Source of the DNA: Delftia tsuruhatensis NBRC 16741
GTDB lineage: Bacteria > Pseudomonadota > Gammaproteobacteria > Burkholderiales > Burkholderiaceae_C
NCBI RefSeq assembly: GCF_001571325.1
Contig: NZ_BCTO01000010.1
Span: 124,001 to 188,000 of the forward strand
DNA: 64,000 bases
Direction of reading: 5' to 3'
Position numbers and translations under genes: made by a program. The notes under the pieces are model-generated. The model did not search any database, was not told where the DNA came from, and saw nothing but the letters and a program-made list of their open reading frames with translations. This document shows positions 1 to 64,000 of this stretch, in pieces. The stretch's first letter is position 1; every line of letters starts with the position of its first letter.

Positions 1-1
1 G

Positions 2-2653
2 CAGCAGCAGCAGGCCCTGGACAACTGGCTGGTCATTGCGCAGAACACGGGCCGTGAAGATGCCTGGAAGACGGTGATGCGCCTGGCGCCGGGCCTGTTC
101 GACGACCGCGCCCTGATTGCCGGCCTGCGCCACCAGTTGAGCCGCCGTCCCCAGGATGCCGCGCTGCTGCAGGCGCTGGTCCAGGCCTATGAGCGCCAGG
201 CCGAGCCGGGCGCGGCCATCGACTATCTGCAAAAGCACGGCAGCACGCCGCAGTCGCAGATTCTGCTGGCCCAGCTGGCCGAGCGCGCAGGCCGTTCGCC
301 GCTGGCGCTGCAGGCATGGAAGCGCGTGCTCAGCGATCCCGAGCAGCGCACGCCGGCCCATGTCATGCCCGCCGCCGTGCTCGCGCTGCTGCAGGGCGAG
401 CCGGCGCTGGGCCTGCGCTGGCTGGAAGACGCACAGACGCGCGTTCCGGCCGGCATGCAGGACGAAGGCGAGTACTGGCGCCTGCTGGGCGACCTGGCCC
501 AGGACCAGCGCCAGGAGGCGCTGACGCTCAAGGCCTACCGCCGCCTGCTGCAGACGCCGCACGCCGGCATCAGCGACTACGACGAAGTGATCCGCCTGCT
601 GCAGCGCACCGACCGGCGCGAGGCGGCCCAGATGTCCCTGCATGCCTGGGAGCAGTTCCAGGACGTGCGCCATCTGACACAGGCCTTCTACCTGCTGGAG
701 GACCAGGAGGACTGGACGCAGATCGGCCGCCAGGTCGAGCGCATCATGGCCGACCCGGCCTTGCTCAAGCGCCTGATGGGCCAGCCCACCTTCTTCCAGA
801 TCCTGGGCGCCTACTACCAGCGCACTGCGCAGCCGAAAAAGGCCATGGAAGCCTTCGAGAAGGGCCTGGCGCTGGACCCAGGCTCCACGCCGCTGCGCCA
901 GGGCCTGATGTGGCTGCTGATCGACACGCAGAACGCGGCGGCCCTCAAGCTGCTGCTGGCGGCGGCCGAGCCCGTGTGGGCACGTGATGCCGACATGCAC
1001 GGCGCCCTGGCGGCGGCCTACATGACGCTGTCGCGCCCGGCCGTTGCGCTGGAGCGGTATCTGAAGCCGCACCGCACGGAGCATGCCGACGACTTCCTGT
1101 GGATGATGCAGTACGCGGACGCGCTGGAGCAGAACCAGCAGGCGGACCAGGCCTGGAACCTGAGGCAGCAGCTGTGGCAGCGCGAGAAGGCGCGCACGCG
1201 TGCGCAGCAGGGCCCTTCGGCCGATGCGGCCCGCCGCTGGCTGACCGCCGAGGGCCTGGACGAGGTCCAGCGCCAGGCACGCAGCCGGCTCATGCTCTTT
1301 CATACCCAGGGCGATGCCGAATTCGCCCTGATGCGCGAGCTGCTGCGCATGGACCTGCAAGGCGGGCGCCGCGAGCATTCCGCCGCTGCGGCCGAGCTGG
1401 CCATCGCCTGGCTGCAGGAGCGCGGCGAATACCAGGCCGAGCGCGGCTACCTTTGGCAGCAGTACGCGCGCAGCCGCAGCAAGAGTGCCAGCGCACCGCT
1501 GTGGGCCGAGATCACGGTGGCCCTGGCGGAAAAGGATGTGGCCCAGGCCGGGCAGCTGCTGCAGCGCCATGACGAGGCACTGCCGCGCTACGACCGCATC
1601 AACGCGGCGGCCATGGTGGGCGATGTGCGGCTGGCGCAGACCGCGGGCTTCGAGAGCATGGCCTACCAGCCCGACGACGATCCCCTGCACCTGGGGCTGA
1701 CCGAGCAGTTGCTGGCCTTCAGCGACTACGGCGGCCTGCAGTTGCGCAATCGCCGCATGGACGCCATCGACGAGCAGGTCTCGCGGCTGCGCTGGCATGT
1801 GGGTCTCAACCCCCGCTGGGCGCTGGACCTGGATGCCGAGGACGTGCGCCGCACGGTCAACAAAAGCACCCTGGTGCGCGGACCCTCCCAGGAGTGGGGC
1901 ATCGGCCTGCGCCTGACGCGCAAGACGCAGTCGGCCTCCAGCGAGTTCATGCTGGGCCGGCGCGAAAGCCTGGAGAGCTACACGCCGATGCAGTTCACGC
2001 AGACCTACAACGTGGACAGCCGCTGGAGCCTGCAGGCATCGCTGGGCCGGCACCTGGCCACGCAGGAAACGCTGGCCATGCGCATGGGCGGCATGAAGGA
2101 CCGCGTGTCGCTGGGCAGCAGCTACCAGCTCTCGCGCCTGGACCAGATCACGCTGGAGCTGGCATCGGAGCGCTACCGCGTGCAAAGCGGCGCCCGCGTG
2201 GGCTCCGGCAACCATGCGATGCTGCAATACCTGCACACCTATCGCAGCGAGGCACCCACCCTGCAGTTCGGCGCCTTCACCTCCTGGCACCGCTACAGCC
2301 GCACCGACCCGGCGCTGCTGCAGGGCAGGGATGCGGCCATCCTGGGCTACCTGCCTGCGTTCAACGATCCCACCATCGACTATCTGTTGCCGCGCAGCTT
2401 CCGCTTCTCGGGCCTGCAGATGATGTTCAACACGGGCTACGAGCAGCAATACACGCGCGCGCTGCGGCCCTATGCCAGCCTGGCCCTGACGCACCACAGC
2501 ATCAACGGCGCGGGCTACGAGCTGGGCATGGGCCTGGCCACCAGCCTGTTCGGCGCGGACCACCTCGCGCTGGGCCTGAACCTGTCCAAGTCGGGCATCA
2601 ACACCGTGGGCAATACCCGCGAGCTGTTGCTCACCTACCGCCTCCACTACTGA
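2..2653 (+). CDS. pelB: PelB, outer-membrane Pel export protein (5' end outside window)
   Basis: The reading frame is open from the left edge, so only the C-terminal ~883 residues are visible; the family is usually about 1,200 residues. PelB exports Pel polysaccharide: a periplasmic TPR superhelix guides the polymer to a C-terminal outer-membrane beta-barrel. The visible part is helical TPR-like sequence for roughly 550 residues, including a clear repeat around nt 800-900. The last ~300 residues alternate polar and hydrophobic strands and end in an aromatic residue (LLLTYRLHY), as barrel proteins do. pelC follows after 25 bp and pelD-G follow that. Assignment rests on this architecture plus the unmistakable pel gene order. 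pelA should lie upstream of the window. Confidence 0.88.
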   Translation, partial: QQQQALDNWLVIAQNTGREDAWKTVMRLAPGLFDDRALIAGLRHQLSRRPQDAALLQALVQAYERQAEPGAAIDYLQKHGSTPQSQILLAQLAERAGRSPLALQAWKRVLSDPEQRTPAHVMPAAVLALLQGEPALGLRWLEDAQTRVPAGMQDEGEYWRLLGDLAQDQRQEALTLKAYRRLLQTPHAGISDYDEVIRLLQRTDRREAAQMSLHAWEQFQDVRHLTQAFYLLEDQEDWTQIGRQVERIMADPALLKRLMGQPTFFQILGAYYQRTAQPKKAMEAFEKGLALDPGSTPLRQGLMWLLIDTQNAAALKLLLAAAEPVWARDADMHGALAAAYMTLSRPAVALERYLKPHRTEHADDFLWMMQYADALEQNQQADQAWNLRQQLWQREKARTRAQQGPSADAARRWLTAEGLDEVQRQARSRLMLFHTQGDAEFALMRELLRMDLQGGRREHSAAAAELAIAWLQERGEYQAERGYLWQQYARSRSKSASAPLWAEITVALAEKDVAQAGQLLQRHDEALPRYDRINAAAMVGDVRLAQTAGFESMAYQPDDDPLHLGLTEQLLAFSDYGGLQLRNRRMDAIDEQVSRLRWHVGLNPRWALDLDAEDVRRTVNKSTLVRGPSQEWGIGLRLTRKTQSASSEFMLGRRESLESYTPMQFTQTYNVDSRWSLQASLGRHLATQETLAMRMGGMKDRVSLGSSYQLSRLDQITLELASERYRVQSGARVGSGNHAMLQYLHTYRSEAPTLQFGAFTSWHRYSRTDPALLQGRDAAILGYLPAFNDPTIDYLLPRSFRFSGLQMMFNTGYEQQYTRALRPYASLALTHHSINGAGYELGMGLATSLFGADHLALGLNLSKSGINTVGNTRELLLTYRLHY

Positions 2654-2678
2654 TCCGAAGACTTCAAGGAGCCTTTCC

Positions 2679-3230
2679 ATGACACACCGCACTTCTTTTG
2701 CCTCCCGCCTTCGCGTGCTCACGGGTATGGCCCTTGTCGGCCTGCTGTCTGCCTGCTCGACCATCGACCGGGGCACGGCGCCCGCGCTGGAGACGAACGC
2801 CAGCTGGGCCGTGCTGCCCTTCGAGAACCACACCGAGACACCCATGGCCGGCAACCGCGCCGCCGCCATCGCCACGGCGCTGATCAATGCGCGCGGCGTG
2901 GGCCAGGTCAAGCGCTACACGGGCGATGCGCTGCAGGAGACGCTGTTCGACGGCCGCGACGCCAAGCGCCGCGAGGACGCCCTGGCCTGGGCGCGCGGCG
3001 AAGGCGTGCGCTATGCGCTGACGGGCGCGGTGGACGAATGGCGCTACAAGGTCGGAGTGGATGGCGAACCGGCCGTGGGCGTGACGCTGGAGATCGTGGA
3101 CGTGGGCACCGGCGCCACCGTGTGGAGCGGCGCGGGCGCGCAAAGCGGCTGGAGCCGCGAGGCCCTGGCCGCCGTGGGCCAGAAGCTGATCCGCAATCTG
3201 CTGGGCACGGGCCTGGCCAACGCCCGATAA
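2679..3230 (+). CDS. pelC: PelC, outer-membrane lipoprotein of Pel export
   Basis: This 183-residue protein begins with a lipoprotein signal peptide whose lipobox is LLSAC, giving lipidation at Cys26. The mature part starts with the PelC-type segment WAVLPFENHTETP and continues as a compact alpha/beta domain. In studied systems PelC forms a ring at the periplasmic face of the outer membrane and funnels cationic Pel into PelB. The start has a good Shine-Dalgarno (aaggagc) about 7 nt upstream. It lies between pelB and pelD, 22 bp before the latter, in one transcription unit. Confidence 0.9.
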   Translation: MTHRTSFASRLRVLTGMALVGLLSACSTIDRGTAPALETNASWAVLPFENHTETPMAGNRAAAIATALINARGVGQVKRYTGDALQETLFDGRDAKRREDALAWARGEGVRYALTGAVDEWRYKVGVDGEPAVGVTLEIVDVGTGATVWSGAGAQSGWSREALAAVGQKLIRNLLGTGLANAR

Positions 3231-3252
3231 GCGCATCGAGGAACGATTTTCC

Positions 3253-4632
3253 ATGCCAGACCAAGCCACCACGCCCAAGGCGGCACCGCATCCCGATGCA
3301 CCGCGCCGAGCCGGCATTGCCGCGGAATTCAGGGGTTCGCCCCTGGGCCTGCTTGTGCAGACAAGCGCCAAGCCCTGGGTGGTGGTGGGAGAGACGCTGC
3401 TTTTGCCGTTGCTGGCCCTGTTGGTCGGCATGTGGGCCAACCCCGCCAATCCCCTGTGGGTGGAGGCGGAGTTTCCCTGGGCCTGGCTGGCGCCCGTGGT
3501 CGTGGCCCTGCGCTACGGGCCCGTTGCCGGCCTGTCGGCGTCCGGTGTGCTGCTGCTGGCATGGCTGGGCGTCAACCAGCGGGATCTGTCGCTGTTTCCC
3601 GAACAGTATTTCCTGGGCGGCCTGATCCTGGTCATGGTCGTGGGCGAGATCTCCAGCCTGTGGCGCGCGCGCATACGCCGTGCGCGCACGGCGCAGAACT
3701 ACATGGACCAGCGCACCGAGCAGCTGATCCGCCAGCATTACCTGCTGCGCCTGTCGCATGACCGCCTCGAGCAGGAGCTCATAGGCCGTCCCGTGTCCAT
3801 GCGCGACGCCATCAACGTGCTCAGCGGCCTCAGCGGCGCCGAGGGCGATGCGCAAAGCCTGCTCAACCTGCTGGCGCGCTTCAGCCAGATCAGCGTGGCC
3901 AGCCTGGTGCCCGTGCGCAACGATGTGCTGGACCCCACGCCCATTGCCCAGTTGGGCGGCGAGCGGCCCATCCATGTCCATGACCCGCTGGTGCGCCAGG
4001 CGCTGGACAGCCATGTGCTGTGCCATATCTCGCAAAGCATGGCGCAAGGCCAGCAGACGCAGTACATCGTCGTGGCGCCCATGCTGGACCTGGAAGGCGA
4101 GATCTACGGCCTGCTGCTGGTCGAGGAAATGCCTTTCTTCGCACTGCAGGAAGAAGCGCTGCAGACCATCAACCTGCTGCTGGGCTACTACACCGACAGC
4201 GTGGCCGCCAACAGCCTGGCCGCACCGCTGCTGCAGGCCTATCCCGACTGCCCGCCGCACTTCGCCTTCGAGGTGCAGCGCATGGAGCATGTGAACCGCA
4301 GCGCGCGCCTGAGCAGCGTGGTGGTGGCGCTGGAGCTGTCGCCGTCGGCCGTCCAGGCGCAGATGGCCCAGCAGATCATGCGGCTGGAGCGCATGCTGGA
4401 CCGCTCCTGGCTGCAGGAGCGCGATGGCCGGCAGCTGCTGGCCATCTTCATGCCGCTGGGCACCAACGCCACGGCCGAGGGCTACCTGAACCGCATCGAG
4501 GCCTGGCTGGCCCAGCGCGGCGTGGCCTCGCTGGCCGATGCGGGCATCTTCCCGCGCACCATCTTGCTGGACCGCTGCTCGGCCATCAGCGTGCTGGAGC
4601 GGCTGCACCAGATGGGGCAGGGCCATGCTTAA
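3253..4632 (+). CDS. pelD: PelD, inner-membrane c-di-GMP receptor
   Basis: This 459-residue protein has about four N-terminal membrane segments (residues ~38-135), then a short coiled stretch, a GAF domain and a C-terminal degenerate GGDEF domain. No intact GGDEF signature is seen, so it should not make c-di-GMP. An RMLD at residues 380-383 fits the RxxD inhibitory-site motif by which PelD family proteins bind c-di-GMP and switch on Pel synthesis. The stop overlaps the start of pelE by 8 bp, so translation is probably coupled. The I-site assignment is by motif only. Confidence 0.9.
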   Translation: MPDQATTPKAAPHPDAPRRAGIAAEFRGSPLGLLVQTSAKPWVVVGETLLLPLLALLVGMWANPANPLWVEAEFPWAWLAPVVVALRYGPVAGLSASGVLLLAWLGVNQRDLSLFPEQYFLGGLILVMVVGEISSLWRARIRRARTAQNYMDQRTEQLIRQHYLLRLSHDRLEQELIGRPVSMRDAINVLSGLSGAEGDAQSLLNLLARFSQISVASLVPVRNDVLDPTPIAQLGGERPIHVHDPLVRQALDSHVLCHISQSMAQGQQTQYIVVAPMLDLEGEIYGLLLVEEMPFFALQEEALQTINLLLGYYTDSVAANSLAAPLLQAYPDCPPHFAFEVQRMEHVNRSARLSSVVVALELSPSAVQAQMAQQIMRLERMLDRSWLQERDGRQLLAIFMPLGTNATAEGYLNRIEAWLAQRGVASLADAGIFPRTILLDRCSAISVLERLHQMGQGHA

Positions 4633-5647
4633 CCTCAAGCTGGCCCTGGGCGCGCTGGCCGCGGAAATCGCCTCCTGGAGCAGCCTGTGGCTGCTGCGCA
4701 GCCAGTCGGACGCCGCCCTGCTGGGCTATCTCATGGCCCATGGATTGGCCAGCGGCCTGCTGGCGCTGTGCCTGGCGCCGTTCCTGGCCACCTCGGCCAG
4801 GTCGGTGCGCCAGCGCCTGGCCCTGGTGGCGCTGATGGGGCTGTTTGCCTATGCCGTGCCGGTGGCCGGCATCCTGGGCGCCGTCGTGGCCACCATTGCG
4901 CTGCACACGCAGCGCGGCCCGCGCGGTGGCCAGCGCTTTCCGGTGATGCCCCTGCCCGATTTCGACCCGCACCAGCAGTCCGGAACCAGCCGCCGCCAGG
5001 CGGGCCTGCAGTCCTTCCTGGCCAATCCCAATGTGCCCGTCGCCTCGCGCATGCGGGCCATGGTGGCGCTGGGCAGCGTGCCGGGGCGCATTGCCTCGCC
5101 CATGCTGCGCACGGCGCTGGGCGATTCCAGCGAGGACCTGCGCCTGCTGGCCTACAGCATGCTGGACGCCAAGGAGCGCGAGATCAGCAAGACCATCCAC
5201 CAGGAGCTTCAGCTGTTCGAGCATGCCCGCCAGTCCGAGGGCGATGCGCCCTGCGGGCCGCGCGGCCTGCAGGCGGCTCGGGCGCTCACCGACCTGTACG
5301 CGGAGCTGGTCTACCAGGGCGTGGCGCAGGGCGATGTGCGTGACCACGCCATCCAGCAATCCCTGCACTACTGCGACCTGGTGCTGGCCCAGCGGCCCGA
5401 CAACGCGCTGCTGCTGTTGCGCCGTGGCCGGTTGTTGCATCTGCAGGGCAGGCAGGTGGAGTCGCTGGCCTGCTACGAGCGCTCGCTGGCGCTGGGCATG
5501 GAGCCCGCGCGCGTCGTGCCCTACCAGGCCGAGCTGCTGTTCGAGCGGCGCGAGTTCGCCAAGGCGCAGGCGCTGATGCGATCGCTGGACATCGAGCATG
5601 CCCTGCCGCGCCTGAAGCCCAGCATCCGCTACTGGAGTGCCTCATGA
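4625..5647 (+). CDS. pelE: PelE, inner-membrane TPR protein of Pel synthase complex
   Basis: The 340-residue product has two N-terminal membrane segments (residues ~1-100, divided by a short loop) and a cytoplasmic helical part. Its last ~100 residues contain TPR-like repeats (DNALLLLRRGRLLHLQGR). PelE joins PelD, PelF and PelG in the synthase complex at the inner membrane. The chosen ATG starts within the pelD stop region; longer upstream starts would run far into pelD. The stop overlaps pelF in an ATGA arrangement. Confidence 0.85.
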   Translation: MLNLKLALGALAAEIASWSSLWLLRSQSDAALLGYLMAHGLASGLLALCLAPFLATSARSVRQRLALVALMGLFAYAVPVAGILGAVVATIALHTQRGPRGGQRFPVMPLPDFDPHQQSGTSRRQAGLQSFLANPNVPVASRMRAMVALGSVPGRIASPMLRTALGDSSEDLRLLAYSMLDAKEREISKTIHQELQLFEHARQSEGDAPCGPRGLQAARALTDLYAELVYQGVAQGDVRDHAIQQSLHYCDLVLAQRPDNALLLLRRGRLLHLQGRQVESLACYERSLALGMEPARVVPYQAELLFERREFAKAQALMRSLDIEHALPRLKPSIRYWSAS

Positions 5648-7200
5648 GCCGTGCGAGCCAGTTCCCCACGGCGGCCAGTGCGGACATCGCGCTGCTGCTG
5701 GAGGGCACGTTTCCCTATGTCAGCGGCGGCGTGTCCAGCTGGGTCAACCAGATCCTGCAGGCCTATCCCGAGCACCGCTTCGCCATCGTCTTCCTGGGAA
5801 GCCGGCGCGAGGACTATGGCGATTTCCGCTACGCGCTGCCGCCCAACGTGGTGCACTTCGAGCAGCATTTCCTCTTTGACGCCCTGCACTCCAACATCCA
5901 GCCCGCGCCCTCGCGCGGCCATCCCGAAGCCCTGGCCAAGGCCCGGGAGTTCCTGCAAGCGCTGGAGGCACATGACGGCAGTGCCGAAAGCCGGGCCAAG
6001 GTGCTGGCGGCCATGCGCTCGATTGCGCTGGAACTGCAGCCCGGCGGCAGCCTGCCGCTGGAGGATTTCCTGCACAGCGAATTCGCCTGGGACCTGATCC
6101 GCGACAGCTACCGGCGCCACTGCACCGATCCATCGTTCGTGGACTTCTTCTGGACCGTGCGCATCATGCTGCAGCCGCTGTGGCTGATGGCGCGCATCGC
6201 CCACGGGCTGATTCCGGTGCGCGTGCTGCATACGGTCTCCACGGGCTATGCGGGGTTTCTGGGGGGGCTGCTGCACCATTCGCGCGGCCTGCCGCTGGTG
6301 CTGTCCGAGCATGGCATCTATACCAAGGAGCGGCAGATCGACCTGCTGCAGAGCACCTGGATCCGCGACAACCGCAACATCTTCCAGCGCGACCCCATGG
6401 AGGTGTCGTTCTTCCGGCAGATGTGGATACGGTTTTTCGACTGGATGGGGCGCTTTTGCTATGGCGCGGCCGATCCCATCATTGCGCTGTACGAGAACAA
6501 CCGCCTGCGCCAGGTGGCCGATGGCGCGGCGGCAGAGCGCACGGTCAGCATTCCCAACGGCATCCGCATAGAGCGCTTTGCGCCGCTGCGCACCCAGCGG
6601 CCGGCCGAGACGCCGCCCGTGCTGTGCCTGATCGGCCGCGTGGTGCCCATCAAGGACATCAAGACCTTCATCCGCGCCATGCGCCGCGTGGTCAACCGGA
6701 TGCCCCAGGCCCAGGCCTGGGTGGCCGGCCCCACGGCCGAAGACCCGGCCTATGCCGATGAATGCCAGAACCTCGTGGACAGCCTGGCCCTGCAGGCCAA
6801 CGTACGCTTTCTGGGCATGCAGAAGGTGGAGGAGTTGCTGCCCAAGGTGGGCGTGGTCGTGCTGTCGTCCATCAGCGAGGCGCTGCCCCTGGTGATTCTC
6901 GAAGCACAGGCCGCCGGCGTGCCCGTGGTCAGCACCGACGTGGGCTCGTGCCGCCAGCTCATCGACGGGCTGGGGCCCGAGGACCAGGCCCTGGGCTCGT
7001 GCGGGCGCGTGGTCGGCATTGCCAACCCCGAGGCACTGGCCGATGCCTGCCTGGAGCTGCTGGCATCGCCCGGGCAATGGCAGGCCGCCAGCGCGGCCGG
7101 GATTGCGCGCGTGGAGCGCTACTACTCCGACCGGCTGCTGTTCGAGCGCTACAGGCAGGTCTATGACAGGGCGCTGCAACAGTCCGAGGAAAAACACTGA
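5644..7200 (+). CDS. pelF: PelF, GT4-type glycosyltransferase of Pel synthesis
   Basis: The 518-residue cytoplasmic protein is a GT-B, GT4-like glycosyltransferase without a signal peptide. It shows the N-terminal segment LLLEGTFPYVSGGVSSWVNQ, the mid-protein SEHGIYTKER, IPNGI at the start of the second domain, and an E-x7-E motif in SEALPLVILEA. PelF uses UDP-activated N-acetylhexosamine to polymerise Pel. It starts in an ATGA overlap with pelE and its stop overlaps the pelG start by one base, so the genes are tightly coupled. Confidence 0.93.
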   Translation: MSRASQFPTAASADIALLLEGTFPYVSGGVSSWVNQILQAYPEHRFAIVFLGSRREDYGDFRYALPPNVVHFEQHFLFDALHSNIQPAPSRGHPEALAKAREFLQALEAHDGSAESRAKVLAAMRSIALELQPGGSLPLEDFLHSEFAWDLIRDSYRRHCTDPSFVDFFWTVRIMLQPLWLMARIAHGLIPVRVLHTVSTGYAGFLGGLLHHSRGLPLVLSEHGIYTKERQIDLLQSTWIRDNRNIFQRDPMEVSFFRQMWIRFFDWMGRFCYGAADPIIALYENNRLRQVADGAAAERTVSIPNGIRIERFAPLRTQRPAETPPVLCLIGRVVPIKDIKTFIRAMRRVVNRMPQAQAWVAGPTAEDPAYADECQNLVDSLALQANVRFLGMQKVEELLPKVGVVVLSSISEALPLVILEAQAAGVPVVSTDVGSCRQLIDGLGPEDQALGSCGRVVGIANPEALADACLELLASPGQWQAASAAGIARVERYYSDRLLFERYRQVYDRALQQSEEKH

Positions 7201-8573
7201 TGGCTGGCATTGGATTCGAACTGCGCCACCTGCTGCGCAAGAACACGCTGACCAGCGTGCTCCAGGCCTACGCCTATGCGGGCGTGATCGGCTCGGGGCC
7301 GTGGGTGTTCTCCATCATCGGCATCCTGCTGGTGGGGGTGTTCAGCGTCAGCGTAGTGGCGCCGCCGCTGCTGGTCACGCAGTTCCAGACCTCGGTCACC
7401 TACCTGGTGGCCAGCAGCCTGATCCTGACCGGGGCGGCGCAGCTGGCATTCACGCGCTTTGTCTCGGACCAGCTGTTCCTCAAGAAGGACGAGAGCATCC
7501 TGCCCAACCTGCATGGCCTGCTGCTGGTCGTGGTGGCCACTGCCAGCGCGCTGGGCACGCTGGCGCTTTTCGTGGTGCTGCCGGGCCAGGGCCTGCTGTA
7601 CCGCGTGCTGATGCTGGCGGGCTTCACGCTGATGTGCGTGGTCTGGGTCATGACCGTGCTGCTGTCGGGCCTCAAGCACTACCGGGCCATTGCCGGGCTG
7701 TTCGGCGCCACCTACCTGCTCATCGTGCTGCTGGCGCTGCCGCTGCGGTACTGGGGGCTGGAAGGGCTGCTGGCCAGCTTCGTGATCGGCCACGTGCTGC
7801 TGCTGGCCGGCATGTGGCTGATCGTGCTGCGCAGCTTTCCGCTGCAAAAGCGCTGGATCGCCTTCGACTTCACGCAGCGCTCGCTGATCTTTCCGGCGCT
7901 GATCGCCATCGGCGTGCTCTACAACCTGGGCATCTGGATCGACAAGTTCATGTTCTGGTACTACCCGCCGACCTCGCAGCAGATCATCGGCGGGCTCAGG
8001 GCCTCGCTGATCTACGACCTGCCGGTGTTCCTGTCCTACCTGTCCATCATCCCGGGCATGGCGGTCTTTCTGGTGCGCATCGAGACCGACTTCGTCGAGT
8101 ACTACGACAAGTTCTTCGATGCCGTGCGCGGCGGCGGATCGCTCGAGTACATCGAGTCCATGCGCAACGAAATGGTCTACGCCATCCAGGCGGGCCTGGG
8201 CGAGATCGCCAAGGTGCAGACGCTGGCCGTTCTCGTCACCCTGGTGGCCGGACCGGCCATCCTGCAGTTGCTGGGCATCTCCCAGCTGTACCTGCCGCTG
8301 CTGCATGTGCAGGTGGTCGGCGCCGGGCTGCAGGTGGGCGTGATGGCCGTGCTCAACGTGTTCTTCTATCTGGACGAGCGGCGCATCGTCTTCATGCTGT
8401 GCCTGCTGCTGGTGGTGCTGAACATCGCCTTCACGGGCATTTCGCTGGCGCTGGGCGCCGCGTTCTATGGCTACGGCTTTTGCCTGGCCATGCTGGTGAC
8501 GCTGTGCGTGGGCCTGTTCATGCTCTCGCGCGAACTCAACCGGCTCGAGTACAAGACCTTCATGCTGCAGTGA
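7200..8573 (+). CDS. pelG: PelG, polytopic Pel synthase membrane subunit
   Basis: The 457-residue protein is strongly hydrophobic with about 12 predicted membrane spans and resembles flippase-type (MOP superfamily) carriers. The N-terminus MAGIGFELRHLLRK is characteristic of PelG. It is thought to carry nascent Pel across the inner membrane together with PelD and PelE. It is the last gene of the pel operon here, followed by a 208-bp gap and an unrelated ABC transporter. Confidence 0.92.
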   Translation: MAGIGFELRHLLRKNTLTSVLQAYAYAGVIGSGPWVFSIIGILLVGVFSVSVVAPPLLVTQFQTSVTYLVASSLILTGAAQLAFTRFVSDQLFLKKDESILPNLHGLLLVVVATASALGTLALFVVLPGQGLLYRVLMLAGFTLMCVVWVMTVLLSGLKHYRAIAGLFGATYLLIVLLALPLRYWGLEGLLASFVIGHVLLLAGMWLIVLRSFPLQKRWIAFDFTQRSLIFPALIAIGVLYNLGIWIDKFMFWYYPPTSQQIIGGLRASLIYDLPVFLSYLSIIPGMAVFLVRIETDFVEYYDKFFDAVRGGGSLEYIESMRNEMVYAIQAGLGEIAKVQTLAVLVTLVAGPAILQLLGISQLYLPLLHVQVVGAGLQVGVMAVLNVFFYLDERRIVFMLCLLLVVLNIAFTGISLALGAAFYGYGFCLAMLVTLCVGLFMLSRELNRLEYKTFMLQ

Positions 8574-8612
8574 CCGGCAGGCATCTCTCGCCCTTTGCCG
8601 ATTTGCACGGTC

Positions 8613-8660
8613 TTGATCCAGCGTGTTGGCGGGGGGCGCCGGTCTGCGCGACAATACGGG
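8613..8660 (+). promoter_or_regulatory. Possible promoter before the amino-acid ABC transporter
   Basis: A TTGGCG at 8626 and a GACAAT at 8650 are 18 nt apart and would place a start about 120 nt before the binding-protein gene. No clear terminator was seen after pelG in this 208-bp gap. The call rests on consensus resemblance only. Confidence 0.3.
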
Positions 8661-8781
8661 ATTCGGCGCCGGCACCCAACCGAGACAAAGGTTCCGCCAA
8701 GGAACCATTCATTACAACGATTGCGCACCTTGCGTGCAGCGGCCGCCGCCTTTCGCTTTTTCCACTCCAAAGCTTTAAGCC

Positions 8782-9588
8782 ATGAAAAAACGCACCCTCT
8801 TGGCCATGGTGGCCCTGTCTGCACTGCTGGCAGCCTGCGGCAAGAACGAGTCCGCATCGACCGCCGCCGCGCCGGTTGCCGCCCCCGTGCCGGCAGCCAT
8901 GACCAAGTTGGTGATCGGCCTGGACGACAACTTCCCGCCCATGGGCTTTCGTGACGACAAGAACGAGATCGTCGGCTTCGACATCGACATGGCGCGTGAA
9001 GCCGCCAAGCGCATGAACGTGGAGGTGGACTTCAAGCCCATCGACTGGAGCGCTAAGGAGGCCGAGCTGGTCGGCAAGCGCGTCGACGCGCTGTGGAACG
9101 GCCTGACCATCACCGAAGAGCGCAAGAAGAACATCGCCTTCACCGCGCCCTACATGGAGAACCACCAGATCATCATCGTGCGCGCCGACTCCGACATCAA
9201 GGACAAGGCCGGCCTGGCCGGCAAGGTCGTGGGTGCACAGGATGGCAGCTCGGCCGTGGACGCCATCAAGAAGGACGCCGCCGTGGCCGCCAGCTTCAAG
9301 GACCTGAAGACCTTCGGCGACAACATCACCGCGCTGATGGACCTGTCGGCCGGCCGCCTGGACGCCGTCGTGGTCGACGAGGTCGTGGGGCGCTTCCACG
9401 TGGCCAAGAAGGCTGGCGAGTACCTGGTGCTCGAGGACAACTTCGGCACCGAGGACTACGGCGTGGGCCTGCGCAAGGAGGACACCGAAGTTCTGGGCAA
9501 GCTCGAAGCCGCGCTGGCCGAGATGAAGAAGGACGGCAAGGCCGCCGAAATCGCCTCCAAGTGGTTCGGCAAGGACATCATCAAGTAA
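8782..9588 (+). CDS. Amino-acid ABC transporter substrate-binding lipoprotein
   Basis: The 268-residue protein has a lipobox (SALLAAC, Cys19), a low-complexity Ala/Pro linker and a family 3 solute-binding fold. LDDNFPPMGF, GFDIDMA and the TITEERKKNIAFTAPYM segment are typical of cystine/glutamine/arginine-type binding proteins. It should capture a polar amino acid in the periplasm and deliver it to the permease and ATPase encoded next. The exact amino acid cannot be read from sequence. Confidence 0.88.
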   Translation: MKKRTLLAMVALSALLAACGKNESASTAAAPVAAPVPAAMTKLVIGLDDNFPPMGFRDDKNEIVGFDIDMAREAAKRMNVEVDFKPIDWSAKEAELVGKRVDALWNGLTITEERKKNIAFTAPYMENHQIIIVRADSDIKDKAGLAGKVVGAQDGSSAVDAIKKDAAVAASFKDLKTFGDNITALMDLSAGRLDAVVVDEVVGRFHVAKKAGEYLVLEDNFGTEDYGVGLRKEDTEVLGKLEAALAEMKKDGKAAEIASKWFGKDIIK

Positions 9589-9605
9589 ATCCGGCACACC
9601 ATGCG

Positions 9606-9639
9606 ACCGGCAAGGCCAGCCTGGCATTGCCGGTCTTTT
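9606..9639 (+). terminator. Leaky terminator or attenuator between binding protein and permease
   Basis: Eight-base arms ACCGGCAA and TTGCCGGT flank a short inner repeat and are followed by CTTTT. It lies 18 nt after the binding-protein stop and could lower expression of the permease and ATPase relative to the binding protein, which such importers often need. Confidence 0.6.
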
Positions 9640-9719
9640 GCGTTCTGGGACGCACGCGCCCGTGGCTGCCCGGATCCTGCCGATGCCGGCGGGGCCGCGC
9701 ACCGCACTGAGGCCATTCG

Positions 9720-10373
9720 ATGGAATATGTAATCTCGCTCATGGGGCCGCTGTCCGCCGGCGCCCTGGTCACCCTCAAGCTCTTCGTCATCACCCTGGCG
9801 CTGTCCATTCCCCTGGGACTGTCGCTGGCGCTGATGCGCATCTCCCGCTTTCCCGCCCTGAGCCGGCTGGTCGGCGGCTACATCTGGCTGATGCGCGGCA
9901 CGCCGCTGATGCTGCAGATGCTGTTCATCTACTTCGCGCTGCCCTTCGTGCCCGTGATCGGCGTGCGCCTGCCCGATTTCCCGGCCGCCGTGGTCGCCTT
10001 CGCGCTGAACTACGCCGCCTACTTCGCCGAAATCTTCCGCGCGGGCATCCAGTCCGTGGACCGCGGCCAGTACGAGGGCGCCAAGGTGCTGGGCATGAGC
10101 TACGGCCAGACCATGCGCCGCATCATCCTGCCGCAGATGTGGGCGCGCATCATCCCGCCCGTGAGCAACGAGACCATCACCCTGGTCAAGGACACCTCGC
10201 TGATCTACGTGCTGGCCCTGAACGATCTGCTGCGCGCGGCGCGCGGCATCGTGCAGCGCGATTTCACCATCACGCCCTTCGTGGTGGCCGCAGGCTTCTA
10301 TCTGGTCATGACTCTCGTGTTGACCTGGATCTTCCAATACCTAGAAAAACGCCATGCCAAATACGACGCGTGA
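9720..10373 (+). CDS. Amino-acid ABC transporter permease (HisM/GlnP type)
   Basis: The 217-residue protein has about five membrane spans and the polar amino-acid permease signature. The EAA loop is visible around [38 protein letters not shown] is the typical region of this family. It pairs with the preceding lipoprotein and with the ATPase whose start overlaps its 3' end. Confidence 0.92.
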
Positions 10374-11142
10374 TAACGCGCCCGAGACCATGATCTCGGC
10401 GCAGAACATCTGCAAGGGCTTTGGCGGCGTGCCGGTGCTGCGCGGCGTTTCGCTGGAGCTGGCGCGTGGCGAGGTGGTGGCCATCATCGGTCCCTCGGGA
10501 TCGGGCAAGAGCACCTTTTTGCGCTGCCTCAACCACCTGGAAACCATTGACAGCGGCCGTGTCGCCGTTGAAGGCGAAGTGCTGGTGGACAGTGGCGCCG
10601 ACGGCCGTGCCCACTACGTGCCCGAGGCGCAGATCCGCCAGATCGGCCGCAAGATGGGCATGGTGTTCCAGTCCTTCAACCTGTTCCCGCACCTCACGGT
10701 GCTGGAGAACGTCATCGAAGCGCCCATCATCGTCAAGGGCCTCAGGCGCGAGCAGATCGTGCCCAAGGCCGAGGCGCTGCTGCACAAGGTGGGCCTGCTG
10801 GAAAAGCGCGATGCCTATCCCAACCGTCTGTCGGGCGGGCAAAAGCAGCGCGTGGCCATTGCCCGGGCCCTGGCCATGGAGCCCGACATCCTGCTGTTCG
10901 ACGAGCCCACCTCCGCACTGGACCCCGAGCTGACCGGCGAGGTGCTGCGCACCATGCGCGAGCTGGCGCAGGAGCACATGACCATGCTGGTCGTGACCCA
11001 CGAGATGGGCTTTGCCCGTGAAGTGGCCAATCGCGTGATCTTCATGGACAAGGGGGAGATCGTCGAGCAAGGCCCTGCGGAAGCATTCTTTGCGGCGCCG
11101 CGGCACACACGGACCCAGGCATTCCTGCAGAACATGTTGTAA
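10354..11142 (+). CDS. Amino-acid ABC transporter ATP-binding protein (GlnQ/HisP type)
   Basis: This ATPase has Walker A ([12 protein letters not shown]), Q-loop, signature [14 protein letters not shown] and Walker [14 protein letters not shown], all in the expected order over 262 residues. It powers the importer encoded just upstream. The ATG at 10354 overlaps the permease gene by 20 bp; an in-frame ATG at 10390 (MISAQNIC) matches the usual family N-terminus and may be the real start. Confidence 0.93.
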
Positions 11143-11179
11143 AAAAACATCTGTCCAGTCCGGATTTTCCCCAGGTCCA

Positions 11180-11226
11180 GAGAGCGTGCAACGCTTGTGT
11201 AGCAAGCAAAGCATGCTCTTTTTTTT
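11180..11226 (+). terminator. Terminator after the amino-acid transporter
   Basis: A long two-part hairpin is present: outer arms GAGAGCGTGC and GCATGCTCTT (two G-U pairs) enclose inner arms GCTTG and CAAGC. Eight T residues follow. It closes the amino-acid transporter unit before the mla promoter region. Confidence 0.8.
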
Positions 11227-11254
11227 ATGGCGGTTTCTGCCATGACTTTTTGAG

Positions 11255-11276
11255 AAACATACACGGATGTATGTTT
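11255..11276. promoter_or_regulatory. Palindromic operator candidate upstream of the mla operon
   Basis: Perfect 9-bp arms AAACATACA and TGTATGTTT are separated by 4 nt and end 84 nt before the mlaF start. A TTGAGA overlapping its left edge (11250) could be a -35 element. The arms resemble operators of the AcrR/TtgR branch of TetR repressors. No T-tract follows, so it is not a terminator. No regulator gene lies next to it. Confidence 0.55.
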
Positions 11277-11360
11277 ATCTCGGTCGGTGGTGAGCAAGCA
11301 GCGGCACCTGTCTGCACAATAGCGGGCTTGCCTGCGAACATTTATCGACCGCACCACAGC

Positions 11361-12200
11361 ATGATCCCAACCGCCTCTTTCGTGGAGTTGCGCAACGTCA
11401 CCTTCGGCTATGGCGAGCGTGTGATCCTGCGCGACCTGTCGCTGCAGGTGCCGCGCGGCAAAGTCACGGCCCTGATGGGCGCATCGGGCGGGGGCAAGAC
11501 CACCGTGCTGCGCCTGATCGGCGGCCAGCAGCATGCCCAGCAGGGGCAGGTGCTGTTCGATGGCAAGGACGTCACCACCATGGACGCAGCGGGCCTGTAC
11601 GCTGCGCGCCGGCGCATGGGCATGCTGTTCCAGTTCGGCGCCCTGTTCACCGACATGAGCGTGTTCGACAACGTGGCCTTCCCGCTGCGCGAGCACACCG
11701 ACCTTCCCGACGAACTGGTCCGCGACATCGTGCTCATGAAGCTGCATGCCGTGGGTCTGCGCGGTGCGCGCGACCTCATGCCCAGCGAGATATCGGGCGG
11801 CATGGCCCGCCGCGTGGCGCTGGCGCGGGCCATTGCACTGGACCCCGAACTGGTCATGTACGACGAGCCCTTCGCCGGGCTGGACCCCATTTCCCTGGGC
11901 ACCGCTGCCCAACTGATCCGAGAACTCAACGACGCCATGGGCCTGACCTCCATCCTGGTGTCCCATGACGTGGAGGAAACCTTCCATGTGGCCGACCATG
12001 TGGTCATTCTGGGCAACGGCGGTGTCGCCGCCCAGGGCTCGCCCGAGGAAGTCAAGGCCAATCCCGATCCGCTGGTGCAGCAGTTCATCCACGCACGCGC
12101 CACCGGCCCCGTACCCTTCCATTACCCCGGCGTGAGTGCCGAAGAGGATTTCGGCACGCCTGAAAGCCCGGTCAAGGCCAACGGCCGGAGGCGCGCATGA
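11361..12200 (+). CDS. mlaF: MlaF, ATPase of the Mla phospholipid transporter
   Basis: The 279-residue ABC ATPase has Walker [13 protein letters not shown], signature [14 protein letters not shown] and Walker [12 protein letters not shown]. The phenylalanine-rich [19 protein letters not shown] segment is typical of MlaF. With MlaE, MlaD and MlaB it forms the inner-membrane complex that moves phospholipid to or from the periplasmic carrier MlaC and maintains outer-membrane lipid asymmetry. Upstream in-frame starts would run through the promoter palindrome, so ATG 11361 was chosen. It overlaps mlaE by 4 bp. Confidence 0.93.
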
Positions 12201-12979
12201 ACCGGCTGCATCCCGCTCGCATCGGCGCGGCAGTGCGCCACCAATTGACCCAGCTGGGCATGGGCACCCGCCTGTTCGGCCGCCTGCTCGCGCTGATGGG
12301 GCCGGCGCTGGGCAGGCCGCGGCTGATTGGCGACCAGATCCATTTCCTGGGCAACTATTCGCTGGCCATCATCGGCGTGTCCGGCCTGTTCGTCGGTTTC
12401 GTGCTGGGCCTGCAGGGCTACTACACCCTGCAGCGCTACGGCTCGGCCGAGGCGCTGGGTCTGCTGGTGGCGCTGTCCCTGGTGCGCGAGCTCGGCCCCG
12501 TCGTCACGGCGCTGCTGTTTGCCGGCCGTGCCGGCACGGCGCTGACGGCCGAGATCGGCCTCATGAAGGCCGGCGAGCAGTTGTCGGCCATGGAAATGAT
12601 GGCCGTGGACCCCGTGCGCCGCATCCTGGCGCCGCGCTTCGTGGCCGGCCTGATCGCCATGCCGCTGCTGGCCGCTGTCTTCAGCGCCGTCGGCGTGATC
12701 GGCGGCTGGCTGGTGGGCGTGGTCATGATCGGCGTCGATGGCGGTGCCTTCTGGGGCCAGATGCAAAACGGCGTGGACTGGTGGTATGACCTGGGCAACG
12801 GCGTTCTCAAGAGCCTGGTGTTCGGCGTGGCGGTGACCTTCATCGCGCTGCTGCAGGGCTATGCAGCCAAGCCCACGCCCGAAGGCGTGTCCCGCGCGAC
12901 CACGCGCACGGTGGTGATGGCCTCGCTGGCCGTGCTGGGGCTGGACTTCCTGCTCACGGCCACGATGTTCAGCCTTTGA
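12197..12979 (+). CDS. mlaE: MlaE, permease of the Mla phospholipid transporter
   Basis: The 260-residue MlaE/YrbE-family permease has about five to six membrane spans. Conserved family stretches include [37 protein letters not shown] and [17 protein letters not shown]. It starts in an ATGA overlap with mlaF and precedes mlaD by 43 bp. Confidence 0.95.
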
Positions 12980-13022
12980 CCCGGCACCGAAGCCACCCCC
13001 GCAAAACAAGGAAAAACAAACC

Positions 13023-13508
13023 ATGCAGCAATCCAAGAGTGATGTCTGGGTCGGACTGTTCGTGCTGATCGGCGCTGCGGCGCTGGTGTTCCTGGCGCTG
13101 CAGTCGGCCAACCTGCTGAGCCTGAGCTTCCAGAAAACCTACACGCTGACCGCGCGCTTCGACAACATCGGCGGACTCAAGCCCAAGGCGGCCGTGCGCA
13201 GCGCGGGCGTCGTCGTGGGCCGCGTGGAATCCATCACCTTCGACGATCAGGTCTTTCAGGCCAGCGTGACCATGGCCATGGAAAACCGCTACGCGTTTCC
13301 CAAGGACAGTTCCCTGAAGATCCTGACCAGCGGCCTGCTCGGCGACCAGTACATCGGCATCGAAGCCGGCGCAGATGACCACAACCTCAAGGATGGCGAC
13401 CGCGTCGTCGCAACCCAGTCGGCCGTTGTGCTGGAAAATCTGATCGGACAGTTCCTCTACGGCAAGGCCGAGCAGGGTGGCAGCTCCGGTGCAGGAGGCA
13501 AAGAATGA
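13023..13508 (+). CDS. mlaD: MlaD, MCE-domain lipid-binding subunit
   Basis: The 161-residue protein has one N-terminal membrane span (residues ~8-28) and then one MCE domain, seen in TARFDNIGGLKPKAAVRSAG and the LLGDQYIGIEAG segment. MlaD forms a hexameric ring on MlaE in the periplasm. Its stop overlaps the mlaA start in an ATGA arrangement. Confidence 0.94.
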   Translation: MQQSKSDVWVGLFVLIGAAALVFLALQSANLLSLSFQKTYTLTARFDNIGGLKPKAAVRSAGVVVGRVESITFDDQVFQASVTMAMENRYAFPKDSSLKILTSGLLGDQYIGIEAGADDHNLKDGDRVVATQSAVVLENLIGQFLYGKAEQGGSSGAGGKE

Positions 13509-14305
13509 CAACCAACCATGAACAGGCGACCGCGGGTCGCCCTGCAGTCCAGGCAGCATCCTGGCAGCGCGCAGCCATGCTGGGCACATTGGCCGCCGCT
13601 TCGCTGCTCGCCGGCTGCGCCACCGCGCCGGGCGAGGCCCGCAATCCCCAGGACCCGTTCGAGCCGTTCAACCGCAGCGTCTACTCGTTCAACGACGGCC
13701 TGGACCGTGCCGTCCTGAAGCCGGTGGCCACGGCCTACCGCGACGTCACTCCGCGTCTGGCCCGCGATGGCGTGAGCAATTTCTTCTCCAACCTCAGCGA
13801 TGTCTGGTCCTTCGTGAACAACGCGCTGCAGGGCCAGGCCGAAGGCGCCTACAACTCCGTCGTGCGGTTCTCGGTGAATACGGTCTTCGGCCTGGGCGGC
13901 TTGCTCGACATCGCCAGCGAGGCCGGCATCGAGCGCCAAAAGCAGGACTTCGGCCAGACCCTGGGTCGCTGGGGCGTGCCCACCGGGCCGTACCTGGTGC
14001 TGCCGCTGCTGGGCCCGTCCACGGTGCGTGACACTGCGGCTCTTCCGGTGGATGCCTGGGGCAACCCCATGTCGGCGATCAACGACATCCCGGTGCGCAA
14101 CAGCCTGTATGTGCTGCGACTGGTGGATACACGTGCCCGCCTGCTCAATGCCTCCGACACGCTGGACTCCGTCGCGCTCGACCGCTACAGCCTGACGCGC
14201 GATGTCTACCTGAACCTGCGGCGTGGCAAGTCGGGTGATGACGGTCGCATCGAGGATTACGACGACGATGCCGGCAAGCTGCCGCCCGAAGACGGCGCGA
14301 AGTAA
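13505..14305 (+). CDS. mlaA: MlaA/VacJ, outer-membrane lipoprotein of the Mla system
   Basis: The 266-residue protein has a lipoprotein signal with lipobox LLAGC (Cys38) and the VacJ hallmark DPFEPFNRSVYSFNDGLD. It sits in the outer membrane and removes misplaced surface phospholipid, passing it to MlaC. In E. coli mlaA is unlinked; here it is inside the mla operon between mlaD and mlaC, as is common in beta-proteobacteria. Confidence 0.93.
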   Translation: MTTNHEQATAGRPAVQAASWQRAAMLGTLAAASLLAGCATAPGEARNPQDPFEPFNRSVYSFNDGLDRAVLKPVATAYRDVTPRLARDGVSNFFSNLSDVWSFVNNALQGQAEGAYNSVVRFSVNTVFGLGGLLDIASEAGIERQKQDFGQTLGRWGVPTGPYLVLPLLGPSTVRDTAALPVDAWGNPMSAINDIPVRNSLYVLRLVDTRARLLNASDTLDSVALDRYSLTRDVYLNLRRGKSGDDGRIEDYDDDAGKLPPEDGAK

Positions 14306-14333
14306 GCAGTTCGTAACATCCCGAGATGAAAAA

Positions 14334-14360
14334 CGGCCGCTGCCTGACATGGCGCGGCCG
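14334..14360 (+). other. Hairpin between mlaA and mlaC
   Basis: Seven-base arms CGGCCGC and GCGGCCG are separated by 13 nt, with no T-tract after them. It may stabilise or separate transcript segments rather than end transcription. Confidence 0.4.
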
Positions 14361-14420
14361 GAAAAATGTGCAATATCAACCCGGTCCGGGGCATGAGGCC
14401 CTGCTGGGAAAGGAAGAGTG

Positions 14421-15062
14421 ATGATCAATCGACGTGCCTGGAGCGCTGCCGCTGCAGCCATGCTGGCCATGGGAACCCTTGGCGCGGCACTACCGGCCCG
14501 CGCAGCCGGCGAGACCCCCGATGCGCTGATCAAGCGTGTCTCCACCGACGTGCTGGAAACCATCAAGAAGGACCCCTCGCTGCGCGAGGGCGATGTCTCC
14601 AAGGTCAATGCGCTGGTCAATGACAAGGTCATGCCGTATGTGAATTTCCGCCGCATGACCTCCGCCTCGGTGGGGCCGGCCTGGCGCCAGGCCACGCCTG
14701 CGCAGCGCGAGAAGCTGGAGACCGAGTTCAAGGCCCTGCTGATCCGCACCTATTCGGGCGCGCTGACGCAGGTCAGCAACCAGACCATCAACGTCAAGCC
14801 CCTGCGCGCGGCAGCCGGCGACACCGATGTGCTGGTGCGCACCGAAGTGCTGGGCCGCGGCGAGCCCGTGCAGCTGGACTACCGGCTCGAGAAGTCCGGC
14901 GACGGCTGGAAGATCTACAACCTGAACGTGCTGGGCGTGTGGCTGGTGGAAACCTACCGCAACCAGTTCAGCCAGGAAATCAATGCCCGCGGCATCGACG
15001 GCCTGATCGAGACCCTGGCCACGCGCAGCAAGATGCCGGCCACGCCGCCCTCCAAGGGCTGA
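14421..15062 (+). CDS. mlaC: MlaC, periplasmic phospholipid carrier
   Basis: The 213-residue protein has a Sec signal peptide ending near ALPARAAGE and then the Tol-Tol-associated MlaC fold (MPYVNFRRMT, YRLEKSGDGWKIYNLNVLGVWLVETYRNQF). It shuttles phospholipid between MlaA in the outer membrane and MlaFEDB. The ATG at 14421 lies about 5 nt after an aaggaag ribosome site; a GTG three bases earlier is too close to that site. Confidence 0.92.
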   Translation: MINRRAWSAAAAAMLAMGTLGAALPARAAGETPDALIKRVSTDVLETIKKDPSLREGDVSKVNALVNDKVMPYVNFRRMTSASVGPAWRQATPAQREKLETEFKALLIRTYSGALTQVSNQTINVKPLRAAAGDTDVLVRTEVLGRGEPVQLDYRLEKSGDGWKIYNLNVLGVWLVETYRNQFSQEINARGIDGLIETLATRSKMPATPPSKG

Positions 15063-15082
15063 CAGCCGCGGACGCACGCGCC

Positions 15083-15370
15083 ATGCTGCAGCTCCCCCGT
15101 GAACTGACCTACCGCCAGGCGCGCAGCTGTCTCGTGCAGCTGCGGCCCCAGGTGCAGGCCTTCGACGGCGCCCAGGTGCGTGTCGATGCCAGCGGTGTCG
15201 AGGTCTTCGACTCGTCCGCACTGGCCGTGCTGCTGGCCTGCCGCCGCACCGCGAAGGCGGCAGACAAGCAATTGGTGGTCGTGGGCCTGCCGCAGGGCCT
15301 GCAGTCCATGGCGGCGCTGTATGGCGTCGACGGGCTGCTGGCCGACATGGCCGCATCCTCCCCCTCCTGA
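15083..15370 (+). CDS. mlaB: MlaB, STAS-domain subunit of the Mla complex
   Basis: The 95-residue STAS-domain protein contains VDASGVEVFDSSALAVLLAC, which carries the conserved Asp-Ser region of the fold. MlaB binds MlaF and is needed for complex stability and activity. It follows mlaC by 20 bp. The start was placed at ATG 15083, which gives a normal STAS length. Confidence 0.85.
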   Translation: MLQLPRELTYRQARSCLVQLRPQVQAFDGAQVRVDASGVEVFDSSALAVLLACRRTAKAADKQLVVVGLPQGLQSMAALYGVDGLLADMAASSPS

Positions 15371-15443
15371 GCCGGCGCAGCGCGCCGCTGCAAAGAGCCC
15401 TGCAAGGCAGGTTTGGCTGCAAGGGCCTAGAATCGCGCCTCGC

Positions 15444-16373
15444 ATGTCTGCCGTCTCATTCCAATCCATCTCCAAGACCTACCAGACCCCCAAGGGGGCC
15501 TTCCAGGCGCTCAACCACGTGAGTCTGGACATCGAGGAGGGCGAGTTCTTCGGCCTGCTCGGTCCCAATGGCGCTGGCAAGACCACGATGATCAGCATCC
15601 TGGCCGGCCTGTCGCGCGCCACCAGCGGCCGCGTGCTGGTCCAGGGCAGCGACGTGCATGCCGACTACTCGGCTGCCCGGCGCAAGCTGGGCATCGTGCC
15701 GCAGGAGCTGGTCTTCGATCCCTTCTTCAATGTGCGCGAGGCGCTGCGCTTTCAGTCCGGCTATTTCGGCGTCAGGAACAATGACGACTGGATCGACGAG
15801 CTGCTGCACAGCCTGGGGCTGACCGACAAGGCCAATTCCAACATGCGCCAGCTGTCCGGCGGCATGAAGCGCCGCGTGCTGGTGGCCCAGGCGCTGGTGC
15901 ACAAGCCGCCCATCATCGTGCTCGACGAGCCCACGGCCGGCGTGGACGTGGAGCTGCGCCAGACGCTGTGGCACTTCATCGCACGCCTGAACCGCGAAGG
16001 CCATACCGTGCTGCTCACCACCCACTACCTGGAAGAGGCCGAGGCGCTGTGCAGCCGCGTGGCCATGCTCAAGCAGGGCAACATCGTCAAGCTCTCGACC
16101 ATGTCGGATCTGCTCAAGTCCGCCTCCTCCAACGTGCTGCAGTTCAAGACCGATACCGCCTTGCCGCCGGCCCTGGCCGCGCGTGCGCGGGTGACCGGCC
16201 GCATCGTGCAGATACCCGCCAACGACGCCAGCGATGTGGAGCGCCTGCTCGCCGCGCTGCGCGAGGGCTCCGTTGTGCCCGAGGACGTGGAAATCCGCCG
16301 CGCCGATCTGGAGGATGTCTTCATCCATGTGATGAATGAGCAGGGACAGACTTCGCAGGGAGCTTCGGCATGA
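15444..16373 (+). CDS. ABC-2 type exporter ATP-binding protein (YadG-like)
   Basis: The 309-residue ATPase has Walker A GPNGAGKTTM, signature LSGGMKRRVLVAQA and Walker B IIVLDEPTAGVD, plus a C-terminal extension typical of the drug/capsule exporter class. It is coupled to the next gene by an ATGA overlap and forms a two-gene exporter of unknown substrate. A TAGAAT sits only 10 nt before the ATG at 15444. Position after mlaB is conserved in relatives, but a role with Mla is not shown. Confidence 0.87.
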   Translation: MSAVSFQSISKTYQTPKGAFQALNHVSLDIEEGEFFGLLGPNGAGKTTMISILAGLSRATSGRVLVQGSDVHADYSAARRKLGIVPQELVFDPFFNVREALRFQSGYFGVRNNDDWIDELLHSLGLTDKANSNMRQLSGGMKRRVLVAQALVHKPPIIVLDEPTAGVDVELRQTLWHFIARLNREGHTVLLTTHYLEEAEALCSRVAMLKQGNIVKLSTMSDLLKSASSNVLQFKTDTALPPALAARARVTGRIVQIPANDASDVERLLAALREGSVVPEDVEIRRADLEDVFIHVMNEQGQTSQGASA

Positions 16374-17125
16374 ACGGCTGGCAGACTCTGCTCAAGAAGG
16401 AAGTGCTGCGTTTCTGGAAGGTCAGCTTCCAGACCGTGGCCGCACCCGTGCTCACGGCCGTGCTCTATCTGCTGATCTTCGGCCATGTGCTCGAAGGCCG
16501 GGTGCTGGTGTACGACCGCATCAGCTACACGGCCTTCCTGATCCCTGGCCTGGTGATGATGAGCGTGCTGCAGAACGCCTTCGCCAACAGCTCCTCCAGC
16601 CTGGTACAGAGCAAGATCATGGGCTCCATGGTCTTCGTGCTGCTCACGCCGCTGTCGCACTGGGCCTGGTTCGGGGCCTATGTGGGAGCGTCGGTGCTGC
16701 GCGGGCTGCTGGTGGGCGCGGGCGTGTTCGTCGTCACGCTGTACTTTGCCATTCCCGAATTCACGGCGCCGCTGTGGATTCTGGTCTTCGGCCTGCTGGG
16801 CGCGGCGCTGCTGGGCACGCTGGGCGTGATCGCCGGCCTGTGGGCGGACAAGTTCGACCAGATGGCGGCCTTCCAGAACTTCCTGATCATGCCCATGACC
16901 TTCCTGTCAGGCGTGTTCTATTCCATCCAGTCGCTGCCGCCTTTTTGGCAAAAAGTCAGCCATCTGAACCCGTTTTTCTACATGATCGACGGCTTCCGCT
17001 ATGGCTTCTTCGGCCAGAGCGACGTGTCGCCCTGGGTCAGCCTGGCCATCGTCGGCTCGGCCTGGCTGGCGGTGAGTGCCCTGGCCGTGCACCTGCTGCG
17101 CATCGGCTACAAGATCCGCGGCTGA
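16370..17125 (+). CDS. ABC-2 type exporter permease (YadH-like)
   Basis: The 251-residue protein has about six membrane spans and an ABC-2 permease pattern. The region MPMTFLSGVFYSIQSLPPFW is the characteristic conserved segment near the C-terminal half. It partners the ATPase encoded immediately upstream. Substrate is unknown. Confidence 0.87.
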   Translation: MNGWQTLLKKEVLRFWKVSFQTVAAPVLTAVLYLLIFGHVLEGRVLVYDRISYTAFLIPGLVMMSVLQNAFANSSSSLVQSKIMGSMVFVLLTPLSHWAWFGAYVGASVLRGLLVGAGVFVVTLYFAIPEFTAPLWILVFGLLGAALLGTLGVIAGLWADKFDQMAAFQNFLIMPMTFLSGVFYSIQSLPPFWQKVSHLNPFFYMIDGFRYGFFGQSDVSPWVSLAIVGSAWLAVSALAVHLLRIGYKIRG

Positions 17126-17251
17126 GGTTTTTTCACAGGCTGCGGCGGGCGCTGTGCCGGCATTTTCGAACCCACCCATGAACAGGCGGCCGGCGCCCGG
17201 CGCCGCCGCCAACCAAGGCCATGCCGCGATGCATGGCAGGAAAGCTTCCCC

Positions 17252-17500
17252 ATGACTGCAGACCAACTCAAGGAACTGATCGCCACCGGCCTGCCTTGCG
17301 AACACATTGCGCTGGAAGGCGACGGACGGCACTGGTTTGCCACCATCGTCTCGGCCCAATTCGAGGGCCAGCGCCTGCTGCAGCGCCAGCGCCTGGTCTA
17401 CGCCACGCTGGGCCAGCGCATGCATACCGACGAGGTCCATGCGCTGTCCATGAAGACCTACACGCCCGCCGAGTGGGCTGCCCAGGCCGGCCAGGCCTGA
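17252..17500 (+). CDS. BolA/IbaG-family protein
   Basis: The 82-residue protein has the BolA fold: an N-terminal helix ([14 protein letters not shown]), the beta hairpin around [22 protein letters not shown] and the helix [12 protein letters not shown], followed by [18 protein letters not shown]. BolA-type proteins work with monothiol glutaredoxins in iron-sulfur handling; a CGFS glutaredoxin is encoded at 58.6-58.9 kb. The place before murA matches IbaG (YrbA) in E. coli. An aggaaag ribosome site precedes the ATG. Confidence 0.88.
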
Positions 17501-17604
17501 GCGCACAGCCCGGTCACGACGCCTCAGACTTTCTGCCGCAACTGGTCGATACGGCCCGTGCGGCATCTCCTTTTTCCCGATTTCCAGATTCAAGTCTGTC
17601 AGCC

Positions 17605-18869
<1,265 letters not shown>

Positions 18870-18873
<4 letters not shown>

Positions 18874-19514
18874 CCATCACGATTGCCCTGTCCAAGGGCC
18901 GCATCTACGACGAAACCGTGCCGCTGCTGGCCGCTGCCGGCATCTCGGTCACCGAAGACATTGAAAAGTCGCGCAAGCTGATCTTCGAGACCAACCAGAG
19001 CCACGTGCGCGTGGTGCTGGTGCGCGCCTCCGACGTGCCGGTCTACGTGCAGTACGGCGGCGCCGACCTCGGCGTGGCCGGCCTGGACTCCCTGATCGAG
19101 CATGGTGCCCAGGGCCTGTACCAGCCCCTGGACCTGAAGATCGCGCGCTGCCGCGTCAGCGTCGCCGTGCGCAACGGCTTCGACTACGCGCTGGCCGTCA
19201 AGCAGGGCGCCCGCCTGCGCATCGCCACCAAGTATCCCGAGATCGCGCGCAACTTCTTCGCCACCAAGGGCGTGCACGTGGACATGGTCAAGCTCTACGG
19301 CTCCATGGAACTGGCCCCGCTGACCGGCATGGCCGACGCCATCGTCGACCTGGTGTCCACCGGCAACACGCTCAGGGCCAATGACCTGGTCGAGGTCGAG
19401 CCCATCATGGAGATCAGCTCGCGCCTGGTGGTCAACCAGGCCTCGCTCAAGCTCAAGCAGGCCCCTCTGCGCAAGATCATCGATGCCTTCGCATCGGCCA
19501 TTCCCCAAGACTGA
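18870..19514 (+). CDS. hisG: HisG, short-form ATP phosphoribosyltransferase catalytic subunit
   Basis: HisG condenses ATP with PRPP, the first step of histidine synthesis. At 214 residues it is the short form without the C-terminal regulatory domain, which requires HisZ as partner; no hisZ is in the window. Conserved features are [15 protein letters not shown] at the N-terminus and the PRPP loop [16 protein letters not shown]. The ATG overlaps the murA stop. Confidence 0.96.
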
Positions 19515-19527
19515 AGCCCTCTGCACC

Positions 19528-20844
19528 ATGGAATACCAAGCCGCTCCCGCCCGCCTGTCCACGCTTGACGCCAACTTCGAACACGATTTTGCGCAGCGCC
19601 TGCATTGGTCGGCGGACACGGACGCGGCCATCGAGCAGCGCGTGGCCGACATCCTGGCCGATGTGCAAAAGCGTGGCGATGCGGCCGTGCTGGAGTACAC
19701 GGCGCGCTTCGACGGATTGCAGGCGGACGGCATGGCAGCGCTGGAGCTGACGCAGGCCGAGCTCAAGGCCGCCTTCGACAGCCTGGGCGACGAGCAGCGC
19801 GATGCGCTGACGGCCGCCGCCCAGCGCGTGCGCACCTACCACGAGGCCCAAAAGCGCGCCAGCGGCGAGAGCTGGAGCTACCGCGACGCCGATGGCACCC
19901 TGCTGGGCCAGAAGGTCACGCCGCTGGACCGCGTGGGCATCTATGTGCCCGGCGGCAAGGCCGCCTATCCGTCCAGCGTGCTGATGAATGCCATTCCCGC
20001 CCATGTGGCTGGCGTGCAGGAAATCATCATGGTCGTGCCCACGCCGCGCGGCGAGAAGAATGCCCTGGTGCTGGCGGCCGCCTATGTGGCGGGCGTCACG
20101 CGCGGCTTCACCATCGGCGGTGCCCAGGCTGTGGCGGCCCTGGCCTACGGCACGGCCACCATCCCCAAGGTGGACAAGATCACCGGCCCCGGCAATGCCT
20201 ATGTGGCCAGCGCCAAGAAGCGGGTGTTCGGCACCGTGGGCATCGACATGATTGCCGGCCCCAGTGAAATCCTGGTGCTGGCCGACGGCAGCACGCCGCC
20301 CGACTGGGTGGCCATGGACCTGTTCAGCCAGGCAGAGCATGACGAGCTGGCGCAAAGCATCCTGCTGTGCCCCGATGCCGACTACATCGCCGCCGTCCAG
20401 CGCGAGATCGACCGCCTGCTGCCCGAGATGCCGCGACGCGCCATCATCGCCAAGAGCCTGAGCGACCGGGGTGCCCTCATCCTCACGCGCGACATGCAGG
20501 AGGCCTGCGCCATCAGCAACCGCATCGCGCCAGAGCACCTGGAAGTCTCCAGCAACGATCCCCACCAGTGGGAGCCGCTGCTGCGCCATGCAGGCGCCAT
20601 CTTCCTGGGGGCCTACACCAGCGAAAGCCTGGGCGACTACTGTGCCGGCCCCAACCATGTGCTGCCCACCAGCGGCACGGCGCGCTTTTCCTCGCCGCTG
20701 GGGGTCTATGACTTCCAGAAACGATCCAGCCTCATCGAGGTCAGCGAGCAGGGCGCCCAGACCCTGGGCCGCATCGCCTCGGTGCTGGCGCATGGCGAAG
20801 GCCTGCAAGGCCATGCGCGCGCGGCCGAAATGCGCCTGAAGTAG
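19528..20844 (+). CDS. hisD: HisD, histidinol dehydrogenase
   Basis: HisD carries out the last two oxidations, from histidinol to histidine, using NAD and zinc. The 438-residue protein has [14 protein letters not shown], the NAD-site stretch [14 protein letters not shown], the [10 protein letters not shown] motif, [10 protein letters not shown] with a zinc/catalytic region, and RIAPEHLEV with the catalytic Glu-His pair. It follows hisG by 13 bp. A terminator-like hairpin lies 25 bp after its stop. Confidence 0.97.
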
Positions 20845-20868
20845 ACACTCGCTTCCTATTGGACGAAG

Positions 20869-20898
20869 GCGCCGTCACCGAAAGGGGCGGCGCTTTTT
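20869..20898 (+). terminator. Terminator after hisD
   Basis: Eight-base arms GCGCCGTC and GGCGGCGC (one G-U pair) are separated by 9 nt and followed by five Ts. It splits hisD from the inserted toxin-antitoxin-like pair and from hisC onward. Confidence 0.72.
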
Positions 20899-20934
20899 GC
20901 TGCCTGAAGGCTAGAGCAAGTATGTCAAGAATCG

Positions 20935-20965
20935 ACACGAAATCAGTGGAGCACGAATTTCGTGT
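20935..20965. promoter_or_regulatory. Operator candidate for the toxin-antitoxin pair
   Basis: A 9-bp inverted repeat, ACACGAAAT at 20935 and ATTTCGTGT at 20957, overlaps a second palindrome, CACGAATTTCGTG, at 20952-20964. Together these give three CACGAA-type half-sites ahead of the GTG start at 20979. Ribbon-helix-helix antitoxins commonly repress their own genes through such repeated sites. Confidence 0.55.
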
Positions 20966-20978
20966 AGACTTGCACCCT

Positions 20979-21227
20979 GTGAAGAACCTCACCATCACCG
21001 TCGAAGACAGCGTGCTCGAATGGGCCCGCATCGAGGCCGCGCGCCGCGGCACCAGCGTCTCGCGCATGGTGGGCGACTTCATGGCCGAGATGCAGCGCCG
21101 CGAGGACGCCTACGAGCGCGCCTACCTGGCCTGGCGCACCGACGAGCGCGGCTGGGACGGCGGCCAGCCGTCATCCACGCAGCCCGCCCAGCGCAGTGCC
21201 GCGCTGCGCCGCGAGGGCCAGGCATGA
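20979..21227 (+). CDS. Ribbon-helix-helix-type antitoxin candidate
   Basis: The 82-residue product starts with a beta strand (VKNLTITVEDSVLEWARIEA) followed by RRGTSVSRMVGDFMAEM, the strand-helix-helix pattern of CopG/Arc-type regulators. The C-terminal half is charged and would wrap around the toxin. The GTG start keeps the operator repeats upstream; an ATG at 20922 would add 19 residues and put them inside the gene. No good ribosome site precedes the GTG. Its stop overlaps the PIN gene start (ATGA), as toxin-antitoxin pairs usually do. Confidence 0.7.
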   Translation: MKNLTITVEDSVLEWARIEAARRGTSVSRMVGDFMAEMQRREDAYERAYLAWRTDERGWDGGQPSSTQPAQRSAALRREGQA

Positions 21228-21661
21228 ACACCGTCTTCGTCGATACCTCCGTGCTGGTCGCTGCCGAAGACACGGGGCAGGGCGCCTTGCATGCCGCCGT
21301 GCTGCAGTGGCTGGACCTGCTGTGGCGCACGCGCAGCGGGCGCACCGGCAGTCAGTCGCTGTGCGAGTTCTATGAACAGGTCACCACGGCCGCCCAGCCT
21401 TTGCCGCAGGGCGATGCGCGCGCCGCCATCCGCCGCTACCAGACCTGGACGCCCTGGAAGACCGATGCCGCCACGCTGGAGACCGCCTGGGCCGTGCAAT
21501 CGCGCCACCAGCTGGCCTTTGGCGACTGCCTGGCCGTGGCCTGCGCCCAGCACAGCGGCTGCGAGCAGATGCTGACCCTGCACCTGCCGCACGGCGCCCA
21601 GTTCGGCGGCGTCGCCATGGTGCACCCGCTGCACCAGGTGCCGCCGCAGCAGCAGGCCTGA
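21224..21661 (+). CDS. PIN-domain toxin-like protein (VapC-like)
   Basis: The 145-residue protein has a PIN fold: Asp7 in VFVDTSVLV, Glu48 in SLCEFYEQV and Asp101 in FGDCLAVACA match three metal-binding acidic positions of VapC ribonucleases. The fourth acidic position, normally in an SED-like motif, reads TLHLPHG, with His120 where Asp is expected. The protein may therefore have altered or lost nuclease activity. It is translationally coupled to the antitoxin candidate and lies between hisD and hisC, which is unrelated to its likely role. Confidence 0.75.
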   Translation: MNTVFVDTSVLVAAEDTGQGALHAAVLQWLDLLWRTRSGRTGSQSLCEFYEQVTTAAQPLPQGDARAAIRRYQTWTPWKTDAATLETAWAVQSRHQLAFGDCLAVACAQHSGCEQMLTLHLPHGAQFGGVAMVHPLHQVPPQQQA

Positions 21662-21714
21662 GCGGCTTCGCTGATGGATTTCTTCCCCCACTGACTCGTG
21701 AAAGTGTGCATGCC

Positions 21715-22839
21715 ATGACAGCTTCCATTCCGCAGGTTCAGGCCCTGGCCCTGGAGCGCATCCGCGCCGATGTCCGCTCCATGCATGCCTACCATGTGCA
21801 GCCCTCGCAAGGCCTGCTCAAGATGGACACGATGGAGAACCCCTTCCGACTGCCACCCGAGCTGCAGGCCGCGCTGGGCGAGCGCCTGGGCCGGCTGGAG
21901 ATCAACCGCTACCCTGGCGAGCGCCAGGAAGTGCTTAAGGACATGCTGGCCCGCTACGCGCAGGCGCCGGCCGGCAGCGCCGTACTGCTGGGCAATGGCT
22001 CGGACGAGATCATCACGCTGCTGGCCCTGGCTTGTGCCCAGCCCCACGCCGAGGGCCGCGCCACCATGCTGGCGCCCATGCCGGGCTTCGTCATGTATCC
22101 CATGAGCGCCAGGCTGCAGGGCCTGGACTTTGTGGGGGTCGACCTGACGGCCGACTTCGAGCTGGACGTGCCCGCCATGCGCGCCGCCATTGCCGAGCAC
22201 CGCCCCGCCATCACCTATATCGCCTATCCCAACAATCCCACGGCCACGCTCTGGGCCGAGGCCGATGTGCAGGCCGTGATCGACGCGGTCGGCGCCATCG
22301 GCGGCCTGGTCGTCATGGACGAGGCCTACCAGCCCTTCGCCCGCCGCAGCTGGGCAGAGAACATGCGCGCCGACCCGGCCCGCAACGCCCATGTGCTGCT
22401 GATGCGCACGCTCAGCAAGTTCGGCCTGGCCGGTGCGCGCCTGGGCTACCTGATCGGCCCGGCCGCCATCGTCGGCGAGATCGACAAGGTGCGCCCGCCC
22501 TACAACATCAGCGTGCTCAACTGCGAGACGGCCATCTTCGCGCTGGAGCACGAGGCGCTGTATGCGCAGCAGGCCGTGGCCATCCGCGCCGAGCGCCAGC
22601 CGCTGATCGACGCGCTGACCGCGCTGCCGGGTGTGGAAAAGATCTGGCCATCCGAGGCCAACATGGTCTTGCTGCGCGTGCGCGATGCCGCGCGTGCCCA
22701 GGCCGAGATGAAGGCCCGGGGCGTGCTGGTGAAGAACGTCAGTGCCATGCACCCGCTGCTGGCCAATTGCCTGCGCCTGACCGTGGGCACCCACGAAGAA
22801 AACGCCCAGATGCTGGCGGCCCTGAAGGAATCCCTATGA
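21715..22839 (+). CDS. hisC: HisC, histidinol-phosphate aminotransferase
   Basis: This PLP enzyme converts imidazole acetol phosphate and glutamate to histidinol phosphate. The 374-residue protein has the PLP lysine in [28 protein letters not shown] in the cofactor pocket and [11 protein letters not shown] with the PLP-contacting Asp. GTG 21706 is a possible alternative start three codons earlier. Its stop overlaps hisB (ATGA). The promoter is probably that of the toxin-antitoxin unit or lies in the 53-bp gap before it. Confidence 0.95.
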
Positions 22840-23441
22840 GCAATGCAGTCCCCGCACGCACCGCCGAAGTGCAGCGCAACACCGCCGAGACCCGGATCAA
22901 GGTCGCCATCAACCTGGACGGCACGGGCAAGGCCAGCCTGCACTCGGGCATCGGCTTTCTGGATCACATGCTCGACCAGATCGCGCGCCACGGCCTGATC
23001 GACCTGGACATCGAGTGCGAGGGCGACCTGCACATCGACGGCCACCACACGGTGGAGGACATCGGCATCACCCTGGGCCAGGCCTTCGCCAAGGCCGTGG
23101 GCGACAAGAAGGGCATCCGCCGCTACGGCCACGCCTATGTGCCGCTGGACGAGGCCCTGAGCCGCGTGGTCATCGATTTCTCGGGCCGTCCCGGGCTGCA
23201 CATGGACGTGAAATTCACGGCCGGCAGCATCGGCCAGCTCGACACCCAGCTGGTCTACGAATTCTTCCAGGGCTTCGTCAACCATGCGGGCGTGACCCTG
23301 CACATCGACAACCTCAAGGGCTTCAATGCCCACCACCAGTGCGAGACCATCTTCAAGGCCTTCGCACGCGCCCTGCGCTTTGCGCTGGAGCATGACGAGC
23401 GCATGGCCGGCGTCATCCCCTCGACCAAGGGCGCTCTGTAA
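22836..23441 (+). CDS. hisB: HisB, imidazoleglycerol-phosphate dehydratase
   Basis: The 201-residue monofunctional dehydratase removes water from imidazole glycerol phosphate. Manganese-ligand motifs are [23 protein letters not shown] and [18 protein letters not shown]. The histidinol-phosphatase domain of the enterobacterial HisB is absent, so the phosphatase must be encoded elsewhere. Confidence 0.96.
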
Positions 23442-23522
23442 AGAGAAGCGATTGGCATCGGCCAGAACTTGATCTGACCGGGCAATCCCGCCGAAAATCC
23501 GACAGAACACGCGCCACACGCT

Positions 23523-24191
23523 ATGAGTTTGACTGACAACACCGTCGCCGTCGTCGATTACGGCATGGGCAATCTGCGCTCGGTTTCACAGGCCGTGCGC
23601 ACGGCCGCCGCCGATTCCGGCTGGCAGGTCGTTGTGACCTCCGATCCCGAGGTGGTCCTGGCCGCCGACCGCGTCGTGCTGCCGGGCCAGGGCGCCATGC
23701 CCGACTGCATGCGCGAGCTGCGCGAATCCGGCCTGCAGGAAGCCGTGCTGCATGCCGCTGCCAACAAGCCCCTGTTCGGCGTCTGCGTGGGCATGCAGAT
23801 GCTGCTGGACCACAGCGACGAAGGTGACGTGCCCGGCCTGGGCCTCATCCCCGGCAACGTGCGCAAGTTCGATCTGGCGGGCCGCACCCAGGCCGATGGC
23901 AGCCGCTTCAAGGTTCCGCAGATGGGCTGGAACCGCGTGCACCAGACGCACAACGCCGGCCATGCCCACCCGCTGTGGCGTGGAATTCCCGAAGACAGCT
24001 TCTACTACTTCGTGCACAGTTTCTATGCCGTGGTGCAGCAGCCGCAGCATTGCGCTGCTCAGGCCGACTACGGCGGGCGCTTTGCCTGCGCCATCGCGCG
24101 CGATAATATTTTCGCCACGCAGTTTCACCCCGAAAAAAGCGCTGACCAGGGACTGGCCCTGTTCCGCAACTTTCTGGGCTGGAAGCCCTGA
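23523..24191 (+). CDS. hisH: HisH, glutamine amidotransferase subunit of IGP synthase
   Basis: HisH releases ammonia from glutamine and channels it to HisF. The 222-residue class I amidotransferase has the nucleophile cysteine in [14 protein letters not shown] and the His-Glu pair in [10 protein letters not shown]. It normally works only with HisF, whose gene is missing from this window. An 81-bp gap separates it from hisB. Confidence 0.96.
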
Positions 24192-24252
24192 ATCCCCTTT
24201 TCTTCCCCGCACCGGCCGCTGAATCCCAGGCCTTCATTGCTCGCAAACCATC

Positions 24253-24993
24253 ATGCTGCTCATTCCTGCCATCGACCTCAAGGACGGCCACTGCGTACGC
24301 CTCATCCAGGGTGATATGGACCAGTCGACCACGTTCGGCGAAGACCCGGCCATCATCGCCCGCCGCTGGCTCGACGCCGGCGCGCGCCGCCTGCACCTGG
24401 TGGACCTCAATGGCGCGTTTGCGGGCCAGCCCAAGAACCTTGCGGCCATCAAGGCCATCCTCAAAGAGGTGGACGGCCGGATTCCGGTGCAGCTCGGCGG
24501 AGGCATCCGCGATCTGGACACCATCGAGAAATACATAGATGCCGGCATCAGCTACGTGATCATCGGCACCGCTGCCGTGAAGAACCCCGGCTTTCTGCAG
24601 GATGCCTGCAGCGCCTTCGGCGGCCATGTGATCGTCGGGCTCGACGCCAAGGACGGCAAGGTCGCCATCGACGGCTGGAGCAAGCTCACGGGCCAGGACG
24701 TGCATTCGGTGGCCAAGCGCTTCGAGGACTGGGGCGTGGAGTCCATCATCTACACCGACATCGGCCGCGACGGCATGCTCACGGGCATCAACATCGATGC
24801 CACCGTCAATCTTGCCCAATCGCTGAAGATCCCCGTCATCGCCTCGGGTGGCCTGGCGGGCATGGCCGACATCGAGGCGCTGTGCAAGGTCGAGGACGAA
24901 GGCATCGAGGGCGTGATCTGCGGTCGCGCCATCTACTCGGGCGATCTCGACTTCGCCGCAGCGCAGGCTCGCGCCGACGAACTCACGGCCTGA
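24253..24993 (+). CDS. hisA: HisA, ProFAR isomerase
   Basis: HisA opens the phosphoribosyl ring of ProFAR by an Amadori rearrangement. The 246-residue TIM barrel has the catalytic Asp in [10 protein letters not shown] and the second Asp in [10 protein letters not shown], plus phosphate loops QLGGGIR and ASGGLAG. It is distinguished from HisF by the N-terminal MLLIPAIDL. It is the last his gene here; hisF would normally follow directly. Confidence 0.95.
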
Positions 24994-25017
24994 GCGGCCT
25001 GCGCCTTCTCGATATTC

Positions 25018-25046
25018 GCGGGCGCCTGTCCCTGACAGGCGCCCGC
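25018..25046. other. Perfect hairpin between hisA and the convergent lipoprotein gene
   Basis: Thirteen-base arms beginning GCGGGCGCC are separated by only 3 nt. No T-tract follows on either strand, so it is not a classic terminator, but it sits where two convergent transcripts would meet and may still end or stabilise them. Confidence 0.55.
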
Positions 25047-25078
25047 GCTGCATTCAGCGCCGGGGTTTCAAGCGGCCG

Positions 25079-26350
25079 CTACGAGCAGGCGGGAAGGGCT
25101 TGCCCGGCATTGGTGGCGCGCACGGTCTGCACAAAGGCATCCCAGTAATTCGGCAGCCCGGCCCAGGGGTTGCCCACGCCGGTGCTGGGCTCGAACTCCA
25201 GCTGGGTCACATAGATCCATCCCGCCTGGTAGCGTGCCGAGGCGGCCGACTGCACAGCCGTCTGCATGGCCGCGCAGCCCGACACGTTGTGCACCAGCGA
25301 GGCCTGGTGGCTATTGGCCAGCCCGTACAGCCAATCGAAACTGGTCGTGCGCGGATCGTAGGTGGCGTACGTGGAGCCCTTGCCCTCGAACGTGGTCAGC
25401 ACATCGGCCACATCGGCATAACCGGCCACGGGCACGAGGCCTGGGTTGCCGATCACGATCAGGTCGGGATTCTTGGCCTTGATGTACTGGTAGATGCTGC
25501 GGTAGAAGTCCAGCCGGTTGGTGGTGGCCGCCATCTCGTCAATGAAGAAGCCCTTGACCAGGCCTGCGCCGTAGTGCGTGAAATAGTTGTCGATATTGGC
25601 CTGGATGCTTGCCAGCGATCGCGTGCCCGTGCCATAGCTGGAGCTCACATAGCCCACCAACTGCCCGCCCGCGTTGGCAAAAGCGGTTGCGGCGCGCATG
25701 ATGTTCGCATCCGGGCCACTGAAAATGCCGTTGGCCGGGTTCAGGATGGCCGTCATCTGCACGGTCGGATTCGCCTGGGCGCTGGCTGCCAGCGCATTCC
25801 AGGCCGTGGCCCCCGCGCCCGTGGGATAGAAATACGCAGGCACCAGCACCCGCAGCGGCGCAGGAGCCGGGCGCAGATAGAAGGTCTGCGAAGCGCTGCC
25901 CGTGCGGCTTCCCACGGTGGCGCTGGCCTGCACCTGCTGGCGGCCCGGCGTGGCGCCGGTCAGGGAGGCAGTTGCCACGCCGGAGCTGGTCAGCGCCGAG
26001 GTGCTGACGCCTGTGGCTGCGCTGAAGCTCACCACGGTTCCATCGGCGGCATTCACGCCATCTGCGAGAACACCTGCGCGCAGGGTCAGTGCCGAGCCTG
26101 CAGTCACCACATCCCTGGCGGCCGGGGCCGTCCATTGCACGGTGACCGAGGTCACTCCGGGCTGGCCGGTGCCGCCGCCATCGCCCCCGGTGCCGCCGCC
26201 AGCGCTGCTGTCACCACCACCGCCTCCGCCGCAGGAAGCCAAGGAGGCGGCCAGGGCGAGCATGCCGAGTCGCAGGACAAGAGGAGAGGGAGCGTGGGAG
26301 CGTTGCATGACAGAGGAAGGCTGGGCGGGGGAAAGGCTATATTCAAGCAT
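25079..26350 (-). CDS. Spherulin-4/GH135-like lipoprotein with Ig-like domain
   Basis: The 423-residue product has a lipobox LASC (Cys40), a Gly-rich linker (41-64), an Ig-like bacterial domain (~65-160, VTAGSALTLRAGV) and a spherulin-4 TIM-barrel domain (~165-423). Barrel motifs are VLVPAYFYP, ILNPANGIFSGP, GYVSSSYGTG, GFFIDE (Asp271/Glu272), GNPG (Asn302) and TFEGKG (Glu322). Family GH135 enzymes such as fungal Sph3 cut alpha-1,4-N-acetylgalactosamine polymers; activity here is inferred. ATG 26350 has an aaggaag site about 11 nt upstream; ATG 26308 gives a shorter, more typical lipoprotein signal. The gene stands where hisF is expected. Confidence 0.8.
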   Translation of the reverse strand: MLEYSLSPAQPSSVMQRSHAPSPLVLRLGMLALAASLASCGGGGGGDSSAGGGTGGDGGGTGQPGVTSVTVQWTAPAARDVVTAGSALTLRAGVLADGVNAADGTVVSFSAATGVSTSALTSSGVATASLTGATPGRQQVQASATVGSRTGSASQTFYLRPAPAPLRVLVPAYFYPTGAGATAWNALAASAQANPTVQMTAILNPANGIFSGPDANIMRAATAFANAGGQLVGYVSSSYGTGTRSLASIQANIDNYFTHYGAGLVKGFFIDEMAATTNRLDFYRSIYQYIKAKNPDLIVIGNPGLVPVAGYADVADVLTTFEGKGSTYATYDPRTTSFDWLYGLANSHQASLVHNVSGCAAMQTAVQSAASARYQAGWIYVTQLEFEPSTGVGNPWAGLPNYWDAFVQTVRATNAGQALPACS

Positions 26351-27251
26351 GAAAGTTACATCTTCCTTTCCCGCAGTAACAGCTTTACCTGCGGCCGTGC
26401 AAGCTCCCGGCGCCTGCGCTGATGCATGGCATGGCCTGCCCGCCATCCGCCTGCGCCTGGCCTGCGGCGATGCTGCCCTGGTGGCCTTGCAAGGGGCACA
26501 ACTGCTCTCCTGGCAGGCAGGTGGCGAGGAGCAACTGTTCCTGAGCCCTCATGCCGCCCATGACGGCCACACACCCATACGCGGCGGTATTCCGGTCTGC
26601 TTTCCCCAATTCAACCAACGCGGCCCGCTGGTCAAGCACGGCTTTGCGCGCACCCTGCCGTGGCAGGCTGATGCAGCACAGGCCGAGGTTCTTGCCGGCG
26701 ATGGCTTGTTCCTGCGGCTCAGGCTCGCCGACACGCCGCAGACGCGCGCCGTCTGGCCGCCTTCCTTCGAGACCTGGCTGGAGGTGACGCTGTTGCCCGG
26801 CCGGCTTGACGTGGAGCTGGTAGTGCACAACCGGGGCGACACGCCTTTGGCTTTCACTGCCGCCTTGCACAGCTACCTGCGCGTGGCGGACGTGGAGCAA
26901 TGCCGGCTGCAAGGCCTTGACGGCCTGCCTTACTGGGATGCCGTGGCCGACACCCATCCCACGCAGCACGGTGACGTGCGCTTTGGCGAAGAGCTCGATC
27001 GCGTCTACCCCCGGCCCGGGAACGCCATGGAGCTGGCCGCACCTGGCGGCGGCTTGCGGATCTCGCAGGATGCCGCCTGGAGCGAGACCGTGGTCTGGAA
27101 CCCCGGCCCCGCGCTGTGTGAACGTCTGCCCGACATGCCGCCGCAGGGGTGGCGGCAGATGCTGTGCGTGGAGGCCGCCGCCATCGATGCGCCCGTGCAT
27201 GTGGCGCCCGGCGCGCAATGGCGCGCGGCCCAGCGCCTGCACAAGCTGTAG
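26349..27251 (+). CDS. D-hexose-6-phosphate mutarotase (YeaD-like aldose epimerase)
   Basis: The ~300-residue protein matches the YeaD class of aldose 1-epimerases: LQGAQLLSWQAGGEEQLFLSP, then PIRGGIPVCFPQF, KHGFARTLPW, TAALHSYLRVADV with the catalytic His, and VVWNPGPALCERLPDMP. It should interconvert anomers of hexose 6-phosphates. The ATG at 26349 overlaps the start codon of the divergent lipoprotein; GTG 26397 is an alternative that would leave a 46-bp gap, and the first ~20 residues are not conserved. Confidence 0.85.
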   Translation: MKVTSSFPAVTALPAAVQAPGACADAWHGLPAIRLRLACGDAALVALQGAQLLSWQAGGEEQLFLSPHAAHDGHTPIRGGIPVCFPQFNQRGPLVKHGFARTLPWQADAAQAEVLAGDGLFLRLRLADTPQTRAVWPPSFETWLEVTLLPGRLDVELVVHNRGDTPLAFTAALHSYLRVADVEQCRLQGLDGLPYWDAVADTHPTQHGDVRFGEELDRVYPRPGNAMELAAPGGGLRISQDAAWSETVVWNPGPALCERLPDMPPQGWRQMLCVEAAAIDAPVHVAPGAQWRAAQRLHKL

Positions 27252-27268
27252 CTCAGCACCGGCCCTGC

Positions 27269-27306
27269 AACGAAAAAAGCGCCTGTTCACAGGCGCTTTT
27301 TTCGTT
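27269..27306. terminator. Bidirectional terminator between mutarotase and DegS-like genes
   Basis: Perfect 17-bp arms, from AACGAAAAAAGCGCCTG to its reverse complement, enclose the loop TTCA. A-rich and T-rich ends make it work on both strands, serving the two convergent genes. Confidence 0.9.
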
Positions 27307-27321
27307 GGGGCGGGGGGCGGG

Positions 27322-28473
27322 TCAGCGGCGCTGCATGCGCTGTGCCGACTGCGCAGGGCGCAGGCCCGGGGTGATCTGCAGCTCCACGGGGCCTTCGCCA
27401 CGGCGCACATCGAATTTCGCAGCCTCGCCGGGCTTGAGCGCGGCCACGGCGGTCAGCAGCTCGGACACATTGCGGATGGGCTTGTCGCCCACCTGCACGA
27501 TCACATCGCCCGGGCGCATGCCGGCCTGGGCAGCGGGGCCTGCCTGCAGCACGCCGGTGATGATCACGCCGGAGTCGGCCTTCACGCCAAAGGTCTCTGC
27601 CAGCTCCGGCGACAGCTCATTGGGCTCCACGCCGATCCAGCCGCGCACCACGCGGCCGTCCTTGACGATGCCGTCCAGCACCAGCTTGGCCGTGGACACG
27701 GGAATCGCAAAGCCGATGCCCATGCTGCCGCCCGAGCGCGAATAGATGGCGGTATTGATGCCCAGCAGATTGCCGCTGACATCCACCAGCGCGCCGCCCG
27801 AATTGCCGGGGTTGATGGCGGCGTCGGTCTGTATGAAGTTCTCGAAGGTATTGATGCCCAGCTGGCTGCGGCCCAGGGCGCTGACGATGCCGCTGGTCAC
27901 CGTCTGGCCCACGCCGAAGGGGTTGCCGATGGCCAGCACGCGGTCGCCCACGTCGATCTGGTCGGAATTGCCCAGAACGATGACGGGCAGCTTGTCCAGG
28001 GCGATCTTGAGCACGGCCAGGTCGGTCTCGGGATCGGTACCGATCACCTGGGCCTTGGCCTGGCGGCTGTCGGTCAGCGTGACCTCGATGTCATCGGCGC
28101 CCTCGACCACATGGTTGTTGGTCAGGATGTAGCCGTCCGGGCTGATGATCACGCCGCTGCCCAGGCCTGCCTGCTCCTGCGTGCCCTGGTCGCCGAAGAA
28201 GAACTGGAACCACGGATCGTTGCTGCGCGGATGCCGTACCGCCTTGCTGGTGTTGATGCTCACCACGGCAGGCGCCGCCTTCTTGGCCGCAGGTGCAAAG
28301 CTGCCCGGGCTGACTTCTCCGACGGGCGTGGCCGGCGCCTCCAGCAACGCAATGCCCGCGTTGCTGCGCACGGCGCCGCGGCGCAGCCAGTCCGGCTGCA
28401 GGGTGGCAACGACGAAGTAGGCAGCCACCAGGATGGTGACCGCCTGCGAAAACAGCAGCCAGGTGCGTTTCAT
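27322..28473 (-). CDS. DegS-like membrane-anchored serine protease (S1C, one PDZ)
   Basis: The 383-residue protein has an N-terminal anchor (residues ~5-25), a trypsin-like domain and a single PDZ domain (~280-370, GVLQAGPAAQAGMRPGDVI). The triad is His121 (TNNHVVEG), Asp151 (ETDLAVLK) and Ser225 (NPGNSGGAL). One PDZ plus an anchor fits DegS rather than DegP. In relatives this gene follows tatABC after the his operon; tat genes are not present here. It may act in envelope stress signalling, though that is inference. Confidence 0.9.
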   Translation of the reverse strand: MKRTWLLFSQAVTILVAAYFVVATLQPDWLRRGAVRSNAGIALLEAPATPVGEVSPGSFAPAAKKAAPAVVSINTSKAVRHPRSNDPWFQFFFGDQGTQEQAGLGSGVIISPDGYILTNNHVVEGADDIEVTLTDSRQAKAQVIGTDPETDLAVLKIALDKLPVIVLGNSDQIDVGDRVLAIGNPFGVGQTVTSGIVSALGRSQLGINTFENFIQTDAAINPGNSGGALVDVSGNLLGINTAIYSRSGGSMGIGFAIPVSTAKLVLDGIVKDGRVVRGWIGVEPNELSPELAETFGVKADSGVIITGVLQAGPAAQAGMRPGDVIVQVGDKPIRNVSELLTAVAALKPGEAAKFDVRRGEGPVELQITPGLRPAQSAQRMQRR

Positions 28474-28772
28474 GAAGTGTGGTGTTCTGTGCGGGAGGAC
28501 AAGGCCCCATTGTGAGGCATGTCGTGAGCGGGGCGGTGGGCCGGCGGGCGAGCACCAAAGCCGCGCTCCCCACACAGCTACAGTACAAACCCTAGAATCC
28601 CCGGACGACTGCGCCACGCCGCGTTCGCTGTTGCGCTGGCCCACAAGCCGGCCCCAAGAGAGAGCCAAGTCCTCCGATCCCGAAGTCTTGCAGAACGATC
28701 TGCCGCCGCACGCCCATCCGTTGCCGTGGCATCCACCGCGCTGTCCTGCTGTTCGATCCCTGGAAAAAAACC
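28474..28772. other. Divergent intergenic region, DegS-like gene / MFS gene
   Basis: This 299-bp region separates two divergent genes. A TAGAAT at 28593 is a possible -10 for the transporter, without a convincing -35, and would leave a long leader. No ORF with a recognisable product, tRNA or repeat was found. Confidence 0.4.
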
Positions 28773-30098
28773 ATGACTACGCTTGACCAAGCGCAGCCGG
28801 GCATGGCCCCTGCTGTTGCGACCGCACGTCCTCTCAACCGACAGGACTACAAGACCCTGGGCCTGTCGGCCCTGGGTGGCACCCTGGAGTTCTACGACTT
28901 CGTCGTTTTCGTTTTCTTCGCCAACGTCATCGGCAAGCTGTTCTTCCCGGCCGAGATGCCGGACTGGCTGCGCCAGTTGCAGACGCTGGGCATTTTTGCA
29001 GCGGGCTACCTGGCCCGGCCCATCGGCGGCATTCTGATTGCGCACTTTGGCGACATCCTGGGCCGCAAGAAGATGTTCACGCTGTCCATCTTCCTGATGG
29101 CCGTGCCCACGCTGGTGATCGGCCTGCTGCCCACCTATGCCTCCATCGGCATTGCCGCGCCGATTTTGCTGCTGGCCATGCGCGTGCTGCAGGGCGCGGC
29201 CATTGGTGGCGAGATGCCGGGCGCCTGGGTCTTCGTGGCCGAGCATGCGCCGGCGCGCCACTATGGCTTTGCCATCGGCTCGCTGACTTCGGGCATCACG
29301 GGCGGCATTTTCCTGGGCTCCATCATCGGTGTCTGGCTCAACAGCACCTACAGCGCCGAGGAGATCCACGACTGGGCCTGGCGCATGCCCTTCATCCTGG
29401 GCGGCGTGTTCGGCCTGGTGTCGGTCTATCTGCGCAAGTTCCTGCATGAGACACCCATCTTCCAGGAGCTGATGGCGCGCAAGCAGGCCGACCGCGAACT
29501 GCCGCTCAAGACCATCGTGCGCGACCACCGCCAGGCCTGCGTGCTGGTGGCGCTGATGACCTGGGTGCTGTCCACGGCCATCGTGGTGGTGGTGCTGTTC
29601 ACGCCGGCCTATCTGCAGAAGGTCTTCCACATCGACGCGGCCCTGGCCATGAAGGCCAATGCCGTGGCCACGGTGACGCTGACGCTGGGCTGTGTGTTCT
29701 GGGGCTGGCTGTCCGACCGGATGGGCACGCGTGTGGCCATGGTCACGGGCTGGCTGGGCATGACGGTGACGGCCTATGCGTTCTATCTGAACCTGCCGGG
29801 CACGGCGTCCTCGCTGGTGTGGAGCTACGCGCTGGTGGGCTTTTTCGTGGGCAGCATTGCGCTGCTGCCGGTGGTGGGCGTGCGCGCCTTCCCGGCCGAG
29901 GTGCGTTTCACGGGCCTGTCCTTTGCCTACAACATGGCCTATGCGGTGTTCGGCGGCATGACGCCCATGCTGGTGTCCGTGTGGCAGCAGGTGGATGTGA
30001 TGGCGCCTGCGCACTATGTGGCGGCCATGGGCATCCTGGGCGCGGCCATCGGCTTCTGGCCCCTTGCCTGCCGTGGTTGGCAACCCAGGCGCGGCTGA
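28773..30098 (+). CDS. MFS transporter, metabolite:H+ symporter family
   Basis: The 441-residue protein has about 12 membrane spans. GGTLEFYDFVVF in the first span, ARPIGGILIAHFGDILGRKKMF in loop 2-3 and RVLQGAAIGGEMPGA in span 4 are signatures of the metabolite:H+ symporter group that carries organic acids, proline-betaine or similar solutes. The substrate cannot be read. It is flanked by a terminator and by a Nif3-like gene. Confidence 0.87.
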   Translation: MTTLDQAQPGMAPAVATARPLNRQDYKTLGLSALGGTLEFYDFVVFVFFANVIGKLFFPAEMPDWLRQLQTLGIFAAGYLARPIGGILIAHFGDILGRKKMFTLSIFLMAVPTLVIGLLPTYASIGIAAPILLLAMRVLQGAAIGGEMPGAWVFVAEHAPARHYGFAIGSLTSGITGGIFLGSIIGVWLNSTYSAEEIHDWAWRMPFILGGVFGLVSVYLRKFLHETPIFQELMARKQADRELPLKTIVRDHRQACVLVALMTWVLSTAIVVVVLFTPAYLQKVFHIDAALAMKANAVATVTLTLGCVFWGWLSDRMGTRVAMVTGWLGMTVTAYAFYLNLPGTASSLVWSYALVGFFVGSIALLPVVGVRAFPAEVRFTGLSFAYNMAYAVFGGMTPMLVSVWQQVDVMAPAHYVAAMGILGAAIGFWPLACRGWQPRRG

Positions 30099-30114
30099 GC
30101 TTGGCAGTGGAATG

Positions 30115-30138
30115 AAGGGCAGCATGGCTGCCCTTTTT
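30115..30138 (+). terminator. Terminator after the MFS gene
   Basis: Arms AAGGGCAGC and GCTGCCCTT around a 3-nt loop are followed by a run of five Ts, 17 nt after the transporter stop. Confidence 0.85.
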
Positions 30139-30172
30139 CCTGGGCGCCGCATGGATCGCTGACAATCCTTTC

Positions 30173-30934
30173 ATGAGCACCACGCGACAAGAACTCCTGG
30201 CCCACTTCGACGGTTTGCTGCAGCCCGAGCGCTTCAAGGACTATGGTCCCAACGGCCTGCAGGTGGAGGGGCGCGGCGAGATCCGCCGCATCGTCAGCGG
30301 GGTGACGGCCAGCCGCGCGCTGATCGAGGCGGCCATCGAGGCGCAGGCCGATGCCATCTTCGTGCACCACGGCCTGTTCTGGCGCGGCATGGATGGCCGC
30401 ATCACGGGCTGGCTCAAGGAGCGCATCCGCCTGCTGCTGGCCCACGACATCAATCTCTTTGCCTACCATCTGCCGCTGGATGCCCATCCGCAATGGGGCA
30501 ACAACGCGCAGTTGGGCGTGCAGCTGGGGCTTGAGGGCCAGGCAACGTTTGGCGAGCAGAACCTGGGCTGGATGGCGGCAGCGGATTTTGCCGATGCGGC
30601 TGCGTTGGGCAGGCATGTGGAGCAGGCGCTGGGGCGCACGCCTGTCTGCGTGGGGGGAGAGCGCCTGCGCCCCAATCACCCCATTCGCCGCATTGCCTGG
30701 TGCACGGGCGGCGCGCAAGGTTTCTTCGAGGCCGCGATTGCCGCTGGGGCCGATGCCTTCATCACGGGCGAGATTTCCGAGCCGCAGGCGCATCTGGCCC
30801 GGGAAACGGGCGTGGCCTTCCTGGCGGCAGGCCACCATGCCACGGAGCGCTACGGCGCGCCGGCCCTGGCGGGCCAGGTGGCATTGGAGCTGGGGCTGGA
30901 GCACCGTTTCATCGAGATCGACAATCCGGCCTGA
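30173..30934 (+). CDS. Nif3-like dinuclear metal centre protein (YbgI family)
   Basis: The 253-residue protein matches the Nif3/YbgI family, which forms hexameric toroids with a dinuclear metal site. Metal ligands appear in FVHHGLFWRG, FAYHLPLDAH, ITGEISEPQ and LAAGHHATER. The molecular role is unsettled, with proposals including GTP cyclohydrolase I type 2-like hydrolase activity. The neighbourhood of DegS-like gene, this gene and petABC is common in Comamonadaceae. Confidence 0.9.
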   Translation: MSTTRQELLAHFDGLLQPERFKDYGPNGLQVEGRGEIRRIVSGVTASRALIEAAIEAQADAIFVHHGLFWRGMDGRITGWLKERIRLLLAHDINLFAYHLPLDAHPQWGNNAQLGVQLGLEGQATFGEQNLGWMAAADFADAAALGRHVEQALGRTPVCVGGERLRPNHPIRRIAWCTGGAQGFFEAAIAAGADAFITGEISEPQAHLARETGVAFLAAGHHATERYGAPALAGQVALELGLEHRFIEIDNPA

Positions 30935-31035
30935 TGCTGGCCTGTTAGTGGCCCACTATTGGCCCGCCCAGGGGGCGAGGCCTTTTGCTGCAAGCGCGGC
31001 GCGAATGCCCGGCTTGCCTGATCCGGATACTGAAA

Positions 31036-32097
31036 ATGCCTGATTCCACACAGTCCACGGCCTTGATGGCCATTACCCAGGGCGACTCTGCCGGGGTGGG
31101 GCCCGAGACCATTGCCAAGGCGTTCATGGACGCGCCCGAGCAGATGCGCGGCTGCTTCGTCGTCGGCGAGTTGCAGACGCTGCGCCGGGCAGCCGCCGTG
31201 GCGGCGCGTGCGCGCGATGGCGACAACGCCATTCCCATGCCCGTGGCCGTCATCGAGTCGGCTGGGCAACTGTGGCAGGTGCCGCCCCATTGCATCCCTT
31301 TGCTGGAGCTGCCCGGGCTGCCCGGTCCTGCGCCCTGGGGGCAGGTGAGCGCCAGCGCCGGTGACGCGGCTGCGCGCTGCGTGGTCTGGGCCGCGCGGGC
31401 TGCCTTGCGAGGCGAGATCGCGGCTCTGGTCACGGCGCCCCTGCACAAGGAGGCGCTGCATGCCGCAGGCGTGGACTTCCCCGGCCACACGGAATTGCTG
31501 CAATTCGAGGCGGCCCGGCACGCGGGCGTGGAGCTGTCGCACATGCCGGTGCGCATGATGCTGGCCAACGATGAGCTGCGCACGGTGCTGGTCAGCATCC
31601 ATACCTCGCTGCGCAAGGCGATCGATGCGGTAACGAAGGACAACCTGCTGCAGACCTTGCGCATCACGCATGAGGCCCTGTCGCGCAGCCTGGGCCGCCT
31701 GCCGCGGATCGGCGTGGCAGGGCTGAACCCGCATGCGGGCGAGGGCGGCCTGTTCGGCAGCGAGGAGGTGGAGATCATTGCCCCGGCCATCGCCCAGGCG
31801 CGCGCCGAGGGCCTGGACGCCCACGGACCTTTTGCGCCCGATACGGTGTTCATGCGCGCCCGCAATGCTCCTGGCCATCCCGGCGAGTTCGACGCGGTGC
31901 TGGCCATGTACCACGACCAGGGACTGATTCCCGTGAAGTACCTGGGCGTGGAAAAAGGCGTGAATGTCACATTGGGGCTGCCGCTGGTACGCACCAGTCC
32001 GGACCACGGCACGGCTTTCGATATTGCGGGGCAGGGTGTTGCAGAGGCCGGAAGCCTGATTGAGGCCGTGCGAATGGCGCGCAAATTGGCGGCTTGA
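31036..32097 (+). CDS. pdxA: PdxA-family 4-hydroxythreonine-4-phosphate dehydrogenase
   Basis: PdxA oxidises 4-phosphohydroxy-L-threonine in the DXP-dependent pyridoxal phosphate pathway. The 353-residue protein has ITQGDSAGVGPETIAKA near the N-terminus and the metal-site histidines in FPGHTELLQ, VSIHTSLRKAI and MYHDQGLIP, with GLNPHAGEGGLFG. The usual second motif reads GDSAG rather than GDPAG, a small deviation also found in the related PdxA2 group, so a phospho-sugar-acid dehydrogenase role cannot be excluded. Confidence 0.87.
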   Translation: MPDSTQSTALMAITQGDSAGVGPETIAKAFMDAPEQMRGCFVVGELQTLRRAAAVAARARDGDNAIPMPVAVIESAGQLWQVPPHCIPLLELPGLPGPAPWGQVSASAGDAAARCVVWAARAALRGEIAALVTAPLHKEALHAAGVDFPGHTELLQFEAARHAGVELSHMPVRMMLANDELRTVLVSIHTSLRKAIDAVTKDNLLQTLRITHEALSRSLGRLPRIGVAGLNPHAGEGGLFGSEEVEIIAPAIAQARAEGLDAHGPFAPDTVFMRARNAPGHPGEFDAVLAMYHDQGLIPVKYLGVEKGVNVTLGLPLVRTSPDHGTAFDIAGQGVAEAGSLIEAVRMARKLAA

Positions 32098-32133
32098 ATG
32101 GTTAGCCCAAGCATCGGGAATCCGCAGTAATGG

Positions 32134-32167
32134 AAAACGCCCGTGGCAACCATGCCACGGGCGTTTT
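32134..32167. terminator. Bidirectional terminator between pdxA and mscL
   Basis: Perfect 15-bp arms beginning AAAACGCCCGTGGCA enclose the loop ACCA and end in TTTT on either strand. It serves the convergent pdxA and mscL genes. Confidence 0.9.
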
Positions 32168-32189
32168 GATTTGCGTCAAAACACGGATT

Positions 32190-32618
32190 TCAGCGCTTGA
32201 GGCTGTCGCGAATCTCGCGCAGCAGCACGATGTCTTCGGGGGTGACGGGCGCGGGAGCGGGGGCTGCCGGTGCCTCGCGGCGCAGGCGGTTGATCTGCTT
32301 GACCATCATGAAAATGATGAAGGCCAGGATGATGAAGTTCACTGCCACCGTGATGAAGTTTCCATAGGCAAATACGGGGACGCCGGCCTTCTTGAGCGCA
32401 TCGAGCGTCATTGCCGTTCCGGGGGGTACGCTGCCCAGCACGACGAACAGATTGGAGAAGTCCAGCTTGCCGAAAACCAGGCCCACGACCGGCATGATCA
32501 GGTCGTTTACCACGGAATCAACGATTTTGCCAAACGCTCCACCAATGATGACGCCCACGGCGAGATCTACCACGTTTCCCTTAACTGCGAACTCACGAAA
32601 TTCCTGCATCATGCCCAT
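32190..32618 (-). CDS. mscL: MscL, large-conductance mechanosensitive channel
   Basis: The 142-residue channel releases solutes on osmotic downshock. It has the N-terminal amphipathic helix ([13 protein letters not shown]), TM1 [20 protein letters not shown] with the gating glycine-rich face, a periplasmic loop, TM2 ([20 protein letters not shown]) and a C-terminal helix with [11 protein letters not shown] linker. The start at 32618 is 6 nt after a GGAG site; further ATGs at 32612 and 32630 are possible. Confidence 0.95.
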
Positions 32619-32695
32619 GGCTGGCTCCATCTGGAAAGAGTTTGAGATAGCGCAGTATTGCGCGGCTTTGGAGCCTGTCAACGGCACAAGCAGCA

Positions 32696-32726
32696 TGGAA
32701 TAACCATACTCGCCCCGCTACAATTT
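32696..32726 (+). promoter_or_regulatory. Possible petABC promoter
   Basis: A TACAAT at 32719 is preceded by a weak TGGAAT (17-nt spacing). It would start transcription about 40 nt before petA, in the gap shared with divergent mscL. Confidence 0.35.
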
Positions 32727-32767
32727 ATTGTTGACCCCAACTCAAGCGACGTAGTTCGAGGAACCCC

Positions 32768-33364
32768 ATGAGTGACACTCCAATCGACTCCAGCAAGCGG
32801 ACGTGGATCATCACGTCGGCGTGCGCTGGTGCGGTGGGCGGCGTGGCGACAGCCGTCCCGTTCGTGAGCACCTTCCAGCCATCCGAGAAGGCCAAAGCCG
32901 CCGGGGCTGCAGTGGAGGTCGATATCTCCGCCCTCAAGGACGGCGAGAAGCTCACGGTCGAGTGGCGCGGCAAGCCCGTCTGGATCATCAAGCGCACGCC
33001 TGACCAGATCAAGGAGCTGCCCGAACTGGACAGCCAGTTGGCCGATCCCCAATCCAAGCGCCACCCTGAAGAGTTCACGCCGCCCTATGCGATGAACGAG
33101 GCCCGCTCGATCAAGCCCGAAGTGCTGGTCGTCGTCGGCATCTGCACGCATCTGGGCTGCTCGCCTTCCGACAAGTTCCAGCCGGGCGCCCAGCCCTCGC
33201 TGCCCAGCGACTGGAAGGGCGGCTTCCTGTGCCCCTGCCATGGCTCGACCTTCGACATGGCTGGCCGTGTCTTCAAGAACAAGCCGGCTCCCGATAACCT
33301 GCAGGTGCCGCCGCACATGTACCTGTCGGAGACCAAGCTCCTCATTGGTGAAGACAAGGCTTGA
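32768..33364 (+). CDS. petA: PetA, Rieske iron-sulfur subunit of cytochrome bc1
   Basis: The 198-residue protein has one N-terminal membrane anchor (ITSACAGAVGGVATAVPFV) and the Rieske cluster motifs CTHLGCSP and CPCHGSTFD, each giving one Cys and one His to the 2Fe-2S cluster. It passes electrons from ubiquinol to cytochrome c1 in the respiratory bc1 complex. petB follows after 14 bp. Confidence 0.97.
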   Translation: MSDTPIDSSKRTWIITSACAGAVGGVATAVPFVSTFQPSEKAKAAGAAVEVDISALKDGEKLTVEWRGKPVWIIKRTPDQIKELPELDSQLADPQSKRHPEEFTPPYAMNEARSIKPEVLVVVGICTHLGCSPSDKFQPGAQPSLPSDWKGGFLCPCHGSTFDMAGRVFKNKPAPDNLQVPPHMYLSETKLLIGEDKA

Positions 33365-33378
33365 GGGAGACAAGAACA

Positions 33379-34794
33379 ATGGCCCACGAATTCAAGGACA
33401 TCGATCCGAATGCGCCCGCCGGCGCCAAGCTCACGAACTGGTTCGAGAACCGTTTTCCCACGGCTTTCGACGCCTATCGCGTGCACATGTCGGAGTACTA
33501 CGCTCCGAAGAATTTCAACTTCTGGTACATCTTCGGCTCGCTGGCGCTGCTGGTGCTGGTGATCCAGATCGTCACCGGCATCTTCCTGGTGATGCACTAC
33601 AAGCCGGACGCCGAGAAGGCGTTCGCCTCGGTGGAGTACATCATGCGCGATGTGCCCTGGGGCTGGCTGATCCGCTACATGCACTCCACGGGTGCGTCGG
33701 CCTTCTTCGTCGTCGTCTATCTGCACATGTTCCGCGGTCTTCTGTACGGTTCGTACCGCAAGCCGCGCGAACTGGTCTGGATCTTCGGCTGCGCCATCTT
33801 CCTGGTGCTGATGGCCGAGGCTTTCATGGGCTACCTGCTGCCCTGGGGCCAGATGTCGTACTGGGGCGCCCAGGTGATCGTGAACCTGTTCTCGGCGATT
33901 CCCTTCATCGGCCCTGACCTGGCGCTGCTGATCCGTGGCGACTACGTGGTGGGCGATGCCACGCTCAACCGCTTCTTCAGCTTCCACGTGATCGCCGTGC
34001 CCCTGGTGCTGCTGGGCCTGGTCGTGGCCCACTTGCTGGCGCTGCACGATGTGGGCTCCAACAACCCGGATGGCATCGAGATCAAGGGCCCCAACGCGCC
34101 CAAGGATGCCAAGGGCCATCCGCTGGACGGCATTCCCTTCCATCCCTACTACACGGTGCACGACATCTTCGGCGTGACGGTGTTCCTGTTCCTGTTCTCG
34201 GCCGTGGTGTTCTTCGCGCCCGAGTTCGGCGGCTACTTCCTGGAGTACAACAACTTCATCCCGGCCGATCCGCTGAAGACGCCTTCGCACATTGCGCCGG
34301 TCTGGTACTTCACGCCGTTCTACTCGATGCTGCGTGCCATCACCAGCGAGATGATGTACGTGCTCATCGCCTGCGTGGTGCTGGGTGCGGGCTTTGGCGT
34401 GCTCAAGTCGCGCCTGCCGGCCGCCGTCAAGGGCGTGGTCGCCGTCGTGGCCCTGGGTGTCATCGCCATGATGCTGTCCATCGATGCCAAGTTCTGGGGT
34501 GTGGTGGTGATGGGCGGTGCCGTGATCATCCTGTTCGCGCTGCCCTGGCTCGATTGCAGCCCGGTCAAGTCCATCCGCTACCGCCCGAGCTGGCACAAGT
34601 ATCTCTACGGCATCTTCGTGATCAACTTCGTGATCCTGGCCTATCTCGGCGTGCAGCCGCCTTCGCCCATCGGCGAGCGCGTGTCCCAGGTCGGAACGCT
34701 GTTCTACTTCGGCTTCTTCCTGCTGATGCCCTGGTGGAGCCGTCTGGGCAAGACCAAACCCGTTCCCGATCGTGTGACGTTCAAGCCGCACTGA
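33379..34794 (+). CDS. petB: PetB, cytochrome b subunit of bc1
   Basis: The 471-residue polytopic protein binds two b hemes and contains the quinol sites. Heme-ligand helices are seen around WLIRYMHSTGASAFFVVVYLH and FFSFHVIAVPLVLLGLVVAH, and the Qo-site motif as PADPLKTPSHIAPVWYF (PEWY-like region in variant form). It is a full-length cytochrome b with fused C-terminal part, as usual in proteobacteria. Confidence 0.97.
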   Translation: MAHEFKDIDPNAPAGAKLTNWFENRFPTAFDAYRVHMSEYYAPKNFNFWYIFGSLALLVLVIQIVTGIFLVMHYKPDAEKAFASVEYIMRDVPWGWLIRYMHSTGASAFFVVVYLHMFRGLLYGSYRKPRELVWIFGCAIFLVLMAEAFMGYLLPWGQMSYWGAQVIVNLFSAIPFIGPDLALLIRGDYVVGDATLNRFFSFHVIAVPLVLLGLVVAHLLALHDVGSNNPDGIEIKGPNAPKDAKGHPLDGIPFHPYYTVHDIFGVTVFLFLFSAVVFFAPEFGGYFLEYNNFIPADPLKTPSHIAPVWYFTPFYSMLRAITSEMMYVLIACVVLGAGFGVLKSRLPAAVKGVVAVVALGVIAMMLSIDAKFWGVVVMGGAVIILFALPWLDCSPVKSIRYRPSWHKYLYGIFVINFVILAYLGVQPPSPIGERVSQVGTLFYFGFFLLMPWWSRLGKTKPVPDRVTFKPH

Positions 34795-34811
34795 AGCTGG
34801 AGAGAACAACA

Positions 34812-35567
34812 ATGAAGAAACTGATTCTCACGTTGATCGCGGCCCTGGGCATCGTGACCGGTGCACAGGCTGCCGAAGGCGGCATCGCCTGGGACAAGGC
34901 TCCGGGCAAGACGAATGACACGGCATCGCTGCAAAACGGCGCCAAGCTGTTCGTCAACTACTGCCTGAGCTGCCACTCGGCCGCATTCATGCGCTTCAAC
35001 CGGCTGCAGGACATCGGGCTGACCGAGCAGGAAATCAAGGACAACCTGCTGTTCACCACCGACAAGGTGGGCGAGACCATGAAGGCGGCCATTAATCCGA
35101 AGGAAGCCAAGGAGTGGTTCGGTGCCAATCCGCCGGACCTGACGGTGATCGCACGTTCGCGTGCCGGCCACAACGGCACGGGCGCCGACTACCTCTACAC
35201 CTTCCTGCGCACCTTCTACCGCGACGACACCAAGGCCACGGGCTGGAACAATCTGGCCTTCCCCAGCGTGGGCATGCCCCATGCGCTGTGGCAACTGCAG
35301 GGCGAGCGCCGCGCCATCTTCGAAGAAGCCGAGGAGCACGGTGTGAAGACCCAGGTTTTCAAGGGGTGGGAGCAGGTCTCTCCTGGCAGCATGAGCGCAG
35401 TGCAGTACGATCAGGCAGTTGGCGATCTGGTGAACTACCTGCAATGGATGGGTGAGCCGGCACAGAACAGCCGCACCCGCATTGGCGTGGGTGTGCTGCT
35501 TTTCCTGGCGGTCTTCATCTTCATCGCATGGCGCCTCAACGCCGCGTTCTGGAAAGACGTCAAATAG
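34812..35567 (+). CDS. petC: PetC, cytochrome c1
   Basis: The 251-residue protein has a cleaved Sec signal (cleavage near AQAAEGG), one covalent heme site CLSCH and a C-terminal anchor (RTRIGVGVLLFLAVFIFIAWRL is split by the membrane core). It takes electrons from the Rieske protein and passes them to soluble cytochrome c. Third gene of petABC. Confidence 0.96.
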   Translation: MKKLILTLIAALGIVTGAQAAEGGIAWDKAPGKTNDTASLQNGAKLFVNYCLSCHSAAFMRFNRLQDIGLTEQEIKDNLLFTTDKVGETMKAAINPKEAKEWFGANPPDLTVIARSRAGHNGTGADYLYTFLRTFYRDDTKATGWNNLAFPSVGMPHALWQLQGERRAIFEEAEEHGVKTQVFKGWEQVSPGSMSAVQYDQAVGDLVNYLQWMGEPAQNSRTRIGVGVLLFLAVFIFIAWRLNAAFWKDVK

Positions 35568-35619
35568 AACCGTGACTGCAGAAGGCCGTGCAAGCAATTG
35601 CTGCGGCTGAACTGTGTGC

Positions 35620-35651
35620 AGAGTGGGCGCCGCGAGCGACCCACTCTTTTT
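35620..35651 (+). terminator. Terminator or attenuator between petC and sspA
   Basis: Arms AGAGTGGG and CCCACTCT enclose a GC-rich 12-nt loop and are followed by five Ts. The sspA ribosome site starts 8 nt later, so read-through would link the two units. Confidence 0.75.
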
Positions 35652-35671
35652 GATTTTTAGGAGCCTCCACC

Positions 35672-36283
35672 ATGATGGTGCTTTATTCGGGAACGACCTG
35701 CCCCTTTTCACACCGTTGCCGCTTCGTCCTGTTCGAAAAAGGCATGGACTTCGAGATCCGCGATGTGGACCTGTTCAGCAAGCCTGAAGACATCAGCGTG
35801 ATGAATCCGTACGGCCAGGTGCCCATCCTGGTCGAGCGCGACCTGATCCTGTACGAATCGAACATCATCAACGAGTACATCGACGAGCGCTTCCCGCATC
35901 CCCAGCTGATGCCCGGCGACCCGGTGGACCGCGCCCGCGTGCGCCTGTTCCTGCTGAATTTCGAAAAGGAACTGTTCGTCCACGTGAGCACGCTCGAGGA
36001 GCGCAACGTCAAGGGCAACGAAAAGGCCATCGAGAAGGCCCGCGCCCACATCCGCGACCGCCTGACGCAGCTGGCTCCCGTGTTCCTCAAGAACAAGTAC
36101 ATGCTGGGCGAGAACTTCTCCATGCTGGACGTGGCCATCGCCCCGCTGCTGTGGCGCCTGGACTACTACGGCATCGAGGTGTCCAAGAACGCCGCCCCGC
36201 TGCTCAAGTACGCCGAGCGCATCTTCTCGCGCCCTGCCTACATCGAAGCGCTGACGCCTTCCGAGAAGGTGATGCGCAAGTAA
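35672..36283 (+). CDS. sspA: SspA, stringent starvation protein A
   Basis: The 203-residue protein has a glutathione-transferase fold (N-terminal MMVLYSGTTCPFSHRCRFVL, then NPYGQVPILVERDLILYESNIINEYIDERFP). SspA binds RNA polymerase rather than acting as a transferase and affects stationary-phase and stress gene expression. An aggag ribosome site precedes the ATG by 8 nt. It is followed by sspB, the usual partner gene. Confidence 0.93.
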   Translation: MMVLYSGTTCPFSHRCRFVLFEKGMDFEIRDVDLFSKPEDISVMNPYGQVPILVERDLILYESNIINEYIDERFPHPQLMPGDPVDRARVRLFLLNFEKELFVHVSTLEERNVKGNEKAIEKARAHIRDRLTQLAPVFLKNKYMLGENFSMLDVAIAPLLWRLDYYGIEVSKNAAPLLKYAERIFSRPAYIEALTPSEKVMRK

Positions 36284-36309
36284 TTCGCATCGGTTGACGA
36301 CTGATTGCG

Positions 36310-36352
36310 CGGGCAGGGAAGGCGGTCAACCGGTCGCCATCCTGCCCGTTTT
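36310..36352 (+). terminator. Terminator-like hairpin between sspA and sspB
   Basis: Outer arms CGGGCAGG and CCTGCCCG enclose inner arms GGCG and CGCC; TTTT follows. It may reduce read-through into sspB. Confidence 0.7.
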
Positions 36353-36393
36353 CGTGTTCCGACCACTCAGACCACTCATTTCCTGGGATCGTC

Positions 36394-36924
36394 ATGACTG
36401 CCCCCGAAGCAACTTCCACCCGCCCCTACCTGATCCGGGCACTGTACGAGTGGTGCACCGACAACGGCTTCACGCCCCACATCGCCGTGCGTGTGGACCG
36501 TAATGTGCAGGTGCCGCGCGAGTTCGTGCGCGATGGCGAGATCGTGCTCAACGTCAGCTACGACGCCACCAGCGGCCTGCAGATGGGCAATGATTTCATC
36601 AGCTTCACGGCCCGCTTTGGCGGCAAGCCCCGCGAAATCATGGTGCCCGTGGAGCAGGTGATGGCCATCTACGCACGCGAGACCGGGCAAGGCATGGCTT
36701 TCCCGGCGCCGGAGCCCGAGGCCGAAGCCGACAACGATGTTTCGCCCGGGCAGGCGTCCGATGAGCCTGTGCCACAGGACGCCGCCGCTGAGGTGCCGGC
36801 CGAGCCTGCATCCGACGAGCGCGTGGTGCAGCTGGTGAGCATCCACAGCGAAGGTGATGACGAGGAGCCCCCGCGCACGCCGCCGCCTTCGGGCACGCGG
36901 CCTTCGCTGAAGCTGGTCAAGTAG
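36394..36924 (+). CDS. sspB: SspB, ClpXP specificity adaptor
   Basis: The 176-residue adaptor delivers ssrA-tagged peptides to ClpXP. The substrate-binding domain is residues ~8-110 (RPYLIRALYEWCTDNGFTPH, then MGNDFISFTARFGGKPREI). A long acidic, flexible linker follows, and the last residues, RPSLKLVK, form the ClpX-binding tail. Both functional parts are intact. Confidence 0.95.
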   Translation: MTAPEATSTRPYLIRALYEWCTDNGFTPHIAVRVDRNVQVPREFVRDGEIVLNVSYDATSGLQMGNDFISFTARFGGKPREIMVPVEQVMAIYARETGQGMAFPAPEPEAEADNDVSPGQASDEPVPQDAAAEVPAEPASDERVVQLVSIHSEGDDEEPPRTPPPSGTRPSLKLVK

Positions 36925-37008
36925 GTTTTTCGCATCGGCGCGCATGCCGTTACTCCCGCAAGCGTGCTTGGCCCCATCGGGAAAGTCCGAAGCAGCATTT
37001 TTCTGCGC

Positions 37009-37023
37009 TAGAATGCGTGCTTC
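37009..37023 (+). promoter_or_regulatory. -10 element of the tRNA-Thr gene
   Basis: A TAGAAT at 37009 ends 9 nt before the tRNA, a fitting distance for a tRNA promoter. The -35 (TCCGAA, 17 nt upstream) is weak. Confidence 0.4.
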
Positions 37024-37099
37024 GCCGGTTTAGCTCAGTTGGTAGAGCACCCGCCTTGTAAGCGGTAGGTCGTCAGTTCGAATCCGACAACCGGCACCA
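37024..37099 (+). tRNA. tRNA-Thr (UGU)
   Basis: The 76-nt cloverleaf has acceptor arms GCCGGTT and AACCGGC, D-loop TAGCTCAGTTGGTAGAGC, anticodon loop CTTGTAA with anticodon TGT, and T-arm with GTTCGAATC. CCA is encoded at 37097-37099. Confidence 0.97.
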
Positions 37100-37101
37100 G
37101 A

Positions 37102-37125
37102 AGGTCTCCTCAGGAGGCCTTTTTT
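37102..37125 (+). terminator. Terminator after tRNA-Thr
   Basis: Arms AGGTCTCC and GGAGGCCT (one G-U pair) with loop TCA are followed by six Ts, starting 3 nt after the tRNA. Confidence 0.88.
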
Positions 37126-37168
37126 CATTTCCGTGCCCCGATTCCGGCAGCCGCTCTTCAGTGGCCGG

Positions 37169-37474
37169 TCAGGCCTGGACCTTGAGACGGATCTCGGCCA
37201 CATCCCAGCCCTTGGTGCGCAAGTGGGCGGCCATGGCCGGCAGCAGCTGGCGTATCTTGGCCGCTGCCGCGTTGTTGCGCACCAGCAGGCACCAGGTGCT
37301 GCCCTCGATGGGGCCTGCCTGCAGGCTGTCGCGCAGCAGCGGTGGCACCAGGGGCAGGATGGCCGTCAGGCGATTGCTGGAGTCGCGTGTGAGCTGGGCG
37401 AGCCGGGCCAGTGTCGGCGAGTTCTCGACAGCGTGCAGGGCGGTGACGGCGTGATTGCGGCGTGTGAAGTTCAT
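37169..37474 (-). CDS. DciA-like protein (DUF721)
   Basis: The 101-residue protein resembles the DUF721/DciA family, with a basic N-terminus, the segment TWCLLVRNNAAAAKIRQLLP and the closing GWDVAEIRLKVQ strand, which matches the KH-like fold of DciA. DciA loads the replicative helicase DnaB in bacteria lacking DnaC. Its position divergent from secA is common in beta-proteobacteria. Assignment rests on weak sequence resemblance plus this position. Confidence 0.75.
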   Translation of the reverse strand: MNFTRRNHAVTALHAVENSPTLARLAQLTRDSSNRLTAILPLVPPLLRDSLQAGPIEGSTWCLLVRNNAAAAKIRQLLPAMAAHLRTKGWDVAEIRLKVQA

Positions 37475-37627
37475 GGGCTTGAAGGCTGGTCAGGCAGCGT
37501 AGGCATGCGCCAGCCGGGACCCTCGTTATAGCAGCATCTGCAGGGCGGCGCGGGTCCGGGAATTCGGGTTCAGGGCTCTGCTGCCGCATGCGTCGGCCTG
37601 CCTGGAAGAGGGTTGGACAGAGACAGT

Positions 37628-37633
37628 TAGAAT
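37628..37633 (+). promoter_or_regulatory. Possible -10 element for secA
   Basis: A TAGAAT lies 152 nt before secA in the 310-bp dciA-secA gap. The nearest TTGGAC is too close to be its -35. It would produce a leader that passes through the hairpin at 37739. Confidence 0.3.
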
Positions 37634-37738
37634 CAATTGTTCGGTTCTCGCTTCAGCCCGGCCGCATGTGTTCTCCAGCAGGGTACTTGCAGGCAGGTGG
37701 AGCGGCCCCATCTGAAATCCAACAATCTAGGGATTCCA

Positions 37739-37781
37739 GGCACACCGCAGTCCGCTTCAGCGGGTGGCGGTGTGTCTTTTT
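37739..37781 (+). promoter_or_regulatory. Nested hairpin with T-tract abutting the secA start
   Basis: Ten-base arms GGCACACCGC and GCGGTGTGTC (one G-U pair) enclose a second hairpin (TCCGC, TTCA loop, GCGGG). TTTTT follows, 3 nt before the secA ATG. It has the form of a rho-independent terminator and occupies the place where a ribosome site should be; no Shine-Dalgarno is visible. It could attenuate transcription or gate translation of secA. Confidence 0.6.
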
Positions 37782-37784
37782 CGC

Positions 37785-40532
<2,748 letters not shown>

Positions 40533-40566
40533 TGCGGCCGGCGTCGTAAGACGCCGCAAGACACGG

Positions 40567-40604
40567 AAAACGGCACGGATGCACTCCGTGCCGTTTTCTT
40601 TTTT
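40567..40604 (+). terminator. Terminator after secA
   Basis: Thirteen-base arms beginning AAAACGGCACGGA enclose TGCAC and are followed by CTTTTTT. It lies 34 nt after the secA stop. Confidence 0.92.
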
Positions 40605-40682
40605 AAGGTCGATGAAATACGTGCCGCCCCGGTTTGTTCCGATAATGGAGCGCGTTTTTCTTTCACTGTAGGAAGCCCCTCA

Positions 40683-41915
40683 ATGCCTGTGAATCTCTCC
40701 GCTCCCGTGCACGCCGACCTGTTGGCGATCAACGGCGTTCGCATCGGCGTCACCGAAGCCGGTGTGCGCAAGGCCAACCGCAAGGACCTGTCCGTGTTCC
40801 TGCTCGACGAGGGCGCTTCGGTGGCGGGTGTGTTCACGCAGAACCGTTTCTGCGCAGCGCCCGTGCAGGTCAGCCGCGAGCACCTGGCCCAGACGTCCGG
40901 CGCCATCCGTGCCATGGTCATCAACACAGGCAATGCCAATGCCGGCACCGGCGCTGACGGACTGGCGCGCGCGCGCCGCACCTGTGCGGATCTGGCTGCG
41001 CTGCTGCAGCTCAAGCCAGAGCAGATCCTGCCGTTCTCCACTGGCGTGATCATGGAAGAGCTGCCCGTGGATCGCATCGCCGCCGGCCTGCCAGCTGCCA
41101 TCGCAGCAGCCAAGGCCGACAACTGGGGCACGGCCGCCGAAGGCATCATGACCACCGACACCCTGCCCAAGGCCTTCAGCCGCGCCGTGGACATTGGCGG
41201 CAAACGCGTGAGCATCACCGGCATCAGCAAGGGTGCAGGCATGATTCGCCCCAACATGGCGACCATGCTGGGCTTTCTGGCCACCGACGCCGCCATCGCA
41301 CCCGAACTGCTGCAGCCTCTGGTCAAGGAACTGGCCGACGGATCGTTCAACCGCGTGACCATCGACGGCGACACGTCGACCAACGACTCCTTCGTGCTGG
41401 TGGCCACGCACAAGGCCGGCAATGCGCAGATCACTTCGCTGACCAGTGCCGAAGGCCTGGCCCTGAAGGCTGCATTGCTGGATGTGTCGCGCCTGCTGGC
41501 CCAGGCCATCGTGCGCGACGGCGAAGGCGCCACCAAGTTCATCACCGTCAAGGTGGAGGGCGGCAAGACCGAGGCTGAGTGCCGCCTCGTGGCCTATTCC
41601 ATCGCGCATTCACCCCTGGTCAAGACGGCGTTCTTTGCCAGCGATCCGAACCTGGGTCGCATCCTTGCGGCGGTGGGCTATGCTAGCATCGACGATCTGG
41701 ACCAGACCAAGATCGACCTGTACCTGAACGATGTGCATGTCGCAGTCAATGGCGGCCGCAACCCTGCCTATCAGGAGGAAGACGGCCAGCGCGTGATGAA
41801 GCAGCAGGAGATCATCGTGCGCGTGCTACTGGGCCGAGGGCAGGCCGAGCAGACCGTGTGGACCTGCGATCTGAGCCACGACTACGTGAGCATCAACGCC
41901 GACTACCGCTCCTGA
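40683..41915 (+). CDS. argJ: ArgJ, ornithine acetyltransferase / N-acetylglutamate synthase
   Basis: ArgJ recycles the acetyl group from N-acetylornithine to glutamate in arginine synthesis. The 410-residue precursor keeps the self-cleavage site in [15 protein letters not shown], where the Thr becomes the N-terminal nucleophile of the beta chain. NTGNANAGTG and DGEGATKF are further family motifs. Whether it also accepts acetyl-CoA cannot be read from sequence. Confidence 0.96.
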
Positions 41916-42080
41916 CTCTCCACCCACCGTGCCGCCGGCAGCCGCAGGCCTTGTGCCTGGCTGCTGCCAGCTTTCAATGGCGGCCGGCGCGCAAAAGCTC
42001 TGGCGTTGGCATGAGATCCATCTCGATTCCCGGGCATATCCAGCGTCGGTGGCCGTGAGATCCGTATTCGAGAGACATCC

Positions 42081-43037
42081 ATGACATTGCCCACAGAAGC
42101 CGTCGCCGCCCCCTTGCTGCAACTCGTGCAGCGCGCCGAGCAGCTGATGCAGCGCATCGAGGCCATCCTGCCCCAGCCGCTGCAATCCCCCGCCGACTGG
42201 AGTGCCTCCATCGCCTGGCGCTATCGCAAGCGCGCCAACGGCTGCGGTTTGCTGGAGCCCGTGCGCCATGTCGGCGCCATGCAGCTGTCCGACCTGCAGA
42301 ACATCGATGTGCAAAAGGACAAGATCGCGCGCAACACCGAGCAGTTCGTGACCGGCCGCACGGCCAACAACGTGCTGCTCACCGGCGCGCGCGGCACGGG
42401 CAAATCCTCGCTGATCCGTGCCTGCCTGCATGCTTTTGCTTCGCAGGGCCTGCGCCTGATCGAGGTGGACAAGGCCGATCTGACCGACCTGCCCGACATC
42501 GTCGATGTGGTGGCCGGCCGGCCCGAGAAGTTCATCATCTATTGCGACGATCTGAGCTTTGAGGAAGGCGAGCCTGGCTACAAGGCCATGAAGTCCATTC
42601 TGGATGGATCGGTCAGCGCCGCCAGCCCGAACGTGCTGGTCTATGCGACCAGCAATCGCCGCCACCTGCTGCCGGAGTACCAGTCCGAGAATCTGACCTA
42701 CCAGCGCGGCGAGGATGGGGAGCTGCATCCCGGCGAGGTGATCGAGGAAAAGATCTCGCTGTCCGAGCGTTTCGGCCTGTGGGTGAGCTTCTACCCGTTC
42801 AGCCAGGACGAGTACCTGCGCGTGGTGGCACAGTGGCTGGAGGCCCTGGGCCTGGACCAGGCCACGATCGAGGCGGCACGCCCGGAGGCCCTGGTCTGGG
42901 CGCTGGAGCGCGGTTCACGCAGCGGTCGCGTGGCCCACCAGTTTGCGCGCGACTATGCGGGCCGTGCCGAGCGCCCGAGTCAGCGCCAGACCGGCATCGC
43001 CGATGTCCAGGGGTTGGCTGAAGAGGCTGAACTCTGA
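42081..43037 (+). CDS. DUF815-family AAA-type ATPase
   Basis: The 318-residue protein has Walker A LTGARGTGKSSLIRA, Walker B KFIIYCDDLSFEEGE and an arginine-containing sensor region NVLVYATSNRRHLLPE. These match the DUF815 family of ATPases found upstream of mutT in beta-proteobacteria. The cellular role is not established. The last residues (GLAEEAEL) follow a conserved helical C-terminal part. The 165-bp gap before it shows nothing clear. Confidence 0.85.
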   Translation: MTLPTEAVAAPLLQLVQRAEQLMQRIEAILPQPLQSPADWSASIAWRYRKRANGCGLLEPVRHVGAMQLSDLQNIDVQKDKIARNTEQFVTGRTANNVLLTGARGTGKSSLIRACLHAFASQGLRLIEVDKADLTDLPDIVDVVAGRPEKFIIYCDDLSFEEGEPGYKAMKSILDGSVSAASPNVLVYATSNRRHLLPEYQSENLTYQRGEDGELHPGEVIEEKISLSERFGLWVSFYPFSQDEYLRVVAQWLEALGLDQATIEAARPEALVWALERGSRSGRVAHQFARDYAGRAERPSQRQTGIADVQGLAEEAEL

Positions 43038-43087
43038 GCACCTGCTGCCTGGCCCTGGGCTGGGCAGACTTTTTTGCGAAAGATCAA

Positions 43088-43594
43088 GTGACTGAAAAAG
43101 AAATCTCCCCCAAGGCCCGCGCTGAGGCGGCCGAGTCGCAGGCGCCAGTGCGGCGCAAGCACACCGAAGTCGCCGTTGGCGTGCTGCTTCGCGAGTCCGA
43201 TGGCGCGTTGCTGATCACCAGCCGTCCGCCGGGCAAGCCGTATGCAGGCTACTGGGAGTTTCCGGGCGGCAAGATCGAAGCCGGCGAGACCGTGGAGCAG
43301 GCCTTGCGCCGCGAGATGCAAGAGGAACTGGGCGTAGAGATCGCGGCCGCTGAAGTCTGGAAGGTGACCGAGCATGACTATCCACATGCCCTGGTGCGCC
43401 TGCACTGGTGCAAGGTCACGCGCTGGAGCGGGGAGTTCGAGATGCGTGAAGGCCAGCAGATGGCCTGGCAGCAACTTCCGCTGCAGGTGCATCCGGTGCT
43501 GCCAGGTGCCTATCCGGTGCTGCAGTGGCTGAGCGAGGAACGCGGGCTGCCTTTCGATGCCGGGTTCTACGAGGCAGGCCAGCCGAAAGCCTGA
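43088..43594 (+). CDS. mutT: MutT-like Nudix hydrolase (8-oxo-dGTP diphosphatase)
   Basis: The 168-residue protein has the Nudix box GGKIEAGETVEQALRREMQEELGV and the MutT hallmark ITSRPPGKPYAGYWEFPGG split around it. MutT removes mutagenic 8-oxo-dGTP from the nucleotide pool. The start is a GTG. An N-terminal extension of ~25 residues precedes the usual family start; ATG is not available nearby. It is convergent with yacG, only 10 bp apart. Confidence 0.85.
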   Translation: MTEKEISPKARAEAAESQAPVRRKHTEVAVGVLLRESDGALLITSRPPGKPYAGYWEFPGGKIEAGETVEQALRREMQEELGVEIAAAEVWKVTEHDYPHALVRLHWCKVTRWSGEFEMREGQQMAWQQLPLQVHPVLPGAYPVLQWLSEERGLPFDAGFYEAGQPKA

Positions 43595-43604
43595 TCGGGC
43601 CTGA

Positions 43605-43859
43605 TCAAGGCTCGGTGCGAGGATCGCCGAAGGGCGCATCCTCGGGCGGCATCGGTGCAGGCACGCGGAATTCCTCATTGGCCCATGCGCCCAGGTCGAT
43701 CTGGCGGCAGCGTTCGCTGCAGAAGGGGCGGAAACGGTTGGCTGGTGCGAACAGGCTGGGGCCTGCACAGGTCGGGCAGCGCACCGTGGGGCCGGCAGAA
43801 GAGAGGCTGGCGGGCTGGGGGGCGGGGGCGCTCGAGGGCATGTCGGCCGTCTTGTCCAT
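43605..43859 (-). CDS. yacG: YacG, zinc-binding DNA gyrase inhibitor
   Basis: The 84-residue protein carries the four-cysteine zinc site CPTCAGPS and [14 protein letters not shown], with the family ending EEFRVP. YacG binds gyrase and inhibits it in E. coli. It starts in a TGATG overlap with the zapD stop, so it is coupled to zapD. The start could also be an ATG at 43841. The N-terminal Ser/Pro/Ala stretch is not conserved. Confidence 0.88.
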
Positions 43860-44614
43860 CAGCTGCAAAGCGTGACCTCGAACGAGGCATCTTCGCCGCA
43901 GGGTTGAGGCTTGGCGCCGTTCTCGGGGCGGAGCAGGCGCACCGAAACCAGCAGGCGGTTGCCGCTGATCTCCGGAACCAGATTCAACGACGGGTCTATG
44001 CGCAGGCGCAGCAGCTGAAAGCTGCGGCCGGGCGGCATGGCCTGCTGGAACACGCCTTTTTCGGCAGCCACCCATTGCGGCACGCCGGTTTCGCGCAGCA
44101 GCTTGAGCAGCAATTGCAGCGACTGACCCAGCGGGGTCAGGGTGCTGGCCCAGTCCTCCAGATCGCGCAGGCGTATCTGGGGATCATGGAACTGCCAGGC
44201 GTGATAGGCCGGAAGGTCGAAGCCGCAGGTGCCGCCGGGGATGCCGATGCGGCTGCGCACGGCCATCAGCCACTCGTTTTCAGTCAGGGTCTGGCCGGCC
44301 TTGCCGTTCTGGGCATTGAGCTGGGCAAAGCACTGCTCCACATGGCGTGAGACCTGGTCAAGCATGTGCTCGGCAATGTCGGGATTGCCGCGCAGGCTGT
44401 CGAGCAGGCTTTTGTGGCGCTCAAGGTCCTTGAGCACGTCCGTCTTCAGGTCGGTACGTGCCGCCACGTCCATGATCTCGAAGATGGTGACCAGCGCAAA
44501 ATGGTGATCGATGGAATGAGCGCGCGACAGCAACTCGCTCAGGCGGCGATATAGCTGTTCCAACCGGAGGTAGGTCCTCAGGCGCTCATTGAAAGGATAT
44601 TCGTAAAGGATCAC
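43859..44614 (-). CDS. zapD: ZapD, FtsZ-bundling cell-division protein
   Basis: The 251-residue protein matches ZapD (DUF1342): [18 protein letters not shown] at the N-terminus, [15 protein letters not shown] and the C-terminal beta domain [13 protein letters not shown]. ZapD crosslinks FtsZ filaments in the Z ring. Gene order yacG-zapD-coaE-pilD-pilC-pilB is conserved from E. coli to beta-proteobacteria. Confidence 0.95.
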
Positions 44615-44703
44615 GCTTGCTGGGCTCCTCGGGGTGCACAGGAATCAGCTGTCTACGTCGTGCACATGCTGAATTACACGCACAGGCCAAGCCATGGCGT
44701 GCA

Positions 44704-45342
44704 TCATAGCCCGAACCATGCAGAGATTCGATCGGTGCATGTGCGCAAAGCCTCTATCGTCATGGCCTCGTCGTTGTAGAGCACCCAGTCAGCGGCTGCC
44801 AGCCGTGCCGCACGTGTGGCCTGGGCCGAGATGATGGCCTGCACCGCCTCGCGTGGCAATCCGTTGCGCGCGATCACGCGAGCGATCTGCGTTTCGGTGC
44901 GGCAGTCAACGACCAGCACCGCATCAAGCATGGCAGGCCAGCGGCCGGACTCCACGAGCAAGGGAATGTCATGCACGATGAGTCGGCACCCAGCCACTGT
45001 GGCCTGCTCCACTTGCCGGGACGTCTGCTGCGCCACGAGGGGATGGACGATGGCCTCCAGCTGCTGTCGTGCCGAGGGCTGCTGAAAGACCAGTTCGCGC
45101 ATGCGCGTGCGGTCCAGGGCGCCGCTGGCGTCAATCAGTTCGGGCCCGAAGACGCGCGCTATCTCGGGCAGAGCAGCACCTTCGGGGGCGGTGAGGCTGC
45201 GAGAGATCTGGTCGGCATCGATCACGGCCGCTCCGCGCAAGCCCAGTTGCGCTGCGACGGTGCTCTTGCCGCTGCCAATGCCGCCCGTCAGGCCCAGCCG
45301 AAACGGGCGTGCAAGCAAGGGCGGGGCGATGCTGGGGGCCAT
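44704..45342 (-). CDS. coaE: CoaE, dephospho-CoA kinase
   Basis: CoaE performs the final step of coenzyme A synthesis. The 212-residue P-loop kinase has LGLTGGIGSGKSTVAAQL, VIDADQISRSLTAPEG and VHDIPLLVESG. ATG 45342 was chosen; a TTG at 45360 would overlap the pilD stop (TTGA) and add six residues. It lies between pilD and zapD, as in most proteobacteria. Confidence 0.94.
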   Translation of the reverse strand: MAPSIAPPLLARPFRLGLTGGIGSGKSTVAAQLGLRGAAVIDADQISRSLTAPEGAALPEIARVFGPELIDASGALDRTRMRELVFQQPSARQQLEAIVHPLVAQQTSRQVEQATVAGCRLIVHDIPLLVESGRWPAMLDAVLVVDCRTETQIARVIARNGLPREAVQAIISAQATRAARLAAADWVLYNDEAMTIEALRTCTDRISAWFGL

Positions 45343-45356
45343 GCCGCAGTGTTGAA

Positions 45357-46250
45357 TCAAAGGCCCAAGGCCGCCAATAGGGATTGCAGCATCTGCTGCG
45401 GTCCGAACACCATGGCTGCAAAGCCGGCGCCCGCCAGAAAGGGGCCGAAGGGAACATAGCCGCCCTCACGCAGGCGGCTGTTGATCTTCAACGCGATGCC
45501 CACGATGGCGCCAATCACCGACGAGATCAGGATGATGGGCACGAGTGCCTGCCAGCCGAACCAGGCGCCCAGCGCGGCAAACAGCTTGAAGTCGCCGTAG
45601 CCCATGCCTTCCTTGCCGGTGGCCAGCTTGAAGGCCCAGTAAACCAGCCACAGCGAGAGATAGCCCGCTGCAGCGCCCCATACCGCGTCGGCCAGAGGCA
45701 CGGCGGTCCAGTGCAGCGCCGACGACAGCAGTCCGGCCCACAGCAAGGGCAGGGTGATGTCGTCGGGAAGCAGTGTGGTGTCCCAGTCGATCAATGCCAG
45801 GCTCAGCAAGGCCGCACTGAAAAGGCACCAGGCAGCGCCTGTGGGCGTGATGCCCCATTGCGCCGCACAGTAGGCAAACAGCGCGGCGCAGGCCAATTCC
45901 ACCAGCGGATAGCGGATGCTGATCGACGCCTTGCATTCGGAGCACCGGCCCCGCAGCGCCAGATAACTGAGCACGGGAATATTCTCGTACCAGTGGATGG
46001 CATGGCCGCAATGCGGGCAGCGCGAGCGGGGGCGGCTCAGGCTCAGGGGCGCCTCGGCAGGCGGTGGCGCTGTGGCGGGCGATGGCGTGGCGGAGGATGA
46101 AGATTGCTCTTGCGCCCATTGGGCGCATTCCGCATTCCATTGCTGCTCCATCATGCGGGGCAGCCTATGCACCACCACGTTGAGAAAGCTGCCAACCAAC
46201 AGGCCCAGCAGGCCGCCCAATGCAGCCTGCATCCAGAGTTCCAAAACCAT
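45357..46250 (-). CDS. pilD: PilD, type IV prepilin peptidase
   Basis: The 297-residue polytopic aspartic protease cleaves and N-methylates type IV prepilins and type II pseudopilins. The cytoplasmic loop has the zinc motifs CPHCGHAI and CSECKASI; the two catalytic Asp residues lie in DWDTTLLPD and GYGDFKL. It has about eight membrane spans. Its start overlaps the pilC stop. Confidence 0.95.
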   Translation of the reverse strand: MVLELWMQAALGGLLGLLVGSFLNVVVHRLPRMMEQQWNAECAQWAQEQSSSSATPSPATAPPPAEAPLSLSRPRSRCPHCGHAIHWYENIPVLSYLALRGRCSECKASISIRYPLVELACAALFAYCAAQWGITPTGAAWCLFSAALLSLALIDWDTTLLPDDITLPLLWAGLLSSALHWTAVPLADAVWGAAAGYLSLWLVYWAFKLATGKEGMGYGDFKLFAALGAWFGWQALVPIILISSVIGAIVGIALKINSRLREGGYVPFGPFLAGAGFAAMVFGPQQMLQSLLAALGL

Positions 46251-47467
46251 CAGACCACCTGGCCCAGCTTGAAGATGGGTAGATACATCGAAACCACGAT
46301 GCCGCCGATGAGGGTGCCCAGGAAAACAATGATGATGGGCTCCATCAGGCTGGACAGGCCAGCCACCATGTCATCGACCTCTTCTTCATAGAAATCGGCC
46401 GCCTTGCCCAGCATATGGTCGATGGAGCCGGATTCCTCGCCGATGGCGCACATCTGCAGCACCATGGAGGGAAAGACATTGGCATTGGTCATGGCCACGG
46501 TGAGACTGGTGCCGGTGGAGACCTCCTGCTGGATCTTTTCCGTGGCATTGGCATACACGGCATTGCCGGATGCGCCGCCGACAGAATCCAGTGCCTCGAC
46601 CAATGGGACACCCGCGGCAAACATGGTCGATAGCGTGCGCGTCCAGCGTGCGACGCAGGATTTCTCGATCAGCACGCCAAAGACCGGCACCTTCAGCAGC
46701 GTACGGTCCATGAATTGCTGCATGCGCTCGTTGCGCTTCCAGGCCTGCATGAAGAAGTAGAGACCGCCGCCAATCACGCCGAAGATCAACCACCACCATT
46801 GGACAAAGACATCGCTGATGCCCATCACGAACAGCGTCGGCGCCGGCAGGTCGGCGCCGAATGAACTGAACACTTCCTTGAAGGCCGGGATCACGAAAAT
46901 CATGATGATGGTCACGACGATGAAGGCCACGACGATGACCGAGATCGGGTACATCAGCGCCGATTTGATCTTGGACTTGATGGCCTCGGTCTTCTCCATG
47001 TACGTGGCCAGGCGGTCCAGCAGGGCTTCCAGGATACCGGCCGCTTCGCCCGCCTCCACCAGATTGCAGTAGAGGCTATCGAAGTACATGGGGTGCTTGC
47101 GATAGGCCGCGTTCAGCGAGGTGCCGGTCTCCACGTCGGCGCGAATATCGGCCAGAAGGCGCGTCACGCTGGGGTTGGTGTTGCCCCGTCCGACAATGTC
47201 GAAGGCCTGAAGCAGCGGGACGCCCGCCTTCATCATCGTTGCCATCTGGCGGGTGAACAGCGCAATGTCCTTGGGCTTGATCCTCTTGCCGCCGCGTGTG
47301 CGGCGCTTCTTGATCTTGCTGGGCAGCACGCCCTGGCGGCGCAGCATGGCCTGGACCTGGTTGATGCCCCCGGCCCGGGTCTCGCCTCGGATGATCTTGC
47401 CGTTGCGATCCTTACCTTCCCATTCGAAGACAAATTCCTTGATTCCCTTGGACGCGGCTGTGGCCAT
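46250..47467 (-). CDS. pilC: PilC, type IV pilus inner-membrane platform protein
   Basis: The 405-residue GspF/PilC family protein has two repeated cytoplasmic helical domains and three membrane spans. FTRQMATMMKAGVPLLQAFD and the repeat TRTLSTMFAAGVPLVEALD are the duplicated signature regions. It anchors the PilB motor and the pilus base. An N-terminal lysine-rich part is typical. Confidence 0.96.
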   Translation of the reverse strand: MATAASKGIKEFVFEWEGKDRNGKIIRGETRAGGINQVQAMLRRQGVLPSKIKKRRTRGGKRIKPKDIALFTRQMATMMKAGVPLLQAFDIVGRGNTNPSVTRLLADIRADVETGTSLNAAYRKHPMYFDSLYCNLVEAGEAAGILEALLDRLATYMEKTEAIKSKIKSALMYPISVIVVAFIVVTIIMIFVIPAFKEVFSSFGADLPAPTLFVMGISDVFVQWWWLIFGVIGGGLYFFMQAWKRNERMQQFMDRTLLKVPVFGVLIEKSCVARWTRTLSTMFAAGVPLVEALDSVGGASGNAVYANATEKIQQEVSTGTSLTVAMTNANVFPSMVLQMCAIGEESGSIDHMLGKAADFYEEEVDDMVAGLSSLMEPIIIVFLGTLIGGIVVSMYLPIFKLGQVV

Positions 47468-47505
47468 CGTGCTCCCTCGTTTGTTGTCTGCGCTGTCCGC
47501 GCTAT

Positions 47506-49248
47506 TTACTCATTGGTGACTGCCAGCACTTCTTCGAGCGAGGTCAGTCCCTGTCTGGCCTTGTGCAAACCCGATCCACGCAGCGACCGCACGCCTTCGC
47601 GCTTGGCCTGTGCGGCGATCTCCAGTGCACTGCCGTCCTGCAGGATGATGCGCTGGATTTCCTCGCTGATAGGCATCACCTGATAGATGCCTACGCGGCC
47701 CTTGTAGCCGTTGTTGCATGCCGGACAGCCGACGGGCCTGTAGGTGACCCAGCTGCCGTCAATGTCCGCATCGTCGTAGCCTGCATCGATCAGGGCCTCC
47801 CGCGGAATGTCAGCCGGCTCCTTGCATTGAGGGCACAGGCGCCTGGCCAGGCGCTGGGCGGTGATCAGGATCACGCTCGATGCGATGTTGAAGGGCGCAA
47901 TGCCCATGTTGCGCATGCGCGTCAACGTGGTCGGTGCGTCATTGGTGTGCAGGGTGGACAGCACCAAGTGGCCGGTTTGCGCTGCCTTGATCGAGATGTC
48001 GGCCGTTTCCAGATCGCGGATTTCACCGACCATGATGATGTCGGGATCCTGGCGCAGAAAAGCCTTGAGCGCAGTTGCAAAGGTGAGGCCGGCCTTTTCG
48101 TTCACATTGACCTGGTTGACGCCGGGCAGGTTGATTTCCGAAGGATCTTCCGCCGTGGCGATGTTCACGCCGGCCTTGTTCAGTAGGTTCAGGCAGGTGT
48201 ACAGCGACACTGTCTTGCCCGAGCCGGTGGGGCCTGTGACCAGAATCATTCCGTAGGGGCGGCTGATGGCTTCAAGCAGGCGTGCCTTCTCCTCGGGTTC
48301 ATAGCCCAGGGCGTCGATGCCCATCCTGGCCGAGCTCGGGTCCAGGATACGGATCACGATCTTCTCGCCGAAAAGCGTGGGCAGCGTGCTGACGCGAAAG
48401 TCGATGACGCGGTCCGGGCCGACCTTGAGCTTCATGCGCCCGTCCTGCGGGACACGCTTTTCCGAGATGTCCATGCGCGAGATCACCTTGATGCGCGAGG
48501 CCAGCTTCTCCTTGATGGCAATGGGCGGCGATGCAATTTCACGCAGCTCGCCGTCAATGCGAAAGCGCACGCGGTACTGGTGCTCGTAGGGTTCGAAATG
48601 CAAGTCAGACGCGCGCATGTTGAAGGCGTCGAGCAGCATTTTGTGCAGGAACTTGACGATGGGCGCATCTTCGACGTCTGCTGCGGCCGAGTTGTCCTTT
48701 TCCTCTGCCACCTCATCAGGCTTGAGGTCGCCGAACTCGAAGTCGCCGCTGCCGCCATAGCTGTCCATGGCCTCGCTGGCGCTTTTGTTCTGCTGCGTGA
48801 TCAGCCGCTCCAGCTTGTCGGCCTCGACGATGATCCAGTCCACGCCCAACTGGGTGGTGAACTTGATCTGCTCGGCGGCTTCCTGCTGCGTCGGGTCGGC
48901 GGTGGCCACCGTGAGGCGGTTGCCGCGCTTGCTCAGAGGCAGGACGCGATAGGTGCTGATGATCTTGGCGTCCAGCAGATCCTGCGGCAGGCGCATGGCG
49001 TCGACCGCATCAAGATCGAGCAGCGGCGCGCTGAACATGGTGGAAACCGTCTCCGCCACTTCCAGGGCAGAGAGGGTGCCGGCGACGCTCAGTTCTGCAA
49101 TGAACGAGGTGCGATTGGTGGCGGCCTTGCCGGCAGCCGCTTCCGCTGCCTGTTGCGATACCTTGCCTGCTGAAATCAGGGCCCGCCCGATGCCGGGAAG
49201 CGATGCGACAGCGGATGCATTCTTGAGCGAGGAGTCAGCAACAGCCAT
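47506..49248 (-). CDS. pilB: PilB, type IV pilus extension ATPase
   Basis: The 580-residue GspE family ATPase powers pilus extension. It has an N-terminal GspE-N domain, Walker A GPTGSGKTVSLYTCL, Asp box, Walker B IIMVGEIRDLETADI, and zinc cysteines in CPQCK and CPACNNGYKGR. The ATG at 49248 begins MAVADSSLKN; an upstream start would add a non-conserved 23-residue extension. pilB, pilC and pilD read in that order on the minus strand. Confidence 0.96.
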   Translation of the reverse strand: MAVADSSLKNASAVASLPGIGRALISAGKVSQQAAEAAAGKAATNRTSFIAELSVAGTLSALEVAETVSTMFSAPLLDLDAVDAMRLPQDLLDAKIISTYRVLPLSKRGNRLTVATADPTQQEAAEQIKFTTQLGVDWIIVEADKLERLITQQNKSASEAMDSYGGSGDFEFGDLKPDEVAEEKDNSAAADVEDAPIVKFLHKMLLDAFNMRASDLHFEPYEHQYRVRFRIDGELREIASPPIAIKEKLASRIKVISRMDISEKRVPQDGRMKLKVGPDRVIDFRVSTLPTLFGEKIVIRILDPSSARMGIDALGYEPEEKARLLEAISRPYGMILVTGPTGSGKTVSLYTCLNLLNKAGVNIATAEDPSEINLPGVNQVNVNEKAGLTFATALKAFLRQDPDIIMVGEIRDLETADISIKAAQTGHLVLSTLHTNDAPTTLTRMRNMGIAPFNIASSVILITAQRLARRLCPQCKEPADIPREALIDAGYDDADIDGSWVTYRPVGCPACNNGYKGRVGIYQVMPISEEIQRIILQDGSALEIAAQAKREGVRSLRGSGLHKARQGLTSLEEVLAVTNE

Positions 49249-49376
49249 GTAGCAAGACGTGTGAGAGGAAAGGACATTTATCCTATCATCACTGAGCACT
49301 TGGAATGCCAGACACACTGTTACACGCCTGGGTCTTGAACCTGGCGCAAGGGTGTGATGGAGATGGAATGACCAGG

Positions 49377-49453
49377 TGGTCGGGGTGAGAGGATTCGAAC
49401 CTCCGGCCTCTACGTCCCGAACGTAGCGCTCTACCAGGCTAAGCTACACCCCG
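49377..49453 (-). tRNA. tRNA-Pro (CGG)
   Basis: The 77-nt tRNA has acceptor arms CGGGGTG and the matching CACCCCG, anticodon stem CTACG/CGTAG with loop TTCGGGA giving anticodon CGG, and T-loop GTTCGAATC. CCA is encoded (49377-49379). Confidence 0.96.
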
Positions 49454-49484
49454 TTGCTTTTGTAGAAAAAGCGAGCAGCCTGAA

Positions 49485-50465
49485 TCAGGTGCGTCGCTCC
49501 AAAAGCTGAGACGCCAATTGTAGCAAACTTGCCGTATGCAAATTGCTTGGGAGCACATTTATTGCGTCGATGGCGCGGCGTGCCTCGGCATGTGCGGCCT
49601 CGCGTGCCACGTCCAGCGCACCTGTGCTGCGCACGATATCCACTACGGCGGTCAGTTGCTCGGTGGAGCCCTGTTCGATGGCGGCGCGCACGATGGCGGC
49701 CTGCTCAGGCGTGCCGCGTTGCATTGCGGCAATCAGGGGGAGGGTGCATTTGCCTTCGCGCAGGTCATCGCCCAGGTTCTTGCCCATTTCCTGGGCATCG
49801 CCTGCATAGTCGAGTACGTCGTCAATGATCTGGAAGGCCGTGCCCAGCGCCTGGCCATAGCTGGCGCAGGCCTGCTCGATTTCGCGGGGCGCGTCGGCCA
49901 GCACGGCGCCCAGCTGGGCGCTGGCCTCGAAGAGCTGGGCGGTCTTGGAGCGGATGACGTGCAGGTAGCCGGCTTCGTCCAGCGAGGCATCGTGCGTGTT
50001 GATCAGCTGCTGGACCTCACCCTCGGCGATCACGTTGGTGGCATCCGAGAGAATCTTGAGCACGCGCATGCTGCCGACTTCCACCATCATCTGGAAGGAG
50101 CGCGAGTGCAGGAAGTCGCCGACCAGCACGCTGGCCGGATTGCCGAAGGTCTCGTTGGCCGTCGGGCGGCCACGGCGCAGGGTGGACTCGTCCACCACGT
50201 CGTCGTGCAGCAGGGTGGCGGTGTGAATCAGCTCGACCACGGCCGCCAGGACATGCCTGTCCCTGCCTTCGTAGCCCAGCGCATTGCAGACCATGAGCAG
50301 CAGGGCCGGGCGAAGGCGCTTGCCGCCTGCAGCGATGATGTACTGGGAGATCTGGGCAATCAGCGGGACGGTGGTCGTCAGGCGCTGGGCAATCACATGA
50401 TCCACCTCGCGCATGTCGTCAGTGATCAGGGCAAGCGGATTGGGGGTGGAGAGAGCTGTGGTCAA
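49485..50465 (-). CDS. ispB: Polyprenyl diphosphate synthase (IspB-like)
   Basis: The protein makes the long prenyl chain of ubiquinone. It has the first aspartate-rich motif LLHDDVVDES and the second IIDDVLDYAG, with GGKRLRPALLL upstream. The TTG at 50465 gives 326 residues, close to E. coli IspB (323). A longer frame opens at ATG 50564, but a perfect TATAAT inside that extension favours the TTG. The gene is divergent from rplU, as in E. coli. Confidence 0.92.
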   Translation of the reverse strand: MTTALSTPNPLALITDDMREVDHVIAQRLTTTVPLIAQISQYIIAAGGKRLRPALLLMVCNALGYEGRDRHVLAAVVELIHTATLLHDDVVDESTLRRGRPTANETFGNPASVLVGDFLHSRSFQMMVEVGSMRVLKILSDATNVIAEGEVQQLINTHDASLDEAGYLHVIRSKTAQLFEASAQLGAVLADAPREIEQACASYGQALGTAFQIIDDVLDYAGDAQEMGKNLGDDLREGKCTLPLIAAMQRGTPEQAAIVRAAIEQGSTEQLTAVVDIVRSTGALDVAREAAHAEARRAIDAINVLPSNLHTASLLQLASQLLERRT

Positions 50466-50493
50466 GGTACTGCGGGCGCCAAGTGGATCGTCA

Positions 50494-50499
50494 ATTATA
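50494..50499 (-). promoter_or_regulatory. -10 element for the polyprenyl synthase gene
   Basis: On the minus strand this reads TATAAT. A start about 7 nt downstream would leave a ~22-nt leader to the TTG start codon at 50465. The -35 region is weak. Confidence 0.4.
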
Positions 50500-50582
50500 G
50501 GAAGAGCGACCCTGCCTGCGACCCGCTCTGGCGGTTGTTTGGGCGAAGGAGGGGAGCGCTTCATGCAAGGAATGTGAGTGCG

Positions 50583-50591
50583 TGCTAGAAT
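50583..50591 (+). promoter_or_regulatory. Extended -10 promoter of rplU-rpmA
   Basis: TGCTAGAAT combines a TG extension with a TAGAAT -10. It would give a ~46-nt leader before rplU. A clear -35 is lacking, as is allowed for extended -10 promoters. Confidence 0.5.
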
Positions 50592-50644
50592 CTCCGGCTT
50601 CCGTGGAAATTCGTTCGCGGAACTCTCAAATTCAAGAGGTTTAA

Positions 50645-50956
50645 ATGTACGCAGTCATAAAAACCGGCGGCAAGCAGTATCGCGTTGCAGCTGGCGAAAA
50701 GATCAAGGTAGAACAGATTGCTGCGGACGTAGGCCAAGAAGTTGTGATCGATCAGGTTCTGGCAGTCGGCAACGGCGCTGAAATCAAGGTCGGCACACCT
50801 CTGGTGTCCGGTGCGTCTGTCAAGGCAACCGTGGTTGCTCACGGCAAGCACGACAAAGTGCACATCTTCAAGATGCGCCGTCGTAAGCATTATCAGAAGC
50901 GCCAAGGCCATCGCCAGCAGTTCACCGAGCTGCAGATCGTGGCGATCGCTGCTTAA
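50645..50956 (+). CDS. rplU: Ribosomal protein bL21
   Basis: The 103-residue large-subunit protein begins [20 protein letters not shown] and ends with the [16 protein letters not shown]-binding stretch. It is followed by rpmA after 15 bp and then obgE, the widespread ribosomal/Obg cluster. Confidence 0.98.
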
Positions 50957-50971
50957 TCCAGGAGCTGAGTC

Positions 50972-51229
50972 ATGGCACAGAAAAAAGGCGGCGGCTCTAC
51001 GCGAAACGGGCGCGATTCCAAGCCCAAAATGCTCGGCGTGAAGGCTTTTGGTGGTGAGTTGATCACCGCCGGCTCGATCATCGTGCGCCAACGTGGCACC
51101 AAGTTCCACCCCGGCGACAACGTCGGCGTGGGCAAGGACCACACCCTGTACGCTCTGGTGGACGGCCACGTGTCGTTTGCTGTCAAGGGTGCACTGTCCA
51201 AGCACACGGTCAACGTGACGGCTGCCTAA
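50972..51229 (+). CDS. rpmA: Ribosomal protein bL27
   Basis: The 85-residue protein begins [16 protein letters not shown], whose flexible N-terminus reaches the peptidyl-transferase centre, and continues [18 protein letters not shown]. An aggagct ribosome site precedes it. Confidence 0.98.
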
Positions 51230-51251
51230 GCTCTGTCACTTCGACGCTCGA

Positions 51252-51274
51252 AGCCCCGACCTGTCGGGGCTTTG
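51252..51274 (+). terminator. Terminator after rpmA
   Basis: Arms AGCCCCGAC and GTCGGGGCT are followed by a short TTTG. The T-run is short, so some read-through to obgE is likely. Confidence 0.7.
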
Positions 51275-51366
51275 TCGTTTCAGGAGGGCGGTGCATCGTG
51301 CGCTCGTCCCCTTTTCCGTCTCTGAGGTGTGGCCTGGGGCTGTCTGGTGCACACTGCTTTTTGTAA

Positions 51367-52494
<1,128 letters not shown>

Positions 52495-52577
52495 GAGCGG
52501 CCTGTCCCACCCATTGCCTTGATCACAACAGCGGCGGGGTCTGCCTCGGCCTGCGCTGCAAGAATCACTATCCATCC

Positions 52578-53726
52578 ATGTCTTCCAACTTGTTGCGTGA
52601 TGCCCATCGCATCGTGGTCAAGGTCGGCTCCAGCCTGGTGACCAATGAAGGTCGCGGTCTTGATGAGGCCGCGATCCAGGAATGGAGCCGCCAGCTGGCG
52701 GCCCTGGTGCGCGGGGATGAAAGCCATGGAGGCCGGCGGCGCGAGGTGATCATGGTCTCCAGCGGCGCGGTGGCCGAAGGCATGAAGCGTCTGGGCTGGA
52801 TTGCACGGCCCAAGGAGATTCATGAACTGCAGGCCGCTGCGGCCGTGGGGCAGATGGGCCTGATACAGATGTACGAGTCCAAGTTGCGCGAACAGGGCAT
52901 GGGCAGTGCGCAGGTGCTGCTCACGCATGCCGACCTCGCGGACCGCGAGCGCTATCTCAACGCGCGCAACACCTTGCTGACGCTGCTGGAGCTGGGCATC
53001 GTGCCGGTGATCAACGAGAACGACACCGTGGTCAACGACGAGATCAAGTTCGGTGACAACGATACCTTGGGCGCTTTGGTTGCCAATCTGATCGAGGCCG
53101 ATGCCCTGGTCATCCTGACCGATCAGCGAGGCCTTTACAGCGCCGACCCGCGCAGCAATCCCGATGCGCGTTTCATCGATGTGGCCAATGCCGGCGACCC
53201 GGCGCTGGAGGAGATGGCCGGAGGCGCGGGCTCGTCCATTGGCAAGGGTGGGATGATCACCAAGATCCTCGCGGCCAAGCGCGCGGCGGGCTCGGGTGCT
53301 TCAACCGTCATCGCCTGGGGGCGTGAGCAGGACGTGCTGGTGCGTCTGGCGGCAGGCGAGTCCATCGGCACGCTGCTCCTGGCGCAGACGCACAAGAACC
53401 AGGCGCGCAAGCAGTGGATTGCAGACCATCTGCAACTGCGCGGCTCCGTGTCCGTGGATGCCGGCGCCGTGGCCAAGCTGCGCGACGAAGGCAAGAGCCT
53501 GCTGCCCATCGGCATGGTGAATGTGGATGGCGAGTTCGCCCGTGGCGATGTGATCGCGGTGCGCGATGCCCTGGGTATCGAGGTGGCGCGCGGGCTGGCC
53601 AACTATGCAAGTGCCGAGGCGCGGCTGCTGTGTCGCAAAAGCTCGGTGGAGATCGAGCGCCTGCTGGGCTATTCCGCAGGCCCGGAGATGGTGCACCGCG
53701 ACAACATGGTGATTGCGGGGCACTGA
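52578..53726 (+). CDS. proB: ProB, glutamate 5-kinase with PUA domain
   Basis: ProB phosphorylates glutamate, the first step of proline synthesis. The 382-residue protein has the kinase domain ([58 protein letters not shown]) and a C-terminal PUA domain (~280-375). Obg-ProB-RppH-ProS linkage is common in this group. Confidence 0.96.
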
Positions 53727-53750
53727 GGCGCCAGACCCTCAAGGCCAAGA

Positions 53751-53776
53751 AAAAGCGCACCCTCGGGTGCGCTTTT
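53751..53776. terminator. Bidirectional terminator between proB and rppH
   Basis: Arms AAAAGCGCACCC and GGGTGCGCTTTT are nearly adjacent, giving an 11-bp stem with a 4-nt loop and T-rich ends on both strands. Confidence 0.88.
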
Positions 53777-53797
53777 GCGTATGGCTCTGGCCCGGTT

Positions 53798-54484
53798 TCA
53801 GACCTTGCCTGGATCGGGTTGCAGGGCTTGCTGCCCCGACTGTGGATCAGGATCGAAACAGGCGCCAGGCGGCAACTCCATGCCGGGATTGACGCGAAAG
53901 CTGCCTGAGCGTGCTGGATGCAAACCCGGCGCAGTGTATGTCTCAGGACCCTGTTCATGGGCTTCCCTGGGGCGCATGCCGCTGCGCAGATAACGGTTGC
54001 GTTGCTGTTCGCCGCGGGGCAGGAACCGGGCCAGCTCGGTCAGGGCCATCTCATAGACGCCGCGCTTGAACTCCACCACCACGTCCAATGGCACCCAGTA
54101 GTCATTCCAGCGCCAGGCGTCGAATTCGGGGTGGTCGGTGGCACGCAGGTTCAAATCCCAGTCGTGACCCATGAGCTGCAGCAAATACCAGATCTGCTTC
54201 TGGCCTTTGTAGTGTCCGCGCGCATCGCGGCGGATGTACCGGTCTGGCACCTCGTAGCGCAACCAGTCCCGGGTGCGGGCGACCACGCGAACGTGGTTGG
54301 GCATCAACCCCACTTCCTCATGCAGTTCCCGGAACATGGCCTGTTCGGGTGTCTCCCCCCGGTCAATGCCGCCCTGTGGAAACTGCCAGCTGTGGGTGCG
54401 GATGCGTTTGCCCCAGAACACCTGGTTCTTTTGGTTGAGCAGGATGATGCCGACGTTCGGGCGAAATCCGTCCCGGTCAAGCAT
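53798..54484 (-). CDS. rppH: RppH, RNA pyrophosphohydrolase
   Basis: RppH removes pyrophosphate from mRNA 5' ends and so triggers RNase E decay. The 228-residue protein has [35 protein letters not shown] and the Nudix core REL.EEVGL. Beyond the ~155-residue catalytic part it has a Pro/Arg-rich tail of about 70 residues, which beta-proteobacterial relatives also carry in variable form. Start ATG 54484 gives the standard N-terminus. Confidence 0.93.
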
Positions 54485-54577
54485 AATCGAACCCCAATTT
54501 TCTGAATTGTGTCCATTATGCACGGTGCCTTGCCAGCGGCAAGCACGCTGCCCCGATTCCCGCGAAGCCCCTGATCC

Positions 54578-56323
54578 ATGAAAGCCTCCCAATTTTTCAT
54601 CTCCACCCTCAAGGAAGCTCCGGCCGACGCCGAAGTGGTCAGCCACAAGCTCATGACGCGGGCCGGCCTGATCAAGAAGCTGGGTGCAGGCATCTACAAC
54701 TACATGCCCATGGGGCTGCGGGTGATCCGCAAGGTCGAGGCCATCGTGCGCGAGGAAATGAACCGTGCCGGTGCCGTGGAGGTGACCATGCCCGTGGTCC
54801 AGCCTGCAGAGATGTGGGAGGAGACCGGCCGCTTCGAGAAGATGGGCCCCGAGCTGCTGCGCATCAAGGACCGCCATGGCCGTGACTTCGTGATCCAGCC
54901 CACCAGCGAAGAGGTGGTGACGGACATTGCGCGCCAGGAGCTCAAGAGCTACAAGCAGCTGCCCAAGAATTTCTACCAGATCCAGACCAAGTTCCGCGAC
55001 GAGCGCCGCCCGCGCTTTGGCCTGATGCGTGGCCGCGAGTTCATCATGAAGGACGCCTATTCCTTCGACAAGGACCGTGATGCGGCCCAGGTCAGCTACC
55101 AGACCATGCGCGCGGCCTACAAGCGCATCTTCGACCGCTTCGGCCTGCAGTACCGTGCCGTGCGTGCAGACAGTGGTGCCATCGGCGGCGATCTGAGCGA
55201 GGAATTCCAGGTCATCGCTTCCACGGGCGAGGACGCCATCGTCTACTGCCCAAGCAGCGACTATGCCGCCAATATCGAAAAGGCCGAGGCCCTGGCGCCT
55301 GCGGACCCCCGTCCCGCTGCGGCCCAGGCGATGACCAAGGTGGCGACGCCCGGCAACAGCACCTGCGAATCTGTCGCAGCCCAGCTGGGCCTGCCGCTGT
55401 CGCAGACGGTGAAGTCCCTGGTGCTGGCCACCGACAAGCTCGACGACAAGGGCGAGGTGGCAGGCAGCCAGATCTGGCTGCTGCTGCTGCGCGGTGATCA
55501 TGAAATGAACGAGATCAAGGTGGCCAAGGTGCCGGGCCTGGACGTGGGCTTCCGCTTTGCCACTGTGGCCGAGATCGAGGAGCACTTCGGTTGCCAGCCC
55601 GGCTACCTGGGCCCGATCGGCCTGAAGCAGCCCGTGAAGCTGGTCGTGGACCGCGAGGTCGCCGTGATGGCCGACTGGGTCTGCGGCGCGAACGAGGCCG
55701 ACTTCCACATCACCGGCGTGAACTTCGGCCGCGACCTGCCCGAGCCTGATGTGGTGGCCGACCTGCGCAACGTGGTGGCTGGCGACAAGTCTCCTGATGG
55801 CGCAGGCGAGCTGGCCATTGAGCGCGGAATTGAAGTCGGCCATGTGTTCTACCTGGGTACCAAGTACTCCCAGGCCATGAACGCCACCTTCCTGGCCGAG
55901 AACGGCAAGCCCTCGCTGTTTGAAATGGGCTGCTACGGCATTGGCGTGACGCGCCTGCCCGCTGCAGCCATCGAACAGAACCATGACGAGCGCGGCATCA
56001 TCTGGCCCGACGCGATTGCGCCCTTCACCGTGGTGGTCTGCCCCATTGGCATGGACCGCAGCGAACCCGTGAAGGAAGCTGCCGAGAAGCTGCATGCCGA
56101 GCTGCTGGCACTGGGTGTGGACGTGATCCTGGACGATCGTGGCGAACGTCCGGGCGCCATGTTTGCCGACTGGGAGCTGATTGGCGTGCCGCACCGCGTG
56201 GTGCTGTCCGACCGGGGCCTCAAGGAAGGCCAGGTCGAGTACCAGCATCGCCGCGACACGGAAGCGACCAAGCTGGCCGCCGCCGATGTGCTGGGCCATC
56301 TCAAGCAAAGGCTGGGCCTGTGA
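54578..56323 (+). CDS. proS: ProS, prolyl-tRNA synthetase
   Basis: The 581-residue class II synthetase charges tRNA-Pro. Motif 2 ([26 protein letters not shown] is the key region, read in two parts) and motif 3 ([13 protein letters not shown]) flank the insertion domain that edits Ala-tRNA-Pro (residues ~235-405). The C-terminal anticodon-binding domain ends in LKQRLGL. The next gene starts within its stop codon. Confidence 0.97.
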
Positions 56324-56973
56324 GCCAGGCGCCCGTGGTGACGCGACGCGATTGCCTGCGCCTGGCGGCTTCGCTGGGCTCGGCACCGCTGCTCGGCGGG
56401 CTGGCCGCGCCCGCCTGGGCCGGTGGCCAGCTGGAGGAGCCGCTGGCCGATTCGGTGCGCACTGCGCTGAGTTCCGCCGTCACGGGATCGGCGCCGCCCG
56501 AGCTGCGCTTTGCCTCCACCGAGGCCCGGCTGGACTACCTGCGCTGGCTCACGGCCAGCAGCGAGCGCCTGCGTTCGCGCAAGCCGGAGCTGGCGACGAG
56601 GCTGGAGTTCCTGCAAACCGTCTGGTACGAGTCCAAGCGTGCCGGCCTGGAAGTCTCTCTGGTGATGGGGCTGGTGCAGGTGGAGAGCGCGTTCCGCAAG
56701 TTCGCCATCTCCAGCGTGGGTGCACGCGGCTACATGCAGATCATGCCGTTCTGGATGCGGCTGATCGGCGATGGAGACATCGGCAAGCTGTTTCACATGC
56801 AGACCAATCTGCGCTTTGGCTGCGTGATCCTGCGCCACTATCTGGACCGCGAAAAAGGCGATGCCTACATGGCGCTGGGCCGCTACAACGGCAGCCGGGG
56901 ACAGCCCCAGTACCCGAATGCGGTGTTCGCTGCGCAGCGGCGCTGGGAGATAGAGCCCTCGCGCTCGGCTTGA
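56320..56973 (+). CDS. Lytic transglycosylase (SLT domain)
   Basis: The 217-residue exported protein has a signal peptide with adjacent arginines ([14 protein letters not shown]), possibly for Tat, ending near PAWAGG. The SLT domain shows the catalytic Glu in [28 protein letters not shown] (read as VQVESAF then [13 protein letters not shown]) and the ALGRYNGS motif. It should cleave peptidoglycan in the periplasm. A GTG start overlaps the proS stop (GTGA), an odd coupling of a synthetase to a cell-wall enzyme. Confidence 0.87.
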
Positions 56974-57025
56974 GGGCCGCGCAGCGCCGCCGAGCGGCTT
57001 CGCGGCTGCTGTTCTGCGTTGTCCG

Positions 57026-58399
57026 TCAGGACGACGTCTCCGACGACATGCTGGACACCTTGGCCACGGCCGCTGCCGTGTCGCCGGCGTTGGGCGGCGC
57101 GGCCGGGCTGCTGGCGGACATGCGCGTGACCAGCACCTGGTCGATGCGGTAGCTGTCCACGTCCATGACCTCGAAACGGTAGCCGCCCCATTGCACGGTG
57201 TCGGTGCGCCTGGGAATGCGGCGCAGCATCACCATGAGGAAGCCGCCCAGGGTCTCGTAGTCCTCGGCGTGGGGCAGCTCGTCGAGTTCCAGGGCCTGCA
57301 TCACATCCTCGACCGGCGTGACGCCGTCGATCAGCCAGGAGTTCTCGTCGCGGCGCAGGATCTGCTCCTCGTCGCCCGGGCTGACCAGGCCGCCCATCAC
57401 CGTGCTCATCACGTCATTGAGCGTGACCACGCCGACCACCAGGCTGTATTCGTTGACGATGACGGCAAAGTCCTCATGCACCTGGCGAAACTGCTCCAGC
57501 ACCTCGGCCAGCGTCAGGCGGTCCGGCACGACCAGCACCTTGTGGACCAGGGAGTCGTCCATAAGCGACAGGGGCTGGTTGTTCAGCGCGCGCTGGAACA
57601 GGTCCTTGGCATCGACATAGCCGACGATGTGGTCGATGTCGCCATCGCAGACGGGGTAGGTGGAAAAAGGTTCTTCGGCAATGCGGACCCGGATCAGTTC
57701 GTCGGGGTCGTCACGGTGGAAGTAGGCGATGCGGTCGCGCTGCGTCATGGCCGAGCCGATGGTGCGCGAGTCCAGCTCGAACAGGTTGGCGATCACCTGC
57801 TGCTCCTTCGCGGCCAGCACGCCGGCGCGCGCGCCAGCTTCGGTCATGGCCAGGATGTCTTCGTGCGTGATGCGGTCGTCGCGCACCGTGGGCAGGCCTA
57901 AGAGCTTGGCAACGGCGTCCGCCAGGTGGTTGAAGCACCAGACCAGGGGCTTGAGCACGGCCATGCACCAGAGCATGGGGCGCAGCACGCGGATGGCCAG
58001 GGCTTCGGGCTCGGCCATGCTCAGGCGCTTGGGCAGCAGGTCGGCAAAGAGGATGAACAGCGAGGTGACGGTGGCGAACGAGAGCAGAAAGCCCACGGTC
58101 TGTGCCCGGCTCTCGGGCAGCCAGAGCATGAGCAATTCGGCCAGATAGGGCGTCAATGCCCCTTCGCCCACCACGCCGCCCAGGATGGCGACGGCATTCA
58201 GCCCAATCTGCGTGACCGTGAAGTACTCGCCCGGCTGGGCCTGCATCTTCATGACCTGTTCGGCGCGTGGCTCCCCGTCCTCCGCCATCTGCCGAAGCCG
58301 CAGGCGCCGCGAGGCGGCCAGCGAGATCTCGGCCACGGAGAAGAAGGCACTGGTCAGTATCAGTGCGACGATCAACAGCAGACTTTGGGACAGACTCAT
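57026..58399 (-). CDS. CNNM/CBS-domain protein (CorC/HlyC family)
   Basis: The 457-residue protein has an N-terminal CNNM (DUF21) membrane domain of about four spans (SAFFSVAEISLAASRRLRLRQ), two CBS domains (~210-330), and a C-terminal CorC_HlyC domain (WLIDGVTPVEDVMQ to the end). Such proteins act in magnesium or cobalt efflux, or tolerance, although the exact ion is not shown by sequence. A Ser/Ala-rich tail is unremarkable. The upstream ATG 58465 would add a non-conserved stretch. Confidence 0.88.
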   Translation of the reverse strand: MSLSQSLLLIVALILTSAFFSVAEISLAASRRLRLRQMAEDGEPRAEQVMKMQAQPGEYFTVTQIGLNAVAILGGVVGEGALTPYLAELLMLWLPESRAQTVGFLLSFATVTSLFILFADLLPKRLSMAEPEALAIRVLRPMLWCMAVLKPLVWCFNHLADAVAKLLGLPTVRDDRITHEDILAMTEAGARAGVLAAKEQQVIANLFELDSRTIGSAMTQRDRIAYFHRDDPDELIRVRIAEEPFSTYPVCDGDIDHIVGYVDAKDLFQRALNNQPLSLMDDSLVHKVLVVPDRLTLAEVLEQFRQVHEDFAVIVNEYSLVVGVVTLNDVMSTVMGGLVSPGDEEQILRRDENSWLIDGVTPVEDVMQALELDELPHAEDYETLGGFLMVMLRRIPRRTDTVQWGGYRFEVMDVDSYRIDQVLVTRMSASSPAAPPNAGDTAAAVAKVSSMSSETSS

Positions 58400-58526
58400 A
58401 GGCAAGGCGGAGAAGCGGGCGCAGGCGCGGTTTTCCGGATGTGAAAGATGTGTCCATTCGACCACACATCACATGCCCCTGGCCTTGTGGCAAGCCCGGG
58501 CAGTGCGCTGGCAGTCCGCCACGGGC

Positions 58527-58552
58527 GAAAAAAAGCCACCCAAGGGTGGCTT
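58527..58552 (-). terminator. Terminator of the hemA-prfA-prmC-grxD unit
   Basis: On the minus strand, arms AAGCCACCC and GGGTGGCTT run into a T-tract. It lies 60 nt after the grxD stop and fits the end of that unit. Confidence 0.82.
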
Positions 58553-58611
58553 GATTCTGCGCAGCAGCGGGCGCAGGCGGGTTGCTGCGCGCGAGTCGCA
58601 AGCCTGCGAAC

Positions 58612-58935
58612 TCAGGCCTTGGGTGCCAGCAGCTGCTGCAACTCGCCGGATTCGTACATCTCCATCATGATGTCCGAGCCGCCGATGAACTCGCCCTGCA
58701 CGTAGAGCTGGGGGATCGTGGGCCAGTTGCTGTAGTCCTTGATGCCCTGGCGGATTTCCTGGTCCTCGAGCACGTTGACGGTGGAGATGTCCTTGGTCTC
58801 CACGCCGCAGGCCTTGAGAATCTGGATGGCGCGGCCCGAGAAACCGCACATGGGAAAGCTGGCGCTGCCCTTCATGAACAGCAGGATGTTGTTGCTTTTG
58901 ACCAGTTGGTCGATGCGTTGCTGGGTGTCGCTCAT
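58612..58935 (-). CDS. grxD: GrxD, monothiol CGFS glutaredoxin
   Basis: The 107-residue protein carries the active site CGFS (FPMCGFSGRA) of monothiol glutaredoxins, which bind a labile 2Fe-2S cluster with glutathione and pass it on. WPTIPQLYVQGEFIGGSDI is the GSH-binding part. It ends the hemA-prfA-prmC-grxD run. BolA-type partners of these proteins include the one at 17.3 kb. Confidence 0.95.
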   Translation of the reverse strand: MSDTQQRIDQLVKSNNILLFMKGSASFPMCGFSGRAIQILKACGVETKDISTVNVLEDQEIRQGIKDYSNWPTIPQLYVQGEFIGGSDIMMEMYESGELQQLLAPKA

Positions 58936-59051
58936 CTGTGTGGTGCTCCGGGGTCGTGGTGGGCGCCGCAGGCGCGGCGGCATGGATGGGATTATTTCAC
59001 TCTCGGCGCGGACTTTGAAAGCATGCGGGAATGCTGCGCCCGGACCCGAGC

Positions 59052-59909
59052 TCAGGCTTGCGCTGTCCATTGCCCGCCCGTGCAGCGGGCGATGCCGCCC
59101 AGGTCGTGGCGGTGTTGCACGCTCTCAAAGCCGGCGCTGCGCAGCAGGGTGGCCACGGCATCGGCCTGGTCCCAGCCATGCTCGAGCAGCAGCCAGCCGC
59201 CGCTGGCCAGCAGCGCAGGCGCCTGCGCGACGATGGCGCGGATGTCGGACAGGCCATCGGCGCCGCTGGCCAGAGCCGACAGCGGCTCATGCTCCAACGC
59301 CAGCAAGTGCGGATCGTCGTCGCGGATATAGGGCGGATTGCTGACGATGAGGTTGAACGGCGCCTGGCCTGCCAGCGGCTCCAGCCAGCTGCCATGCGCA
59401 AACCGCACGCCCAGCTGCAGGCGCGTGGCATTGGCGCTGGCCACGGCCAGCGCGTCGGCACTGGCATCCACGGCCCACACGGTGGCGCCGGGGCGCTGGC
59501 TCTGCAGGGCCAGGGCAATCGCTCCGCTGCCGGTGCCCAGATCCGCCACACGGCATGCGGGGCCGCTCGGGGCCTGGGCGGGTATCAGCTCCAGCGCCCA
59601 GTCCACCAGGGTTTCGGTATCGGGGCGAGGGTCGAGCACGCGTGCGTCCACGGCCAGATCCAGCCCGTAGAACTCCTTGTGGCCCACCAGGTAGGCGACG
59701 GGCTCCCCGCTCAGTCGGCGTGTGCACAGCGCGGCATAGACGCCGGCCTGGGGCGCGGTCAGCGCGTCCCCGTCGTGGGTGAGCAGCCAGGCGCGGCCGC
59801 CGGCCTGGCGTCCGAGCACATGCAGCAGCAGCATTTGCGCGTCGATGCGCGCAAGCCCCTGGGCCTGGGAGTGCTGCAGAGCCTCTTTGATGGTGGGTAG
59901 GTTGGCCAT
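59052..59909 (-). CDS. prmC: PrmC, release-factor glutamine methyltransferase
   Basis: PrmC methylates the GGQ glutamine of release factors. The 285-residue protein has the N-terminal helical domain (residues ~1-80), then the methyltransferase fold with DLGTGSGAIALAL and the catalytic SNPPYI. prfA, its substrate gene, lies 10 bp upstream, so both are co-expressed. Confidence 0.96.
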   Translation of the reverse strand: MANLPTIKEALQHSQAQGLARIDAQMLLLHVLGRQAGGRAWLLTHDGDALTAPQAGVYAALCTRRLSGEPVAYLVGHKEFYGLDLAVDARVLDPRPDTETLVDWALELIPAQAPSGPACRVADLGTGSGAIALALQSQRPGATVWAVDASADALAVASANATRLQLGVRFAHGSWLEPLAGQAPFNLIVSNPPYIRDDDPHLLALEHEPLSALASGADGLSDIRAIVAQAPALLASGGWLLLEHGWDQADAVATLLRSAGFESVQHRHDLGGIARCTGGQWTAQA

Positions 59910-59919
59910 GGCCCGCGCC

Positions 59920-61002
59920 TCAGCTGTTGACCTGCAGCTCGGCCAGCAGTTCGGCCTCGCGTGCGGCCTGCAGCGCGTCGAGCACGTCGCCCAGGTCGCC
60001 TTCCATCACGGCCAGCAGCTTGTAGATGGTGAGGTTGATGCGGTGGTCGGTGAGCCGGCCCTGGGGGAAGTTGTAGGTGCGGATGCGGTCGCTGCGGTCG
60101 CCGCTGCCGATCAGGCCCTTGCGCAGCGCGGCCTCCTTGGCCTCGCGCTCGCTGCGCTCCTTTTCCTGCAGGCGCGCCTGCAGCACCTGCAGGGCCTTGG
60201 CCTTGTTGCTGTGCTGGCTGCGGCCGTCCTGGCACTCGGCGACGATGCCCGTGGGCAGGTGGACCACGCGCACGGCCGAGTCGGTCTTGTTGATGTGCTG
60301 GCCTCCGGCGCCGCTGGCGCGGAAGGTGTCGATGCGCAGGTCGGCCGGGTTGAGCGTGATGGCCTGGGTTTCGTCAGGCTCGGGCATGACGGCCACGGTG
60401 CAGGCACTGGTGTGGATGCGGCCCTGGGTCTCGGTGGCAGGCACGCGCTGCACGCGGTGGCCACCGGATTCGAAGCGCAGGCGGCCATAGACGTCGGTGC
60501 CTTCCACGCGCAGCACCACTTCCTTGTAGCCGCCCAGCTCGCTTTCGTTGGCGCTCATGATCTCGACCTTCCAGCCCACGGCGTCGCAGTGGCGCGTGTA
60601 CATGCGTGCCAGATCGCCTGCGAACAGGGCAGATTCATCGCCACCCGTGCCCGCGCGGATTTCCAGGTAGGCGTTGCGCGCGTCGTCGGGGTCCTTGGGC
60701 AGGAGCAGGCGCTGCAGTTCATCTTCCAGCTGCACCAGCTCGATCTCTGCGCCGGAGATTTCCTCGCGCGCCATTTCCTCCATGTCGGGATCGTCCAGCA
60801 TGTCCCTGGCAGAGGCCAGATCGGCCTCGCGCTGGCGGTAGCGTGCATAGCGGCCGGCAATGGCCGTCACATCTGCATGCTCGCGCGAGATGGCACGGTA
60901 CTGCTTCATGTCGCCCATGATGTCTTCGCGCGAGAGCAGGAAGTCGAGTTCTTCAAGGCGCTGGGCGTAGCGCTCCAGTTGTTGGCGCAGAAAGTCTTGC
61001 AT
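59920..61002 (-). CDS. prfA: PrfA, peptide chain release factor 1
   Basis: RF1 ends translation at UAA and UAG. The 360-residue protein has the PxT anticodon-like motif ([10 protein letters not shown]) and the GGQ loop ([14 protein letters not shown]), plus RDxxT-like conserved stretches. It is encoded between hemA and prmC. Confidence 0.97.
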
Positions 61003-61127
61003 GGTGTGAGGCGATGGTGCGAAGGGCTGCGCGGGGCAGCGCTGCGGCGGGGGAACGAGGTGGCCGGAAGTGGGCCGAGGCGCCAGAGACCCGCGGGCGC
61101 GCGGCTCTCTGAAGGGGGCGAGCGTCG

Positions 61128-62453
61128 CTAGAGCGCCTTGTCGGGAGTCGTGCCGCGCGGACCGCCTGGCGCGGAGCGCAGGAACAGGCGCGAGACCGTG
61201 TCCATGGTCTGGGTGCGCTGGTCGGCGTCACCCTTGTGCAGCTCGGCCAGGGTGCCGTGCAGCATTTTCTGCGTGAGGCCGCGCGACAGGGCCTCCAGCA
61301 CGGTGTCTATGTCCTCGCCCTTGGCCAGCAGCTTCTTGGCCCGTGCAATCTCCAGCGCACGCCATTCGTCGGTCTGGGTGTTGAGCTGCCGGATCAGCGG
61401 GACGACGCCGGCCTGCGGGCGGCGCTGGTCCAGCCAGTGCATGAAACTTTGCACGCCGTGGTCGATGATGACTTCGGCCTGCTCGACCGCTGCCTGGCGC
61501 TGGGCCTGGCCCGTGCGCACCACCGTGGCCAGATCGTCCACGGTGTAGAGGTAGACGTCGCGCAGGTCCTTGACCTCGGATTCGATATCGCGGGGCACGG
61601 CCAGATCGACCATGAACATGGGCCGGTGCTTGCGCCTCTTGAGCGCGCTTTCGACGGCGCCCAGGCCGATGATGGGCAGGCTGGAGGCCGTGCAACTGAT
61701 CACGGCATCGTATTCATGCAGATGCTCGGGCAAGTCGGCCAGCCGCATGGTGCCGGCGCCAAACTGGGCGGCCAGCTTTTCGCCGCGCTCCAGCGTGCGG
61801 TTGGCGATCATGATCTGCTTGGGGTGGCGGGCCGCGAAATGGGTGGAGACCAGCTCGATCATCTCGCCCGCGCCCACGAACAGCACGCGGATCTGGGAGA
61901 GGTCTTCGAACAGCTGGCCGGCCAGCCGCACGGCGGCAGCGGCCATGCTGATGCTGTGGGCACCGATTTCGGTGGAGCTGCGCACTTCCTTGGCCACCGC
62001 GAAGCTGCGCTGGAACAGCTGGTTCAGCGTGCTGCCCAGGGCGCCTGCGTTCTCTGCGGCGCGCACGGCATTCTTCATCTGGCCCAGGATCTGGGCCTCG
62101 CCCAGCACCATGGAATCGAGCCCGCTGGCCACGCGGAAGGCATGGCGCGCCACATGGCCGTCTTCCAGCAGATAGGAGTGCGAGCGCAGCAGTTCGGACG
62201 AGATGCCGCCGCTGTTGGCCAGCCAGTGCAGCGTATGGTCCATGGCCGGCATTTCGGCCGCGCAGTAGATCTCGGTACGGTTGCAGGTGGAGAGAATGGC
62301 GGTCTCTATCGCACTGTGCTGGCGGCCCGGGCCGGTCAGCGATTCGCGCAGACCCTGCAGCGTGGGCACGATCTGGTCGAGCGCGAACGCGAAACGTCCC
62401 CGCATATCAAGCGGAGCCGTGTGGTGGTTGATGCCGAGTGCCCAGACTGCCAT
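61128..62453 (-). CDS. hemA: HemA, glutamyl-tRNA reductase
   Basis: HemA starts tetrapyrrole synthesis by reducing glutamyl-tRNA. The 441-residue protein has the catalytic cysteine in [11 protein letters not shown], the NADPH-binding part with [16 protein letters not shown] and the C-terminal dimer helices. A 125-bp gap separates it from prfA on the same strand. Confidence 0.97.
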
Positions 62454-62525
62454 AACCCGGGATTATAAAATTTCGCGCAGTTTCAGGCATCCCTGAACAC
62501 AACACCCTGGAATCGGAGCCCGCAC

Positions 62526-62801
62526 ATGGGATGGATTGCGAGTACGAATCATTGGCTGAACTTCCTGGCGCCTGCACTTTTCCTGTCGCCGGCCCTGATG
62601 TTGTGCGCGCTTTTGATCTATGGGAAATCGCAGCAATCCATGGCCTGGTGGTCACAGGTTGCTATCAATTTAATTGTTGGTGCACTGGTGCTGCTGGCGG
62701 GGCTGTGGTGGTTCGGGCGCGATGCAAAGATGGCCACCTATGCTGCGCTGGTCGTGGTGATGGCGCTTTGCCAGTGGGTGTTTTCACGCGGCTGGCGCTG
62801 A
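62526..62801 (+). CDS. Small membrane protein, function unknown
   Basis: The 91-residue protein has three probable membrane spans (around residues 12-32, 43-63 and 70-86) with a short positive C-terminus (SRGWR). A GGAG-like site precedes the ATG. It is divergent from hemA. No family is recognised; it could be accounted for as an accessory membrane protein only by inference. Confidence 0.7.
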   Translation: MGWIASTNHWLNFLAPALFLSPALMLCALLIYGKSQQSMAWWSQVAINLIVGALVLLAGLWWFGRDAKMATYAALVVVMALCQWVFSRGWR

Positions 62802-62856
62802 TGGCTGACAGCAAAGATTGATGCAGATCAACGGAAGAGGGCGTTTCTCCTGGCGA

Positions 62857-63780
62857 TCAGGGGCCTGAGACTGCGGCTGGAGGCACGGCGCCCGGCGCGG
62901 CCTGCTCCAGCAGCCATTCGCGGAACTGCGCAAAGGCTTCGGAAGGTGCCCGCGTGGCGGGACGGCACAGAAAGTAGCCGCGTTCGATGTGGACGGGCGC
63001 AGGCAAGGCAAGGGCCACGCGGCCGGCGGCCAGGTCTTCCTCGACCAGGCAGCGCTGCACCAGGGCCACGCCCATGCCGGCGGCCACGGCCTGTACCAGC
63101 AGGGCCACCAGCTCGAAGTCGGCTGCCGGTGCGGGGCAGGGTCCGGGCAGGTTCAGGTGGGACATCCAGCGGGCCCAGTTGCCCGGATAGTTGGTGTGGA
63201 ACAGCAGCGGGCGTGCTAGCACGTCCCGGGGGCTGCGGATGGGCCGCGGGCCCTGCAGTTCTCTCGGATGGCAGATGGGCACCAGATCGCGGCCCACCAC
63301 ATAGTCGGCCACCACATGGGCGGGCCAGGGCTCGCTGCCCACGCGCAGCCAGCCGTCTATCTCGGCGGCCGACAGCGGATCGTCGCGCCGATAGGGCGCG
63401 AACGACAGGGCGATGCCCGGATGCAGGGCGTTGAAGTGCGGCAGGCGCGGAATCAGCCAATGGCTGAACAGCGTGGGCACCACCGACAGGCGCAGTTGCG
63501 GGCCGAAGTGGCGCCTGCGTGCGGCCGCGGATGCCGATTCGATGGCGTGTACGGCGGGCTCCACGGCCTGCAGGTATTCGCGGCCGGCTTCGGTCAGCAC
63601 GCTGCGCCGGCCCTGGCGCTCGAACAGCGCAAAGCCCAAGTGCTCTTCCAGCCGGGCGATGGCGCGGCTGATGCCGCCCTGGGTGACATACAGCTCCCGG
63701 GCCGCCAGCGAGTAGCTGCCCAGGCGCGCCGCCGCCGCGAAGGCGTGCAGCTCGGAAAGCGAGGGGGAGTGCATGCGCAT
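62857..63780 (-). CDS. LysR-family transcriptional regulator
   Basis: The 307-residue regulator has the N-terminal winged helix-turn-helix (LHAFAAAARLGSYSLAARELYVTQGGISRAIARLE, read in parts) and a periplasmic-binding-like effector domain (~90-300). It resembles the GcvA/AmpR group. The start may be ATG 63780 or 63774. It is divergent from the gene at the right edge, which may be its target. Confidence 0.92.
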   Translation of the reverse strand: MRMHSPSLSELHAFAAAARLGSYSLAARELYVTQGGISRAIARLEEHLGFALFERQGRRSVLTEAGREYLQAVEPAVHAIESASAAARRRHFGPQLRLSVVPTLFSHWLIPRLPHFNALHPGIALSFAPYRRDDPLSAAEIDGWLRVGSEPWPAHVVADYVVGRDLVPICHPRELQGPRPIRSPRDVLARPLLFHTNYPGNWARWMSHLNLPGPCPAPAADFELVALLVQAVAAGMGVALVQRCLVEEDLAAGRVALALPAPVHIERGYFLCRPATRAPSEAFAQFREWLLEQAAPGAVPPAAVSGP

Positions 63781-63920
63781 GACGGGCGCAATTATGACGG
63801 TTGGTCATGGTTGCTTGCCGTCTTGTCTCTTTTCGCGCGTGCGGCGGCTGTCCAGAATCAGCGCCTGTTCCGCAGAGCCCGTGCTTTGCCGCCACCCCCA
63901 ACCAAGATAGGAAACATCCC

Positions 63921-64000
63921 ATGGCAATGCGCCGCACCCTGTTGTCCAGCCTGGCCGCCTGCGCCGCCACCGCTCTTCTGGCTCCCGCCGCTTGGGCCCA
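63921..64000 (+). CDS. Exported protein, cut by the right edge
   Basis: Only 26 residues are visible, and they form a Sec signal peptide with a basic start and Ala-rich core (MAMRRTLLSSLAAC to PAAWA). A gga-containing site (ataggaaac) precedes the ATG. Position beside a LysR gene is typical of a Bug-type binding protein in Burkholderiales, but nothing beyond the signal is seen. Confidence 0.6.
   Translation, partial: MAMRRTLLSSLAACAATALLAPAAWA

Follow-up and report, generated by a model that had tools for sequence, protein, structure and literature searches.

Sph3 is a membrane-bound enzyme of the fungus Aspergillus and the founder of glycoside hydrolase family GH135 (PDB 5c5g and 5d6t). Its gene lies in a cluster for an alpha-1,4-linked GalNAc-containing polymer, galactosaminogalactan (GAG), and spherulin-4 genes are also found in some actinobacterial agd3 operons (PMC7229062), i.e., bacterial operons whose product is thought to resemble GAG or Pel. 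Sph3 acts specifically on acetylated poly-GalNAc: it degrades re-N-acetylated Pel and yields no product with native P. aeruginosa Pel (PMC9135694). It is reported to leave P. aeruginosa Pel biofilms undisrupted and to disrupt the GalNAc-rich Pel aggregates of S. intermedius (PMC12345266). The alpha-1,4-N-acetylgalactosaminidase of the Pel system itself is the hydrolase of P. aeruginosa PelA (GH166), likewise a TIM barrel. PelA deacetylates the polymer in the periplasm ahead of export (PMC12022489). Separate glycoside hydrolases adjoin the pel operons of B. cereus (PelAH, BCE_5582) and S. intermedius (SIR_1591), and loss of PelAH leads to excess biofilm (PMC7112168).

A Spherulin4/GH135 lipoprotein gene was analyzed in a 64,000-nucleotide stretch of Delftia tsuruhatensis NBRC 16741 (the window; Table 1). 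The Delftia protein has the same family, fold and catalytic acids as Sph3, with about 24% identity over the barrel, but it also has a bacterial lipobox and an Ig-like domain, which Sph3 lacks. The PelA hydrolase belongs to another GH family and is fused to a deacetylase, whereas Delftia has both PelA, with GH166 intact, and the GH135 protein. Like BCE_5582 and SIR_1591, the GH135 genes of Delftia relatives adjoin pel operons. However, BCE_5582 resembles the PelA hydrolase domain, and neither protein is described as GH135 in the parts of PMC7112168 and PMC12345266 drawn on here; by the same sources, their hosts are Gram-positive with a PelA that has no hydrolase domain, whereas the Delftia PelA keeps one. 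The actinobacterial spherulin-4 genes occur in agd3-type operons, whereas the relatives studied here are Gram-negative and have the gene after pelG in a complete pelABCDEFG operon. Searches of the open-licence literature found GH135 reported in no pelABCDEFG operon and no activity data for a bacterial GH135 protein, and the main text of PMC7112194 mentions neither spherulin nor GH135.

Table 1. Features of the Delftia locus, in window positions
Feature	Position	Strand	Basis or remark
pelB-pelG, Pel operon	1..8573	+	Pfam PelB barrel, PelD_GGDEF, DUF3492/GT4, PelG
Inverted segment, ~17.7 kb (amino-acid ABC transporter, mla, murA, his, GH135)	8574..26350	.	Gene-order comparison
hisA	24253..24993	+	Convergent neighbour of the GH135 gene in Delftia and most linked genomes
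Sph3-like (Spherulin4/GH135) lipoprotein gene	25079..26350	-	ORF, Pfam and PDB matches; alternative start 26308
Spherulin4/GH135 TIM-barrel domain, residues 167-410 (D271, E272, N302-P303-G304, E322)	25121..25852	-	PF12138, Sph3 fold
Ig-like beta-sandwich domain, about residues 66-160	25871..26155	-	AF2, fold matches, weak Big matches
Lipoprotein signal peptide and lipobox (..LAASLASC, predicted lipidated Cys40)	26231..26308	-	From the alternative start; sequence and relatives

The GH135 gene and its protein

With its stop, the GH135 ORF is 424 codons long. Translation from an in-frame ATG at 26308 yields a more typical signal peptide (MQRSHAPSPLVLRLGMLALAASLASC), and this ATG is clear of a divergent epimerase-like gene, a possible start of which overlaps the ATG at 26350; the true start may therefore be at 26308. 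The bases CATG at window positions 26348-26351 are common to both ATGs, and therefore at least one of the two true starts is probably elsewhere. No sigma-70-like site was found in the searched region upstream of the Delftia gene. The host genome has a single Spherulin4 gene, and D. acidovorans NBRC 14950 has the same protein at 96% identity. Besides Delftia, the related-loci search matched a single, distant relative in Streptomyces. Comparison of the Delftia copies with Delftia relatives indicated purifying selection (dN/dS 0.10-0.25).

The predicted lipobox is LASC with Gly at +2, followed by a Gly-rich linker, and a matching lipobox is present in the pelG-linked relatives; by sequence, the protein has the signal peptide, lipobox and Cys of a bacterial lipoprotein. 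Lipoproteins with Gly at +2 after the lipobox are sorted to the outer membrane by the Lol rule. The protein is thus predicted to be anchored in the outer membrane. An earlier note on this DNA had called it a surface lipoprotein, of which the lipobox and the predicted anchoring are kept, whereas the lipobox and Gly +2 do not say which face of the membrane it occupies.

The barrel domain was recognized by PF12138 over the full profile (positions 1-239 of 239; protein residues 167-410; E=1.3e-49; 169.4 bits against a cut-off of 30.2), and the solved Sph3 structures matched the protein at E about 3e-17 in the PDB sequence search. The NCBIfam search of the protein gave no match. The motifs D271-E272, N302-P303-G304 and F321-E322, read by the earlier note from the letters as spherulin-4 motifs, are all present with the right numbering. 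They align with the Sph3 equivalents and are near-invariant across 48 sequences, and E322 aligns with Sph3 Glu222, which was named catalytic (PMC12054363). The alignments show that the protein belongs to Spherulin4/GH135, with its catalytic acids intact. No PelA chain was found among its PDB sequence matches at E up to 1, i.e., it was not placed in GH166.

The structure overlay on Sph3 that the note had suggested was consistent with this assignment. AF2 modelled the whole protein with modest confidence (overall pLDDT 62.6), and the best VIA match of this model is Sph3 5c5g (Z 18.1, rmsd 3.6 over 231 aligned residues). Plain Foldseek placed multidomain sugar hydrolases first, with poor rmsd, and the second look by VIA ranked Sph3 first. 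A fold without an acidic groove, which the note would have counted against the assignment, is a weak refuter because the Sph3 groove itself is less charged than those of its cousins (PMC12054363).

The Ig-like domain was modelled alone by AF2 with a pLDDT of 79.8 and eight strands, and the solved structures nearest to this model are Ig/FnIII-type domains (Z about 10). Its Pfam matches are below the Big cut-offs, i.e., Big_3_5 at 18.0 bits against 35.5 and Big_1 at 15.9 against 34.9. The note was right to place the domain in front of the catalytic domain but not to regard it as a novelty of this gene, as 22 of the 26 pelG-linked relatives have it. The domain would probably be a spacer that holds the barrel away from the membrane.

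Linkage to pelG, inheritance and the Delftia inversion

The pel genes that the earlier note had seen in this genome were confirmed. The genes pelB-G are at 74-8573, with pelC assigned by a weak LpoB match and position and pelE by position, and pelA is found just outside the window, on its upstream side (L043:1521-4340). Delftia PelA matches the full-length solved PelA 9cgy at E=9e-190 and the GH166 domain structure 5tcb at E=3e-44, and the deacetylase region is kept. The D/E sites of PelA GH166 are intact in Delftia and in those linked genomes in which this region was covered. The GH135 protein would therefore be a second hydrolase, i.e., an addition and not a replacement. The same sites led to the rejection of a reading in which GH135 takes over from a defective PelA hydrolase.

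The sample from the host's family numbered 401 genomes, of which 46 have Spherulin4 and 54 have PelG above the cut-off. In 20 genomes of six genera, 26 Spherulin4 genes lie on the same strand within 2 kb downstream of pelG, and the gap between the pelG stop and the first GH135 copy is 26-138 bp where measurable. The co-occurrence with pel that the earlier note expected was clear within this family, both by genome (both 35, GH135 only 11, PelG only 19, neither 336; odds ratio 56, Fisher p=5e-27) and by genus (12, 8, 10 and 111 in the same order; odds ratio 16.7, p=5.6e-7). It probably reflects mostly one recruitment followed by vertical descent, and the genome-level p-value therefore overstates independence. 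Outside the family, the Pel-GH135 link fails: in the class-wide sample, Spherulin4 was found in three genomes, none of them with PelG, and 22 genomes had PelG without Spherulin4.

The PelG tree has one clade (support 98/99) with the 20 linked genomes, three genomes of the genus Delftia and one further genome (G142). All 24 carry a GH135 gene, i.e., the gene was inherited together with the pel genes. The linked label needs three changes on this tree. In the first GH135 tree, the linked genes form a clade (100/99) with Delftia GH135 nested inside it, and the two trees agree. By these trees, GH135 was probably recruited to pel once and later retained.

The residues D-E-NPG-E are kept in 26/26 linked genes and in the Delftia gene. 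In an unlinked side branch, both glutamates are lost in five of eight genes. Three of these five are in genomes without PelG (G086, G188 and G227), and the other two (G296b and G357c) are in genomes that also have a linked copy. From their residues, the members that lost both glutamates are apparent pseudoenzymes. The homologues in PelG-less genomes are mostly of other subtypes, without lipobox or Ig-like domain.

In Delftia, the GH135 gene is 16.5 kb from pelG and on the other strand; it is at present outside the pel operon, whereas the gene is inside it in 20 relatives. Gene order was compared in G191, G285, G089, G226, G296 and G220. The order in most linked genomes is pelA-G> GH135> <hisA <hisH <hisB <hisC, and <hisD, <hisG, <murA, <mla genes and <ABC-transporter genes follow further out in G191, G285, G089 and G226, except that hisG was not detected in G191. 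The Delftia order is the mirror image, i.e., pelG> ABC> mla> murA> his> hisA> <GH135. This comparison shows that one inversion of ~17.7 kb, one end of which lies between pelG and GH135, split the gene from the operon; the same event explains why the gene is distant from pelG and on the other strand. The inversion is also present in G220, a genome from the window's genus. Another genome of the genus, G129, has an uninverted pel-his junction with no GH135 gene there. Inverted repeats were searched at the inversion ends, and only 8-base matches at chance level were found.

The epimerase-like gene beside Delftia GH135 departs from what a single inversion alone would give: in some genomes, hisA is separated from pelG or GH135 by a distant relative of this gene, which, at 38-41% identity, may be a different gene.

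Proposed role and rival readings

The analysis makes it rather probable that the gene once stood eighth in the pel operon and encodes an outer-membrane-anchored GH135 endo-alpha-1,4-N-acetylgalactosaminidase that would cut acetylated stretches of Pel. A Pel-processing role as such is likely, judged from sequence and gene order. The central idea of the earlier note, i.e., a Sph3-type hydrolase acting on Pel, gained from the pelG linkage, the single inversion, the matching trees and the co-occurrence, and its details on substrate, membrane face and Ig-like domain were changed.

Because Sph3 is specific for the acetylated polymer and PelA deacetylates in the periplasm, the likeliest substrate would be acetylated nascent Pel at the periplasmic side of the outer membrane. 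Most likely, the enzyme would act in the periplasm, close to the PelB/PelC exit path, where cutting of poly-GalNAc before its deacetylation would set chain length or clear stalled polymer. Fungal Sph3 was proposed to sit beside the synthase Gtb3 and prevent clogging (PMC12054363). The GH166 domain of PelA would handle partly deacetylated Pel. A wider and tentative proposal, which we hold at somewhat under even chances, is that Pel hydrolysis in the host's family has two families and two stages, with PelA (GH166) on the partly deacetylated polymer and outer-membrane GH135 on the nascent acetylated one. This arrangement would mirror the fungal Sph3/Ega3 pair, with the Delftia copy freed from operon control by the inversion. 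The regulation of Delftia GH135 could have changed after it left the operon.

The earlier note had the lipoprotein trim or disperse Pel. Trimming or dispersal of the extracellular Pel matrix by a surface-exposed enzyme, in a role akin to that of B. cereus PelAH, would agree with the lipoprotein anchor and the pel linkage, and biofilm is limited by accessory hydrolases encoded next to pel loci elsewhere (PMC7112168, PMC12345266). It would work if Pel here is GalNAc-rich as in S. intermedius, where by the latter source Sph3 disrupts the aggregates. However, native, largely deacetylated P. aeruginosa Pel is not cut by Sph3 (PMC9135694), and the deacetylase region is retained in Delftia PelA. We consider this reading rather unlikely: the link to Pel is kept, whereas dispersal of mature Pel is not supported, as Sph3 is inactive on native P. 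aeruginosa Pel (PMC9135694, PMC12345266).

GH135 is known for cutting fungal GAG, and the 11 sampled genomes with Spherulin4 and no PelG indicate that some family members act without pel. The target could thus be the polymer of another organism, e.g., fungal galactosaminogalactan, in competition, feeding or defence. The pel-type branch, however, sits in the pel operon and is inherited with it, the catalytic glutamates are mostly lost in the unlinked branch, pel-less genomes included, and the other PelG-less homologues mostly differ in subtype, lipobox and Ig-like domain, which makes a foreign target quite improbable for the Delftia protein. It is very improbable that the protein is a barrel-fold lipoprotein that binds Pel without catalysis. 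Binding-only forms do seem to exist, because the unlinked branch without both glutamates keeps the fold motifs, but D271, E272 and E322 are kept in Delftia and in every linked gene (26/26), and the Delftia copies are under purifying selection.

These findings bear on the question of why hydrolases are carried in exopolysaccharide operons. In a pel operon with a Sph3-type enzyme and an intact PelA hydrolase, the two activities are genetically separable. The GH135-pel link tightens the parallel between the bacterial Pel and fungal galactosaminogalactan machineries, and it points to bacteria as a possible source of enzymes that act on acetylated Pel. Natural variants are offered by the tandem copies, the inactive branch and the copy moved out of the operon.

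Tandem and other gene copies

Tandem pairs of GH135 lipoprotein genes, both catalytically intact by their residues, were found 3' of pelG in L045, L052, L053, L058, L059 and L060. In the unlinked pel-type Spherulin4 branch, the changes in L067, L072, L132, L138 and L140 are E272 to G and E322 to A, T or S. The Spherulin4 lipoprotein gene of G129 (L063 8097-9017) is far from pel, has no Ig-like domain and adjoins an M48 peptidase gene. In G305, a divergent Spherulin4-type gene (L079 3894-4712) lies on the opposite strand, ~11 kb from pelG and close to the start of the divergent pel operon (L079 8883-17102).
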